48,450 nucleotides of DNA from Streptomyces boluensis (GTDB lineage: Bacteria; Actinomycetota; Actinomycetes; Streptomycetales; Streptomycetaceae). Of this stretch, positions 1 to 48,450 are shown in pieces (the first letter of the stretch is position 1; the number at the start of each line of letters is the position of its first letter). Both the position numbers and the translations under genes were made by a program. A model generated the notes under the pieces. The model was not told where the DNA came from. It ran no database searches and was given only the letters and a program-made list of their open reading frames with translations. Location: positions 1 to 48,450 of the forward strand of contig NZ_JAAAHS010000012.1 in the NCBI RefSeq assembly GCF_009908195.1, in the 5' to 3' direction.

Positions 1-581
1 GGCGGCTGTACGGGGGCGGCGGGGGCGGCCGATACGGGCGCCGCCGGGGCTTCTTCGGGCGCTTCGACGGCGATGCCGAAGTCGGTGGCGAGTCCCGCGA
101 GGCCGCTGTCGTAGCCCTGTCCGACCGCGCGGAACTTCCAGGCGCCCTGGCGCCGGTAGAGCTCGCCGAGTACGAAAGCCGTCTCCATGGAGGCGTCGCC
201 GCTGTCGTAGCGGGCGAGTTCGGCACCGTTCGCCGCGTCGACGAGCCGGATGTGCAGTCCGGGGATCTGTCCGAACGAGCCACCGTCGGACGAGGCGGCG
301 AGCACCACGGTCTCGATTTCCGGCTCCACGCGCGCGAGGTCCACGACGAGCGTGTCCGTCACCTGGCCACCTGCGGGCCGCTTGCCTTCGTGCCGCACCG
401 CGCCCGAGGAGTGCTGGGCCTGGTTGTAGAAGACGAAGTCCGCGTCGGAGCGCACCTTGCCCGCCGCGAGCAGCAGCGCCGAGGCGTCGGCGTCCGGCAC
501 TCCGGGGCCCGACCGCCAGCCGATCTCCACGCGCACCGCGGGCGCGGGCACCGGAACGTTCGATCCTTTAGGCATTGACAT
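1..581 (-). CDS. terD: TerD family stress protein, 3' end cut off by the window
   Basis: The reverse-strand reading begins MSMPKGSNV and holds the TerD hallmarks: an acidic DADAS stretch, the DFVFYNQ block and an H-E-G-K segment around residues 25-65. TerD proteins are cytoplasmic beta-sandwich proteins that bind calcium and are linked to tellurite and oxidative stress resistance and, in Streptomyces, to differentiation. After the usual TerD core of about 170 residues the frame continues into an alanine/proline-rich tail (APEEAPAAP...) that runs off the left edge. This is therefore probably a longer TerD variant with a linker and possibly a second domain. The ATG at 581 is chosen because GGGGGCGG lies just upstream; ATGs at 593 and 575 are in the same frame. 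Family assignment is firm; the substrate and the C-terminal end are unknown. Confidence 0.85.
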
Positions 582-1327
582 GTCCGCCCCCATTGCGCGT
601 TGTCGGGTCGGGAAGGCCGGTGAACGACCGCGCGGGCGCGGCCGGTCGGATACCGGCCAACCTAATCCCCGCACCGCGAGGAGCCCCTCCCCGGGGTGCC
701 GGCGCGCCGCCCGCCACCCCCGCGTACGGAACCGTCGCACCGCACCCGGAGCGCTCAACTCGCCCTCGTACCAAGCGAGAAGGAACCCGTAGATCTTGAA
801 CAGCCGCTGAAGGAAACACGGCTCGGCGGCGAGAATCCGGAGAAGTCGAACGGTGATCCGCGCGGGGTGCACGTATTAAGAAGTGAGTGTCTTCGGCCCG
901 GACGACTCGGGGAAGCGGCGAAAAGCGCTCAGGACGATGAGCGTGGAAGTCACCGCCCAGGGTGAATTCCCGCGCCCTCTCCACGACGTGGATCGAATAT
1001 ACGCGCGGTGTCGACTTCACCCCTCGGGAGTACCCGAGTTGACGGTCGGGGAACAGGCCGGTGCCGGGCCGTTCGTCGCGTCGTGGCCGCCCTGTCGCGA
1101 GGTCGAGCCCGAGCTGCGGCGACGTTCCCGCACAGCACCGCGCAGGCGAGCGGGGTACGGGGGCGGAGGCGGGAGGATCCGACGGTTCGGGGTGCCGTCG
1201 CGGCGACGGTCGGGCGTCGCCCTCTCCTCAATCGAAGGAAAGGTCAACACGAGGCAGTTCCTTGCCCACACGCCACACCTATGTCAGGGCTATCCAACCA
1301 GCACATCTTGGGCTTAACTTATGTGGC
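582..1327. other. 746-base stretch without a convincing gene
   Basis: This lies between the divergent terD and DUF6643-like genes. Open frames cross it on both strands, but they read as Arg/Pro/Gly-rich shadow translations with no recognisable domain and no start with a good ribosome site. It must hold the promoters of both flanking genes. An AT-richer patch near 870-880 (TATTAAG) and another near 995-1005 (AATATAC) are possible promoter elements. No repeat or RNA gene stood out. Confidence 0.5.
1315..1320 (+). promoter_or_regulatory. -10-like hexamer TAACTT for a putative leaderless start
   Basis: TAACTT sits 7 bases before the ATG at 1328, and no Shine-Dalgarno is visible. That spacing would place transcription start at or next to the ATG. 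The same arrangement recurs before several other genes in the window. Confidence 0.4.
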
Positions 1328-1774
1328 ATGACCTCCCCCCGCTCCACCTATGGCGGCGGTTACTACTCCGCGCCGTCCTTCCCGGACACCCCGATCTATG
1401 ACTCGCTCGTGGCTGAGCGCGGCACTCCGCAGATCGCCCCGATCCGGGTTCCCTCCGCTTACGACACCGGCAGCAGCCTGCCCGCGCTGCCCGCGGCACT
1501 GCCCGCGCTGCCGGCCGGGCCCTCCGCACCGAACAGCTCCTACGGCTACCCGTCGCAGGCGCAGCAGGCCCCGATGCAGCCCGCTCCCGCCCCGCACATT
1601 CCGCAGCAGGCCGCCGGGCCGCGCGGTTACGGGGGTGGACAGCCGCAGCAGCAGCGGCCGTTCGGCGGCGGCACCGGTTACGAGACGATGCGACCGGCGA
1701 CGCCGCGCCCCGCTCCGGCGCCCAGCCAGTACGAAGACCCGTACTACCGCCAGCAGCCCGGCCGGGGTTACTGA
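1328..1774 (+). CDS. DUF6643-like small Pro/Gln/Gly-rich protein
   Basis: This is a 148-residue protein beginning MTSPRSTYGGGYYSAP, a conserved N-terminus I associate with the Streptomyces family DUF6643. An ordered-looking segment (about residues 10-50, with DTPIYDSLVAERGTPQIAP) is followed by a low-complexity tail rich in proline, alanine, glutamine and glycine, ending in tyrosine-containing repeats (YEDPYYRQQ, GRGY). No signal peptide, membrane helix or enzyme motif is seen. The function is unknown. The composition suggests a largely disordered scaffold or surface-associated protein, but that is inference. The ATG at 1328 matches the conserved N-terminus and has a -10-like box 7 bases upstream, suggesting a leaderless message. 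Confidence 0.75.
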   Translation: MTSPRSTYGGGYYSAPSFPDTPIYDSLVAERGTPQIAPIRVPSAYDTGSSLPALPAALPALPAGPSAPNSSYGYPSQAQQAPMQPAPAPHIPQQAAGPRGYGGGQPQQQRPFGGGTGYETMRPATPRPAPAPSQYEDPYYRQQPGRGY

Positions 1775-1812
1775 CGGATCGACCGGCGCCCGGGGCTGTC
1801 AGTGCCTGCTGG

Positions 1813-1818
1813 CAGGAT
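1813..1818 (+). promoter_or_regulatory. -10-like hexamer CAGGAT before the MOSC gene
   Basis: CAGGAT lies 6 bases before the ATG at 1825 and no ribosome site is present, matching the leaderless pattern seen elsewhere. The first base departs from TANNNT. Confidence 0.35.
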
Positions 1819-1824
1819 GGCCCC

Positions 1825-2649
1825 ATGCCGAAACCATCGCTGCGCTCGATCCGCGTCCACCCGCTCAAGTCGGTGCAGGGGTATGCGCCGACGGAGGCTG
1901 TCGTGGAGCCCTGGGGGCTCGCGGGCGACCGTCGGTGGATGGCCGTCGAGCCGGACGGCCGTTATGTCACGCAGCGCCACCAGCCGCGCCTCGCGCTGGT
2001 GGCCGCGGAGCCGCAGCCCGGAGGCGGGCTGCGGCTGTCCGTTCCCGGCCGCAGGCCGCTGACCGTGTCCGTACCGGACAGCGCGCACACGGTGCCCGTG
2101 GAGGTCTGGCACGACCAGGTCGAGGCCGTTCCGGCGGCGGCTTCGGCGAGCGACTGGCTGAGCGACTGGCTCGACACCGAGATACGCCTGGTGCACCTGG
2201 ACGACCCGGCGAGCCGGCGGCCGCTCGATCCCGAGTTCGCCCGGCCCGGCGAGACCGTCAGCTTCGCGGACGGATTCCCGCTGCTGCTCGCGGCGCTCTC
2301 CTCCCTCGACGCGCTCAACTCCCTGATCGAGCAGGGTGATCACGCCGACGAGGGCCCGCTCCCCATGAACCGGTTCCGCCCCAATGTCGTCGTCGACGGC
2401 ACCGCCCCCTGGGCCGAGGACGACTGGTCACGCATCGCCATAGGTGAGGTCACCTTCCGTGTCGCCAAGCCCTGCGGCCGGTGCGTGGTGACGACCACCG
2501 ACCAGCGCACCGCCGAGCGCGGCAAGGAACCGCTGCGCACCCTCGCCCGGCACCGCCGCTTCGGCGACCAGCTGGTCTTCGGCCAGAACCTGGTGCCCGA
2601 GAACACCGGCACCATACGCATCGGGGACCCCCTGGAGATCCTCGAATAG
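1825..2649 (+). CDS. MOSC domain protein, MARC/YcbX type
   Basis: This 274-residue protein has an N-terminal MOSC beta-barrel domain (about residues 3-120; SIRVHPLKSVQG, then GLAGDRRWM) and a C-terminal MOSC domain (about 140-274). MOSC proteins carry molybdenum cofactor and take part in reduction of N-hydroxylated compounds (MARC, YcbX) or sulfur transfer. The cysteine that ligates molybdenum in MARC proteins most likely corresponds to C217 or C220 in the motif KPCGRC, followed by the conserved TTTDQ. The ending FGQNLVPENTGTIRIGD is typical. It has no fused ferredoxin domain, unlike some bacterial homologues, so it needs a separate electron donor. It stands alone after the DUF6643-like gene and the substrate is unknown. 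Confidence 0.88.
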   Translation: MPKPSLRSIRVHPLKSVQGYAPTEAVVEPWGLAGDRRWMAVEPDGRYVTQRHQPRLALVAAEPQPGGGLRLSVPGRRPLTVSVPDSAHTVPVEVWHDQVEAVPAAASASDWLSDWLDTEIRLVHLDDPASRRPLDPEFARPGETVSFADGFPLLLAALSSLDALNSLIEQGDHADEGPLPMNRFRPNVVVDGTAPWAEDDWSRIAIGEVTFRVAKPCGRCVVTTTDQRTAERGKEPLRTLARHRRFGDQLVFGQNLVPENTGTIRIGDPLEILE

Positions 2650-2993
2650 CACCCGCCCCAGGAACCCGCTCTCCCGGTACGGCCGTTGCGTTCAGTACGA
2701 CCGTTACGCTCGGCGACTGCGTGCAAGGGCCTGGCCTCCGCTTCCGCACCCCGGAGTGTGGCCGAAAGCGAGCGGGAGCACACTGGGCAGAGAGCGGTGC
2801 GGGTCGCAGTCGGCGATGATGCGACCACCGGGCACCCGAGCCGGTTCGACGGACCGCGGAGCGGCTCGGACACGTGACCGGTTTTCGGTGTGGCGAGCCG
2901 CTGAGGAGGGTGATGTCGCTCTCTCTCGGGGCCACCCGCGCTTGAACCGTGCCGTTTCCGGACAGGACGGACGCGGAAGGGGGGTGCAGGATC
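2650..2993. other. 344-base gap without a gene
   Basis: No credible coding frame is seen. It contains an imperfect direct repeat of about 13 bases (TACGGCCGTTGCG near 2677 and TACGACCGTTACG near 2697) that could be part of a promoter or regulator site for the downstream membrane protein gene. Confidence 0.4.
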
Positions 2994-3599
2994 GTGCGGG
3001 CAATCACCGGTATCTGGCGCTGGCGGCACAATCCGCTGCGCCGTACGACCGATGCCGTCGAGGCCTGGGTGGCCTTGGCGGCCGCGGTACTCATGCTGGT
3101 CGCCGCCCCGCTGGTCGGCACCGTGACCGGCTCGGTCACCGAGGACGCGCTGCACGCGGCCGTACGCGCACAGCACGCGGAGCGTCACACAGTGACGGCG
3201 ACCGTGGTCAGAACCATGACGCAGCCGCCGGTGGACCCCGACCCCGAGACCGCGTCGGCGCGCGACGGTCACCACCGGGTCGTCGCCAACTGGACGGCGC
3301 CCGACGGCAGTCGACGCACCGGGCCCGTCACGGCCGGCGCCTCGGCCGCCACTCCCGGTGACCGTTTCCGGCTGTGGACGGACAGCGCGGGCCGCCCCAC
3401 CACCCGCCCGATGGACGCCGGTACGGCCACCACGCACTCGGTGCTCGCGGGCTTCGGTGTGGCCGCGGCGACCGGTGCCGCCGTCGAGGGCATGCGGCGG
3501 ATCCTGGTCTGGCGGCTCGTCTGCCGTCGGTACGCGGCGTGGGACAGTGAATGGGCGAAGGCCGGTCCCGACTGGGGCCGTACAGGAACCGGCAGTTGA
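2994..3599 (+). CDS. Rv1733c-like two-helix membrane protein
   Basis: This 201-residue protein begins VRAITGIWRWRHNPLRR and resembles the actinobacterial Rv1733c-type membrane family. There is a first helix at about residues 24-46 (rich in A, V, L), then an external domain of about 90 residues containing HTVTATV, a conserved W (VVANWTAPDG) and TTRPMD, and a second helix at about 145-165. The C-terminus is cytoplasmic and basic/aromatic. Such proteins are common in Streptomyces and have no known activity. The GTG at 2994 is preferred because GGAAGGGG lies upstream; a GTG at 2949 in frame would add 15 residues. The gene is monocistronic. Confidence 0.75.
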   Translation: MRAITGIWRWRHNPLRRTTDAVEAWVALAAAVLMLVAAPLVGTVTGSVTEDALHAAVRAQHAERHTVTATVVRTMTQPPVDPDPETASARDGHHRVVANWTAPDGSRRTGPVTAGASAATPGDRFRLWTDSAGRPTTRPMDAGTATTHSVLAGFGVAAATGAAVEGMRRILVWRLVCRRYAAWDSEWAKAGPDWGRTGTGS

Positions 3600-3743
3600 G
3601 CTGATTCCGGACAGAGCGCGACCGTCTCCGGCACGGCTCGCGCACCCCGCCGCCACACCGCCCGCCCACGGCCTCCGGGCGGACCGGGCAGCGGACCGGG
3701 CAACCGACCGGGAGAGCGGTCAACTCCCCTCCCCCGCGCACGC

Positions 3744-3749
3744 TACGGT
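3744..3749 (+). promoter_or_regulatory. -10-like TACGGT upstream of the beta-helix/AAA gene
   Basis: TACGGT fits TANNNT and is followed by a leader of about 40 bases that contains GAGGTGGGGG before the ATG at 3797. It is a plausible housekeeping promoter; no good -35 element is visible. Confidence 0.3.
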
Positions 3750-3796
3750 GGACGCCAGTCCGTCGGGATCGCACGAGGTGGGGGCAGAACAGCGCC

Positions 3797-6223
3797 ATGG
3801 CACAGGGCACGGTCCAGGTGACGCACACCGGCACTTCGAGGTGGCGGCGCCGCACGGGCGAGTACGCGTCGCTCGCCGCGGCCCTCGATGCGGCCGGCGA
3901 CGGCGACGTACTGACCGTGGCCCCGGGGACGTACCGGGAGAATCTTGTGGTGGGGCGGGCGGTGACGCTGCGCGGTCCGGAGGGCTCCCCCGGCTCCGTG
4001 CGCATCGCGCCCGCCGACGGTGTGCCGCTGACCGTGCGCGCCTCCGCCGTGCTGCAGGACCTGCAGCTGGAGGGCCAGGACGCGGCGGCGCCCGCGCTGC
4101 TCGTCGAGGACGGTGCGCCCGAGCTGACCGATCTGCGGATCGTCACGCGCTCCGCGTCCGGCCTCGAAGTGCGCTCCGGCGCGCGTCCCACGGTGCGCCG
4201 CTGCACCGTCGACAATCCGGGCGGCATCGGGATCGCCGTACTCGACGGGGCCGGCGGTGTCTTCGAGGAGTGCGAGGTCGTCGCGGCCGGACAGAGCGGC
4301 GTGGCCGTGCGTGGCGGCGCCCACCCGCGCCTGGAACGCTGCCGGGTGCACCACACCTCGGGCACCGGGATCTCCGTGACCGGCGAGAACTCCGGCCTGG
4401 AGGCGCTGGGTTGTGAGGTGTACGAGGTCAAGGGCACCGGTGTGCAGATCACCGGGCGGGCCGGCGCGCACTTCACCGACTGCGAGGTGCACCGTACGAC
4501 CGCCGACGGCATCACGCTCGACACGGACGCCGTGCTGACGCTGGCCGACTGCCATCTGCACGACATCCCGGAGAACGCGGTCGACCTGCGGTCCCGTTCC
4601 GTACTCACCCTGACCCGCTCCACCATCAGCCGCTTCGGGCGCAACGGCCTGTCCGTGTGGGACCCCGGCACGCGCGTGGACGCCAACCAGGCGGAGATCC
4701 ACGACAGTACGGGCGACTACCCGGCGGTGTGGGTGAGTGACGGCGCGACCGCCGTGCTCGACGCCTGCCGGGTGCATGACGTGCCGGACGCGCTGTTCGT
4801 GCTCGACCGGGGCTCGCGGGTCGACGTCGTGGACAGCGACCTCTCGCAGGTGCGCAACACGGCGGTCTCGGTGAGTGACGGCGCCATCGCGCAGCTGGAC
4901 GACTGCCGTATCCGTGAGGTCGCCACCGGTGCCTGGTTCCGCGACCACGGCAGCGGCGGCACGCTCTCCGGGTGCACGATCGACGGCGTACAGACCGGCG
5001 TGATCGTCACCAAGGGGGCCGACCCCACGGTGGAGCGGTGCGCGGTCACCTCGCCGTCGGAGGCCGGTTTCTACGTCTCCGCCGAGGGCCGCGGCAGCTT
5101 CGTCAACTGCCGGGTCACGGGCAGCGGCGGGTACGGCTTCCATGTACTCGACGGCTGCCGCTCCACGCTGCGGCGGTGCCGTACGGAGCGCTGCGCGCGC
5201 GGGGGTTACGAGTTCGGGGACGGCGGCGGCGCGCAGACCTCGGGCGGTACGGGCGGGCCTCAGGTGGAGGACTGCACGAGCGACGAGAGCGCGGGCGCGG
5301 CGCCGCCCGCCGCGCCGGAGCCCACCGTGCAGCGCGCCACGCAGCAGGCCGGGCTGCTCGGCGGGGTGCCCGAACAGCGCCCCACGGAACCCGCGGTGGC
5401 GGCCGAGCCGGTGCGCAGCTCGAACGACGTCCTCGGTGAACTCGACACTCTGGTGGGCCTGGACAGCGTCAAGCGCGAGGTGCGGGCCCTCACCGACATG
5501 ATCGAGGTCGGCCGGAAGCGTCAACTGGCCGGTCTGAAGGCCGCGTCGGTCCGCCGCCACCTGGTCTTCACCGGCTCCCCCGGCACCGGAAAGACGACCG
5601 TGGCCCGGCTGTACGGCGAGATCCTCGCCTCGCTCGGAGTGCTGGAGAAGGGCCATCTGGTCGAGGTGTCGCGCGTCGACCTGGTCGGCGAGCACATCGG
5701 CTCGACGGCGATCCGCACCCAGGAGGCCTTCGAACGCGCGCGTGGCGGCGTGCTGTTCATCGACGAGGCGTACGCGCTGTCGCCGGAGGACTCGGGGCGC
5801 GACTTCGGCCGTGAGGCGATCGACACCCTGGTGAAGCTGATGGAGGACCACCGGGAGGCCGTCGTGGTGATCGTCGCCGGGTACACGGCGGAGATGCGGC
5901 GCTTCCTGTCCGTCAACCCCGGTGTGGCGTCCCGGTTCTCACGCACCATCACCTTCGGTGACTACGCGCCGGAGGAGCTGCTGCGGATCGTGGAGCAGCA
6001 GGCCGACGAGCACGAGTACCGGCTCGGCACCGGTTCGTCCGAGGCGCTCCTGAAGTACTTCACGGTGCTGCCGAAGGGCGAGGCGTTCGGCAACGGCCGG
6101 ACCGCGCGGCAGACCTTCGAGGCGATGGTGGAGCGGCACGCGGGCCGGGTCGCCCAGCTCGCCGAGATGAGCACGGACGACCTGACCCTGCTCTACCCCG
6201 AGGACCTGCCCGAGCTGCCCTGA
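3797..6223 (+). CDS. Right-handed beta-helix protein fused to a CbxX-type AAA ATPase
   Basis: This 808-residue protein has three parts. Residues about 20-480 form many imperfect repeats of about 22 residues of the pectate-lyase/NosD type (for example CEVYEVKGTGVQITG). Residues about 485-545 are an Ala/Pro linker. Residues about 550-800 form an AAA domain of the CbxX/CfqX-EccA kind. Walker A is GSPGTGKT at 593-600 and Walker B is VLFIDEAY with D656 and E657; a later stretch, VNPGVASRFSRTI, includes the expected arginine. CbxX-like AAA proteins remodel protein complexes, and EccA works with type VII secretion, but no secretion genes are nearby. The beta-helix lacks obvious glycosidase residues and no signal peptide is seen, so it may be a cytoplasmic binding surface. 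The stop overlaps the convergent gene by 31 bases. Confidence 0.88.
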   Translation: MAQGTVQVTHTGTSRWRRRTGEYASLAAALDAAGDGDVLTVAPGTYRENLVVGRAVTLRGPEGSPGSVRIAPADGVPLTVRASAVLQDLQLEGQDAAAPALLVEDGAPELTDLRIVTRSASGLEVRSGARPTVRRCTVDNPGGIGIAVLDGAGGVFEECEVVAAGQSGVAVRGGAHPRLERCRVHHTSGTGISVTGENSGLEALGCEVYEVKGTGVQITGRAGAHFTDCEVHRTTADGITLDTDAVLTLADCHLHDIPENAVDLRSRSVLTLTRSTISRFGRNGLSVWDPGTRVDANQAEIHDSTGDYPAVWVSDGATAVLDACRVHDVPDALFVLDRGSRVDVVDSDLSQVRNTAVSVSDGAIAQLDDCRIREVATGAWFRDHGSGGTLSGCTIDGVQTGVIVTKGADPTVERCAVTSPSEAGFYVSAEGRGSFVNCRVTGSGGYGFHVLDGCRSTLRRCRTERCARGGYEFGDGGGAQTSGGTGGPQVEDCTSDESAGAAPPAAPEPTVQRATQQAGLLGGVPEQRPTEPAVAAEPVRSSNDVLGELDTLVGLDSVKREVRALTDMIEVGRKRQLAGLKAASVRRHLVFTGSPGTGKTTVARLYGEILASLGVLEKGHLVEVSRVDLVGEHIGSTAIRTQEAFERARGGVLFIDEAYALSPEDSGRDFGREAIDTLVKLMEDHREAVVVIVAGYTAEMRRFLSVNPGVASRFSRTITFGDYAPEELLRIVEQQADEHEYRLGTGSSEALLKYFTVLPKGEAFGNGRTARQTFEAMVERHAGRVAQLAEMSTDDLTLLYPEDLPELP

Positions 6224-8796
6224 CCGGGCTCGGCGCCCGAGGGGCCGCCGGAGGCGCTCGCGGACGGGCCCGCGGCCTCGGCGTCGTCCGTGCGGGGCGC
6301 GGGCAGTTCAGCGGCCGCCTGCGCCTCTTCGGCCGCTTCTGCCTGTTCTGCCGCCTCGGCCGCTTCTGCCACGCACCCTTCGGCCGCGCACCGGTGCTCC
6401 TGCTCGGGTACGGCGCCGGGGCGCAGCCGGGCGAGCAGCCTGCCGCGCACCTCCGCGAAGGCCGGGTCGGCCTGGTAGTCGCCGTGCCCGAGGATGGGCG
6501 CGGGCAGCGGCCGGCTCTCCGTACGCCCGTACGCGAGCGGGTCCTTGAGAGGGGCGTGGTCGACGTCGGGGCCGCAGGCGCCGGGCAGGTCGATGGGGCC
6601 GCCGATGGGGTCGGTGAGCCGGTGCAGATTGCGCCAGCAGTCGACTTCGCGGTGCAGGGACATCAGCGCGGTAGGCCCGAAGTGGGCGGGGAACCAGCGG
6701 CCGTAGAGGCGGCGCAGCGGTGAGCCGTAGGTGAGCAGGGCGACGCGGCGACGTACCGAGGGGCGCAGTTGCCAGACCGCGGCGGCGGCGAGGACGCTGC
6801 CCTGGGAGTGCCCGGAGATGACGAGGCGGCCGCCGGTCTGCCGGGTCCAGGTCGCCATCCGCCAGGTCAGGTCGGGCACCGCGCGCTCCGCGTAGCAGGG
6901 CGGCGCGAAGGGGTGGGCGGCGCGCGGCCAGAACGTACCGACGTCCCAGAGGATGCCGATGGTGCGGCGGGCCGAGGGGTCGCGGTAGGCGCGGCGGCCC
7001 CAGGTGACGAAGAGTATGAAGCCGAAGCCGATCAGCCAGGAGCCGAGTGCCTCGGTGGTGTCGGCGACGCCCTCGATGAACGCGGGTGTGCCTTCGGCGG
7101 CTTCGCCCGGTACCTGGCCGGTACCCCAGGCGCCGACCAGTGCGGTGGCGCCGAGCAGCAGCGTGAGGGCGGAGACGATGCCGGCGATGACCGGCGCGTG
7201 GTCGGTGAGCGCGGCACGCGCGCGTGTGCCCGCGATACGGCGGGTGCGTTCCGGATCGGGCTGCTTCACGTCGTACTCGTCGGGTACGCGGCGGATCTCC
7301 AGGCGGGCGCGCTGGCGGGTGCGGAGCAGCAGGATCACGCCGAGCAGCAGCACGACGACGAGCAGCACCGGGATCACCGCGGCCTGCCAGGACAGCACGA
7401 CGGGCGGGCCGACGAACGCGGCGCCGCTCTCGCCGGGGGTGCCGCCGCCGTCCAGCCAGTCACCGACGCGCTGGGCGACACCGCCGGACATCACACCGCC
7501 GAGCGCGCAGGCCAGCATCGCCACGGCCGGGCCGCCGACGCCGCCAAGTGCCGTGCCCGGTACGCGGCTTCGGCGGTACAGGGCGAGGGCGACGGCGGCC
7601 AGGGCGAGGACGAGGAGGCCCTGTACGAGGGCGATCACGCCGAAGGTCTCGTAGCCGGGGAGGCGGCCCGAGGAGCGCCAGCCGGGCCGGTCCCAGGCCG
7701 CGTAGACCATGGCGAGGCCGAGGACGGCGAGTGCGGTGAGGGGCAGGACGCGGACGATGCGGTCCAGGTGCCCGTCGACGGTGCTCTCGCTGCGGCCGCG
7801 ACGGCACACCACGGCCACGACGGTCACGACGCCGAGGACGAGTACGGCTTCGAGGGCGATACCGACCACCTGGAGGGCGCCGTCGCCCGCCGTGCGGTCG
7901 TGGCGGGCGGCGGAGGTGCCGACGGCGGCGGCGACGGTGAGCAGGCCCGCGGCGGTGTGGGCGGCGCGCAGGCGGGCGACGAGGCGGCGCCCGTACCAGA
8001 AGCCGGGCCGGCTCAGGGCGCTGCGCGGGCCGTCCTCCTCGGGCTCGCTCTGGTGCGGCAGCGGCTGCTGCGATTCGTACGCGCTCCAGGTGCGCTGCGA
8101 CAGGTACCAGAGCAGCGCGGTGAGCGCCGCGGGGGCGAGGGCGGCGAGGGCGAGGCGGCGGCCGGGCTGGGTCCACCAGCCGTCGGGGTTCTCGGAGGGC
8201 GACAGGAAGGTGAGCCAGGCGCGTTCCCCGGCGCACGCGCGTGTGCCCGCGCACTGCCAGGCCGTGAGGTCGAGGGCGACCTCGCAGACGGCGGCCACGA
8301 GAAGGACGGTGAGGGTGAGGGCGACGAGGCGGACGAACATGCCGTACGCGCGTACCGCCCGGCGCATGCCGCTCGCGGTGGGGCGCATCCAGTGGGCGAG
8401 GTTGACGACCATGAACGGCAGCAGCAACAGCCACAGGGCGCGGGAGCCGTTGCCCGAGGTGAGGTTGGACCAGACGTACGCCTCGGGGACCGGCCTGCCC
8501 TCGTACTCCTCGGGGTGCTGCTCGGCCTCCACGTCCTCGGCGCGGCGGTGCACGGCCGCGGTTCCGTCGCCGGTGATCCGTACCGTGCTCGGGTCGTTGA
8601 GCATCTCCTGCGGCGTGGTGCCGCCGACTCCGTGCACGAGCAGTTCCAGGGCGATCCGGTCGCCGCCCGCCACGGGGGCGGCCTGGTGCTCCTGGTGCTC
8701 CTGACGCTCCTGCGTCGAAGGCTTGCTTGAGCTCTGCCCCTGGTCCTGGTCCTGGTCCTGCTGTGCTGTGGTGTCCTTCGACGTCGCGTGCCGCAC
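6193..8796 (-). CDS. Polytopic membrane protein with alpha/beta-hydrolase (lipase-like) motifs
   Basis: This 867-residue protein starts with a Gln/Asp/Glu-rich disordered segment (QDQDQDQ from a 6-base repeat). An oxyanion-type motif HGVGG follows at 55-59. Next come about ten to eleven hydrophobic helices between residues 120 and 610, and then a soluble C-terminal region holding the nucleophile elbow GHSQG (662-666, Ser664), YGSPLRRLYG, an aspartate-rich stretch and a late HGDY. The two halves of the hydrolase signature are thus separated by roughly 600 residues, most of them membrane block. A lipase or esterase acting on membrane lipid is the likely role, but this is inference. GTG 8796 is preceded by GGGGGA. 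The last 70 residues are Ala/Glu-rich. The 3' end overlaps the convergent AAA gene. Confidence 0.8.
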   Translation of the reverse strand: MRHATSKDTTAQQDQDQDQGQSSSKPSTQERQEHQEHQAAPVAGGDRIALELLVHGVGGTTPQEMLNDPSTVRITGDGTAAVHRRAEDVEAEQHPEEYEGRPVPEAYVWSNLTSGNGSRALWLLLLPFMVVNLAHWMRPTASGMRRAVRAYGMFVRLVALTLTVLLVAAVCEVALDLTAWQCAGTRACAGERAWLTFLSPSENPDGWWTQPGRRLALAALAPAALTALLWYLSQRTWSAYESQQPLPHQSEPEEDGPRSALSRPGFWYGRRLVARLRAAHTAAGLLTVAAAVGTSAARHDRTAGDGALQVVGIALEAVLVLGVVTVVAVVCRRGRSESTVDGHLDRIVRVLPLTALAVLGLAMVYAAWDRPGWRSSGRLPGYETFGVIALVQGLLVLALAAVALALYRRSRVPGTALGGVGGPAVAMLACALGGVMSGGVAQRVGDWLDGGGTPGESGAAFVGPPVVLSWQAAVIPVLLVVVLLLGVILLLRTRQRARLEIRRVPDEYDVKQPDPERTRRIAGTRARAALTDHAPVIAGIVSALTLLLGATALVGAWGTGQVPGEAAEGTPAFIEGVADTTEALGSWLIGFGFILFVTWGRRAYRDPSARRTIGILWDVGTFWPRAAHPFAPPCYAERAVPDLTWRMATWTRQTGGRLVISGHSQGSVLAAAAVWQLRPSVRRRVALLTYGSPLRRLYGRWFPAHFGPTALMSLHREVDCWRNLHRLTDPIGGPIDLPGACGPDVDHAPLKDPLAYGRTESRPLPAPILGHGDYQADPAFAEVRGRLLARLRPGAVPEQEHRCAAEGCVAEAAEAAEQAEAAEEAQAAAELPAPRTDDAEAAGPSASASGGPSGAEPGQGSSGRSSG

Positions 8797-9046
8797 TGGT
8801 CCCCCGGCCCCCCGTGATTCTTCAGTTCATGGTGCGGAACCAGGATCCTCGGTCGTGAGCCCTGTGGGCACCCCTCGTCACGGAATCTCCCGAAGGTGTG
8901 CGGTCCCACCCCCACGTACGGGCGATGACCCGACTGTCAGTGCCCCGTGCGAGGATGAGAAAACCTCACGTCAGACGGCTCTGCCCCGGCCTGTGCGTGA
9001 GGCCGCAGGCCGAGCACCGCACTCGACGGAAGGACCGGGACCGGGC

Positions 9047-9925
9047 GTGAGCGAGAACCAGAACCTGCTCGCGGAGCAGCGTCGGGCCCTGATCCTCGAC
9101 GAGGTCAGGCGGCGCGGTGGTGTCCGGGTCAATGAACTCACCCGCAAGCTGGGCGTCTCCGACATGACGGTGCGGCGCGACCTGGACGCGCTGGCCCGGC
9201 AGGGCGTCCTGGAGAAGGTGCACGGCGGGGCGGTTCCGGTGGTCGAGGCGAGCACCCATGAGCCGGGTTTCGAGGCCAAGTCCGGGCTCGAACCCAACGC
9301 CAAGGAGGCCATCGCGCGTACGGCCGCGTCGCTGGTGGCACCGGGCAGCGCCATCGCGCTCTCGGGCGGTACGACGACGTACGCGCTCGCGCAGCAGCTC
9401 CTCGACGTGCCGGACCTGACGGTGGTGACCAACTCGGTGCGGGTCGCGGACGTGTTCCACTCGGCGCAGCGGACCGGCGGCACGGGTCAGGGCGCGGCCA
9501 CGGTGGTGCTCACCGGCGGGGTGCGCACACCCTCGGACTCCCTGGTCGGCCCGGTCGCCGACCTGGCCATCGGCACGCTCCACTTCGATGTGCTGTTCCT
9601 CGGGGTGCATGGCATCTCGGTGGAGGCCGGCCTTTCCACGCCGAACCTCGCGGAGGCGGAGACCAACCGGCGCCTGGTGCACTCCGCGCGCCGGGTCGTG
9701 GTGGTCGCCGACCACACCAAGTGGGGGAAGGTGGGGCTGAGTTCGTTCGCGGCCCTGGAGCAGGTCGACACCTGGGTGACGGACGGCGGCCTTCCGACGG
9801 AGGTGCGTACGGATGTGGCGGAGCGGCTCGAACGGCTGGTCGTCGCCGGGGACGAGGAGCGAGTCGTCGCCGCGGACCAGGAGAGAGTCGTCGCCTCGGA
9901 CGAGGAGAGAGCGGCGGAGGCCTGA
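9047..9925 (+). CDS. DeoR family transcriptional regulator
   Basis: This 292-residue protein has a DeoR-type winged helix-turn-helix at about 10-62 (RRGGVRVNELTRKLGVSD, then MTVRRDLDALARQGV and KVHGGA). The DeoRC sugar-phosphate sensing domain spans about 80-265, with ALSGGTTTYAL, VVTNSVRVAD, VLTGG and the conserved VVVADHTKWG. These proteins repress sugar or nucleoside catabolic genes and are released by a phosphorylated sugar. No catabolic operon adjoins it, so the target is unknown. GTG 9047 is chosen because the fold begins immediately after it; the frame is open further upstream. The C-terminus is unusual: three tandem copies of VVA-x-D-x-ER followed by AAEA, produced by a 24-base repeat. 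Confidence 0.88.
   Translation: MSENQNLLAEQRRALILDEVRRRGGVRVNELTRKLGVSDMTVRRDLDALARQGVLEKVHGGAVPVVEASTHEPGFEAKSGLEPNAKEAIARTAASLVAPGSAIALSGGTTTYALAQQLLDVPDLTVVTNSVRVADVFHSAQRTGGTGQGAATVVLTGGVRTPSDSLVGPVADLAIGTLHFDVLFLGVHGISVEAGLSTPNLAEAETNRRLVHSARRVVVVADHTKWGKVGLSSFAALEQVDTWVTDGGLPTEVRTDVAERLERLVVAGDEERVVAADQERVVASDEERAAEA
9839..9910 (+). repeat. Three tandem 24-base repeats at the 3' end of the DeoR gene
   Basis: Copies start at 9839, 9863 and 9887, each beginning GTCGTCGCC and ending in GAGCGA or GAGAGA. They encode VVAGDEER, VVAADQER and VVASDEER. They lie outside the conserved DeoR fold, so they are probably a replication-slippage tail. Confidence 0.85.
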
Positions 9926-9994
9926 GCGGCCGCGTCCCTCGCCGTACGCCGCGTACGCCGCCGGTCCGCTAGAGACATCTTCCCGGCCCGCCGC

Positions 9995-10000
9995 TATGGT
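9995..10000 (+). promoter_or_regulatory. -10-like TATGGT before the SRPBCC gene
   Basis: TATGGT matches TANNNT. It is followed by a leader of about 40 bases carrying the perfect 10-base palindrome AACGATCGTT (10015-10024) and CAGGGGG, a ribosome site before the ATG at 10046. Confidence 0.35.
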
Positions 10001-10045
10001 GACCGGGCTCTGTCAACGATCGTTCACCCAGGGGGTGTCGCGTCC

Positions 10046-10531
10046 ATGGCCCGCCAACTGAGCCCCGTGGGGCTTGAGTTCATCGAGACCGCGCCGGTGC
10101 GCCTGGTGTTCGCGCGCGAGGTGTCGGCGCCGCCCGCCGCGGTGTACCGGGCGCTCGCCGAGGACGTCACCGGCTGGCCCGCGTGGTTCAGGGCCGTGAC
10201 ACTGTGCCGCCCCACCGGGAACGGCGCGGGCCGTGAGGTCAAGCTGCTTGGCGGGGTGCGCTTCCAGGAGTCGATCCTGGCCGCCGACCCGAACGAGCGG
10301 TACGCGTACCGCGTGGACACCGTCAACGCCCCCGGCCTGCGGGCCCTCGTGGAGGAGTGGCACCTCACCCCGGCGGGCACCGGGACGCGGGTCCAGTGGA
10401 CGTTCGCCGCCGACGGGCCCGCGCCGCTGCGTACCGTCCTGAAGGCGGCGCGGCCGGGCGTGGCCAAGGCGTTCAAGGACGCGACCGGCAGCCTGGACAA
10501 ACGCCTCTCGACGAGCCCCACCCAGCGCTAG
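10046..10531 (+). CDS. SRPBCC family protein
   Basis: This 161-residue protein has the START/Bet v1-like fold signature: an N-terminal strand FAREVSAPPAAVYRALAED, the tryptophan pair VTGWPAWF, then VKLLGGVRFQESIL, EEWHLTPAGTGTRVQWTF and a long C-terminal helix. SRPBCC proteins bind small hydrophobic ligands, and many Streptomyces members are polyketide cyclases or lipid binders; which applies here cannot be told. It is monocistronic and converges with cds1, leaving 18 bases between the stop codons. The ATG at 10046 follows CAGGGGGTGTCGCGTCC. Confidence 0.85.
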   Translation: MARQLSPVGLEFIETAPVRLVFAREVSAPPAAVYRALAEDVTGWPAWFRAVTLCRPTGNGAGREVKLLGGVRFQESILAADPNERYAYRVDTVNAPGLRALVEEWHLTPAGTGTRVQWTFAADGPAPLRTVLKAARPGVAKAFKDATGSLDKRLSTSPTQR

Positions 10532-10549
10532 CCCCCCGGAGCGGCGTGG

Positions 10550-11683
10550 CTAGTCCGGCCACACCCCTGTGGCGAGGAGCGATTCGATCGCCGCCGCGTA
10601 CGGCCTGATGTCGAGGCCCTGCTCGGCCAGCCAGGTGTCCGAGTAGTACTTGTCGAGGTAGCGGTCGCCCGGGTCGCAGAGCAGGGTCACGACGCTGCCG
10701 GTGCGGCCCTCGGCGACCATCTCGGCGACGATCTTCAGGGCGCTCCACAGACCCGTACCGGTCGAGCCGCCCGCCTTGCGGCCGATGGCCTGCTCCAGGG
10801 CGCGTACGGCGGCGACGCTCGCCGCGTCCGGCACCTTCATCATCCGGTCGATGGCGCCGGTCACGAAGCTGGGCTCCATGCGCGGGCGGCCGATGCCCTC
10901 GATCCGGGAACCGCAGTCGCTCGTGGCGTCCTGGTCCTCGTGCACCCAGCCGTCGAAGAAGCAGGAGTTCTCCGGGTCCGGCACACAGATGCGGGTGTCG
11001 TGCTGCATGTAGTGCACATAGCGGGCGATGGTCGCCGAGGTGCCGCCGGTGCCCGCGGTGGCGACGATCCACGCGGGTTCCGGATAGCGCTCCAACCGCA
11101 GTTGCTGGTAGATCGATTCGGCGATGTTGTTGTTGCCGCGCCAGTCCGTGGCCCGCTCCGCGTACGTGAACTGGTCCATGTAGTGGCCGCCGGTGCGCAC
11201 GGCGAGTTGGGCGGCCTCCTCGTACATGGTCCGCGGGTCGTCCACGAAGTGGCAGTCGGCGCCGTGGAATTGGATCAGGCGGCACTTCTCGGGGCTGGTC
11301 GTGCGCGGCATCACGGCGATGAAGGGCACGCCGATCAGCTTCGCGAAGTACGCCTCGGAGACGGCCGTCGAGCCGCTGGACGCCTCGATGACGGGGCGGT
11401 CCGGGCGGATCCAGCCGTTGCAGAGCCCGTAGAGGAAAAGTGAGCGGGCGAGGCGGTGCTTGAGGCTGCCGGTCGGGTGCGTCGACTCGTCCTTGAGGTA
11501 GAGGTCGATGCCCCAGCTCTCCGGCAGCGGAAAGCGCAGCAGATGGGTGTCGGCGGAGCGGTTGGCGTCCGCCTGGACCTTGCGGACGGCCTCCTTCAGC
11601 CAGTCGCGGTACGCCGCATCGGTGCGGTCCACGTCCAGTGTGCTCCTGGCCACCGCGGCCCCGGGCTGTTCTGTGGTGCTCAC
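10550..11683 (-). CDS. cds1: PLP-dependent L-cysteine desulfhydrase, Cds1 type
   Basis: This 377-residue protein is of fold-type II PLP enzymes (cysteine synthase superfamily). The PLP lysine is K75 in HPTGSLKHR, the substrate loop is EASSGSTA (100-107) and the phosphate-binding loop is GTGGT (211-215). Length and motifs such as [12 protein letters not shown]-like [10 protein letters not shown] and [14 protein letters not shown] match the actinobacterial Cds1 group, which degrades cysteine to pyruvate, ammonia and sulfide and affects redox balance. A cysteine synthase with an unusual partner cannot be excluded. The GTG at 11683 has AGGAG upstream. The leader contains a perfect palindrome at 11801-11819. 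It converges with the SRPBCC gene and is divergent from the small gene at 11990. Confidence 0.85.
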
Positions 11684-11800
11684 GCGCTGCTCCTCGGCTT
11701 GGTGCCCGGCCCTGACGGAATCCGGCCTGACCGCTCTCGGACAGCTCGATGATAGACACCTTGCGACGCCTTCCGCACGCTTCTCACCTGCATAAACACA

Positions 11801-11819
11801 CCTTTGAGAGCCTCAAAGG
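11801..11819. promoter_or_regulatory. Perfect inverted repeat CCTTTGAG-AGC-CTCAAAGG
   Basis: Two 8-base arms are separated by 3 bases in the 306-base gap between the divergent cds1 and 11990 genes. The core is unusually AT-rich for this genome. It could be a regulator operator or, in RNA, a short hairpin in the cds1 leader about 120 bases before its start. No regulator gene adjoins it. The rest of the gap shows no gene. Confidence 0.5.
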
Positions 11820-11989
11820 AACGCATCGCTCCGCTTACTGCGCTGGGCGCGCGGCCCCCGCCGGAGACGCGTTCGAGCGGCGGCGTACGGTGCGTGGACA
11901 GCCCCGCGAACAGGGGCACTGGTGCTCGACCTCCGTGACGGGCAGACTGCAGGTCGAAGGCGTTTTCATCGCATGAGGGGGCGGGCGGC

Positions 11990-12319
11990 ATGGCGGAGCC
12001 GGAGTTCACGGCCACGGGCGTGCGGATCGGGCGGAGGCTGCGCTCGCTGACCCGGGCCGGTCAAGTCCGTATCAACAACGGCCGCCTTGAGCTGCTGACC
12101 AGTTACGGACGCGAGATCGACAGTGCCCCGCTCGCCGCGGTGTCGGCGGGCCGGCCGTGGTTCGGTCCGGACGACAAGGCGCAGGCCACGGTGAACGGCA
12201 TCCGCTACTCCCTGACCCTCGGCGAGGACGATCCACGGCCCGGCGAGGCGGGGCCGCCGTCGGCCCGCCGCTTCATCGACGCGGTACGCAGGGCCGGCGG
12301 GCGCCTCTCCGGCGTCTGA
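11990..12319 (+). CDS. Conserved small protein of unknown function
   Basis: This 109-residue soluble protein (MAEPEFTATGVRIGRRLRSL...) is not one I can assign to a named family. It has alternating strand-like segments (GQVRINNGRLELLTSYG, EIDSAPL, QATVNGIRYSLTLGE) and a C-terminal helix (ARRFIDAVRRAGG). The pattern recalls a small beta-barrel or PH-like fold, but this is only a structural impression. GGGGGCGGGCGG lies directly before the ATG, a good ribosome site. It is divergent from cds1 across a gap holding a palindrome, so the two may share control. Confidence 0.7.
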   Translation: MAEPEFTATGVRIGRRLRSLTRAGQVRINNGRLELLTSYGREIDSAPLAAVSAGRPWFGPDDKAQATVNGIRYSLTLGEDDPRPGEAGPPSARRFIDAVRRAGGRLSGV

Positions 12320-12395
12320 ACCGCGCTGCGGCGTCTGAACCGTGCTGCGCGCGGGCGCCTGACCCGCGCTGCGCTTCGGCGTCTGACCTGGGCGG
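12311..12395 (+). repeat. Degenerate tandem repeat of the gene's own stop region
   Basis: GGCGTCTGAACCGCGCTGC, which contains the TGA of the preceding gene, is followed by a near copy at 12330, a more diverged one near 12353 (GGGCGCCTGACCCGCGCTGC) and a partial one near 12378. Each copy carries a TGA. It looks like serial duplication of a 3' end. Confidence 0.6.
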
Positions 12396-12754
12396 GGTGG
12401 CTGACTTGCGCGCGGGAACGGCGGATTCGGGCGGCTGATACGCGGGCTACGGCTCAAGAGGCGCGGCCGGGCGCCGAGTTGCGGAGCGGTACCCCCTGAG
12501 TCACGCTGGACCCACGTCACTCAGGGTTTACAGGCGGTCACGCTGGGAGCCAGCGTTCCACCGCCCTCAGCAGCAGGCAGCACTGTGGGATCCAGGATTC
12601 CGCTCCTCCGGCCGGTATCCGCCGGGCTCCTCGACACGCGTCGGGGCTCAAGGCGCTTCGCGGGCTTCGGCCTTCGACCTTCGGCTTCGGCCGGTGCGGC
12701 ACTCCTGATCCGTTCGTCGTCTTCTTCCGGACCTCAATTCGGGGAGTCGCAGCC
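12320..12754. other. 435-base gap without a gene
   Basis: It holds the tandem repeat above, an inverted repeat CCCTGAGT...ACTCAGGG (12494-12526) followed by TTTA, a small hairpin CGCTGG-GAG-CCAGCG just downstream (about 12541-12555), and then a GC-rich patch of TTCGGC-like repeats before the RsbW-like gene. No coding frame looks real. Confidence 0.45.
12494..12526. terminator. Stem-loop with 8-bp arms CCCTGAGT/ACTCAGGG
   Basis: The arms are perfect with a 17-base loop, and one mismatch short of extending to 12 pairs. A TTTA tail follows. It could end transcripts of the small gene at 11990 or be an operator for the next gene. Confidence 0.35.
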
Positions 12755-13225
12755 GTGATCAGCCACCCGAGCAGGCATTGCACGGTGGGTCTCCAGGCCC
12801 TTCCGTCGCGCATCGGACAAGTCCGCAGAATCATCTCGGCCCAACTCCGGCACTGGCATCTCGATCCGCTGGTCGACCGTGCCGCGCTCGGGGTCACCGA
12901 GCTCCTCACCAACGTCCACCGGCACGCCGGTCCGGACAAGATGTGCACCGTGGAGATCGAGTTACTGCTCGACCGGCTCACGGTCTCGGTGCACGACCAC
13001 GATCCGCGGCTGCCCGAGCTGCGGGTGGCCGGTTCCTTCGACACCGGTGGGCGCGGGCTCGCGCTGATCGCCGCGGTGAGCGAGAGCTGGGGCGTCCGGC
13101 CTGACGGCGACTGCCGCGGGAAGACCGTCTGGTTCACGCTCCCCACGGTGCCGCCCGCGGTGGCGGTGCCGGATCACGCCGCGTACGCGGAACAGGCTCC
13201 CGCCCGGTCGGCCGTCGCCGGCTGA
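12755..13225 (+). CDS. RsbW-like ATP-binding regulatory protein (HATPase_c)
   Basis: This 156-residue protein is a stand-alone GHKL ATPase domain of the anti-sigma-factor kind, very common in Streptomyces. The N-box is ALGVTELLTNVHRHAG with E49 and N53, the D-x-D box is VHDHDP near 81, and the glycine box is DTGGRGLALI (96-105) followed by SWGV. RsbW-type proteins bind a sigma factor or phosphorylate an anti-sigma antagonist on serine. A STAS protein is encoded about 26 kb away, but there is no evidence they are partners. GTG 12755 follows GGGGAG. The last 25 residues are Ala/Pro-rich. It converges with the FtsX gene. Confidence 0.85.
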   Translation: MISHPSRHCTVGLQALPSRIGQVRRIISAQLRHWHLDPLVDRAALGVTELLTNVHRHAGPDKMCTVEIELLLDRLTVSVHDHDPRLPELRVAGSFDTGGRGLALIAAVSESWGVRPDGDCRGKTVWFTLPTVPPAVAVPDHAAYAEQAPARSAVAG

Positions 13226-13275
13226 CCGGGCGGTGAGGTTCCGCGTACATCCCCGTGTCCACGTACCCGCGTGCC

Positions 13276-15843
13276 TCACTCCGTGGCGATCGCGTGCAGG
13301 ACGTCCAGGCGGGCCGCGCGGCGGGCCGGACGCCAGCCGGCGAGTGCTCCCGCGGCCAGGCCGACGAGCGCGACCACGGCGAGCTGCACGGGCGGTACGG
13401 CGAACGCGAAGTCGGTGTCGCCCGAGCCCTGCGAGGCCTGGACGAGGACCCAGCCGAGGAACGCGCCGAGCACCAGGCCGCCCGCCGTACCGAACGCCGC
13501 GACCAGGACCGACTCCCAGCGGACCATGGCCCGTAGCTGGGCCCGGGTCTGCCCGACGGCGCGCAGCAGTCCGAGTTCGCGGGTGCGTTCGTGCACGGCG
13601 AGGGTCAGGGTGTTGGCGATGCCGAGCAGCGCGATGAGGACCGCGAGGGCGAGCAGCGCGTAGACGAGCGTGAGCATCATGTCGATGCCGCCTGCCGAGG
13701 CCTGCGCGTACTCGGCACGGGTCTGCACCTCCGGACTGCCGTACGCGGCGGCCGCCTTGTCGACCGCGGCCTTGCCGTCGGCCACCGGGACGCCGTCGTC
13801 GAGGGTGACGGCGATCAGGGTGTCGGAGTCCTGGCCGCGGTGCGGGGCCCAGGCCTCGCGGGTGAGGACGTAGTCCCCGGCGAGTTCGGACTGTTCGTAG
13901 ACCGCGCGGACGGTGAAGGTGTCCTCGGTGCCGTCGGTGAAGGCGAGTTCGGCGCGCTCGCCCGGGGCGAGGCCGCGCCGGTCGGCTTCGGCGCGGGACA
14001 GCGCGAGGCCGTCGTCGCCGAGGGTGTCGAGCGATCCGCTGACCGCGCCCAGGTCCAGGCCCTTGGCGAGGGCCACGGGGTCGGTGATCGTCAACTGGCG
14101 GCCCGCGCCGTCGACTTCGGCGACGCCACGGCCGAGCCCGACGGCGCTCGCCACCTCGGGGAGTTCCGCGACGCGGCCCGCGAGCGCGGGGCTGAGCCCG
14201 CTGCCGCCCGCGCCGAACGCGGGGGCGCTGATCGCCACGTCGCCCGCGAAGGAACGGTCGACGGTCTGGTCCATGGTGGCCTTGAGGGAGGCGCCGAAGA
14301 CGGTGAACAGGGCCACCACGGCGACGCCGATCATCAGGGCGGCGGCGGTGGCTGCCGTGCGCTTGGGGCTGCGCAGCGCGTTCCGCCTGGCCAGGGAGCC
14401 GGTGATGCCGCGCAGCCGGTCGAGGGGCGCGGCGAGCCGGAGCGCGCCGGTCGAGGCGGCCGGGCCGAGGACCACGAACGCGACGAGGGCGAGTACGGCG
14501 CCGGTGCCCGCCAGCCAGATCGACGGCGTGACGAGCACACCGACGAGGGTGACACCGACGGCGACGAGCGCCAGGGCCACGCCGGTCGCGGCCCGGCCGC
14601 GCGCGGTGCCCGAGCGGTCGACGGCGGTCTCGCGGAGCGCGGCGAGCGGAGCGGTACGTCCGGCGCGTACGGCGGGCAGCAGAGCCGAGCCGAGGCAGAC
14701 GGCGACGCCGACGAGGAGCGGCAGGCCGAGCGAGACCGCGCCGATCACCAACTCGCCCGCGGGGAACGGGAATCCGAGCGCCGGGAAGAGTGCCTGGAGT
14801 CCGGCGGCGATCCCGATACCGCCGAGCAGCCCGGCCGCGGAGGCCACGACCGCGACGACGGCGGCCTCGGCGAGGGCGGCGCCCACGACCTGGCGGCGGG
14901 CGGCGCCGAGGGCGCGAAGGAGGGCGTTCTCGCGGGTGCGCTGGGCGACGACGATGGCGAAGGTGTTGTGGATCGAGAACGTCGCGACGAGCAGCGCGAT
15001 GCCGGAGAAGACCAGCAGGAACGTGGTGAACAGGTCCAGGAACTGCCCGGAGATCATGTCGGTGTTCTCGGCGGCGGAGGCCTCCCCGGTGATCGCCTCG
15101 ACGCCCTCGGGCAGGACGGGGCCGAGCGCGTCGACGAGTTCCTGCTGGCTGGTGCCGGGTCCGGCGCGGACCAGGACGGACGCGGCCTCGCCGGGCTTCG
15201 GGGTGAGGTACTTCTCGGCGTCGGCCCTGGTCATGCCGGTGAAGGTGGTCTGCGCCATGCCGTTCTCGCCGCCGAAGGTGGCAAGGCCGACGATCGTGAC
15301 GCGTACCGGTTCGGGGGTGCGCAGGACGGTGCTGTCGCCCAGCTTCAGGCCGCCGGTCGCGGCCGCGCCCCGGTTCACGACGACCTCGCCGCCGCGCTGC
15401 GGGGCGCGGCCCTCGGCGAGCCGGTACGGGTTGAGGCGGGTGTCGTCGATCCAGTTGCCGGCGAGGGTGGGCGGTCCCTGGCCGCCGATGGGTTCGCCGT
15501 CGGCGCCCACGAGTTGACCGGCGCCCTGGATGTTCGCGACGGCGGCGGCGACACCCGGTACCTGTGCGACGCGGGTGGCGAGGTCGCTGTCGACGGGGCC
15601 GCGCGCGCCCTGGCTCTGGCCGGGCGTGGTGATGGTGTCGGCGCTGCGGACGACGGCGTCGGTGCCGCCCGCGGCCCCCGCGAACAACGAGTCGAAGCTC
15701 GCCCGCAGGGTGTCACCCATGACGAGCGTGCCGGTCAGGAAGGCGACGCCGAGCAGCACGGCCGAGAAGGTCCCGGCGAAGCGGCGCTTGTGGGCGCGCA
15801 GCGAGGAGAGGCTGATCCGCGCGGTGGCGGCTGCGGAGCTCAT
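13276..15843 (-). CDS. ABC transporter permease, FtsX/MacB type
   Basis: This 855-residue membrane protein has a first helix at about 22-44, a MacB-type external domain to about residue 260, then FtsX domain one with three helices (beginning GQFLDLFTTFLLVFSGIALL). A central group of helices follows, then a second external domain, and a C-terminal FtsX domain (MLTLVYALLALAVLIALLG, then WESVLVAAFGTAGGLVLGAFLG). The conserved cytoplasmic motif ERTRELGLLRAVGQTR is present, with a related RTRENALLRALGAARRQ in the first half. Such permeases move lipids, peptides or antibiotics outward by mechanotransmission. Its ATG overlaps the ATPase stop as ATGA, so the two are translationally coupled. The substrate is unknown. 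Confidence 0.9.
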   Translation of the reverse strand: MSSAAATARISLSSLRAHKRRFAGTFSAVLLGVAFLTGTLVMGDTLRASFDSLFAGAAGGTDAVVRSADTITTPGQSQGARGPVDSDLATRVAQVPGVAAAVANIQGAGQLVGADGEPIGGQGPPTLAGNWIDDTRLNPYRLAEGRAPQRGGEVVVNRGAAATGGLKLGDSTVLRTPEPVRVTIVGLATFGGENGMAQTTFTGMTRADAEKYLTPKPGEAASVLVRAGPGTSQQELVDALGPVLPEGVEAITGEASAAENTDMISGQFLDLFTTFLLVFSGIALLVATFSIHNTFAIVVAQRTRENALLRALGAARRQVVGAALAEAAVVAVVASAAGLLGGIGIAAGLQALFPALGFPFPAGELVIGAVSLGLPLLVGVAVCLGSALLPAVRAGRTAPLAALRETAVDRSGTARGRAATGVALALVAVGVTLVGVLVTPSIWLAGTGAVLALVAFVVLGPAASTGALRLAAPLDRLRGITGSLARRNALRSPKRTAATAAALMIGVAVVALFTVFGASLKATMDQTVDRSFAGDVAISAPAFGAGGSGLSPALAGRVAELPEVASAVGLGRGVAEVDGAGRQLTITDPVALAKGLDLGAVSGSLDTLGDDGLALSRAEADRRGLAPGERAELAFTDGTEDTFTVRAVYEQSELAGDYVLTREAWAPHRGQDSDTLIAVTLDDGVPVADGKAAVDKAAAAYGSPEVQTRAEYAQASAGGIDMMLTLVYALLALAVLIALLGIANTLTLAVHERTRELGLLRAVGQTRAQLRAMVRWESVLVAAFGTAGGLVLGAFLGWVLVQASQGSGDTDFAFAVPPVQLAVVALVGLAAGALAGWRPARRAARLDVLHAIATE

Positions 15844-16646
15844 GACAGCACTCCTTGTCCGCGCCGCTCGCCCGCGCCGTCCAGGGCCTTCGTATCCAGG
15901 GCCTTCGTGTCCAGGGCCTTCATGCGGTCGAGTACGCGGTCGGCGGTCGGTTCCCGCATCCGGTCGACGAGCCGCCCGTCGGCGAGGAAGACCACCTCGT
16001 CGGCGTGGGCGGCGGCCACCGGGTCGTGGGTGACCATGACGACGGTGCGGTGGGTCTGCCGTACGGCGTGGGCGAGCAGTCCGAGTACCTCGGCGCCGGA
16101 GCGGGAGTCGAGGTTGCCGGTCGGCTCGTCGGCGAAGACGACATCGGGCCGGCCCGCGAACGCCCTTGCCACGGCGACGCGTTGCTGCTGTCCGCCGGAG
16201 AGTTCGGCGGGCCGGTGGTGCAGCCGGTCGCGCAGGCCGACGGTGTCGACGAGCGCGTCGATCCACTCGGCATCGGCCCGCACACCGCCCAGGTCGAGCG
16301 GCAGCGTGATGTTCTCCGCGACCGTCAGCGTGGGCAGCAGGTTGAACGCCTGGAACACGAAGCCGACGCGGTCGCGGCGGAGCAGGGTGAGGCGGCGGTC
16401 GTCGAGGGAGTTCAGTTCGGTGCCGCCGATGGCAGCGGTGCCGGAGGTGAGGGTGTCGAGTCCGGCGGCGCAGTGCATCAGGGTGGACTTACCGGAGCCC
16501 GAGGGCCCCATGATCGCGGTGAACCGGCCGGCCGGGAAGTCGACCGTCACCCCGTCGAGGGCCCTCACTTCGGTGTCACCGCCGCCGTACACCTTCACGG
16601 CGTCGACGACCCGGGCGGCGACATGCGGGGCAGGCGCGGTATTCAC
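15840..16646 (-). CDS. ABC transporter ATP-binding protein, MacB/LolD type
   Basis: This 268-residue ATPase has Walker A GPSGSGKS (47-54), Q-loop Q99, signature LSGGQQQ (149-155), Walker B VVFADEP (169-175) and switch histidine H207. The insertion LTLLRRDRVGFVFQAFNLLPTLT is typical of the MacB/LolD subfamily, which pairs with FtsX permeases. The GTG start overlaps the upstream SHOCT stop (GTGA) and its own stop overlaps the permease start (ATGA), so all three genes are translated as one unit. The C-terminus has a tandem KALDT repeat (243-256) from a 15-base duplication, outside the conserved domain. Confidence 0.92.
   Translation of the reverse strand: MNTAPAPHVAARVVDAVKVYGGGDTEVRALDGVTVDFPAGRFTAIMGPSGSGKSTLMHCAAGLDTLTSGTAAIGGTELNSLDDRRLTLLRRDRVGFVFQAFNLLPTLTVAENITLPLDLGGVRADAEWIDALVDTVGLRDRLHHRPAELSGGQQQRVAVARAFAGRPDVVFADEPTGNLDSRSGAEVLGLLAHAVRQTHRTVVMVTHDPVAAAHADEVVFLADGRLVDRMREPTADRVLDRMKALDTKALDTKALDGAGERRGQGVLS
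15880..15923 (-). repeat. 15-base tandem repeat, three copies, in the ABC ATPase 3' end
   Basis: The plus-strand unit TCCAGGGCCTTCGTA occurs at 15880 and, with changes, at 15895 and 15910. On the coding strand it gives KALDT-KALDT-KALDG near the C-terminus. Confidence 0.85.
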
Positions 16647-16963
16647 GCCGCACCGCCCTTCTTCTCGGTGCCGTACGCACGCCCGAACTGCTCGTCCAGG
16701 ACGCTCAGTCGGCGCCAGTACTCGTCCTCGTCGATCTCGCCGGAGGCGAAGCGGTGCCCGAGCACCGTGATCGGCGACTGCGGGTCGGGGCCCGCGGCCG
16801 GACCGGCCGGACCGCCCGGACCGAAGCGCGGTCCACGGCCACGGCGGCGCCAGACGGTGCGCCGCAGCACGGTGACGACGCCGACGATCACGGCGGCCCA
16901 GATCAGCGGAAAGAACAGGATCCACGGGCCGGGCCCGCCGTCCCAGTGCGCCAGGGTCTGCAT
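16643..16963 (-). CDS. SHOCT domain membrane protein, first gene of the ABC operon
   Basis: This 106-residue protein has one membrane helix at about residues 14-34 (WILFFPLIWAAVIVGVVTVL), a basic stretch TVWRRRGRG, a Gly/Pro linker, and a C-terminal SHOCT motif (RFASGEIDEDEYWRRLSVLDEQF). SHOCT domains often mediate assembly of small membrane proteins. It opens the operon with the ABC ATPase and FtsX permease and overlaps the ATPase by the four bases GTGA. It may be an accessory or assembly subunit, which is inference. The ATG at 16963 follows GAGGAGA. The leader can form a long stem that traps the region between that site and the ATG. Confidence 0.85.
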   Translation of the reverse strand: MQTLAHWDGGPGPWILFFPLIWAAVIVGVVTVLRRTVWRRRGRGPRFGPGGPAGPAAGPDPQSPITVLGHRFASGEIDEDEYWRRLSVLDEQFGRAYGTEKKGGAA

Positions 16964-16964
16964 G

Positions 16965-17026
16965 TCGACTCATCTCCTCGGTGGCTTCGGCGCCGGATCG
17001 CGCCGTGGCAGTTGGTGATGAGTCGA
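16965..17026 (-). promoter_or_regulatory. Long-range 10-bp stem in the SHOCT-ABC operon leader
   Basis: TCGACTCATC (16965-16974) and GATGAGTCGA (17017-17026) are perfect complements separated by 42 bases. In the transcript the 3' arm lies directly between the GAGGAG ribosome site and the ATG, so folding would hamper initiation of the operon's first gene. No ligand-binding class is recognised. Confidence 0.4.
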
Positions 17027-17180
17027 GAGTCGCGCGCAGAGGTTGCCCACGTCGTCGTACGGCCAGCGGCAGTGCGGGTACGCCGCGGGGAGTACGGGGG
17101 CGGTGCGGGGCTGCTTCGTGGGGTGGCTGTGGGCCAGAGGTGCGGGCCTGCCCGAGTGAAGGGTCCGCGTCAACCGGGCC

Positions 17181-17186
17181 TAGACT
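17181..17186 (+). promoter_or_regulatory. -10 hexamer TAGACT, putative leaderless promoter
   Basis: A strong TANNNT match lies 8 bases before the ATG at 17195, and no ribosome site is present. Confidence 0.5.
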
Positions 17187-17194
17187 CCCTCCCC

Positions 17195-17827
17195 ATGCCT
17201 GATTCCCTCACCTCGCGCCCAGCTGCCACCGCCACAGTCATCCGTGTCGCAGAAGCGAGGGCCCGGAAGGCGGTGAGGTTCGGAGTGGTCCTCGCTGCGC
17301 TGTACTCGGCGCTGGCCCTGACCTTCGTCGCGGTCTTCGCGCGTTCCGCCACCCAGTCCGCCGAGGCCTGGCCATCGGTGCTGGGCGGAATCATCGGGCT
17401 GGCGCTTCCCGCGGTCGGCGTGCGCGGGGCCATCACGGTGATCCGCCGGGGTCGGGACCTGCGCGATCTGTTCGTGGCCACCGACGAGTCCGGCGTGTGG
17501 GTCAGCCAAGGCGCGGGGCTGAAGGTCGTCCCCTGGGACTCCCTGGCGGCGACCGTCCACCACTGGAGCGAGGCAGGCGGAAGCCCCGCCGGGAGGGACC
17601 ACTCGCTCGATCTCTGCCCGATCGGCGCCATCGACCCCGAGGACCCCGTACTGGGCAACTTCGTCCATGACGACGAGCCGTTCCGCCCCGGACTGCCCCG
17701 GCTGCGCTACCGCTTCAGCGGCAACCATCCGTACCGGGAAGCCCTGGCGGAAGCGGTCCGTCAGCAGGCCCCGCACCTGTGGGCCGGTGAGGTCGAACGC
17801 GAACCGGGATACCTGGCGGCGAAGTAG
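17195..17827 (+). CDS. Membrane protein of unknown function, two N-terminal helices
   Basis: This 210-residue protein has two helices at about 28-47 and 57-75 (FGVVLAALYSALALTFVAVF and a second Gly/Ala/Val-rich segment). A soluble C-terminal domain follows with VWVSQGAGLKVVPWDSLAATVHHW and LRYRFSGNHPYREALAEAVRQQAP. The strand pattern and the conserved tryptophan in VPWDSL recall PH-like domains of actinobacterial membrane proteins. The specific family is not recognised. The ATG at 17195 has TAGACT 8 bases upstream, so translation may be leaderless. It is divergent from the SHOCT-ABC operon. Confidence 0.75.
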   Translation: MPDSLTSRPAATATVIRVAEARARKAVRFGVVLAALYSALALTFVAVFARSATQSAEAWPSVLGGIIGLALPAVGVRGAITVIRRGRDLRDLFVATDESGVWVSQGAGLKVVPWDSLAATVHHWSEAGGSPAGRDHSLDLCPIGAIDPEDPVLGNFVHDDEPFRPGLPRLRYRFSGNHPYREALAEAVRQQAPHLWAGEVEREPGYLAAK

Positions 17828-17911
17828 CGCCGCACACCGGCGTCCCTCCATACCGATGTTTCGATCTTCAAGTTCCGGCAAGGAGTCGATCAGTCGACGG
17901 AGGGGGAACCG

Positions 17912-18100
17912 GTGTTGTCGAGCGGTGGCCAGAACGGCCAGTGGGTGCGTACCCGTACAGAGGCGGACGCGAAGGCGTTCATCCAGGAGAAGCAGGCCGA
18001 ACAGGAGCGTTCGCTGACGGCGGGTCCTGGCGCCCTGGTCCTCGGTGCCGTCGCGGTGCTGTTCCTCGCCGGGCTGGCGCTGTACGCCTGGCTCAACTGA
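17912..18100 (+). CDS. Small single-helix membrane protein
   Basis: This 62-residue protein has a charged helical N-terminal half (TRTEADAKAFIQEKQAEQER) and one membrane helix at about 40-60 (GALVLGAVAVLFLAGLALYA). GTG 17912 follows GACGGAGGGGG, a good ribosome site, 84 bases after the preceding gene, so co-transcription is possible. The function is unknown. The charged N-terminus before a C-terminal helix fits a tail-anchored cytoplasmic protein. Confidence 0.7.
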   Translation: MLSSGGQNGQWVRTRTEADAKAFIQEKQAEQERSLTAGPGALVLGAVAVLFLAGLALYAWLN

Positions 18101-18107
18101 CGAGTCC

Positions 18108-18221
18108 GGTACGGGGAGCGGGAGTTGACCGGTTCACGTGCTGACGTCGGTACGGGGAGCGGGAGTTGACCGGCTCGCGTGACAACGGCCGTACGTGGAC
18201 CGGGAGTTGAGCCGATTCACG
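18108..18221 (+). repeat. 33-base repeat, three copies, 41-base period, between convergent genes
   Basis: Copies at 18108-18140 and 18149-18181 are nearly identical (each contains GGTACGGGGAGCGGGAGTTG). A third diverged copy at 18188-18221 crosses the stop codon of the ROK gene. The copies are separated by 7-8 bases. They fill the whole gap between two convergent genes. Confidence 0.75.
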
Positions 18222-19452
18222 CCGCCGTCAGTGCGGCCAGTGGATCGTCGAGTACCGGCTGCCAGGCCAGTTCGGCGGCGCCCACCAGGCTGTTGTGGTC
18301 GAGGGTGCAGGGCAGGATCGGTACGCCTCCGCTGCGGCCCCACAGGCTGCGGTCGGCGACGACGGCGCGCAGCCGCTCCGGGTCGGCGGCGAGCAGTTCG
18401 CGGTGCAGGCCGCCGAGGATGATGCGGTCCGGGTTGAGGATGTTGACGAGCCCGGCGAGGCCGAGGCCGAGCCGGTCGATGAGCTCCTCGGCGGCGGCCC
18501 GCACGGCCGGGTCCGCGTACTCCCGGGCGAGCAGGTCGCGGGCCTGCTTGAGCAGCGACACCTCGGGCCCGGGGTCGCGCCCGGCCGCGGTGAGGAAGGC
18601 CAGCGGGTCGGCCTCGACGTCCAGGCAGCCGCGGCTGCCGCAGTGACAGGGCCGGCCCTCGGGGTTCACGGTGAGGTGGCCGACCTCGAGCGCGAGGCCC
18701 GAACTGCCGGTGTGCAGGCGGCCGTCGAGGACCAGGGCGCCGCCCACACCCCGGTGCCCGGTCGCCACGCACAGCAGGTCGGCGGCGCCCCGACCGGCGC
18801 CGTGGCGGTGCTCGGCGAGGGCTGCGAGGTTGACATCGTTGCCCGTGAACGCGGGGCCCGACAGCCCGGCGGCGCGCACCCGCTCGGCGAAGATCTCGCG
18901 GACCGGGGCACCCACGGGCCAGGCCAGGTGCAGCGGGTTGAGCGCCTGCCCCTCGGGCTCGGCGACCGCCGACGGCACGGCGAGGCCCGCGCCGACGCAC
19001 CGGCGTCCGGTCTGCCGCAGCAGTTCCACGCCCGCCTCGACCAGCGAGCCGAGGATCTGCGCCGGGTCGGCGTCGATGGTCTCGCAGCCCGGCGCGGTCG
19101 CGGCGATGGTGCCGCCGAGCCCGACGAGCGCGGCGCGGTACCCGTCGGCGTGCACCTGGGCGGCGAGCACGACGGGCCCGTCGTCGGCGACCACGAGGCG
19201 GTGCGAGGGGCGGCCCTGCGCCCCGGCCGCGGCACCCGGTTCGACGCGGATCAGGCCGAGCGCCTCCAGCTCGGCGGCGACGGCGCCCGCGGTGGCGCGG
19301 GTGACGCCGAGTTCGGCGGTGAGCACGGCACGGGTCGGGGCCCGCCCGGTGTGCACCAGTTCAAGTGCGGGGCCGAGCGCACCGCGTCCTCTCTCCAGCC
19401 GGGTACGCGTGGACACCTGCCCCGCCTCACCGGGCGCCGCCTTGCCGTTCAT
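18217..19452 (-). CDS. ROK family transcriptional regulator
   Basis: This 411-residue protein has a winged helix-turn-helix at about 25-75 (GRAPTRAVLTAELGVTRATA, then ELEALGLIRVEP) and a ROK domain from about 85. The ROK zinc motif GHLTVNPEGRPCHCGSRGC is complete, with the expected histidine and three cysteines, and TGNDVNLAALAEHRHG is typical. ROK repressors sense sugars or sugar phosphates. No sugar operon is adjacent; the MFS gene 2.6 kb away has an inverted repeat of a type that XylR-like ROK proteins bind, a speculative link. The ATG at 19452 has GAGACT 7 bases upstream and no ribosome site. Its 3' end reaches into a 41-base-period repeat. Confidence 0.88.
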   Translation of the reverse strand: MNGKAAPGEAGQVSTRTRLERGRGALGPALELVHTGRAPTRAVLTAELGVTRATAGAVAAELEALGLIRVEPGAAAGAQGRPSHRLVVADDGPVVLAAQVHADGYRAALVGLGGTIAATAPGCETIDADPAQILGSLVEAGVELLRQTGRRCVGAGLAVPSAVAEPEGQALNPLHLAWPVGAPVREIFAERVRAAGLSGPAFTGNDVNLAALAEHRHGAGRGAADLLCVATGHRGVGGALVLDGRLHTGSSGLALEVGHLTVNPEGRPCHCGSRGCLDVEADPLAFLTAAGRDPGPEVSLLKQARDLLAREYADPAVRAAAEELIDRLGLGLAGLVNILNPDRIILGGLHRELLAADPERLRAVVADRSLWGRSGGVPILPCTLDHNSLVGAAELAWQPVLDDPLAALTAA

Positions 19453-19543
19453 GGACGCGAGTCTCCCATGATCCGGGGCCCGCGAGTCCGGCGGTACGTG
19501 GACCCGTACCGTGATTCGGTCGGGTCCTACGAAACGGGGTGGC

Positions 19544-19588
19544 GGGTTCCGGGCAGGACGTACAAAGCCCAAGTGCCCGCCGGAACCC
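19544..19588. terminator. Stem-loop GGGTTCCGG/CCGGAACCC between alkB and the ROK gene
   Basis: Perfect 9-bp arms enclose a 27-base loop that can pair further (GCA with TGC). It lies about 55 bases beyond the alkB stop and could end its transcript. No T-run follows. Confidence 0.4.
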
Positions 19589-19640
19589 GGACGTTCGGGG
19601 CGCCGGGCGCGCTTCCGCCACGTCCGGGACGCGCACGGAC

Positions 19641-20315
19641 TCAGTCCGCGAACCCCGAGACCCGCAAGGTGATGTTGAGTCGGCCACGCTCCATCCCGAT
19701 CGCCGCACTCCCGGTGCCCGGATACACCTTGGGCACCCCGTGGTACGCGAACCGCGAGGGCCCGCCGAACACGAACAGGTCGCCGCTGCGCAGCTCCACA
19801 TCCGTGTACGGCCGCCCGCGCGACTCGGTGTTGCCGAACCGGAACAGACAGCTGTCGCCGAGGCTGAGCGAGACGACCGGCTCGTCGGCCCGTTCGTCAC
19901 TGTCGCGGTGCAGGCCCATGCGCGCGTGCGCGTCGTAGAAGTTGACGAGCCCGATGTCGTACGCGCCGGGCTCGACGGCCGTGCCGTACGCCTCCCGTAC
20001 GGCGCTGCGCGCGAGGGTGCCCAGGAGGTCGGGGAACGGGGTGACGGGCGCGCCGTCGCCGTCGACGACGGTGCGCGCGTAGCCGTACGGGTACCAGTGC
20101 CACCCCAGGCACACCTGCCGCGCGGTCATCTCGCCGCCGCCCGGGGTGCGTACCGTGCGCAGCCCGGCGGGCGGCCTCGCCCACTCCCGGCAGGCGGCGA
20201 CGAGCCGACGCTGCTGTTCCTGGTCCAGCCAGTCCGGCACGTGCACGGCGCCGGGCGCGACCTCGGTGCGCTCGCGCGTCAGCGGGAAGAGCACTTCGCG
20301 GTGGTCGTCGTCCAT
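19641..20315 (-). CDS. alkB: AlkB-type 2-oxoglutarate/iron dioxygenase
   Basis: This 224-residue protein has the full AlkB set. The iron ligands are H136 and D138 (GLHRD) with distal H192 (AYHGVPK). The 2-oxoglutarate-binding R-x-N-x-T-x-R is at 212-218 (RLNITLR), together with NFYDAHARMG and GDLFVFGG. AlkB oxidatively removes methyl groups from 1-methyladenine and 3-methylcytosine in DNA or RNA. It follows the MDR oxidoreductase by 64 bases on the same strand, but that gap contains a 16-base direct repeat. GACAAT sits 6 bases before the ATG, suggesting its own leaderless promoter. Confidence 0.92.
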   Translation of the reverse strand: MDDDHREVLFPLTRERTEVAPGAVHVPDWLDQEQQRRLVAACREWARPPAGLRTVRTPGGGEMTARQVCLGWHWYPYGYARTVVDGDGAPVTPFPDLLGTLARSAVREAYGTAVEPGAYDIGLVNFYDAHARMGLHRDSDERADEPVVSLSLGDSCLFRFGNTESRGRPYTDVELRSGDLFVFGGPSRFAYHGVPKVYPGTGSAAIGMERGRLNITLRVSGFAD

Positions 20316-20321
20316 AGGTCG

Positions 20322-20327
20322 ATTGTC
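20322..20327 (-). promoter_or_regulatory. -10-like GACAAT before alkB
   Basis: On the coding strand GACAAT lies 6 bases before the ATG at 20315, with no ribosome site, matching the leaderless pattern. Confidence 0.35.
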
Positions 20328-20337
20328 CCGCCGCCCC

Positions 20338-20372
20338 ACGGACGACCGGTGGCAGCACGGACGACCGGTGGC
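20338..20372. repeat. Perfect 16-base direct repeat upstream of alkB
   Basis: ACGGACGACCGGTGGC occurs at 20338-20353 and 20357-20372 with a 3-base spacer. Each copy contains the palindrome ACCGGT. The pair sits 11 to 45 bases upstream of the alkB -10-like box, a position suited to an operator. Confidence 0.6.
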
Positions 20373-20379
20373 CGCGTGG

Positions 20380-21279
20380 TCAGGGCAGCAGTACGAGCCG
20401 CCCGCGCAGGCCGCCCTCGGCGAGCCGCACATGGGCCTCGGCCGCCGCGTCCAGCGGGTAGGTGCGGGCGACGCGGGGCAGCAGTACGCCCTCGTCGGCG
20501 ACGCGCGCGAGTTCGGCCAGGCGCGCTCCGTCGGCCTGTACGTCCAGGGCCGCGATCCGGATGCCGCGCTCCGCCCGCGGCTCCTGGCCGGGCCAGAGAC
20601 CGGCGTAGCTGCCGCCGTCACGCACCGCGGCGATCGCCTCGGCGCCGAGCCCGGCGGCGTCGAGCACACCGTCGAAGGCGGCCGGAGCGAGCGCCGCGCC
20701 GCGCGCCACGAAGTGGTCGGCGCCCCGCGAGGCGAGGAACTCGGCGTCGCCCGCGGCAGCGAGCGCGGTGATCACCAGGCCGTGCCGGTGCGCGAGTTCG
20801 ACCGCGTGCGCGCCGACGGCACCGGCCGCCCCGGTGACGAGGAGGCTCTGCCCCGGCCGCAGCCCGAGCAGGCCGAGCGCCTGGTCCGCGGAGAGGGTGT
20901 TGAGGGGAAGCGTCGCGGCCTGCGTGTCGTCGAGGGTCGACGGGGCCGCCGCGACGGCGTCCGCGTCGAGCACCACGTAGTCGGCGTGGGTGCCGAGCGG
21001 GGTGAGGTGCCCGGTGGACAGGCCGATGACCCGGTCGCCGACGGACCAGGGCGCGCCCTCGCCCACCGCGTCGACGGTGCCGGCCACGTCCCAGCCGAGG
21101 CCGACCCGCTCGGCGGCGCCGAAGACCCCGGCGCGCATGGCGGCATCGACCGGGTTGAGCGCGGCCGCGGCCACCTTGATCCGGACCTGGGCCGGTCCGG
21201 CCTCGGGCACCGGGAGTTCGGTGATCTCGACCGAATCGGGACCGCCGAAGCGGGACACGGTCACAGCACGCATACGCAT
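20380..21279 (-). CDS. Zinc-independent MDR oxidoreductase (NADP-dependent, quinone reductase-like)
   Basis: This 299-residue protein has the MDR catalytic domain (about 1-120; FGGPDSVEITELPVP, AAALNPVDAAMRAG, GWDVAGTV) and a Rossmann domain with the nucleotide motif VTGAAGAVGAHAVELA (about 145-160). The cysteines that bind zinc in alcohol dehydrogenases are absent, as in quinone oxidoreductases of the QOR group. It probably reduces quinones or enones with NADPH. The ATG at 21279 (MRMRAV) follows GGAGGA. It is divergent from an HxlR-type regulator, the usual layout for redox-sensing HxlR/YodB-like control. Confidence 0.88.
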   Translation of the reverse strand: MRMRAVTVSRFGGPDSVEITELPVPEAGPAQVRIKVAAAALNPVDAAMRAGVFGAAERVGLGWDVAGTVDAVGEGAPWSVGDRVIGLSTGHLTPLGTHADYVVLDADAVAAAPSTLDDTQAATLPLNTLSADQALGLLGLRPGQSLLVTGAAGAVGAHAVELAHRHGLVITALAAAGDAEFLASRGADHFVARGAALAPAAFDGVLDAAGLGAEAIAAVRDGGSYAGLWPGQEPRAERGIRIAALDVQADGARLAELARVADEGVLLPRVARTYPLDAAAEAHVRLAEGGLRGRLVLLP

Positions 21280-21379
21280 GGGTTGTCCTCCAGGAATGGT
21301 GGTCGCACCGGCTGTGAGCTGGCTTCTTACGTTTGGTGCGTGACTCCATGGTGGGCCAGGATGGAAGGTCCCACAAAAG

Positions 21380-21393
21380 GCACACGCGTGTGC
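21380..21393. promoter_or_regulatory. 14-base palindrome GCACACGCGTGTGC, candidate HxlR operator
   Basis: The palindrome is perfect and lies 24 bases before the HxlR start at 21417 and about 100 bases from the divergent oxidoreductase start. Autoregulation is the simplest reading. A palindrome this GC-rich can also occur by chance in this genome. Confidence 0.4.
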
Positions 21394-21416
21394 GGAACGG
21401 GAAGGCGGTGTGCGCC

Positions 21417-21920
21417 ATGGACGCCGAAGCGCTCGGTACGCGGGTGGCACAAGCGGCACAGCCGGCACAACCAGCACCAGCACCAGCGGCACAACCGGAC
21501 CGGGCGCCCGGTCCCGCCGGGCCCTGTGCGCGCTGGCCCGCCGAGCAGGGCGAGACCATCCGGCAGATCGTCGACCGGGCGGGCGACAAGTGGACGGTGC
21601 TGATCATCGGCACCCTGGAGAACGGGCCGCTGCGCTACACCGAGTTGCAGCGTGCCGTCCAGGGCATCTCGCAGCGCATGCTCACCCACACCCTGCGCCA
21701 GTTGCAGCGCGACGGCCTGGTCACCCGCACCTCACACCCCGAGGTGCCGCCACGCGTCGAGTACGCGCTCACCGAACTCGGCGCCACCCTGCTCGTCGCC
21801 GTGACCGCGCTCATCGACTGGGCGGGCACGCACCACGACGAGATCAGCGACAACCGCGCCCGCTTCGACGAGGCGACGACGGCGACAGCGACGACGACGG
21901 CGACGGCCGCACAGGCCTGA
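21417..21920 (+). CDS. HxlR family transcriptional regulator
   Basis: This is a 167-residue protein. After an Ala/Pro/Gln-rich N-terminal extension (about 45 residues) comes the HxlR winged-helix: IVDRAGDKWTVLIIGTLENGPLRYTELQRAVQGISQRMLTHTLRQL and RVEYALTELGATLL. The conserved cysteine of redox-sensing members may correspond to the one in GPCARWP, just before the domain. The C-terminus ends in a Thr/Ala repeat (TTATATTTATAA). The ATG at 21417 has GGGAAGG upstream. It is divergent from the MDR oxidoreductase, its likely target. Confidence 0.87.
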   Translation: MDAEALGTRVAQAAQPAQPAPAPAAQPDRAPGPAGPCARWPAEQGETIRQIVDRAGDKWTVLIIGTLENGPLRYTELQRAVQGISQRMLTHTLRQLQRDGLVTRTSHPEVPPRVEYALTELGATLLVAVTALIDWAGTHHDEISDNRARFDEATTATATTTATAAQA

Positions 21921-21921
21921 A

Positions 21922-21961
21922 TCAGTACCTGGATCGGTACCTGGATCGGTACCTGAATCAG
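21922..21961 (+). repeat. 12-base tandem repeat just after the HxlR stop
   Basis: TCAGTACCTGGA, TCGGTACCTGGA and TCGGTACCTGAA follow one another, then a partial TCAG. Each unit contains GGTACC or AGTACC. It begins two bases after the stop codon. Confidence 0.75.
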
Positions 21962-22015
21962 TGACAGAACTCCCCCTCACCACGCGCCTTGCCGCCCCCT
22001 GCCCGTGCCCCCTAC

Positions 22016-22048
22016 CCTGAGTTTGTGCCGATACTAAACAAACTCAGG
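22016..22048. promoter_or_regulatory. Inverted repeat CCTGAGTTTGT-N11-ACAAACTCAGG before the MFS gene
   Basis: Perfect 11-base arms with centres 22 bases apart, two helical turns, lie just before the GTG at 22055. The AT-rich TTTGT/ACAAA core resembles operators of XylR-like ROK repressors. The right arm merges with AGGA, the ribosome site, so a bound protein would block expression. Confidence 0.6.
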
Positions 22049-22054
22049 ACGACG

Positions 22055-23224
22055 GTGTCCGACGCCCCGCACGCCCCGCACGACTCGACACTCAAGCGCC
22101 TCCGCCTCGCGCTCACCGCGTTCTTCGCCCTCGACGGCTTCATCTTCGCCGGGTGGGTCGTGCGGATTCCCGCGATCAAGGAGCAGACCGGCGCCTCCGC
22201 CAGCGATCTGGGCCTCGCGCTGCTCGGCGTCTCGGCGGGCGCGGTGGTGACCATGACGCTCACCGGTCGGCTGTGCCGGCGCTACGGCAGCCATGTGGTG
22301 ACCGTGGCCTGCGGGGTCCTGATGCCGCTGAGCGTGGCGCTGCCGCCGCTGGCCCGGACTCCGCTCACGCTCGGCGCGGTGCTGCTTGTCTTCGGCGCGG
22401 CCTACGGCGGCATCAACGTGGCGATGAACAGCGCCGCCGTCGACCTGGTCCGCGCCCTGCGCCGGCCCGTGATGCCCAGCTTCCACGCCGCGTTCAGCCT
22501 CGGCGGGATGATCGGCGCCGGGCTCGGCGGGCTCGTCGCCGCGCACCTCTCCCCCACCCGGCACCTCCTCGGCCTGACCGTGCTCGGCCTGCTCATCACC
22601 GCGGCCGCGGCGCCCACCCTGCTGCGCCACGAGGCACCCGCGCCGGAACGCCCTAAGGCCGCCCCGGCCGTGCGCCCCGGCGGCCGGACCCGCTGGATCG
22701 TCACGGTCTTCGGCCTGATCGCCCTGTGCACGGCGTACGGCGAGGGCGCCCTCGCGGACTGGGGCGCCCTGCACCTCAAGGAGGACCTCGGCGCGCACGC
22801 GGGAACGGCGGCGGCCGGGTACTCGGTGTTCGCGCTCGCCATGACCGTCGGCCGTCTCACCGGCACCACGCTCCTCGAACGCCTCGGCCAGACCCGCACG
22901 TTGGTCGCGGGCGGCACGACCGCCGCGCTCGGCATGCTGCTCGGCGCCCTCGCGCCGTCGGTGTGGCTCGCCCTGCTCGGCTTCACGGTCACCGGGCTCG
23001 GCCTCGCCAACATCTTCCCGGTCGCCATCGAACGCGCCGGCGCCCTGGCCGGCCCCGGCGGAGTGGCCGCCGCGTCCACGCTCGGCTACGGCGGCATGCT
23101 GCTCGGCCCGCCCGCGATCGGCTTCATGGCGGACTGGTTCTCGCTGCCGGTGGCCCTGACGAGCGTGGCGGCGCTCGCGGCACTCTCGGCGGCCATCGGG
23201 TACGCGGTACGGGGCGCCGAGTAG
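22055..23224 (+). CDS. MFS transporter
   Basis: This 389-residue protein has about twelve membrane helices, a first helix with FFALDGFIFAGWVVRIPAIK, an MFS A-type loop GRLCRRYGSHVV after helix 2, and a central cytoplasmic loop rich in Pro/Ala. The motif WVVRIPAIKEQTGAS at the first periplasmic loop is typical of a group of uncharacterised actinobacterial MFS proteins related to FucP/YbjJ-like carriers. The substrate is not predictable. GTG 22055 is preferred because AGGA stands 5 bases upstream; an earlier GTG at 22025 lies inside the inverted repeat. Confidence 0.85.
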   Translation: MSDAPHAPHDSTLKRLRLALTAFFALDGFIFAGWVVRIPAIKEQTGASASDLGLALLGVSAGAVVTMTLTGRLCRRYGSHVVTVACGVLMPLSVALPPLARTPLTLGAVLLVFGAAYGGINVAMNSAAVDLVRALRRPVMPSFHAAFSLGGMIGAGLGGLVAAHLSPTRHLLGLTVLGLLITAAAAPTLLRHEAPAPERPKAAPAVRPGGRTRWIVTVFGLIALCTAYGEGALADWGALHLKEDLGAHAGTAAAGYSVFALAMTVGRLTGTTLLERLGQTRTLVAGGTTAALGMLLGALAPSVWLALLGFTVTGLGLANIFPVAIERAGALAGPGGVAAASTLGYGGMLLGPPAIGFMADWFSLPVALTSVAALAALSAAIGYAVRGAE

Positions 23225-23329
23225 GGGACGCCCGCGCGCCGGTGCGCACCCCCGGGCGCGGGGCGGCGCGAGGCGTGTGGAGATCGCGTCGGGACCCGGA
23301 ATCCACCGACTGGCCCGCGCGGGCCGGGG

Positions 23330-23335
23330 CACAAT
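23330..23335 (+). promoter_or_regulatory. -10-like CACAAT, putative leaderless promoter
   Basis: CACAAT lies 6 bases before the ATG at 23342 and no ribosome site is present. Confidence 0.4.
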
Positions 23336-23341
23336 CCCGCC

Positions 23342-24082
23342 ATGGAGATTGCCGAGTACGTCCAAGTCCTCGACCGCGAAGGCCGGTTGCTCGCGCACGC
23401 GGCCGAGGAGTCGGGGCCCGGCGCCACCGTGTCCACCTGCCCCGGCTGGCAGGTGCGTGACCTGCTGCGGCACATCGGCATGACGCACCGCTGGGCCATG
23501 GCGTACGTCGCGGAGGGCCACACCGCGTACCGCCCCGCCGAAGACCTCCCCGAGCTCGACGGGGACGAGCTGCTCGACTGGTTCCGCACCGGCCACGCCT
23601 CGCTGGTCGACGCGCTCGGGGCGGCGCCCGCCGACCTGAAGTGCTGGACGTTCCTGCCCGCGCCGTCGCCGTTGGCGTTCTGGGCGCGGCGGCAGGCGCA
23701 CGAGACGACCGTGCACCGGGTGGACGCGGAGTCTGCGCGCCCGGTGACGGGGCACGTGGCGATCTCCCCGCCCTTCGCCGTGGACGGCATCGACGAACTC
23801 CTGCGCGGCTTCCACGCCCGCCGGCACAGCCGGGTGCGTACGGAGAAGCCCGCGGTGCTGCGGGTGCGGACCACCGACACCGGCGACGTGTGGACGGTAC
23901 GTCTGTCACAGGACCCGCCGGTCACCACGCGGGACGCCGAGGGCGAGGCGGACTGCGAGATGAGCGGTCCGGCGGCACGGGTCTACCTGTCGCTGTGGAA
24001 CCGGCTCCCGGTCCCACGCCTCGACGGCGACCCCGGGCTCGCACGGGTGTGGCGGGAGACGTCGGCGGTGACCTGGCGGTGA
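23342..24082 (+). CDS. Maleylpyruvate isomerase family mycothiol-dependent enzyme
   Basis: This 246-residue protein has a DinB-like four-helix N-terminal domain with the motif STCPGWQVRDLLRHIG (H44) and ARRQAHETTVHRVDAE (H120, E121, H125). These give the metal site seen in mycothiol-dependent maleylpyruvate isomerase. A C-terminal SCP2-like domain follows (about 160-246; GDVWTVRL, DCEMSGPAARVYLSLWNR). These enzymes use mycothiol, the actinobacterial thiol, for isomerisation or conjugation. The substrate is unknown. It starts 117 bases after the MFS gene and has its own leaderless-type promoter. Confidence 0.88.
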   Translation: MEIAEYVQVLDREGRLLAHAAEESGPGATVSTCPGWQVRDLLRHIGMTHRWAMAYVAEGHTAYRPAEDLPELDGDELLDWFRTGHASLVDALGAAPADLKCWTFLPAPSPLAFWARRQAHETTVHRVDAESARPVTGHVAISPPFAVDGIDELLRGFHARRHSRVRTEKPAVLRVRTTDTGDVWTVRLSQDPPVTTRDAEGEADCEMSGPAARVYLSLWNRLPVPRLDGDPGLARVWRETSAVTWR

Positions 24083-24209
24083 GCTCGGTACGGGCTCAAC
24101 TCGCTTACGTACGGGGCACGGCGGAACCTGTGGCCCGCCGGGCGCGGCCCTGCTTCAATCGCCGTATGGGGAGACGCACTCAGACGGAGCGCCTTCCCGA
24201 GGCCGACGA

Positions 24210-24875
24210 TCAGCCCAGCCAGCCCGGCCGGACCAGCCCCGACTCGTAGGCCAGGACGACCAGTTGGGCGCGGTCGCGGGCGCCCAGTTTCACCATCGTG
24301 CGGCTCACATGGGTCTTTGCGGTCAGTGGGCTGACGACCAGGCGGCGGGCGATCTCCTCGTTGGACAGGCCGATACCGACGAGCGCCATCACCTCGCGCT
24401 CCCGCTCGGTGAGTCCGGTCAGCGCGTCCGCCGCCGCGGGCTCCTTCGAGCGGGCCGCGAACTCGCCGATCAGCCGCCGGGTGACGCCCGGCGAAAGCAG
24501 CGCGTCCCCGTGCACCACCGCCCGTACCGCGCGCAGCAGTTCATCGGGCTCGGTGTCCTTGACGAGGAACCCGGAGGCGCCGGAGCGGATCGCCTCGAAG
24601 ACGTACTCGTCCAGCTCGAACGTGGTCAGCATGACCACCTTCACGTCGGTCAGCTCCGGGTCGCCGGTGACGGCACGCGTCGCGGCCAGGCCGTCGCGTA
24701 CCGGCATCCGGATGTCCATCAGGACCACATCGGGGCGCAGTTCACGCACCAGGCGCACCGCCTCGTCCCCGTCGGCCGCCTCCCCCGCCACCTCGATGTC
24801 CCGCTGAGCGTCGAGCAGAGCCTTGAAACCGGCCCGTACGAGCACCTGGTCGTCGGCGAGCAGTACGCGGATCAC
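24210..24875 (-). CDS. NarL/FixJ-type response regulator
   Basis: This 221-residue protein has a receiver domain with acidic pocket D8-D9, phosphoacceptor D54 (VVLMDIRMP), T in VVMLTTFE and K in FLVKD, followed by a LuxR-type helix-turn-helix (LTEREREVMALVGIGLSNEEIARRL). It accepts phosphate from the kinase encoded immediately upstream, overlapping as ATGA. The target genes are unknown; no transporter adjoins the pair. The last residues are RPGWLG before the stop. Confidence 0.93.
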   Translation of the reverse strand: MIRVLLADDQVLVRAGFKALLDAQRDIEVAGEAADGDEAVRLVRELRPDVVLMDIRMPVRDGLAATRAVTGDPELTDVKVVMLTTFELDEYVFEAIRSGASGFLVKDTEPDELLRAVRAVVHGDALLSPGVTRRLIGEFAARSKEPAAADALTGLTEREREVMALVGIGLSNEEIARRLVVSPLTAKTHVSRTMVKLGARDRAQLVVLAYESGLVRPGWLG

Positions 24876-26077
24876 GTCGTCTTCTCCTGGGGCCGCTGCG
24901 GCAGGACGGCCCGTACCCGGAAGCCGCCGTCGGGGCGTGTGCCCGCCTCGATCGTGCCACCGAGGGCCACCGCACGCTCCCGCATTCCGGCAAGTCCGTT
25001 GCCGCTGCCGCCCGCCTCGGCGCGGGTCGCCGGGCCGTCGTCGTCGACGGTCAGCTCCAGCGTCCCGCCGTCGTACCGCACCCGTACGCGCGCGTGGCGT
25101 GAACCGGAGTGGCGTACGACGTTGGTGAGCGCCTCCTGCACGATCCGGAACGCCGCCAGGTCCGCGCCGGGCGGCAACGCCACCCGCCGCCCCTCGTGCG
25201 TGACGTCCACGGTCAGTCCCGCGGCCGCCGCCTGCTCGACGAGTTCGGGCAGCCGGTCGAGGCCGGGAGCGGGCGCGCGGGGCGCGTCGCCGGGGGCGCG
25301 CAAGGTGTCGAGCACCTGCCGCACCTCGCCGAGCGCCTCCTTGCTGGCGGACTTGATGGTGGTCAGCGCCGTACGCGCCTGCTCCGGATCGGTGTCGAGC
25401 AGCGCAAGGCCCACGCCCGCCTGGACGTTGATCACAGCGATCGAGTGGGCCAGCACATCGTGCAGTTCACGCGCGATCCGCAACCGCTCCTCGTCGGCCC
25501 GCCGCCGCGCCGCCTGCTCCCGCTCGGCACGCTCCCTGGCCCACTGCTCACGCCGGGCGCGCATCAGCTCGGCGAGGGCGAGCACGGCCACCGCCCAGGC
25601 GACGACGAGGAGTTCCTGCTCCCAGGGCGCGGCGTCGTCATGCGTGGGTGGCAGCCATACGTAGAGCCAGTGCGAGATCAGCAGATGTCCGGCCCACAGC
25701 ATGCCGAGCGCACCCCACGCCGCGTGCCGGTGCCCGGCGACGACCGCCGCGAAGCAGGCCACTGCGACGCTCAGGAACACCGGGCCGTACGGATACCCCG
25801 CCCCGACATAGACGAGCGTCACCGCCGACGTGCCGAACACCACCGCGACCGGGTGCCGGTACCGGAGCAGCAGCGGCACCGCGGCAAGCACGATCAGCGC
25901 CCGCCCGAAGCCGTCCAGCGGAGCCCGCGCCCCTTCCTGACCGTGCGCCGCGAAGCCCGAGCCGATCTGCGTGAACAGCAGCACCAGGAACGTCGACACC
26001 CAGGGCAACCGCCCCCGCCCGGCACCTGCCACCCAACGCCGAAATCCGGGCGGCCCATGCCTCCACTGCTCATCCAT
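24872..26077 (-). CDS. Sensor histidine kinase, HisKA_3 type
   Basis: This 401-residue kinase has four to five N-terminal membrane helices (about 25-165) and a coiled linker rich in Arg/Glu (MRARREQWARERAEREQ). The HisKA_3 dimerisation helix carries the phospho-histidine in ARELHDVLAHSIAVI, and the ATPase domain has FRIVQEALTNVVRHSG (N-box) and GGSGNGLAGMRERA (G-box). With almost no external loop it probably senses the membrane or an intramembrane signal, as LiaS/DesK-like kinases do. The ATG at 26077 has TAGCGT 7 bases upstream and no ribosome site. The stop overlaps the regulator start. Confidence 0.92.
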   Translation of the reverse strand: MDEQWRHGPPGFRRWVAGAGRGRLPWVSTFLVLLFTQIGSGFAAHGQEGARAPLDGFGRALIVLAAVPLLLRYRHPVAVVFGTSAVTLVYVGAGYPYGPVFLSVAVACFAAVVAGHRHAAWGALGMLWAGHLLISHWLYVWLPPTHDDAAPWEQELLVVAWAVAVLALAELMRARREQWARERAEREQAARRRADEERLRIARELHDVLAHSIAVINVQAGVGLALLDTDPEQARTALTTIKSASKEALGEVRQVLDTLRAPGDAPRAPAPGLDRLPELVEQAAAAGLTVDVTHEGRRVALPPGADLAAFRIVQEALTNVVRHSGSRHARVRVRYDGGTLELTVDDDGPATRAEAGGSGNGLAGMRERAVALGGTIEAGTRPDGGFRVRAVLPQRPQEKTT

Positions 26078-26084
26078 ACCGGCC

Positions 26085-26090
26085 ACGCTA
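26085..26090 (-). promoter_or_regulatory. -10 hexamer TAGCGT for the two-component operon
   Basis: On the coding strand TAGCGT precedes the ATG at 26077 by 7 bases, indicating a leaderless message. Confidence 0.45.
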
Positions 26091-26169
26091 GACCGCCCCA
26101 CCCCACGGCGACGTCAGCCGGACGCGGTGATCGCGTGTACTCCCCGGGGAGTACGAGGCGTGCCGGCGG

Positions 26170-26949
26170 CTACCGCTTTCCCTTCGGCTTTCCCTTCGGC
26201 TTCCCCTGCGCCGCCGTCTCCATCAGGCCGACGCTCCCTGCCAGTTGGGACACCGCCTGCTCGAAGAACGCCGCCCGGTCCTCGACGATCCGGTTGAACT
26301 GCCCGAACACCTCGAACGACACCAGGCCGAACACCTGCGACCACGCCGCCGTGAGGGCCACCATCACCGCGGGTGGCAGATCCGGCGCCAGGTCCGCCGC
26401 GAGCCGCTCCGCCTCGTCCCGCAGGCCTTCGTTCATCTTCGGTACGTGGATCCCGGGGCCCTGCGCGGCCTCGCGGACGACCCCGATCAGCAGCAGGCCC
26501 ACCCGCGCGGCCGGTCCGACCGTGGTGCGCGGCGCGGTGTAGCCGGGGACGGGCGAACCGTAGATCAACGCGTACTCGTGCGGATGCGCAAGGGCCCACT
26601 CCCGTACCGCCCCGCACACCGCCGACCAGCGCTCCCGCGGCCCCGCCTGCGCGCGCACCGCCCGAGCGTGCGCGCCCTCGGCCGCCTCTCCGAGCGAGTC
26701 GTAGGCGTCGACGATCAGGGCCGTGAGGAGGTCGTCGCGGCTCGGGAAGTAGCGGTAGAGGGCCGAGGAGACCATGCCGAGCTCTCGGGCCACGGCACGC
26801 AGGGAGAGTTTGGCGGCGCCCTCGTCGGCGAGCTGTCTGCGGGCCTCGTCCTTGATGGCCACGGTGACCTCGGCCCGCGCCCGCGCCCGCACCCCCAGCG
26901 GCTTACCGTCGGCGCCGGTGGCGTCCTTCCTTGTCGTACGGGGGGTCAT
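26170..26949 (-). CDS. TetR family transcriptional regulator
   Basis: This 259-residue protein has a TetR helix-turn-helix at about 38-80 (DEGAAKLSLRAVARELGM, then SSALYRYFPSRDDLLTALI) and a C-terminal domain of the TetR_C 'WHG' kind (REWALAHPHEYALIYGSPVPGY). The C-terminus ends in a basic GKPKGKPKGKR tail encoded by a 12-base repeat (26177-26200). It is divergent from a deazaflavin-dependent nitroreductase, and the shared 227-base gap holds five copies of a GAGC-N3-GCTC-like palindrome. It almost certainly represses that gene and itself. ATG 26949 matches the start of the conserved region; the frame is open further upstream through the operator array. Confidence 0.9.
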   Translation of the reverse strand: MTPRTTRKDATGADGKPLGVRARARAEVTVAIKDEARRQLADEGAAKLSLRAVARELGMVSSALYRYFPSRDDLLTALIVDAYDSLGEAAEGAHARAVRAQAGPRERWSAVCGAVREWALAHPHEYALIYGSPVPGYTAPRTTVGPAARVGLLLIGVVREAAQGPGIHVPKMNEGLRDEAERLAADLAPDLPPAVMVALTAAWSQVFGLVSFEVFGQFNRIVEDRAAFFEQAVSQLAGSVGLMETAAQGKPKGKPKGKR

Positions 26950-27023
26950 GCGTGCCACCGCTTCCTTGAGGGGGTGCTGCCGGGCGTGCAGCTCGGGGTG
27001 CTGCTCATACGGGCAGTTTGCCA

Positions 27024-27125
27024 GAGCGGCGCTCACATTAGAGAGCACCGCACCATTTCGAGAGCGCTGCTCTTGCTTTCGCGCGCAGCACCGTGGAACA
27101 CTGCTCACAAGCGAGAGCACTGCTC
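27024..27125. promoter_or_regulatory. Array of five GAGC-N3-GCTC operator-like sites
   Basis: Sites: GAGC-GGC-GCTC at 27024-27034; GAGC-ACC-GCAC at 27043-27053 (one mismatch); GAGC-GCT-GCTC at 27062-27072, within AGAGCGCTGCTCT; GAAC-ACT-GCTC at 27096-27106 (one mismatch); GAGC-ACT-GCTC at 27115-27125. Spacings are 19, 19, 34 and 19 bases, so most sites repeat about every two helical turns. They fill the gap between the TetR gene and its divergent neighbour. Confidence 0.7.
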
Positions 27126-27176
27126 ACGTTTCACCCGGCGCCTCGTGCCTCGCGCCCCCGGAGAACGGACAGACTC

Positions 27177-27659
27177 ATGACCTCCTCCCCGCAGCCCCAG
27201 CAAGGCCAGCCGCACCCCTACTACCTCCGCGCCGGCGCCGTAGCGACGCGGCTCAACGGGTTGGTCGGCCGGCTGGCCCGGCACGGGATCAGCCTCGCGG
27301 GTGCGGCCGAGCTCTCCGTGGTCGGACGCAAGAGCGGCAAGATGCTGCGGCTGCCGGTCAACCCGTACCGGCACGCGGGCGAGCAGTACCTCGTCTCCGC
27401 ACGCGGGCACTCGCAGTGGGTGCGCAATATGCGGGCGGCGGGCGGCGGGGAGTTGCGGGTGGGCCGGAAGGTGCGCCGGTTCACCGCCACCGAGATCGCC
27501 GACGACGCGGCGAAGGTGACGGTCCTGCGTGGCTACCTGGAGCGCTGGGGCTGGGAGGTGAACCAGTACTTCAAGGGTGTCACCGCCAAGTCCGACGACG
27601 CCGAACTGCTCGCGGCGGCGTCGGACCACCCGGTGTTCCGTATCAATGTCGAGGACTGA
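27177..27659 (+). CDS. Nitroreductase/deazaflavin-dependent (F420) oxidoreductase family protein
   Basis: This 160-residue protein has the split-barrel fold of the DDN family: LSVVGRKSGKMLRLPVNPYRHAGEQYLVSARG, WVRNMRAAGGGELRVG and a C-terminal helical segment ending HPVFRINV. These actinobacterial enzymes use reduced coenzyme F420 (or bind related flavins) to reduce quinones, nitro compounds or other acceptors. It is divergent from a TetR regulator with an operator array between them, suggesting induction by a xenobiotic or quinone. No strong ribosome site precedes ATG 27177; GGAGAACGGAC lies about 10 bases upstream. Confidence 0.87.
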   Translation: MTSSPQPQQGQPHPYYLRAGAVATRLNGLVGRLARHGISLAGAAELSVVGRKSGKMLRLPVNPYRHAGEQYLVSARGHSQWVRNMRAAGGGELRVGRKVRRFTATEIADDAAKVTVLRGYLERWGWEVNQYFKGVTAKSDDAELLAAASDHPVFRINVED

Positions 27660-27721
27660 CAGGGCTGACAGCGGCAACGCAGCCCCCGCGGAACCGGCCG
27701 CGGAACCGGCCGCCGCACCGG

Positions 27722-29116
27722 CTACTCCTCCCGAGCCGCCGCCTTGTCGTCGCCGGAGGCATCAGCGTCGGAGGCAGTCGCGGTGGCCGAACTGCCGCCC
27801 GTGGCGCCCGACTTGCCGTCCCGGTCGAACGCCGAAAGCGCGCGGTGCGCCAGCGGATGCGTACGGACGAGTTCGGTGAGCGAAGTCGAGCCGCGGGTGA
27901 TCCTGGCGAAGGCGTTCCACGCGGGCCGGAAGCCCGTGAGGGCGGCGTGCAGCATGCCGGGGCGGCGCTCGAAGACGTTCAGCATGCGCCGGCCAAGGCT
28001 CATCTCGACGCCGAGGCCCGCCCGTACGGCGAACGCGTAGTTGAGGGCCTGGCGGCGGGCGTCCACCGCGTCGTGCGCCTCCGCGACCCGGACCGCCCAC
28101 TCCCCCGCGAGCCGCCCGGAGCGCAGCGCGTACGAGATGCCTTCGCGGGTCCACGGTTCGAGCAGGCCCGCCGCGTCGCCGCAGACCAGTACGCGGCCGC
28201 GGGAGAGCGGCGAGTCGTCGCTGCGGCAGCGTGTCAGATGGCCGGAGGAAATGCTCGGCTCGAAACCGGCGAGGCCGAGGCGGGCGATGAAGTCCTCCAA
28301 GTACCGCTTGGTGGCGGCGCCTTCGCCGCGCGCGGAGATCACGCCGACGGTCAGGGTGTCACCCTTGGGGAAGACCCAGCCGTAACTGCCGGGCAGCGGG
28401 CCCCAGTCGATGAGGACGCGGCCCTTCCAGTCCTCGGCGACCGTCTCCGGAACCGGGATCTCCGCCTCCAGGCCCAGGTCGACCTGGTCGAGCTTCACGC
28501 CGACGTGCGCGCCTATCCGGCTCGCGCTGCCGTCGGCGCCGACGACCGCGTGCGCGAGGAGGATCTCGCCGTCGGAGAGGACGACCGCGGCCGTACGCCG
28601 GTCGGGCACCGCGGAGCCGTGCTGCTCCACGCGCGCGACGGTGGCGCCCGTACGCAACTGGGCACCGGCCTTCTGTGCGGCCTCGACGAGCTGCTGGTCG
28701 AACTCGGGCCGGTTGATGAGGCCGAAGAGCATCTGCTTCGAGCGGCGCGTACGCGCGTACTTACCGTCGAGGGAGAAGGTCACGGCGTGCACCCGGTCGC
28801 GGAACGGCAGCTCGAAGCCGGGCGGCAGGGAGTCGCGGGAGGGGCCGATGATGCCGCCGCCACACGTCTTGTACCGGGGCAGTTCGGCCTTCTCCAGGAG
28901 GAGCACACGGCGTCCGGCGACCGCCGCCGCGTACGCCGCGGACGCTCCGGCGGGGCCCGCGCCGACGACGATCACGTCCCATACGTCGCGCTCCGCCTCG
29001 GCGGCCCGGTCCTCCTCGGGCGATCGCGCCTCCTCGGGGGTCGTGCTGTCCGGTCCTTCGCCCGGCTGCTCCCGCCGTGCGTCGGCCGGCTTGTCGCTCG
29101 AGTTCTCGCTGCTCAC
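27722..29116 (-). CDS. Geranylgeranyl reductase family FAD-dependent oxidoreductase
   Basis: This is a 464-residue flavoprotein. After an acidic disordered N-terminus (about 45 residues) comes the FAD dinucleotide motif GAGPAG (52-57) and the family motif LPRYKTCGGGI (79-89). Next are HAVVGADGSASRIG and the second FAD motif GRVLVCGDAAGLLEPWTREGI. Members reduce the double bonds of isoprenoid chains (chlorophyll phytyl, archaeal lipids, menaquinone). In Streptomyces the likely substrate is menaquinone or another polyprenyl compound; this is inference. The GTG at 29116 is chosen since the upstream part of the frame is Arg-rich and unlike protein; the ribosome site is weak. It is divergent from the M20 peptidase gene. 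Confidence 0.85.
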   Translation of the reverse strand: MSSENSSDKPADARREQPGEGPDSTTPEEARSPEEDRAAEAERDVWDVIVVGAGPAGASAAYAAAVAGRRVLLLEKAELPRYKTCGGGIIGPSRDSLPPGFELPFRDRVHAVTFSLDGKYARTRRSKQMLFGLINRPEFDQQLVEAAQKAGAQLRTGATVARVEQHGSAVPDRRTAAVVLSDGEILLAHAVVGADGSASRIGAHVGVKLDQVDLGLEAEIPVPETVAEDWKGRVLIDWGPLPGSYGWVFPKGDTLTVGVISARGEGAATKRYLEDFIARLGLAGFEPSISSGHLTRCRSDDSPLSRGRVLVCGDAAGLLEPWTREGISYALRSGRLAGEWAVRVAEAHDAVDARRQALNYAFAVRAGLGVEMSLGRRMLNVFERRPGMLHAALTGFRPAWNAFARITRGSTSLTELVRTHPLAHRALSAFDRDGKSGATGGSSATATASDADASGDDKAAAREE

Positions 29117-29274
29117 GATGGGCTGCTGCTCCGATCCAGCTGTCTTCCGCCGCTGTCCACGGCATCCTACGGCGGGCGCCGATCGACCCCTTCTGTGGGA
29201 AGATCGGCACCATATGTTCGAAGTGCGCACACGCACTCACAGGTATCAACGTCGCACCCACCAGGAGCGTGCCC

Positions 29275-30630
29275 ATGCCGTCGCAGCAGATCGCCGAAAC
29301 CGTCGCTTCCCTCATGCCGCGCGCACAGGCGGAGTTGGCCGAGCTTGTGGCGTTCAAGTCGGTGGCGGACTTCGCACAGTTCCCCAAGAGCGAGAGCGAG
29401 GGCGCCGCGAACTGGGTGGCGGACGCACTGCGCGCCGAGGGCTTCGAGGACGTCGCGCTGCTCGACACCCCGGACGGAACGCAGTCGGTGTACGGCTTCC
29501 TGCCCGGCCCCGAGAACGCGCCGACGGTGCTGCTGTACGCGCACTACGACGTGCAGCCGCCGTTGGACGAGGCGGCCTGGGCGACGCCGCCGTTCGAGCT
29601 GGTCGAGCGGGACGGGCGCTGGTACGGGCGCGGTGCCGCGGACTGCAAGGGCGGCGTGATCATGCACCTGCTCGCGCTGCGCGCCCTGAAGGCGGACGGC
29701 GGGGTGCCGGTCAACGTCAAGTTCATCGCGGAGGGCTCGGAGGAGCAGGGCACGGGCGGTCTCGAACGGTACGCGGAGGCTCACCCGGAGCTGCTCGAGG
29801 CCGACTCCATCGTGATCGGCGACAGCGGCAACTTCCGGGTGGGGCTGCCGACGGTGACGTCGACGCTGCGCGGCATGACCATGGTGCGCGTCGAGGTGGA
29901 CACCCTGGCGGGCAACCTGCACTCCGGCCAGTTCGGCGGCGCGGCTCCGGACGCGCTCGCGGCCCTGGTGCGGGTCCTCGACTCGCTGCGCGCCGAGGAC
30001 GGTTCGACGACCGTCGACGGCCTGGACGGCGGCCAGGTGTGGGACGGACTGCAGTACGCGGAGGACGACTTCCGTAAGGACGCGAAGGTCCTCGAGGGAG
30101 TGGAGCTGATCGGCGGCGGCACGGTCGCGGACCGCATCTGGGCGCGCCCCGCGGTCACGGTGCTCGGCATCGACTGCCCGCCCGTGGTGGGCGCGACGCC
30201 GTCGGTGCAGGCGGGCGCACGCGCGCTGGTCAGCCTGCGGGTGCCGCCGGGCGCGGACGCCGCCGAGGCGACGAAGCTGCTGCGCGCGCACCTGGAGGCG
30301 CGGACGCCGTGGGGTGCGCGGGTGCGTACCGAACAGGTCGGCCAGGGCCAGCCGTTCCGCGCGGACACCAAGAGCCCGGCGTACGCGGCGATGGCCGAGG
30401 CGATGCGGAGCGCGTACCCGGGTGAGGAGATGCAGTACGCGGGTCAGGGCGGCTCGATCCCGCTGTGCAACACGCTGAGCGCGCTGTACCCGGAGGCGGA
30501 GATCCTGCTCATCGGCCTGAGCGAGCCGCAGGCGCAGATCCACGCGGCGAACGAGAGCGTGTCGCCCGAGGAGCTGGAGCGCCTTTCGGTGACGGAGGCG
30601 CTGTTCCTGAAGAAGTACGCGGCGAACTGA
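29275..30630 (+). CDS. M20 family dipeptidase
   Basis: This 451-residue metallopeptidase has the M20 zinc motifs: H90 and D92 (AHYDVQP), D123 (AADCKGG), the catalytic and ligand glutamates E156-E157 (AEGSEEQG), D183 (IGDSGN) and a late histidine in QIHAANE. The dimerisation domain lies at about 200-310. It belongs to the dipeptidase/CNDP-like branch and probably cleaves dipeptides in the cytoplasm (no signal peptide). ATG 29275 is chosen over GTG 29269 because AGGAG then has a spacing of 7. The stop lies 8 bases from the end of the convergent SMI1/KNR4 gene. Confidence 0.92.
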   Translation: MPSQQIAETVASLMPRAQAELAELVAFKSVADFAQFPKSESEGAANWVADALRAEGFEDVALLDTPDGTQSVYGFLPGPENAPTVLLYAHYDVQPPLDEAAWATPPFELVERDGRWYGRGAADCKGGVIMHLLALRALKADGGVPVNVKFIAEGSEEQGTGGLERYAEAHPELLEADSIVIGDSGNFRVGLPTVTSTLRGMTMVRVEVDTLAGNLHSGQFGGAAPDALAALVRVLDSLRAEDGSTTVDGLDGGQVWDGLQYAEDDFRKDAKVLEGVELIGGGTVADRIWARPAVTVLGIDCPPVVGATPSVQAGARALVSLRVPPGADAAEATKLLRAHLEARTPWGARVRTEQVGQGQPFRADTKSPAYAAMAEAMRSAYPGEEMQYAGQGGSIPLCNTLSALYPEAEILLIGLSEPQAQIHAANESVSPEELERLSVTEALFLKKYAAN

Positions 30631-30638
30631 CCTGCGGC

Positions 30639-31313
30639 TCAAGGGCGTTCCGTCGGCGGGGTCGTCGCTCGGCGTTCCGCGTACCGCAGCCAGTTCAGGT
30701 ACCACTGGGCGTAGGTCGTGCGGTCCTCTCGGGTGCGGGCCGCCGGGAGGACGCCCTCGCCGACGGCGCGTACGTCGTCCCACATGGTGCCGCGTTCGTC
30801 ACCGGTGACGGCGAGCAACGTGTAGTAGCCGCAGCCCTGTTCGCCGACGCAGAGGGTGCCGTCGGTCAGGGTGTCGGAGAGTTCTTCCCAACGCCGGTCC
30901 CAGGCCGCGTACTCGCGGTGCAGCCGGGTCTGCTCCTCGGCCGAGTCCCCGTAGTCGGCGGGGCGGGGCTCCAGCGCCTCGTGGGCGGCCAGTTCGTCGG
31001 TGTGCCCGGCGCGGAACGGGAGCGCTGCGCGCCGGGCCAGGGGGTCGTCGGGGGTGAGCGGGTAGAGGCCGTAGTCGGGACCCGCGCCGCCCCCGCCCAC
31101 GTCGAGGAGGAACGTGCGGTACTCGTGCGGCAGCGTGGCCCCGATGCGCCGCTCGGCCCGTGCGACCTCGTCCTCGGTGAGCACGGGACGCAGCTCGAAC
31201 CGGTGGCCGTGGCTGCCGTGCACAGCGCCGAACACCTCGTGCCAGTACGGTGCTTCGCGCAGGGCGAGCACACGCTCGCGCACCCCTGACCAGATGCCCC
31301 GGCCGTCGCTCAC
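30639..31313 (-). CDS. SMI1/KNR4 family protein
   Basis: This 224-residue protein has the SMI1/KNR4 (SUKH) fold: PVLTEDEVARAERRIGATLPHEYRTFLLDVGGGGAGPDYGLYPL, and later GTLCVGEQGCGYYTLLAVTG with the WDD following. SUKH proteins often act as immunity proteins against secreted nuclease toxins, but Streptomyces has many stand-alone members of unknown role, and no toxin gene lies nearby. GTG 31313 is preceded by GGGAGAGGGA. It sits 85 bases downstream of the kinase-Nudix gene on the same strand, so they may be co-transcribed. Confidence 0.87.
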   Translation of the reverse strand: MSDGRGIWSGVRERVLALREAPYWHEVFGAVHGSHGHRFELRPVLTEDEVARAERRIGATLPHEYRTFLLDVGGGGAGPDYGLYPLTPDDPLARRAALPFRAGHTDELAAHEALEPRPADYGDSAEEQTRLHREYAAWDRRWEELSDTLTDGTLCVGEQGCGYYTLLAVTGDERGTMWDDVRAVGEGVLPAARTREDRTTYAQWYLNWLRYAERRATTPPTERP

Positions 31314-31398
31314 CCTGCGATCCCTCTCCCGGCGCCGGGCCCCCTGGTCGGTCCCGGCCTGAACGCCGGTCACGGTACCGGCCCGCGCACACGGAACC

Positions 31399-32448
31399 TC
31401 ACCCCACCGGCACCCCGGCCTCCAAATACAGGGGGCAGCCCTGGCGTCTGGCGCGCAGGGCCCAGCGCAGTCGCTCGTAGCGCACTGGGGGCAGGAGACC
31501 CGCCGCCTCCTGTTCGGTGACGAAGCGGCAGGCGCGCAGTTCGGGGCCGGGGAGCAGGACGCGTTCGGTGGCGGTGCTGTCGAGGCGGCCGCCGTCGAAG
31601 AGGAGCCGCATGCCGCCGTATCCGGGGGGCTGCGGCGCCTCCCAGTCGACGATCAACAGGCGGGGCAGCCGGTCGAGTTGGATGCCGGTCTCCTCCGCGA
31701 CCTCGCGCACCCCGGCCGCGGCGGGTGCCTCGCCGGACTCGACGACTCCGCCGGGGAACTCCCAGCCCGCCTTGTACGTGGGGTCGACGAGCAGGACGCG
31801 GTCGTGTTCGTCGAAGAGGAGCACGCCGGAGGCGAGGGTCTCGGCGGTCGGTTCGGGGGTCTGCACGATGTCGCAGAGCCCGTTGTCCCCGGTGCGGACG
31901 ACCTCGGCGATGCGCTCGGCGGTCTCGTACGGGGTGAGGGCGCCGGTGTCGACGAGGTGCGCGTCGGCGCTCAGCCAGCCGGCCAGGGCGGTGCGGTACG
32001 GCTCGATCCGGGCGTAGGCCCACTGGCTCGTGCGGGCGGACGGATCGCCCTCTTTGCCGGTCCCCTGTGGTGCGGCTCGACCCGCTATTCGCTTGCGCAG
32101 GATCGTTTCCGCCGGGGTGAGCGCGACATGGCGTACGGCGATCCGCCGGGAGGCGAGGCCGCCGAAGATCTCGTCCCGGTACTCCTGGCGCAGCAGGGTC
32201 ATCGGGACCACGAGCACGCCGCCGACCTCGTGCAGCAGAGCGGCCGCGGTGTCCACGACGAGCCGCCGCCAGATCGGCAGGTCCTGGTGGTCGTCGACCT
32301 CGTCCAGGTGCTTGTGGGGCAACAGGTGACGCAACCCGCGGCCGATGACCTCGGGGTCGAAGAGCGTGCTGTCCGGGATCAGTTCGACAAGCTCCTGTGC
32401 GGCGGCGGTCTTCCCCGCACCGAACGCACCGTTGATCCAGATGATCAC
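31399..32448 (-). CDS. P-loop kinase-like domain fused to a Nudix hydrolase
   Basis: This 349-residue protein has two domains. Residues 1 to about 185 form a small-molecule kinase-like P-loop domain with Walker A GAFGAGKT (7-14), WRRLVVDTAAALL and VVPMTLLRQEYRDEI, and a lid with RKRIAGR and ARTSQWA. Residues about 210-349 form a Nudix domain with the box beginning GGVVESGE (233) and REVAEETGI. A bifunctional enzyme that phosphorylates a nucleoside or cofactor and hydrolyses a nucleotide derivative is plausible, but substrates are unknown. Either domain also occurs alone. GTG 32448 follows AGAGGGGGAA. Confidence 0.87.
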   Translation of the reverse strand: MIIWINGAFGAGKTAAAQELVELIPDSTLFDPEVIGRGLRHLLPHKHLDEVDDHQDLPIWRRLVVDTAAALLHEVGGVLVVPMTLLRQEYRDEIFGGLASRRIAVRHVALTPAETILRKRIAGRAAPQGTGKEGDPSARTSQWAYARIEPYRTALAGWLSADAHLVDTGALTPYETAERIAEVVRTGDNGLCDIVQTPEPTAETLASGVLLFDEHDRVLLVDPTYKAGWEFPGGVVESGEAPAAAGVREVAEETGIQLDRLPRLLIVDWEAPQPPGYGGMRLLFDGGRLDSTATERVLLPGPELRACRFVTEQEAAGLLPPVRYERLRWALRARRQGCPLYLEAGVPVG

Positions 32449-32569
32449 GGTTCCCCCTCTTCTCTTGGCCCACTGAGGCTTGCCCGCTCCACCCTGCCGG
32501 GAAAACCACGCCTGCGGGCCGGACGACGCGCGGGCCCCAGGACGCACGAGCCGCGGGCACGTGCCGGTT

Positions 32570-33079
32570 TCAGGCGCCCACGGTTCCGTCGACGCCCTCG
32601 CGCAGCAAGTCGGCGTGGCCGTTGTGGCGGCCGTATTCGAGCAGGACGTGCACCATGACCATCCGCAGCGAGACGTCCTGGTCCCAGCGTGGCTGATGGC
32701 CCGTCAAGTCGAGGGAGTCGGCGGCGCGTTCGATGCGCCGGGACGTCTCCACCTCGGCCCGCCAGGCGGTGAACGCCTCGGCGCGGGTGGCGTCGCTCGC
32801 GTCGTAGGCGGCCTGGAAGTCGATGCGGTCGGACCAGACCATGGGGGCGTCGTGGTCCTCGAACACCCGCCGGAACCAGGCCCGTTCGACCTCGGCGAGA
32901 TGTCGTACGAGGCCGAGCAGGGAGAGCGTGGAGGGCGGCATCGACCGCTCGCGCAGCTCCTCGTCGCTGAGGCCCTCGCACTTCATGGCGAGGGTGGCGC
33001 GGTGGTAGTCGAGAAAAGCCCGTAGCGTCTCGCGTTCGCTGCCGAGGCGGGGCGGGCCGGTGCGCGGGTCGCCGGTCAT
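32570..33079 (-). CDS. DinB family protein (DUF664-like)
   Basis: This 169-residue four-helix protein has the DinB motifs LGLVRHLAEVERAWFRRVF and VHVLLEYGRHNGHADLLRE. The conserved histidines (in LVRHLAEVE, and in the HNGHAD motif) form the presumed metal site. Streptomyces DinB proteins are often thiol-dependent enzymes using mycothiol; this one has no known substrate. ATG 33079 is favoured over an ATG six codons earlier because GAGGAG lies just before it. Confidence 0.88.
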   Translation of the reverse strand: MTGDPRTGPPRLGSERETLRAFLDYHRATLAMKCEGLSDEELRERSMPPSTLSLLGLVRHLAEVERAWFRRVFEDHDAPMVWSDRIDFQAAYDASDATRAEAFTAWRAEVETSRRIERAADSLDLTGHQPRWDQDVSLRMVMVHVLLEYGRHNGHADLLREGVDGTVGA

Positions 33080-33163
33080 CGGGTGCTCCTCGTCCATGCC
33101 TGGCCGTGCGGGTGGCTGACCGGGACAGTATCCACGGCGCCCGTACGCCGCCGCCTCGGTCCC

Positions 33164-34762
33164 CTACGGGTAGAGCGCCTTGACGTACGCGAAGCGTCCC
33201 TTGTCCGCGCCCGGCCGGTGCAGTCGGACGAGGGCCATGGGGCGGTCGACGGGCTCCCCGGTCTGCTCGTGGAAGGCGATCTCGCCGGTGACTCCGCGTA
33301 CAACGTTGCCGCCGTTGAGCTGGCCGAGCTCGGCGCGCACATCGGCGGCAACGTCCTTGCTGCCCGGGTAGTTGGAGTACGCGGCACGCGCCGCGCGGCC
33401 CACCGCGAGCACCGCGTCATGGCCGAGCATGGCCTGGCCGTCGGCGAGCGCGTCGGGGGTGCCGCCGCGCGCCGCCAGGTAGTCCCGCTCGAACTTCGGG
33501 TACGGGCTGTTCGCCCCGGTGCCGTAGACCCTGGCCGCCACCTCGGGGTGGGTGAACGCCGTGTAGAGGACCCGCATGCCGGAGGCGGCCCAGCGTTCGT
33601 CGAGGCTCTTGAGTTCCTCGCTGTGGGAGGCGCCGGTCGTGTCGAAGAAGACGCCGACCGCGCTCGAACCCGATACGAGGGTGACCGCGCAGCGCCGGCC
33701 GGCCTCGCCCGCGGCCTCGATCAGGCTGCGGATCTCCCGGCCGCGGCCCGCGAAGAACACCGCGTCGGGCCGTTCCTCGCCCTTGCGGCAGATCTTGTCG
33801 GCGGCGCCGTGCAGGGCGTTGCCCGCGCCGCCGCCCGCGTCCGACCAGACGGGGATGAAGCCGGGGCGTACGTGCACGCCGCGTTCCTTCGCGGCCTTGC
33901 CGAAGGTCTCGCGCAGCGCCTTGTTGTAGCCGTCGTCCTCCTTGCGGTCCCACACCACCTGGACGTCGTAGTCGGCCTTGCGGCCCGCTTTCTTCGCCGC
34001 CCGCTCGGCGGCGTCCTGTTCCTGTTTGAGGTAGGCGGCGGCCGCCTGCGCCTGGTCGCTCGCGGGGAACGAGACGCGGAAGAAGCCGGCCCGTGAGGAG
34101 ACGAACTTGTCGGCGGCGACGGTCGCCCCGACCGTCGGCACCCCGGCGTCGCGCAGCCGCCGTACCGCCGCGAGCGTACGGCTGTTGCTCTGCCCGACGC
34201 CCACGACGGCGGCGAGCCGCTCGGTCTTGCGGCGTTCCAGGACGGCGTCGGCCACGTCGTCCGCGTACGCGTCGCCGTTGCCGGTGTTGGCGAGCAGCAG
34301 CCGGATCCGGGGCCGGGTGCCGCGCTCCTGGTTGACGGTGCGCTGGGCGAGGTAGGCGCCGGTGACGGCTTCCAGGGTGGCTTCCTTGCCGCGGTCGCCG
34401 GAGCCGCCGGACATGGACTCCATGTGCACCACGGTGACGGGTTTTTCGTCCGCCACGCGCTGGTTCTCGCGGTGGATCTTCTCGCTGATCCCGGCGAGGC
34501 CGGGGAAGGCGTGGCTGCCGTCGCTGAGGCCGACGCACTGGCCGTCGTCGGTCTCCGCGATGCCCTCGGCGCACTCGGGCGGGGTGAGCAGTTCGTACGC
34601 CACGTATCCGGCGACGAGGACGAGTACGAGGGCGACGACCGCGGCGCGCAGTCCGCGCCGCTTCGGTGCGTGCGGCGGATCGATCAGGGGTTGCGGCACC
34701 GGGTCCGACTGCCGTTGCCCCACCGGCAGTTGCTGCCCGCGCTCGTCCGCGTTGCTGTTCAC
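33164..34762 (-). CDS. Membrane-tethered periplasmic-binding-protein-like receptor
   Basis: This 532-residue protein has a hydrophilic cytoplasmic N-terminus (about 38 residues), one membrane helix at about 39-58 (RAAVVALVLVLVAGYVAYEL), then a large extracytoplasmic domain. That domain has the two-lobed type 1 periplasmic-binding-protein fold of amino-acid (LivJ-like) receptors: LAAVVGVGQSNSRTLAAVRRLRDAGVPTVGA, FFRVSFPASDQAQAAAAYL, DAVFFAGRGREIRSLI and ALADGQAMLGHDAVLAVGRA. Two cysteines follow the helix (PPECAEGIAETDDGQC) and may form a disulfide. No transporter permease is adjacent; its start overlaps the stop of a large P-loop ATPase gene. It therefore probably senses a ligand for that ATPase rather than feeding a transporter (inference). 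Confidence 0.82.
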   Translation of the reverse strand: MNSNADERGQQLPVGQRQSDPVPQPLIDPPHAPKRRGLRAAVVALVLVLVAGYVAYELLTPPECAEGIAETDDGQCVGLSDGSHAFPGLAGISEKIHRENQRVADEKPVTVVHMESMSGGSGDRGKEATLEAVTGAYLAQRTVNQERGTRPRIRLLLANTGNGDAYADDVADAVLERRKTERLAAVVGVGQSNSRTLAAVRRLRDAGVPTVGATVAADKFVSSRAGFFRVSFPASDQAQAAAAYLKQEQDAAERAAKKAGRKADYDVQVVWDRKEDDGYNKALRETFGKAAKERGVHVRPGFIPVWSDAGGGAGNALHGAADKICRKGEERPDAVFFAGRGREIRSLIEAAGEAGRRCAVTLVSGSSAVGVFFDTTGASHSEELKSLDERWAASGMRVLYTAFTHPEVAARVYGTGANSPYPKFERDYLAARGGTPDALADGQAMLGHDAVLAVGRAARAAYSNYPGSKDVAADVRAELGQLNGGNVVRGVTGEIAFHEQTGEPVDRPMALVRLHRPGADKGRFAYVKALYP

Positions 34763-36792
34763 CACGGCTCCTTGTTGTACTGCTGGGCCTTCTGCAGCAG
34801 GGTCGCCACCCAGACGACGTCGCCGGTGTGCGCGGCGGCCAGGGTGTTGAAGCGGGCGTTGATCTCCGGGTACAGCTCGGCGTACGGGTCGGCCAGCGGG
34901 TCCCCGTAGGGGTCGCCTACCAGGTCGGTGGCCGGGTCCTCGGGTGGCTCGGGGCTGATCCAACTGGCCGCGAGCAGCCGGGTGATGGTGCGCAGGCGCG
35001 GGCCGACCGAGTCGTCGTTCAGGTGCCGTACGAGCGCTTCGTACCGTCGCCAGGGCCGGCGTTCGCCCTCCTCGGCCGGGGGCAGCGGGGCGCGGCGCAG
35101 CCGGCACAGCTCGGCGCACCAGTCGTGTACGTCGCCGGTCTGGAACTTGTCGTCCAAGTAGGCGGCGGCGAAGGGGAGTTCACCGAGAGCGAGGGCGTGG
35201 TAGGCCTCCGCCGCCTGGTCGCCCCGTTCGCGCGCGGCGGCGCGGCGGCGGGCGTGTTCGTCCCCGGGTGTGTCGAGGTCGCCGAGCAGGAGGCGCCGCA
35301 GGACGGGGTGCGGGACGCCGGGGCCGCCGTCGCGGTCCTCGTTGCCGGTGTCGATGTGCAGGGTGCGCAGCGGGTCGGAGCAGAACGCGAAAAGTCCGGC
35401 GGGCGGTCCGGCGACGCCGTCGGGGGTGCCGCCGCCGACGAGTGACTCGGCGAGGTCGGGGGCGACGGCGGCCTGTTCGAGGATGCGGCGCAGCTCGTGC
35501 GGGACGCCGAGCGGCAGCAGCCGTTCCAGCAACTCGGCGCTGTGCGGGCCGGGTTCGAGGACGGCACGCAGCCGTTCGTCCCAGGGTGCGGTGGCGCCGC
35601 AGTCGAGCATCCGGGCGAGGACGTGGGTGGTGGCCGCCGGGTGACCGTGGGTGAGGGCGTGCACGATCCAGCCGAGCCAGCTCACACCGACGACCCTTGG
35701 CACCGGTGGGCCGGTGCGGGAGAGCACGGCGTCGAACACTTCCTGGGCCTGTTCGCGTACTTCGGCGAGGGTGAGGTCGCGGAGCCTGCCGAGCAGCCGG
35801 CCGTCGTCCAGCGGCTGCGGCTCGAACGGGCGGCCCGGCTGCCAGCGGCCGAGCGCGGTGGGGCCTGGCTGGGGTGCGGCGTCGGGGTAGCTGCCGGTGG
35901 TGGCGAACACGACGAGCGGGTCGCCGGGGTGCGGGGTGCGGGCGGCGTCGAGGAGTTCGAGGAAGCGGCGGCCGAGCGGGTTGTCGACGTTGTCGAGGAG
36001 GACGAGGCAGCGTGCCGCCCAGGCCTTGCCGTCGTAGGCGCGTACGAGGTCGGTGAGGAAGGTGTCGAAGATCTCCCGCTCCGCGCGGGGCTGGCCGCCG
36101 CGCTCGGCGACGTGGTAGTCGCTGCTGACGGCGACGAGTTTGTCGAGGGCCGAGACGGTGGACGTGATCCGTTCGCGGCTGCCGAGCGCGGCCCGCAACC
36201 GGCCCCAGGCCCTGGTCCGTTCGGCCAGGGGTATGAGCTGGAGCACTGCGGTGGCGAGCGGCGGCAGGCCGACCAGGGGGCCGGTGATGTGACCGATCTC
36301 GATGGCAGTGGCGAGGCGGCGGCCGAGCGGGATGGCGAGCGCGTCGGCCATGGCGCGCCGGGCGTCCTCGCGGCCCAGGTGGCCGACGGGCACGGTGAGC
36401 GCCTTGCGGGTGAGTTCGTAACCGCGCAGGGCGAGGTGCGGCGGGCTCTCCCTGCGGGCCTGCAGGGTGAACGCCACTTCGTGCAGCACGTCCACGGGCT
36501 GCTTGTCGCCGTGGGCGAACCGCGCCAGGTCGAGGTGGACCATGGGCAGCAGTGCGGCGCTGGCCGCGAGCGCGTCGAGCAGGGTGGTCTTGCCGCTGCC
36601 GCGCGGGCCGAGGACCAGCGTGAAGGGCTGCGCTACGGCGTCGTCCGCGTGACCGGTGTGACCCATCCGGCCCGCGCGGCCCGTGCGGTGCGCGCGTGCG
36701 GCGGCCTCGTGCCGTCGGGGCAGGACGGCGCCCTTCAGGTACGTCAGCACGGCCTGGTCCCGTATCGACCGGCCCGCCCATTGCTTGGGCAT
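34759..36792 (-). CDS. Large P-loop (AAA/STAND-like) ATPase paired with a receptor
   Basis: This 677-residue ATPase has Walker A GPRGSGKT (62-69) preceded by FTLVL, and Walker B CLVLLDNVDNPLG around D267. A sensor-like stretch (PLVVFATTGSYPD) follows the pattern of AAA/NTPase domains that also includes STAND NTPases. Residues 1-60 begin MPKQWAGRSIRDQAVLTYLKGAVL and are partly charged and disordered. The C-terminal half (about 380-677) is helical and contains LLERLLPLGVPHELRRIL and RLLLGDLDTPGDEHARRR, with no repeat class that I can name. The ATG at 36792 follows GGAGGAG. The stop overlaps the next gene (GTGA), coupling it to the membrane receptor. I do not recognise a named family. Confidence 0.8.
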   Translation of the reverse strand: MPKQWAGRSIRDQAVLTYLKGAVLPRRHEAAARAHRTGRAGRMGHTGHADDAVAQPFTLVLGPRGSGKTTLLDALAASAALLPMVHLDLARFAHGDKQPVDVLHEVAFTLQARRESPPHLALRGYELTRKALTVPVGHLGREDARRAMADALAIPLGRRLATAIEIGHITGPLVGLPPLATAVLQLIPLAERTRAWGRLRAALGSRERITSTVSALDKLVAVSSDYHVAERGGQPRAEREIFDTFLTDLVRAYDGKAWAARCLVLLDNVDNPLGRRFLELLDAARTPHPGDPLVVFATTGSYPDAAPQPGPTALGRWQPGRPFEPQPLDDGRLLGRLRDLTLAEVREQAQEVFDAVLSRTGPPVPRVVGVSWLGWIVHALTHGHPAATTHVLARMLDCGATAPWDERLRAVLEPGPHSAELLERLLPLGVPHELRRILEQAAVAPDLAESLVGGGTPDGVAGPPAGLFAFCSDPLRTLHIDTGNEDRDGGPGVPHPVLRRLLLGDLDTPGDEHARRRAAARERGDQAAEAYHALALGELPFAAAYLDDKFQTGDVHDWCAELCRLRRAPLPPAEEGERRPWRRYEALVRHLNDDSVGPRLRTITRLLAASWISPEPPEDPATDLVGDPYGDPLADPYAELYPEINARFNTLAAAHTGDVVWVATLLQKAQQYNKEPW

Positions 36793-37038
36793 GCTCCTCC
36801 GCCCTCCCGCGCGGGGTCGCCACGGCACTGTGGCGACTTCGCAGGGGATCAATATCGCCGGGCACCCCGAGGCCTGCAAGCGACTTCCTGAATTACCGTC
36901 AACTTATGGCCTACGAGGGCCACTTGGCCCGCTCGCACCTGGTTCCCGGGAGGACAGGGCACGCACGGCCCGACGGGTGCGCGGAAGGGAAGTTTCGGCC
37001 ACGCCCGAAAGCTCTCGGCGGTTCGGCCGGCCCGTCCC
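36793..37038. other. Divergent promoter region between ATPase/receptor operon and I36 inhibitor
   Basis: On the minus strand TTGCAG is followed 17-19 bases later by GATATTGAT (around 36850-36880), a plausible -35/-10 pair for the ATPase operon. The rest is GC-rich without a coding frame. The plus-side promoter is listed separately. Confidence 0.3.
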
Positions 37039-37044
37039 TAGCGT
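37039..37044 (+). promoter_or_regulatory. -10 hexamer TAGCGT before the inhibitor gene
   Basis: TAGCGT lies 6 bases before the ATG at 37051 and no ribosome site is present; putative leaderless start. Confidence 0.45.
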
Positions 37045-37050
37045 GAGCCC

Positions 37051-37611
37051 ATGAACAGGACAACGAACGGCTTGCTGGCCCTGGTGTCCGGTCTGGCTCT
37101 CGCCGTGACCGGAACCACCGGCGCCCTCGCCGCCTCGGGGGACACTTCCGGCGCCGCCTCGGCGCTCACCGCACAAGCGCGGGAGGCCGGCCTCACCGCG
37201 CGGCAGGCCGCACAGCTCCAGGACCGCATCGACGCCCGCCTCGCGACCATGAAGACGCCCGCCGAGCAGGTGCGGTTCGATGAGATCCGTGCCGCCGACG
37301 GCACCCGCGTCACCTTCGGCGCCCGTGCGGCGGGCAGCTGCACGAGCGGTCGGCTCTGCCTGTGGGCGGGCGACAACTACGACCACGAGAAGCTCACGTT
37401 CTACAAGTGCGCGTTCCGCGACCTCAGTGACTACGGCTTCAACGACCGGCTGACCTCGCTGAAGAACTACCAGTCGAAGGGCACCTGGGCGAAGTTCTAC
37501 AACTGGGAGGGCCACTGGTCCCTCAAGTTCGGCAGCACCGCACCCCACAAGATCCCGGACCTGCAGGGCACGGAGTACAACAACGTGATCGACGGCGTAC
37601 GGGTCTGCTAG
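37051..37611 (+). CDS. Secreted peptidase inhibitor family I36 protein
   Basis: This 186-residue protein has an N-terminal signal peptide (basic MNRTTN, hydrophobic LLALVSGLALAVTGTTGALA, cleavage probably after LAAS or ALAA). A helical propeptide-like segment follows (about 35-80), then the I36 beta-gamma-crystallin-like domain (AGSCTSGRLCLWAGDNYD, FYKCAF, DRLTSLKNYQSKGTW, VIDGVRVC) with four cysteines for two disulfides. I36 includes the Streptomyces metalloproteinase inhibitor SMI, which blocks thermolysin-like secreted proteases. Many Streptomyces homologues have lost the strict inhibitory loop, so the target is uncertain. The gene is followed by a strong hairpin terminator. Confidence 0.9.
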   Translation: MNRTTNGLLALVSGLALAVTGTTGALAASGDTSGAASALTAQAREAGLTARQAAQLQDRIDARLATMKTPAEQVRFDEIRAADGTRVTFGARAAGSCTSGRLCLWAGDNYDHEKLTFYKCAFRDLSDYGFNDRLTSLKNYQSKGTWAKFYNWEGHWSLKFGSTAPHKIPDLQGTEYNNVIDGVRVC

Positions 37612-37624
37612 GGCATACGCACGC

Positions 37625-37661
37625 GACGGCGCCCACCGCCTTGCGTGCGGTGGGCGCCGTC
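37625..37661. terminator. Perfect 15-bp hairpin between convergent genes
   Basis: GACGGCGCCCACCGC and its exact complement GCGGTGGGCGCCGTC flank the loop CTTGCGT. It lies 14 bases after the inhibitor stop and 19 bases from the methyltransferase stop, so it can end both transcripts. No T-run follows, which is usual in Streptomyces. Confidence 0.85.
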
Positions 37662-37679
37662 AGGGGTGGGTGCGGAGGG

Positions 37680-39338
<1,659 letters not shown>

Positions 39339-39592
39339 GATGTGGGAGAACCCTTCGATCGTCTTGTGCCGGACGTGCTGGACGGGTCGTGTTCGTCGAC
39401 GCCTGGGCGTGCGGGCCCGGGGGCGTTGAGGTAGAGCCCTATCCAGAGGCGGCGGGTTCATCCCTTCAAGTGCCGTATACATCACGGCAGTTGGCGCGTG
39501 GATACGGTTGATGCGCGGCGTGTCGGCCAACTTGGGGCGGCACCGGACGGGCGCGTTCCACGGTGGCCTGAGCGGTGCGGCGGCGGGCCGGG

Positions 39593-40030
39593 TCAGCTTT
39601 CGCCGACGGGTGCGCGGGTGCCCTGCGGACCGGTGCCGTGCCTGGTCGGCGGCCAGTCGGGGCGGTGCTCGGCGGGCAGTTCGGTGAGGGCCTGGGCGAC
39701 GGTGCCGCGGGCGGGTAACAGCTCCGTGCTGCCGGTCTGGGCGAGCAGTTCGGCGAGGCGTCGGCCGACTCCGGCCAGAATCAGTTTTCCGTCGCGCCGG
39801 TCGAGTAACCACCGGATGGCGAGCAGGCAGTTGAGCCCGCGCGAGTCGCAGAACGCGAGGGCCGTGACGTCGAGGACGAGATGCCGGTGCCCGGCCGCGA
39901 CGCTCGCGCCGAGCGCGCTGAGGAACAACTGCTCCACGGTGTGGTCGAGTTCGCCGCTGACGCGCAGCACCGCGGACTGTTCGCAACCGGACAGTTCCGT
40001 GATGGTCAGGCGGTGGGCCTGCGTGGACAT
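39593..40030 (-). CDS. STAS domain anti-anti-sigma factor-like protein
   Basis: This 145-residue protein has the STAS fold: VLRVSGELDHTVEQLFLSAL, HLVLDVTALAFCDSRGLNCLLAI and GKLILAGVGRRLAELLAQTG. In SpoIIAA/RsbV proteins the phosphorylated serine lies in D-S-[ST/RG]-G; here S is present in FCDSRGLNCLL, so regulation by phosphorylation is possible. The likely partner is an RsbW-like kinase. It lies 254 bases upstream of the glycine betaine synthesis gene on the same strand, suggesting stress-linked control, though no direct evidence joins them. ATG 40030 follows GGAGGAGCG. A Pro/Thr/Arg-rich tail ends the protein. Confidence 0.87.
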   Translation of the reverse strand: MSTQAHRLTITELSGCEQSAVLRVSGELDHTVEQLFLSALGASVAAGHRHLVLDVTALAFCDSRGLNCLLAIRWLLDRRDGKLILAGVGRRLAELLAQTGSTELLPARGTVAQALTELPAEHRPDWPPTRHGTGPQGTRAPVGES

Positions 40031-40085
40031 CGCTCCTCCGTCCGACCGACGGGCACCCCCGCCCGTCCGATACACCCGAACCGCC

Positions 40086-40099
40086 TTCACCTAGGTGAA
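40086..40099. promoter_or_regulatory. 14-base perfect palindrome TTCACCTAGGTGAA
   Basis: It is centred about 62 bases upstream of the STAS gene start, in the 433-base divergent gap (40031-40463) shared with the pentapeptide gene. Its AT content is high for the region and the symmetry is exact. Candidate operator; the cognate regulator is unknown. The remainder of the gap shows no gene. Confidence 0.5.
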
Positions 40100-40401
40100 C
40101 GGTGCTCGTGTGCCCCCTGGGGTTCACGGTGCGCCCCCACGCCCCGCGAATGCGCCTAGTGCGCCGTCGTACTCCCCCGCACGGCCAACTTACGTCCTAC
40201 TCGGGCGGGTTGGGGCGAGATCGCGTCAATCTCGGGCGAAACCCGCACGCTCCGTCCGTACGCGGGGCGCACGCCCCCTCCCGTACCGCCGTCGACGTAC
40301 GCCCGACGCCGTACCCACGACGACGCCCCCCGACCGCGACCACGGGCGTCGACCACGGCTGAGCAGCACCCGCCCCTGCGCGGGCGACGCGCTCCGTCGG
40401 G

Positions 40402-40407
40402 GACAAT
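40402..40407 (+). promoter_or_regulatory. -10-like GACAAT upstream of the pentapeptide gene
   Basis: It is followed by a leader of about 56 bases with CTGGAG before the GTG at 40464. Confidence 0.25.
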
Positions 40408-40463
40408 GGGCGCCCCGGACGCACCCCGCGCACCGGTTCCCCCGCTCCTGGAGACCCGCCGCC

Positions 40464-41327
40464 GTGCCCCAGCAGTCCGCCGCCGACCGAGACCGCCGTG
40501 CCGCCGAGGAAGCCGGGGCCGCCCGGCGCGACCTCAAGGCGGACTGTTCCCAATGCTTCGGGCTCTGCTGCGTGGCGCTCCCCTTCGCCGCGTCCGCCGA
40601 CTTCGCCGCCGACAAGCGCGCGGGCACCCCGTGCGGCAACCTGCGCGCCGACTTCGGCTGCGGCATCCACGCCCGGCTGCGGGACAGCGGCTACTCGGGC
40701 TGCACCGTGTACGACTGCTTCGGCGCCGGACAGCAGGTCTCCCAGGTGACCTTCGGCGGCCGCGACTGGCGCGCCGAACCGGCCGGCGCACAGCAGATGT
40801 TCGCCACCTTCCCGGTGATGCGACACCTGCACGAACTGCTCTGGTACGTGGGCGAGGCGCTGGCGCTGCCCACGTCACGGCCGGTCCACGCGGAGCTGCG
40901 GCGCGCCCAGGCCGGCATCCGGGAGACCACCCGCGCGGACGCGGAGACGGTCGCCGCCGTGGATGTGCCCGCACTGCGCGGCGAGGTCAACGTCCTGCTG
41001 CAGCGCGCCGGTGAACTCGCACGGGCCACCGTGCCGGGCCGGAAGAAGAACCACCGCGGCGCCGACCTGATCGGCGCCCGGTTCCGCCGCGCCGACCTGC
41101 GCGGCGCCAACCTCCGCGGCGCCCTCCTGATCGCCGCCGACCTCTCCGGGGCCGACCTGCGTACGGCCGACCTGATCGGCGCGGACCTGCGCGACGCCGA
41201 CCTCTCCGGGGCGGACCTGCGCGGCGCGATCTTCCTGACCCAGGCCCAGGTCAACGCGGCCCACGGCGACGCGACGACCCAGCTGCCGGACACGGTCACC
41301 CACCCGGGGCACTGGTCAGCGGCCTGA
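40464..41327 (+). CDS. Cysteine-cluster/pentapeptide repeat protein
   Basis: This 287-residue protein has two parts. The N-terminal part holds eight cysteines: C28-x2-C31-x3-C35-C36, C57, C66, C80 and C85, in motifs CSQCFGLCC and GCTVYDC. This resembles metal- or cluster-binding YkgJ-type cysteine motifs, though the match is partial. A helical middle (about 105-190) precedes about eleven pentapeptide repeats (199-255; ADLRG, ANLRG, ADLSG and the like), which form a right-handed quadrilateral beta-helix. Pentapeptide proteins can mimic DNA (gyrase protection) or simply act as scaffolds. The combination suggests a metal-sensing scaffold, but no function is known. GTG 40464 has only a weak ribosome site (GGAG, about 11 bases upstream). 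Confidence 0.8.
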   Translation: MPQQSAADRDRRAAEEAGAARRDLKADCSQCFGLCCVALPFAASADFAADKRAGTPCGNLRADFGCGIHARLRDSGYSGCTVYDCFGAGQQVSQVTFGGRDWRAEPAGAQQMFATFPVMRHLHELLWYVGEALALPTSRPVHAELRRAQAGIRETTRADAETVAAVDVPALRGEVNVLLQRAGELARATVPGRKKNHRGADLIGARFRRADLRGANLRGALLIAADLSGADLRTADLIGADLRDADLSGADLRGAIFLTQAQVNAAHGDATTQLPDTVTHPGHWSAA

Positions 41328-41405
41328 CCTTCGGCCTGACTGCCCCCCTCTCTCACCACCCGCACACCACCCGCGCCCCCGTGCGCACCCACCGTCGGCT
41401 TGAAG

Positions 41406-41423
41406 GGCAACCAAATGGTTGCC
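41406..41423. promoter_or_regulatory. 8-2-8 inverted repeat GGCAACCA-AA-TGGTTGCC, ArsR operator candidate
   Basis: The perfect inverted repeat directly abuts the -10 box TATAGT (41424-41429), so a bound repressor would block RNA polymerase. Its size and position are typical of ArsR-type operators. Confidence 0.7.
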
Positions 41424-41429
41424 TATAGT
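41424..41429 (+). promoter_or_regulatory. -10 box TATAGT of the ArsR-SRPBCC gene
   Basis: TATAGT is a strong -10 match. It lies 13 bases before the ATG at 41443, with GGAGGA between them as ribosome site. Confidence 0.6.
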
Positions 41430-41442
41430 GGAGGACGTGACC

Positions 41443-42252
41443 ATGGACGAGGTGTTCCGCGCACTCGCCGACCCGAGCCGCCGGGCCCTGCTCGACCGGC
41501 TCAACGACCGCAACGGCCTGAGCCTGCGGGAGCTCGGCGAAGGACTCGACATGAGCCGCCAGGCGGTCAGCAAACACCTGACCGCACTGGAGTCGGCCGG
41601 CCTGATATCGACCGTCCGCAGCGGCCGCGAAAAGCTGCACTACCTCAACCCGGTCCCGATCCAGGAGATCGCCGACCGCTGGATCGCTTCGTACGAACGG
41701 GGCCGCCTCGCGACCCTCTCCCGCCTCAAGCGGAATCTGGAAGGAAGCACCATGAGCAAGCCCGAGTTCGTCTATGTCACCTACATCCAGACCACCCCGG
41801 AGAAGCTCTACGAGGCGCTCACCGACTGGGAGTTCATCAAGGAGTACATGGACGGCTGGGGCCCGCGGTCCACCTGGGAGGTCGGCTCGACGGTCAAGTG
41901 GAAGATGGGCCCGGAGGGCGAGGCGGAGGAGCTCGGCCAGCGCGTCCTCGAAGCGGTTCCGGGGCGGCGCCTGTCGTACACGTGGCACACCCTGCAGCCC
42001 ATGCACCGCGAGATGATCGGCATCACCTCCGACGAGGAGTGGGAGCGGGCCGTCAAGGAGCGCTCGCGTGTCACCTTCGACATCGAGCCCGCCGAGGAAG
42101 CCTCCGCGGGGGTCAAACTGACCATCACGCACGACGAGTTCGACAGCCCGGACAGCAAGATGCTGGAGAGCGTCAGCGGCGGCTGGATCATGATCCTCGC
42201 CGCGCTCAAGACCCTCCTCGAAGGCGGCAGGCGCCTCGCCGACCAGCACTGA
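41443..42252 (+). CDS. ArsR-type winged helix fused to an SRPBCC domain
   Basis: This 269-residue protein has two domains. Residues 1 to about 90 are an ArsR helix-turn-helix: MDEVFRALADPSRRALLDRL, GLSLRELGEGLDMSRQAVSKHL and GREKLHYLNP. No metal-binding cysteines are seen, so it is not a classic arsenic sensor. Residues about 105-269 form an SRPBCC (AHSA1/Aha1-like) domain beginning KPEFVYVTYIQTTPEKLYEALTD. In many actinobacteria these two are separate adjacent genes. Here the ATG at codon 104 (41752) is preceded by GGAAGGAAG, a good ribosome site, so the SRPBCC domain may also be made alone. The gene is preceded by a strong promoter and an inverted repeat operator. Confidence 0.88.
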   Translation: MDEVFRALADPSRRALLDRLNDRNGLSLRELGEGLDMSRQAVSKHLTALESAGLISTVRSGREKLHYLNPVPIQEIADRWIASYERGRLATLSRLKRNLEGSTMSKPEFVYVTYIQTTPEKLYEALTDWEFIKEYMDGWGPRSTWEVGSTVKWKMGPEGEAEELGQRVLEAVPGRRLSYTWHTLQPMHREMIGITSDEEWERAVKERSRVTFDIEPAEEASAGVKLTITHDEFDSPDSKMLESVSGGWIMILAALKTLLEGGRRLADQH

Positions 42253-42366
42253 CACCAGTTCCGGGGCCACTCCCCCGCTGAACCCGTCGCCGCCGTACCG
42301 CCCGTCCGGCCGTGACCAGGCGGCGGGCGCGAGGCCACCGGGGGACGCTGAGCGCACTGCCCAGAC

Positions 42367-42687
42367 ATGCCGTCGTTCTTCGTCACCGCCCTGCAGACCA
42401 CGCTGATCATGGCCATCACCATGGCGCTGATCCACTCCGGGGTGCCGAGCGGGCCGGAGGGGGCGAGCGTCGTCGCGGCGAACGTGATCCTGATGCTGCC
42501 GATCCTCACCGTGGTGTCGCTGACCGAGGACGCCGTCGGCGCTGTGCTCGGCACGTTGGTCGGCAGCGCGGCCGTACGGCACTGGAACCGGGCCGCCCGC
42601 ACACCGTCCACGCCTCCGCCGACGCCATCGACGCCGGGCCCGCACGACCCACTCACCGCGGAGACCGCGATCCCACCGGCACCGTGA
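42367..42687 (+). CDS. Small membrane protein of unknown function
   Basis: This 106-residue frame encodes two hydrophobic segments, about 5-25 (VTALQTTLIMAITMALIHSG) and 35-70 (ANVILMLPILTVVSLTED, then AVLGTLVGSAAV), and a Pro/Thr-rich tail. No family is recognised. The hydrophobic pattern makes it more likely than chance, but no ribosome site or promoter is obvious and the start is uncertain. Confidence 0.45.
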   Translation: MPSFFVTALQTTLIMAITMALIHSGVPSGPEGASVVAANVILMLPILTVVSLTEDAVGAVLGTLVGSAAVRHWNRAARTPSTPPPTPSTPGPHDPLTAETAIPPAP

Positions 42688-42798
42688 GCGAGCCACGCCG
42701 CGAGCGACCGCCCCGTGAGCGAACCGCCCCGCGAGCAAGCCGCAACGACCCGCACCGAACCGGTCAGGATTCGAGAAGCGCGCCTCCCCCGCCGTGCC

Positions 42799-42804
42799 TA
42801 GCCT
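42799..42804 (+). promoter_or_regulatory. -10-like TAGCCT upstream of the VOC gene
   Basis: TAGCCT lies 7 bases before an ATG (42812) that opens a 17-codon leader frame, and about 58 bases before the VOC start. Confidence 0.4.
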
Positions 42805-42811
42805 GGCTGGC

Positions 42812-42865
42812 ATGGAGCTCGGCCGCCGCGGCCGACGCCGCCCACCACCTCAGGAGCGATCATGA
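42812..42865 (+). CDS. Possible 17-residue leader peptide coupled to the VOC gene
   Basis: The frame reads MELGRRGRRRPPPQERS. It starts 7 bases after the -10-like TAGCCT, as for a leaderless gene, and its stop overlaps the VOC start as ATGA. The peptide is very basic and proline-rich, with PPP, a sequence prone to stall ribosomes. It may be only chance; no homologue can be checked here. Confidence 0.25.
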   Translation: MELGRRGRRRPPPQERS

Positions 42866-43218
42866 CCGGCACCCCCACCCAGGGCATCAAGACCGTGCTG
42901 CACCCCGTGTCCGACCTGGCCAAGGCCAAGGCGGTGTACGAGGCGCTGCTCGGCGTCGCACCGCAGGCGGACGAGTCGTACTACGTCGGGTTCGACGCCG
43001 CGGGCCAGCACATCGGACTCGTACCGGGCGGAGCGAAGCAGGGTATGACCGCGCCGGTCTCGTACTGGCACGTCCCGGACATCGAGGCGAAGCTCGCCGA
43101 GCTGACCGCCGCCGGGGCCACCCTGCAGGAGCCCGCGCACGAGGTCGGGCCCGGTCGGCGGGTGGCCACCGTTGTCGACCCCGACGGCAATGTCCTCGGA
43201 CTGCTCCAGGACAGCTGA
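42862..43218 (+). CDS. VOC family (glyoxalase/dioxygenase-like) protein
   Basis: This 118-residue protein has the paired beta-alpha-beta-beta-beta modules of the vicinal oxygen chelate superfamily: IKTVLHPVSDLAKAKAVYEALLG, VGFDAAGQHIGLVPG and APVSYWHVPDIEAKLAEL, with RVATVVDPDGNVLGLLQD at the end. Metal ligands can be proposed at H (VLHPVSD), but only a partial set is evident, so it may be a binding protein rather than an enzyme. The ATG follows CAGGAGCG. Confidence 0.87.
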   Translation: MTGTPTQGIKTVLHPVSDLAKAKAVYEALLGVAPQADESYYVGFDAAGQHIGLVPGGAKQGMTAPVSYWHVPDIEAKLAELTAAGATLQEPAHEVGPGRRVATVVDPDGNVLGLLQDS

Positions 43219-43341
43219 GCCCCGCCCGAGCCCACGCAAACGGCAAGAGGGCGCTGCCGCAAGCTGCTTGGATTCACCGCAGGCGATGCCGACGGGGGGC
43301 CGCAGGGTCGGCGCCGTACGGCAGATCGAGAGGGAGACACG

Positions 43342-45738
<2,397 letters not shown>

Positions 45739-45755
45739 GTTTCCCGTACGGGGGC

Positions 45756-45797
45756 GGGGCGTGCGGCTCGGGGCGTGAGGCTCGGGGCGTACCGAGG
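45756..45797 (+). repeat. 14-base tandem repeat after the UvrA-like gene
   Basis: GGGGCGTGCGGCTC (45756), GGGGCGTGAGGCTC (45770) and a partial GGGGCGTACCGAG (45784) follow one another, starting 18 bases after the stop codon. Confidence 0.65.
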
Positions 45798-45840
45798 GGC
45801 GGAACTCCCTTGCCCCGTCCCCGCGTTGGCGACGACCGCC

Positions 45841-45846
45841 TAGGCT
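45841..45846 (+). promoter_or_regulatory. -10 hexamer TAGGCT, putative leaderless promoter
   Basis: TAGGCT lies 6 bases before the ATG at 45853; no ribosome site is present. Confidence 0.45.
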
Positions 45847-45852
45847 CCACCC

Positions 45853-46419
45853 ATGACCGGACCGGTGCTGGTGATCGAGTTGGCCGAGGCGCCCTCCGAC
45901 GCGACGCTGCTCCGGCTCCGCGACGTACTGAAGGAGGCCTCGTCGTCGTTCGGGGAGCTCCGGCGCGGCGAGTACGACCTGTCCGTACGGCCGGAGCGCC
46001 TCGGCATCCCGGACGACGCCGACGCCCAGGGCACCGAGAACTCCCGGCACCGGCCCGTCCGCGTATCCGTGATGGGGCCCGGCATCGGCGACGGGACCGT
46101 GTTCGCGGCGGAGCACGCCTACGACAGCGACGAGCCCGATCCAGAACCCCTCATCGGTTTCACACCGACCCACGCCGTCGATGTCATCGCGTTCTGCGGA
46201 GCCCCGGTCGACCACGTGGTCACCGCGCTCCTGACCGCGGCCGTCATGGACGTGACCGGCGGCATCGCCAACGCCGAACTGCGGGCGGACCAAGCGGAGT
46301 TGGTAGAGGGGCTTCCGGGGCTCGTCGCCACGACGACCACTCCCCGGCCCGCCGCCTACGGCTCAGCCGCGTTCCTCAGGGCGTGGGCGAGCAGGCCCGG
46401 CTTCCGCCTGCTCAACTGA
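45853..46419 (+). CDS. DUF6368-like protein of unknown function
   Basis: This 188-residue soluble protein starts MTGPVLVIELAEAPSDATLLRLRDVL. I associate this start with the Streptomyces family DUF6368, though from memory only. It has alternating strands and helices, including HAVDVIAFCGAPVDHVVTALLTAAVMDVTGGIANAEL and a C-terminal FLRAWASRPGFRLLN. No catalytic motif is seen. The start has a -10 box 6 bases upstream and is probably leaderless. It converges with the SnoaL-like gene, leaving 17 bases between stops. Confidence 0.72.
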   Translation: MTGPVLVIELAEAPSDATLLRLRDVLKEASSSFGELRRGEYDLSVRPERLGIPDDADAQGTENSRHRPVRVSVMGPGIGDGTVFAAEHAYDSDEPDPEPLIGFTPTHAVDVIAFCGAPVDHVVTALLTAAVMDVTGGIANAELRADQAELVEGLPGLVATTTTPRPAAYGSAAFLRAWASRPGFRLLN

Positions 46420-46436
46420 CCACCCCAGCAACGCGA

Positions 46437-46829
46437 TCACACCTCCACCTCCCGGCTGATCCGCTCGAACTGCTCCCCCATCGCCACCGCCAACGCCTGC
46501 GCGGCGGACATCGGGCGGACCATGACCATCAGGTCGTCGACGCGGCCCTGCTCGTCCAGGTGCAGGAAATCGCAGCCGGTGATCTCACGGTCGCCCACCC
46601 GCGCGGTGAACACCAGGGCGTGGTCGCGCTCGTCGGGGCCGCCGATCTCACGTACGTAGCGGAAGTCCTCGAAGACGCGCGAGACGCCGCGCAGGATCGC
46701 CGCCGTGAGGGCCTTGCCGTGGTACGGCCGGAAGGCGACCGGGCTGGTGAAGACGACGTCCTCGGCGAGCAGCGCCTCGATCGCCTCGTGGTCGTCCGCC
46801 TCCACGGCCGTACGGAACGGATGCGTCAC
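46437..46829 (-). CDS. Nuclear transport factor 2 / SnoaL-like protein
   Basis: This 130-residue protein has the cone-shaped NTF2-like fold: VEADDHEAIEALLAEDVVFTSPV, PYHGKALTAAILRGVSRVFEDFRYV, and HALVFTARVGDREITGCDFLHLDEQGRVDDLMVMVRP. It may be a small isomerase, hydrolase or ligand-binding protein; no catalytic Asp/His pair stands out beyond the general fold. GTG 46829 follows AAGGAG. It is divergent from a PadR regulator, its likely controller. Confidence 0.87.
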   Translation of the reverse strand: MTHPFRTAVEADDHEAIEALLAEDVVFTSPVAFRPYHGKALTAAILRGVSRVFEDFRYVREIGGPDERDHALVFTARVGDREITGCDFLHLDEQGRVDDLMVMVRPMSAAQALAVAMGEQFERISREVEV

Positions 46830-46886
46830 CGGGCACTCCTTAGTCAACTTGGTGAATAGGTGCGGGCGACAGTAATCGCATCCTTG

Positions 46887-46899
46887 TATGGTGTCCATA
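46887..46899. promoter_or_regulatory. Inverted repeat TATGG-TGT-CCATA overlapping the padR promoter
   Basis: The 5-base arms are exact. The left arm is part of the -10 box TATGGT (46887-46892), 6 bases before the ATG at 46899. PadR proteins often bind such ATG/CAT-containing repeats over their own promoter, so autorepression is likely. Confidence 0.5.
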
Positions 46900-47486
46900 T
46901 GTCTCTGAAGTACGCGGTCCTGGCCGCCCTCCTGGAGGGCGAGGCCTCCGGCTACGACCTGGCGAAGATCTTCGACGTGTCGGTGTCCAACTTCTGGGCG
47001 GCCACCCCCCAGCAGCTCTACCGCGAGCTGGAGCGCCTGACGGACGACGGCCTCGTCCAGGCCCGCCTCGTCGCGCAGGAACGGCGCCCGAACAAGCGGA
47101 TGTTCACGCTCTCCCCGACCGGCCGTCAGGACCTGGCCGAGTTCACCGCCCGGCAGCCGAAGCCCACCGCCGCCCGCGACGAACTCATGGTCAAGGTCCA
47201 GGCGTTGGACGCGGGCGACCCCACCGCCGTACGCGCCCACATCGAGGAACGCATCCAGTGGGCGCACGGAAAACTCGCCCGGTACGAACGGGTCCGCGCG
47301 CATCTGCTCGGCGACCTCGACGAGGACACGTTCCTGCGCGAGGGCGAGCGCGTCGGCCCGTATCTGACACTGCTGCGCGGCATCTCCTTCGAGGAGGAGA
47401 ACCTGCGCTGGGGCGAGCGGGCCCTGCGCATCCTCGACGGCCGCACCGCCACCACCGACCGCGAGCGGCACGGGGGCACCGCATGA
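46899..47486 (+). CDS. PadR family transcriptional regulator
   Basis: This 195-residue protein has a PadR winged helix at 1-85 (MSLKYAVLAALLEGEASGYDLAKIFD, NFWAATPQQLYRELERLTDDGLV, KRMFTLSPTGRQDL) and a C-terminal helical dimerisation domain (Vir_C-type; FLREGERVGPYLTLLRGISFEEENLRWGERAL). PadR proteins sense phenolics or drugs. It starts at 46899, opposite the SnoaL-like gene, and has a leaderless-type promoter. Its stop overlaps the next gene's start (ATGA), so the GDSL hydrolase is in the same operon. Confidence 0.9.
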   Translation: MSLKYAVLAALLEGEASGYDLAKIFDVSVSNFWAATPQQLYRELERLTDDGLVQARLVAQERRPNKRMFTLSPTGRQDLAEFTARQPKPTAARDELMVKVQALDAGDPTAVRAHIEERIQWAHGKLARYERVRAHLLGDLDEDTFLREGERVGPYLTLLRGISFEEENLRWGERALRILDGRTATTDRERHGGTA

Positions 47487-48277
47487 CCGAGACCCGTTTC
47501 CTCCGCTACGTCGCCCTGGGCGACAGCCAGACCGAGGGCATCGGCGACGGCGACGACCGCACCGGACTTCGCGGCTGGGCCGACCGTCTCGCGGAGCGCC
47601 TCGCGCGGGCGGAACCCGAGGTGCGGTACGCCAACCTGGCCGTACGCGGCCGCCTCGCCGGGCAGGTACGGGCCCAGCAGTTGGCGCCCGCGCTCGCCCT
47701 GCGCCCCGACCTCACCACGGTCGTCGCGGGGGTCAACGACCTGCTGCGGCCGGGCTTCGACGCGGACGAGGTGGCCGCCCAACTGGAGGCGATGTTCGCC
47801 GAGTTGACCGCGTCCGGGGCCCGCGTGGCCACCCTGACCTTCCCCGACGTCGCCCGGATCACGCCGCTCGCGCGCCCGCTCGCCCCGCGCGTGGCAGCCC
47901 TCAACGACCGCATCCGGGACGCGGCGCAGCGCCACGGCGTCGTGGTCGCCGAGACCTCCCACCACGACGTGGTCACCGACCCGCGCCTGTGGAGCCCCGA
48001 CCGTCTGCACGCCAGCGCGCTCGGCCACGACCGGATCGCCGCGGCCGTCGCGCACGCCCTGGGCCTGCCGGGCAGCGACGACGCCTGGACGCATCCGCTG
48101 CCGCCACCGGACGTCCCACGCCCGGCCGGCTTGCGGGCCGCCGCCACCGAGGCACGCTGGGCGGCCGGGTTCCTCGGCCCCTGGATCGGCCGACGCCTCC
48201 TCGGCCGCTCCTCGGGCGACGGCCACGAGGCGAAGCGCCCGCTGCTGACGGCGGTAGGGAGCGCGAGCGTCCCGTAG
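47483..48277 (+). CDS. SGNH/GDSL family hydrolase
   Basis: This 264-residue esterase-like protein has block I ALGDSQTEG with nucleophile S15, block II glycine G55 (AVRGRLAG), block III VAGVND with N84, and block V SPDRLH with D172 and H175, giving the full catalytic set. No signal peptide is present, so it is cytoplasmic. The C-terminal 70 residues extend beyond the fold and are Pro/Arg-rich with LGPWIGRRLLG. The substrate is unknown. The ATG overlaps the PadR stop, so it is translationally coupled and controlled by that regulator. Confidence 0.92.
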   Translation: MTETRFLRYVALGDSQTEGIGDGDDRTGLRGWADRLAERLARAEPEVRYANLAVRGRLAGQVRAQQLAPALALRPDLTTVVAGVNDLLRPGFDADEVAAQLEAMFAELTASGARVATLTFPDVARITPLARPLAPRVAALNDRIRDAAQRHGVVVAETSHHDVVTDPRLWSPDRLHASALGHDRIAAAVAHALGLPGSDDAWTHPLPPPDVPRPAGLRAAATEARWAAGFLGPWIGRRLLGRSSGDGHEAKRPLLTAVGSASVP

Positions 48278-48450
48278 GCCTTCGGTGCCGGGGCGGCCCT
48301 CCCGCTTCAACCAGCTTCAGGGGTACGGCAGTTGGGGGACCCGGCCGACCACTCCGGACCCACTCGCACGTACGCGAACCGGGAGCTGCGAGCCGAGAGC
48401 CGGGAAGTGGGGAACCCCTCCCAGCCGTACGACAGCTCAGCCCCCGACCC

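Follow-up and report, generated by a model that had tools for sequence, protein, structure and literature searches.

STAND ATPases, among them MalT, NLRs, and CED-4, carry their own sensor and are generally seen as soluble switches for intracellular sensing. Metabotropic glutamate receptors span the membrane with 7 helices and act through a G protein. Judging from the available text of Kaur et al. 2020 (PMC7159879), the closest published arrangement to the locus analyzed here is their System 4, an EACC1–caspase system with a membrane-anchored periplasmic-binding protein (PBP), in which EACC1 accompanies a caspase protein that in some cases carries a transmembrane helix and an extracellular PBP; that text contains no description of a PBP receptor paired with an ATPase of the kind reported below. 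Cyanobacterial metacaspases with an ANF_receptor domain are described in PMC3501461, the accessible part of which mentions a caspase domain and, for the receptor form, no partner ATPase. In the GlnH–GlnX–PknG system of Corynebacterium, as presented in the excerpted text of PMC9769921, GlnH is a lipoprotein that acts on a kinase via a four-helix membrane protein. Searches, several of them with narrow term sets, of open-licence papers returned no recognizable paper on the ATPase–receptor pair or on this class of transmembrane signaling.

The locus lies within a 48,450-nucleotide stretch of Streptomyces boluensis DNA (the window) and consists of an ATPase gene followed by a receptor gene (Table 1). 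An earlier note on this DNA had described a 677-residue ATPase with Walker A at residues 62–69 and Walker B at D267 and, overlapping it by 4 bases, a 532-residue protein with one membrane helix and a type 1 PBP domain; frames, lengths, motifs, and overlap are as it had claimed, and the AF2 model of the receptor bears out the helix and the domain. Four-base stop/start overlaps are typical of translational coupling. The start position of the ATPase is consistent with its relatives, and that of the receptor is plausible, the N-terminal tails being variable among relatives. Against the relative in L149, pairwise dN/dS (NG86) comes to 0.33 in the ATPase gene and 0.31 in the receptor gene, and both therefore look to be under purifying selection. 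The next gene past the ATPase (37051–37611, I36-like) sits on the opposite strand.

Table 1. Features of the ATPase–receptor gene pair, in window coordinates.
Feature	Position	Strand	Description or basis
ATPase gene	34759..36792	minus	677 aa; AAA+ protein resembling the Orc/Cdc6–STAND branch; C-terminal half mostly helical in the model
Receptor gene	33164..34762	minus	532 aa, GTG start; short N-terminal tail, one predicted membrane helix, type I periplasmic-binding (Venus-flytrap) domain
Stop/start overlap GTGA	34759..34762	minus	4 bases, ATPase stop/receptor start
Walker A GPRGSGKT (ATPase residues 62–69)	36586..36609	minus	Sequence and family alignment
Walker B LVLLD (ATPase residues 263–267)	35992..36006	minus	Sequence and family alignment
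GxP motif G-H-P (ATPase residues 383–385)	35638..35646	minus	Family counts
Receptor membrane helix (residues 36–59)	34586..34657	minus	AF2 model and hydropathy
Juxtamembrane Cys-x11-Cys (receptor C64, C76)	34535..34573	minus	Family hallmark
Type I periplasmic-binding domain, LivJ/LivK class (receptor residues 105–532)	33167..34450	minus	Model and fold/profile matches

As far as the available text of PMC7159879 defines System 4, the locus resembles it in the predicted order of a cytosolic domain, a transmembrane helix, and an extracellular PBP, and in its actinobacterial origin, but differs in that the ATPase gene, rather than an EACC1 gene, lies 5′ of the window receptor and that a caspase (or cyclase) domain is matched in neither window protein, the partner being a separate STAND-like ATPase. 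With the metacaspases, as they appear in the accessible part of PMC3501461, the pair shares an extracellular ANF-type receptor on a cytosolic signaling domain, the published form having a caspase domain where the window pair has an ATPase partner. With the Corynebacterium system it shares the signaling use of an actinobacterial PBP but, judging from the text excerpted from PMC9769921, not the lipoprotein, the four-helix membrane protein, or the kinase. The Venus-flytrap ectodomain recalls that of metabotropic glutamate receptors; unlike these, the window receptor has a single membrane helix, an N-terminus that we infer to lie inside the cell, and no G protein.

The pair is a conserved unit. 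Receptor relatives are present in 115 of 150 genomes of the genus, and a receptor-side census, checked by profile, covered 150 receptor-family places in 111 of these 115. An ATPase-family gene lies directly upstream on the same strand at 91 of these places, and at another 41 an ATPase-family domain stands ahead of the receptor in one protein (including L241, a fused form broken over 2 frames; for 6 of the 41, the match that supports the assignment spans fewer than 150 positions of the profile). The other places have a like-sized, more diverged region ahead of the receptor (10), a helix-turn-helix region (3), a caspase (1), an orphan receptor (1), or a contig end (3). Seen from the ATPase side, the receptor adjoins in 29 of 31 loci of named genomes, the other 2 holding only an ATPase fragment, so that the adjacency described for this one strain in the earlier note is kept well outside it. 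In 87 full-length split pairs, the receptor domain starts 11–176 nt past the end of the ATPase frame. Mirror-tree distances of 48 split pairs correlate with r = 0.82, a value inflated by shared species ancestry, versus at most 0.15 in 1,000 permutations.

The AF2 model of the receptor contains a single membrane helix (residues 36–59) and a binding domain (approximately residues 105–532) with the two-lobed type I fold, which VIA-align superimposes on LivJ (4gnr) with Z = 35.3 and an rmsd of 2.6 Å over 340 residues; the Venus-flytrap ectodomain of a metabotropic glutamate receptor is among the top fold matches. In single-sequence Pfam comparisons the window receptor falls just short of ANF_receptor (23.1 bits versus a cut-off of 25.4). 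The assignment is secure because relatives match these families: host paralogue L015 clears both cut-offs (Peripla_BP_6, 45.1 versus 31.7 bits; ANF_receptor, 33.3 versus 25.4 bits), and at E 1e-3, ANF_receptor is found in 16 and Peripla_BP_6 in 15 of 29 family members. C64 and C76 are invariant in 12 of 12 aligned relatives, and the pattern C-x(8-40)-C-x-G is present in 134 of 150 receptors. In the HMM alignment to HAAT proteins, the invariant S192 falls in a stretch that aligns with a Ser of 4gnr and 4obb; the remaining pocket is ambiguous in this alignment, and therefore no ligand is named. A shared proline-rich receptor tail was considered as a docking site and set aside, the pattern fitting only 21 of 92 split receptors (L241 counted as split).

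The receptor folds like the binding proteins of amino-acid importers, and the PDB entries closest to it in sequence are HAAT binding proteins. It might therefore be taken for an ordinary solute-binding protein, held by an uncleaved signal-peptide anchor and serving a distant ABC importer, with an unrelated ATPase next to it; a minority of loci (4 of 65 and 5 of 32) do have genes identified by eye as ABC ATP-binding within a few kb of the pair. We disfavor this reading as very improbable: RbsC/LivH-type permeases occur in only 4 of 96 loci searched (L017, L081, L155, and L156), none of them adjoining the pair, at 55 of 150 places the protein carries an additional domain or region N-terminal to the receptor, and no lipobox is visible by eye before C64. 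The window itself has no reading frame for an RbsC/LivH-type permease, and in the relatives searched the receptor is not regularly found beside a permease of this type, an arrangement that the earlier note had named as one that would refute its reading. Look-alikes of an “ABC transporter substrate-binding protein” need not be parts of transport systems. L081 and L156 are probably one genome. The match in L118 covers the sugar-binding part of the query and was left out of the permease count; a different, sugar-type permease gene was seen by eye in this locus, about 3.7 kb upstream of the ATPase.

The ATPase has the Walker motifs and the GxP motif of STAND ATPases (MalT, 6mfv, NLRs, and CED-4) and, in its model, their branch of the fold and a helical C-terminal half; it departs from them in having no recognized effector domain and, as its likely sensor, a separate membrane receptor. 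A GxP motif after the NTPase core is a feature of STAND and Orc/Cdc6 ATPases alike, and among 87 split ATPases its G is kept in 85 and its P in 78. The Walker B aspartate is retained in 85 of 87 and the Walker A lysine in 65, with Ala or Arg in 20 and a gap in 2. The ATPase model is only moderately confident (pLDDT 75.8). Its first Foldseek match is a STAND protein (6mfv, E 1.9e-4), followed by HslU at matches 2 to 8, and the VIA rows include Orc, MalT, Dark, and CED-4 proteins at Z scores of 9.5–11.4 (Orc5 11.4, MalT 10.8, Dark 10.7, and CED-4 9.7); the model thus resembles the Orc/Cdc6–STAND branch of AAA+, a level at which the fold does not separate STAND from Orc/Cdc6. Neither window protein matches a Pfam or NCBIfam family over its curated cut-off: for the ATPase, AAA_22 falls just short (26.3 bits versus 27) and nSTAND_NTPase5 reaches 17.1 bits versus 34, the latter being found in 4 of 23 ATPase-family members at E 1e-3. 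When the PDB was searched by sequence with the ATPase profile, only generic P-loop matches came up (such as midasin, IF-2, and HslU), and domain profiles recognized no repeat or effector in the C-terminal half, which is helical in the model. Accordingly, the label “STAND-like” given in the earlier note finds support in the fold (6mfv) and the motifs (Walker A/B and GxP), but not at the level of curated STAND profiles, and the profile search that was to classify the ATPase places the window protein in no curated family.

The Orc5/Cdc6 rows at the top of the VIA list and the HslU rows behind the first Foldseek match would also suit an Orc/Cdc6- or HslU-like remodeling enzyme, a chaperone or unfoldase that the receptor recruits to the membrane, instead of a STAND switch. 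We consider this improbable, since 20 of the 87 split members have lost the Walker A lysine, and 7 aligned fused copies the entire motif, which is more in keeping with a regulatory scaffold than with a motor. These losses also mean that some members can do without ATP turnover, and with about one-quarter of split ATPases lacking the lysine, a simple ATP-driven switch cannot describe all of them.

The fused, caspase, and helix-turn-helix forms provide the strongest argument for signaling. The N-terminal region of 7 fused proteins matches the ATPase core with an hhalign probability of 98.2 (E 4.6e-14), and the host's own fused copy does so at E 2.7e-10 in an HMM comparison; the existence of such forms points to a membrane anchor for the receptor. 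In 3 relatives a helix-turn-helix region precedes the receptor, in one case matching HTH_31 at E 9.5e-7. In L198 it is preceded by a caspase (PF00656, E 9.6e-11), an EACC1 gene (PF19953, E 8.3e-22) lies just upstream, and this family member therefore fits System 4 as the available text of PMC7159879 presents it.

That architecture is proposed in the same text as a conflict system, and 6 of the 150 loci, C162 of the host among them, have a homologue of the host NACHT protein immediately upstream of the ATPase; together with L198, these observations favor a biological-conflict or cell-death module, in which the receptor would report extracellular attack or a kin cue and the ATPase would trigger a dormancy or death effector. 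Against this reading, which we hold to be unlikely though more credible than the importer and remodeling alternatives, the window proteins contain no caspase, NACHT, or recognizable effector domain over cut-off, PADLOC matched the ATPase to P-loop models only (best 21.2 bits, no cut-off given) and the receptor to none, and tblastn with the window receptor as query found nothing at E 1e-15 in plasmids or at E 1e-10 in phages. Moreover, the pair is found beside cytochrome c assembly genes (named by eye) in 16 of 65 loci, which is a stable place. No conserved third gene emerged from the neighbor survey, in which the later 85 loci extend only about 5 kb upstream; recurrent neighbors resemble, by eye, chromosomal housekeeping genes. 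The NACHT homologue is the sole recurrent signaling neighbor that we noticed, and Pfam, applied to the host copy only, describes it as NNH1–NACHT–LRR.

We favor, with moderate confidence, the reading that ATPase and receptor form a split transmembrane sensor, in which an outer Venus-flytrap controls a cytosolic STAND-like switch. The receptor would be held in the membrane by its one helix, with the N-terminus inside and the LivJ-like flytrap outside, where it would bind a small molecule, perhaps an amino-acid-like one. Closure of the flytrap may alter how membrane helices pack against one another within a receptor dimer or higher oligomer, and we infer that the receptor signals inward, this change being passed, presumably by physical contact, to the co-translated ATPase. 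The ATPase would thereby switch from an inactive to an active, probably oligomeric state and engage a downstream partner via its helical C-terminal half. In fused relatives the receptor chain itself carries this NTPase domain in degenerate form, and in a few relatives a caspase or helix-turn-helix region stands there instead.

More tentatively, we suggest that Streptomyces may possess a modular class of single-pass Venus-flytrap receptors, in which one outer sensor serves varied inner outputs: a STAND-like ATPase encoded separately, a pseudo-ATPase fused to the receptor, a caspase, or a DNA-binding domain. On this view, the split form would be a bacterial “NLR with external receptor.” A STAND-like ATPase here seems to be wired to a receptor on the outside, and one receptor family is joined to several kinds of cytosolic partner. 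Because the pairing recurs across the genus, sometimes as a fusion, it points to little-known sensing of the environment rather than to a transporter, and since receptor relatives are so common in the genus, deorphanizing one of them could open up a common but unread sensing pathway in antibiotic producers. Host paralogue L015 lacks a neighboring ATPase, and some relatives have damaged genes: the L137 receptor and the L150 ATPase are each split over 2 frames, and the ATPase is interrupted by a stop in G119 and G198.

The ATPase and receptor genes of the window, which is one entire contig (C24) of the 8.2-Mb genome, meet where the ATPase stop and the receptor start share the bases GTGA, bearing out the overlap between a 677-residue ATPase and a 532-residue protein described in the earlier note. 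Single-sequence searches of 150 same-genus genomes, with at most 7 ATPase and 9 receptor candidates scored per genome, returned ATPase relatives in at least 32 and receptor relatives in at least 115 of them. Our census comprised 150 receptor places in 111 genomes (145 among the matches listed and 5 of the host), every one matched by the receptor profile with an E value no higher than 6e-38. Among these listed and host places, the receptor is immediately preceded by a co-directional ATPase-family frame in 91 of 150 (split form), and in 41 of 150 the receptor protein itself includes an ATPase-family domain (fused form), the latter including L241, which is broken over two frames, and six places that rest on short matches only. 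The remainder consists of 3 places at contig ends and 15 with neither an upstream frame nor a fused domain, namely 10 whose N-terminal stretch, measured from stop to stop, is about 390-580 aa long, 3 helix-turn-helix (HTH) forms, 1 caspase form, and 1 orphan. A pool of 21 N-terminal stretches matched the ATPase profile (hhalign probability 98.6, E 1.2e-15); because seven places already counted as fused, together with the caspase and HTH forms, were also in this pool, placement of the ten diverged stretches relies on the pooled test together with their appearance. When named genomes were scanned for the ATPase instead, the receptor adjoined it in 29 of 31 loci, the other 2 holding an ATPase fragment only, one of them at a contig end, so that the adjacency is conserved from either side.

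Coordinates of the gene pair, its neighbors, and related loci (locus coordinates are those of the fetched locus)
Feature	Position	Strand	Location
P-loop ATPase gene, 677 aa	36792-34759	minus	window
Receptor gene, 532 aa, GTG start	34762-33164	minus	window
Divergent gene, peptidase-inhibitor I36 match	37051-37611	plus	window
Single frame with two methyltransferase domains	37680-40127	minus	window
SUKH protein, NUDIX-AAA_33 fusion, and mycothiol-S-transferase genes, downstream of receptor	30639-33097	minus	window
Host fused copy, 959-aa frame: pseudo-NTPase, membrane helix, receptor	5903-8782		L017, contig C79
Host three-gene array: NNH1-NACHT-LRR protein, ATPase-family protein, receptor	4274-11659		L018, contig C162
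Host receptor without ATPase, beside ribF gene	1096-2811		L015, contig C338
EACC1 gene, then caspase-TM-receptor fusion	3750-6473		L198, genome G008
Single ATPase gene flanked by two receptor frames	4258-9563		L147
Receptor of a close relative over two frames	8058-9673		L137

The 31 ATPase-side loci belong to 30 Streptomyces or other Streptomycetaceae, two of the genera being ones that we take to be members of this family, and to one actinomycete MAG. Few relatives were found outside the genus: the ATPase profile matched at least 6 of 396 genomes across the phylum (five of the same genus) and at least 2 of 81 in the outlier's family, and the receptor profile matched at least 6 of 296 (four of the same genus), all of these being lower bounds because only 3, 14, and 5 candidates, respectively, were scored per genome. 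In 48 split pairs, ATPase and receptor tree distances correlate at 0.82, which is supporting evidence only, since much of it may reflect shared ancestry.

In the receptor model (AF2, pLDDT 87.9, pTM 0.85), residues 36-59 form a membrane helix, accompanied by a two-lobed domain, for which the top Foldseek matches are mGluR ectodomains and LivK (E about 1e-13) and LivJ and LivK rank first in VIA (Z 35.3); the receptor profile also picks up HAAT binding proteins at the sequence level (E 1.4e-6). Four cysteines are conserved without exception in 12 of 12 aligned sequences: Cys64 and Cys76, which follow the membrane helix, and C325 and C358. A looser juxtamembrane cysteine motif occurs in 134 of the 150 receptors (matches listed plus host); these conserved cysteines would fit an outside location. 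Three RbsC/LivH-type queries, specific to that permease class, were run on 96 loci (85 loci fetched later were left out) and found such a permease in 4, none adjoining the pair, which, for this class, speaks against the receptor being regularly beside a permease in relatives, a refuting condition of the earlier note. In three of the four the permease is a ribose-type gene encoded on the opposite strand; in the fourth, the host fused locus L017, two permease genes share the strand of the receptor and lie some 4 kb upstream, separated from it by other genes. Genes judged by eye to encode ABC ATP-binding proteins recur within a few kb of the pair, in 4 of 65 and 5 of 32 loci.

The ATPase carries Walker A (GPRGSGKT), Walker B (LVLLD), and GxP motifs, and its model is of moderate quality (pLDDT 75.8, pTM 0.71). 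The first Foldseek match is the STAND protein 6mfv (E 1.9e-4), followed by HslU in places 2 to 8; VIA lists Orc5/Cdc6 (Z about 11), MalT (10.8), NRC4 (10.8), Dark (10.7), and CED-4 (9.7); and Pfam at E 1e-3 assigns AAA_22, AAA_16, and nSTAND_NTPase5 to 11, 8, and 4 of 23 family members. Given motifs, fold matches, and Pfam matches together, we call the protein an AAA+ ATPase of the Orc/Cdc6-STAND branch; the "STAND-like" description of the earlier note stands in this sense, short of certified STAND membership. Of 87 full-length split ATPases, 65 retain K at the Walker A lysine position, 11 have A, 9 have R, and 2 are gapped there; the Walker B aspartate is present in 85.

In seven fused proteins, the N-terminal 430-495 aa can be aligned to the core of the ATPase (hhalign 98.2, E 4.6e-14). 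By eye, the P-loop is lost in all seven and the Walker B aspartate in six; the N-terminus of the host copy on C79 is also matched by the ATPase profile (E 2.7e-10). Because the fusion precedes the membrane helix, the NTPase domain would lie across the membrane from the receptor domain, and functional linkage of the split pair is likely. Among the other host paralogues, the ATPase-family protein of the C162 array has Arg for the Walker A Lys (GRHGMGRT), and the solitary receptor (L015) may have lost its partner, because the ATPase of L146, L148, L163, and L166 has a ribF-like gene upstream of it.

In our most likely reading, which we hold with somewhat more confidence than doubt, the receptor would sense a small molecule outside and thereby set the state of the ATPase inside. 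The main rival, a role of the pair in conflict, seems rather unlikely to us and draws on the company kept by relatives: in 6 of 150 loci (matches listed plus host), including host C162, the ATPase is closely preceded by a NACHT homologue, and in L198 a caspase domain (PF00656, E 9.6e-11) joined to the receptor directly follows an EACC1 gene (PF19953, E 8.3e-22). This arrangement agrees with System 4 in its PBP version, as presented in the consulted parts of Kaur et al. (PMC7159879) and is a direct bridge from the receptor family to the published EACC1 system. The sensor reading and the conflict role are compatible, the first addressing how the pair works and the second what it is for. We recognized no account of the pair in searches of the open-licence literature, a scope that excludes subscription papers and preprints; the consulted parts of PMC7159879, PMC8195603, and PMC3501461 cover caspase-receptor proteins, with the ATPase-receptor pairing not among them.

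In a FastTree phylogeny of the 150 receptors, L198 is closest to split-type receptors, the nearest coming from the same genome, and the HTH forms make up a single clade. L133, L215, and L220 share the order helix-turn-helix region, membrane helix, receptor, and are possibly one-component membrane-bound regulators; the region ahead of the L133 receptor matches HTH_31 (E 9.5e-7); L215 and L220 give no HTH match at E 0.01 but belong to the same clade. Architecture requires 6 changes on the tree with contig-end rows omitted and fused kinds merged, and 15 with all seven labels, L241 being treated as split and deep joins being unsure owing to long branches.

Around the window pair, the product of the divergent gene appears secreted by eye, and the methyltransferase frame resembles, also by eye, the glycine/sarcosine and dimethylglycine methyltransferases of betaine synthesis; L137 and L149 likewise have a homologue upstream of the pair. 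The break in the L137 receptor frame would be a frameshift or sequencing error. In the largest shared-neighbor group, 16 loci between L101 and L135, the pair occupies a stable chromosomal position, tail to tail with flanking genes judged by eye to resemble those of cytochrome c assembly.
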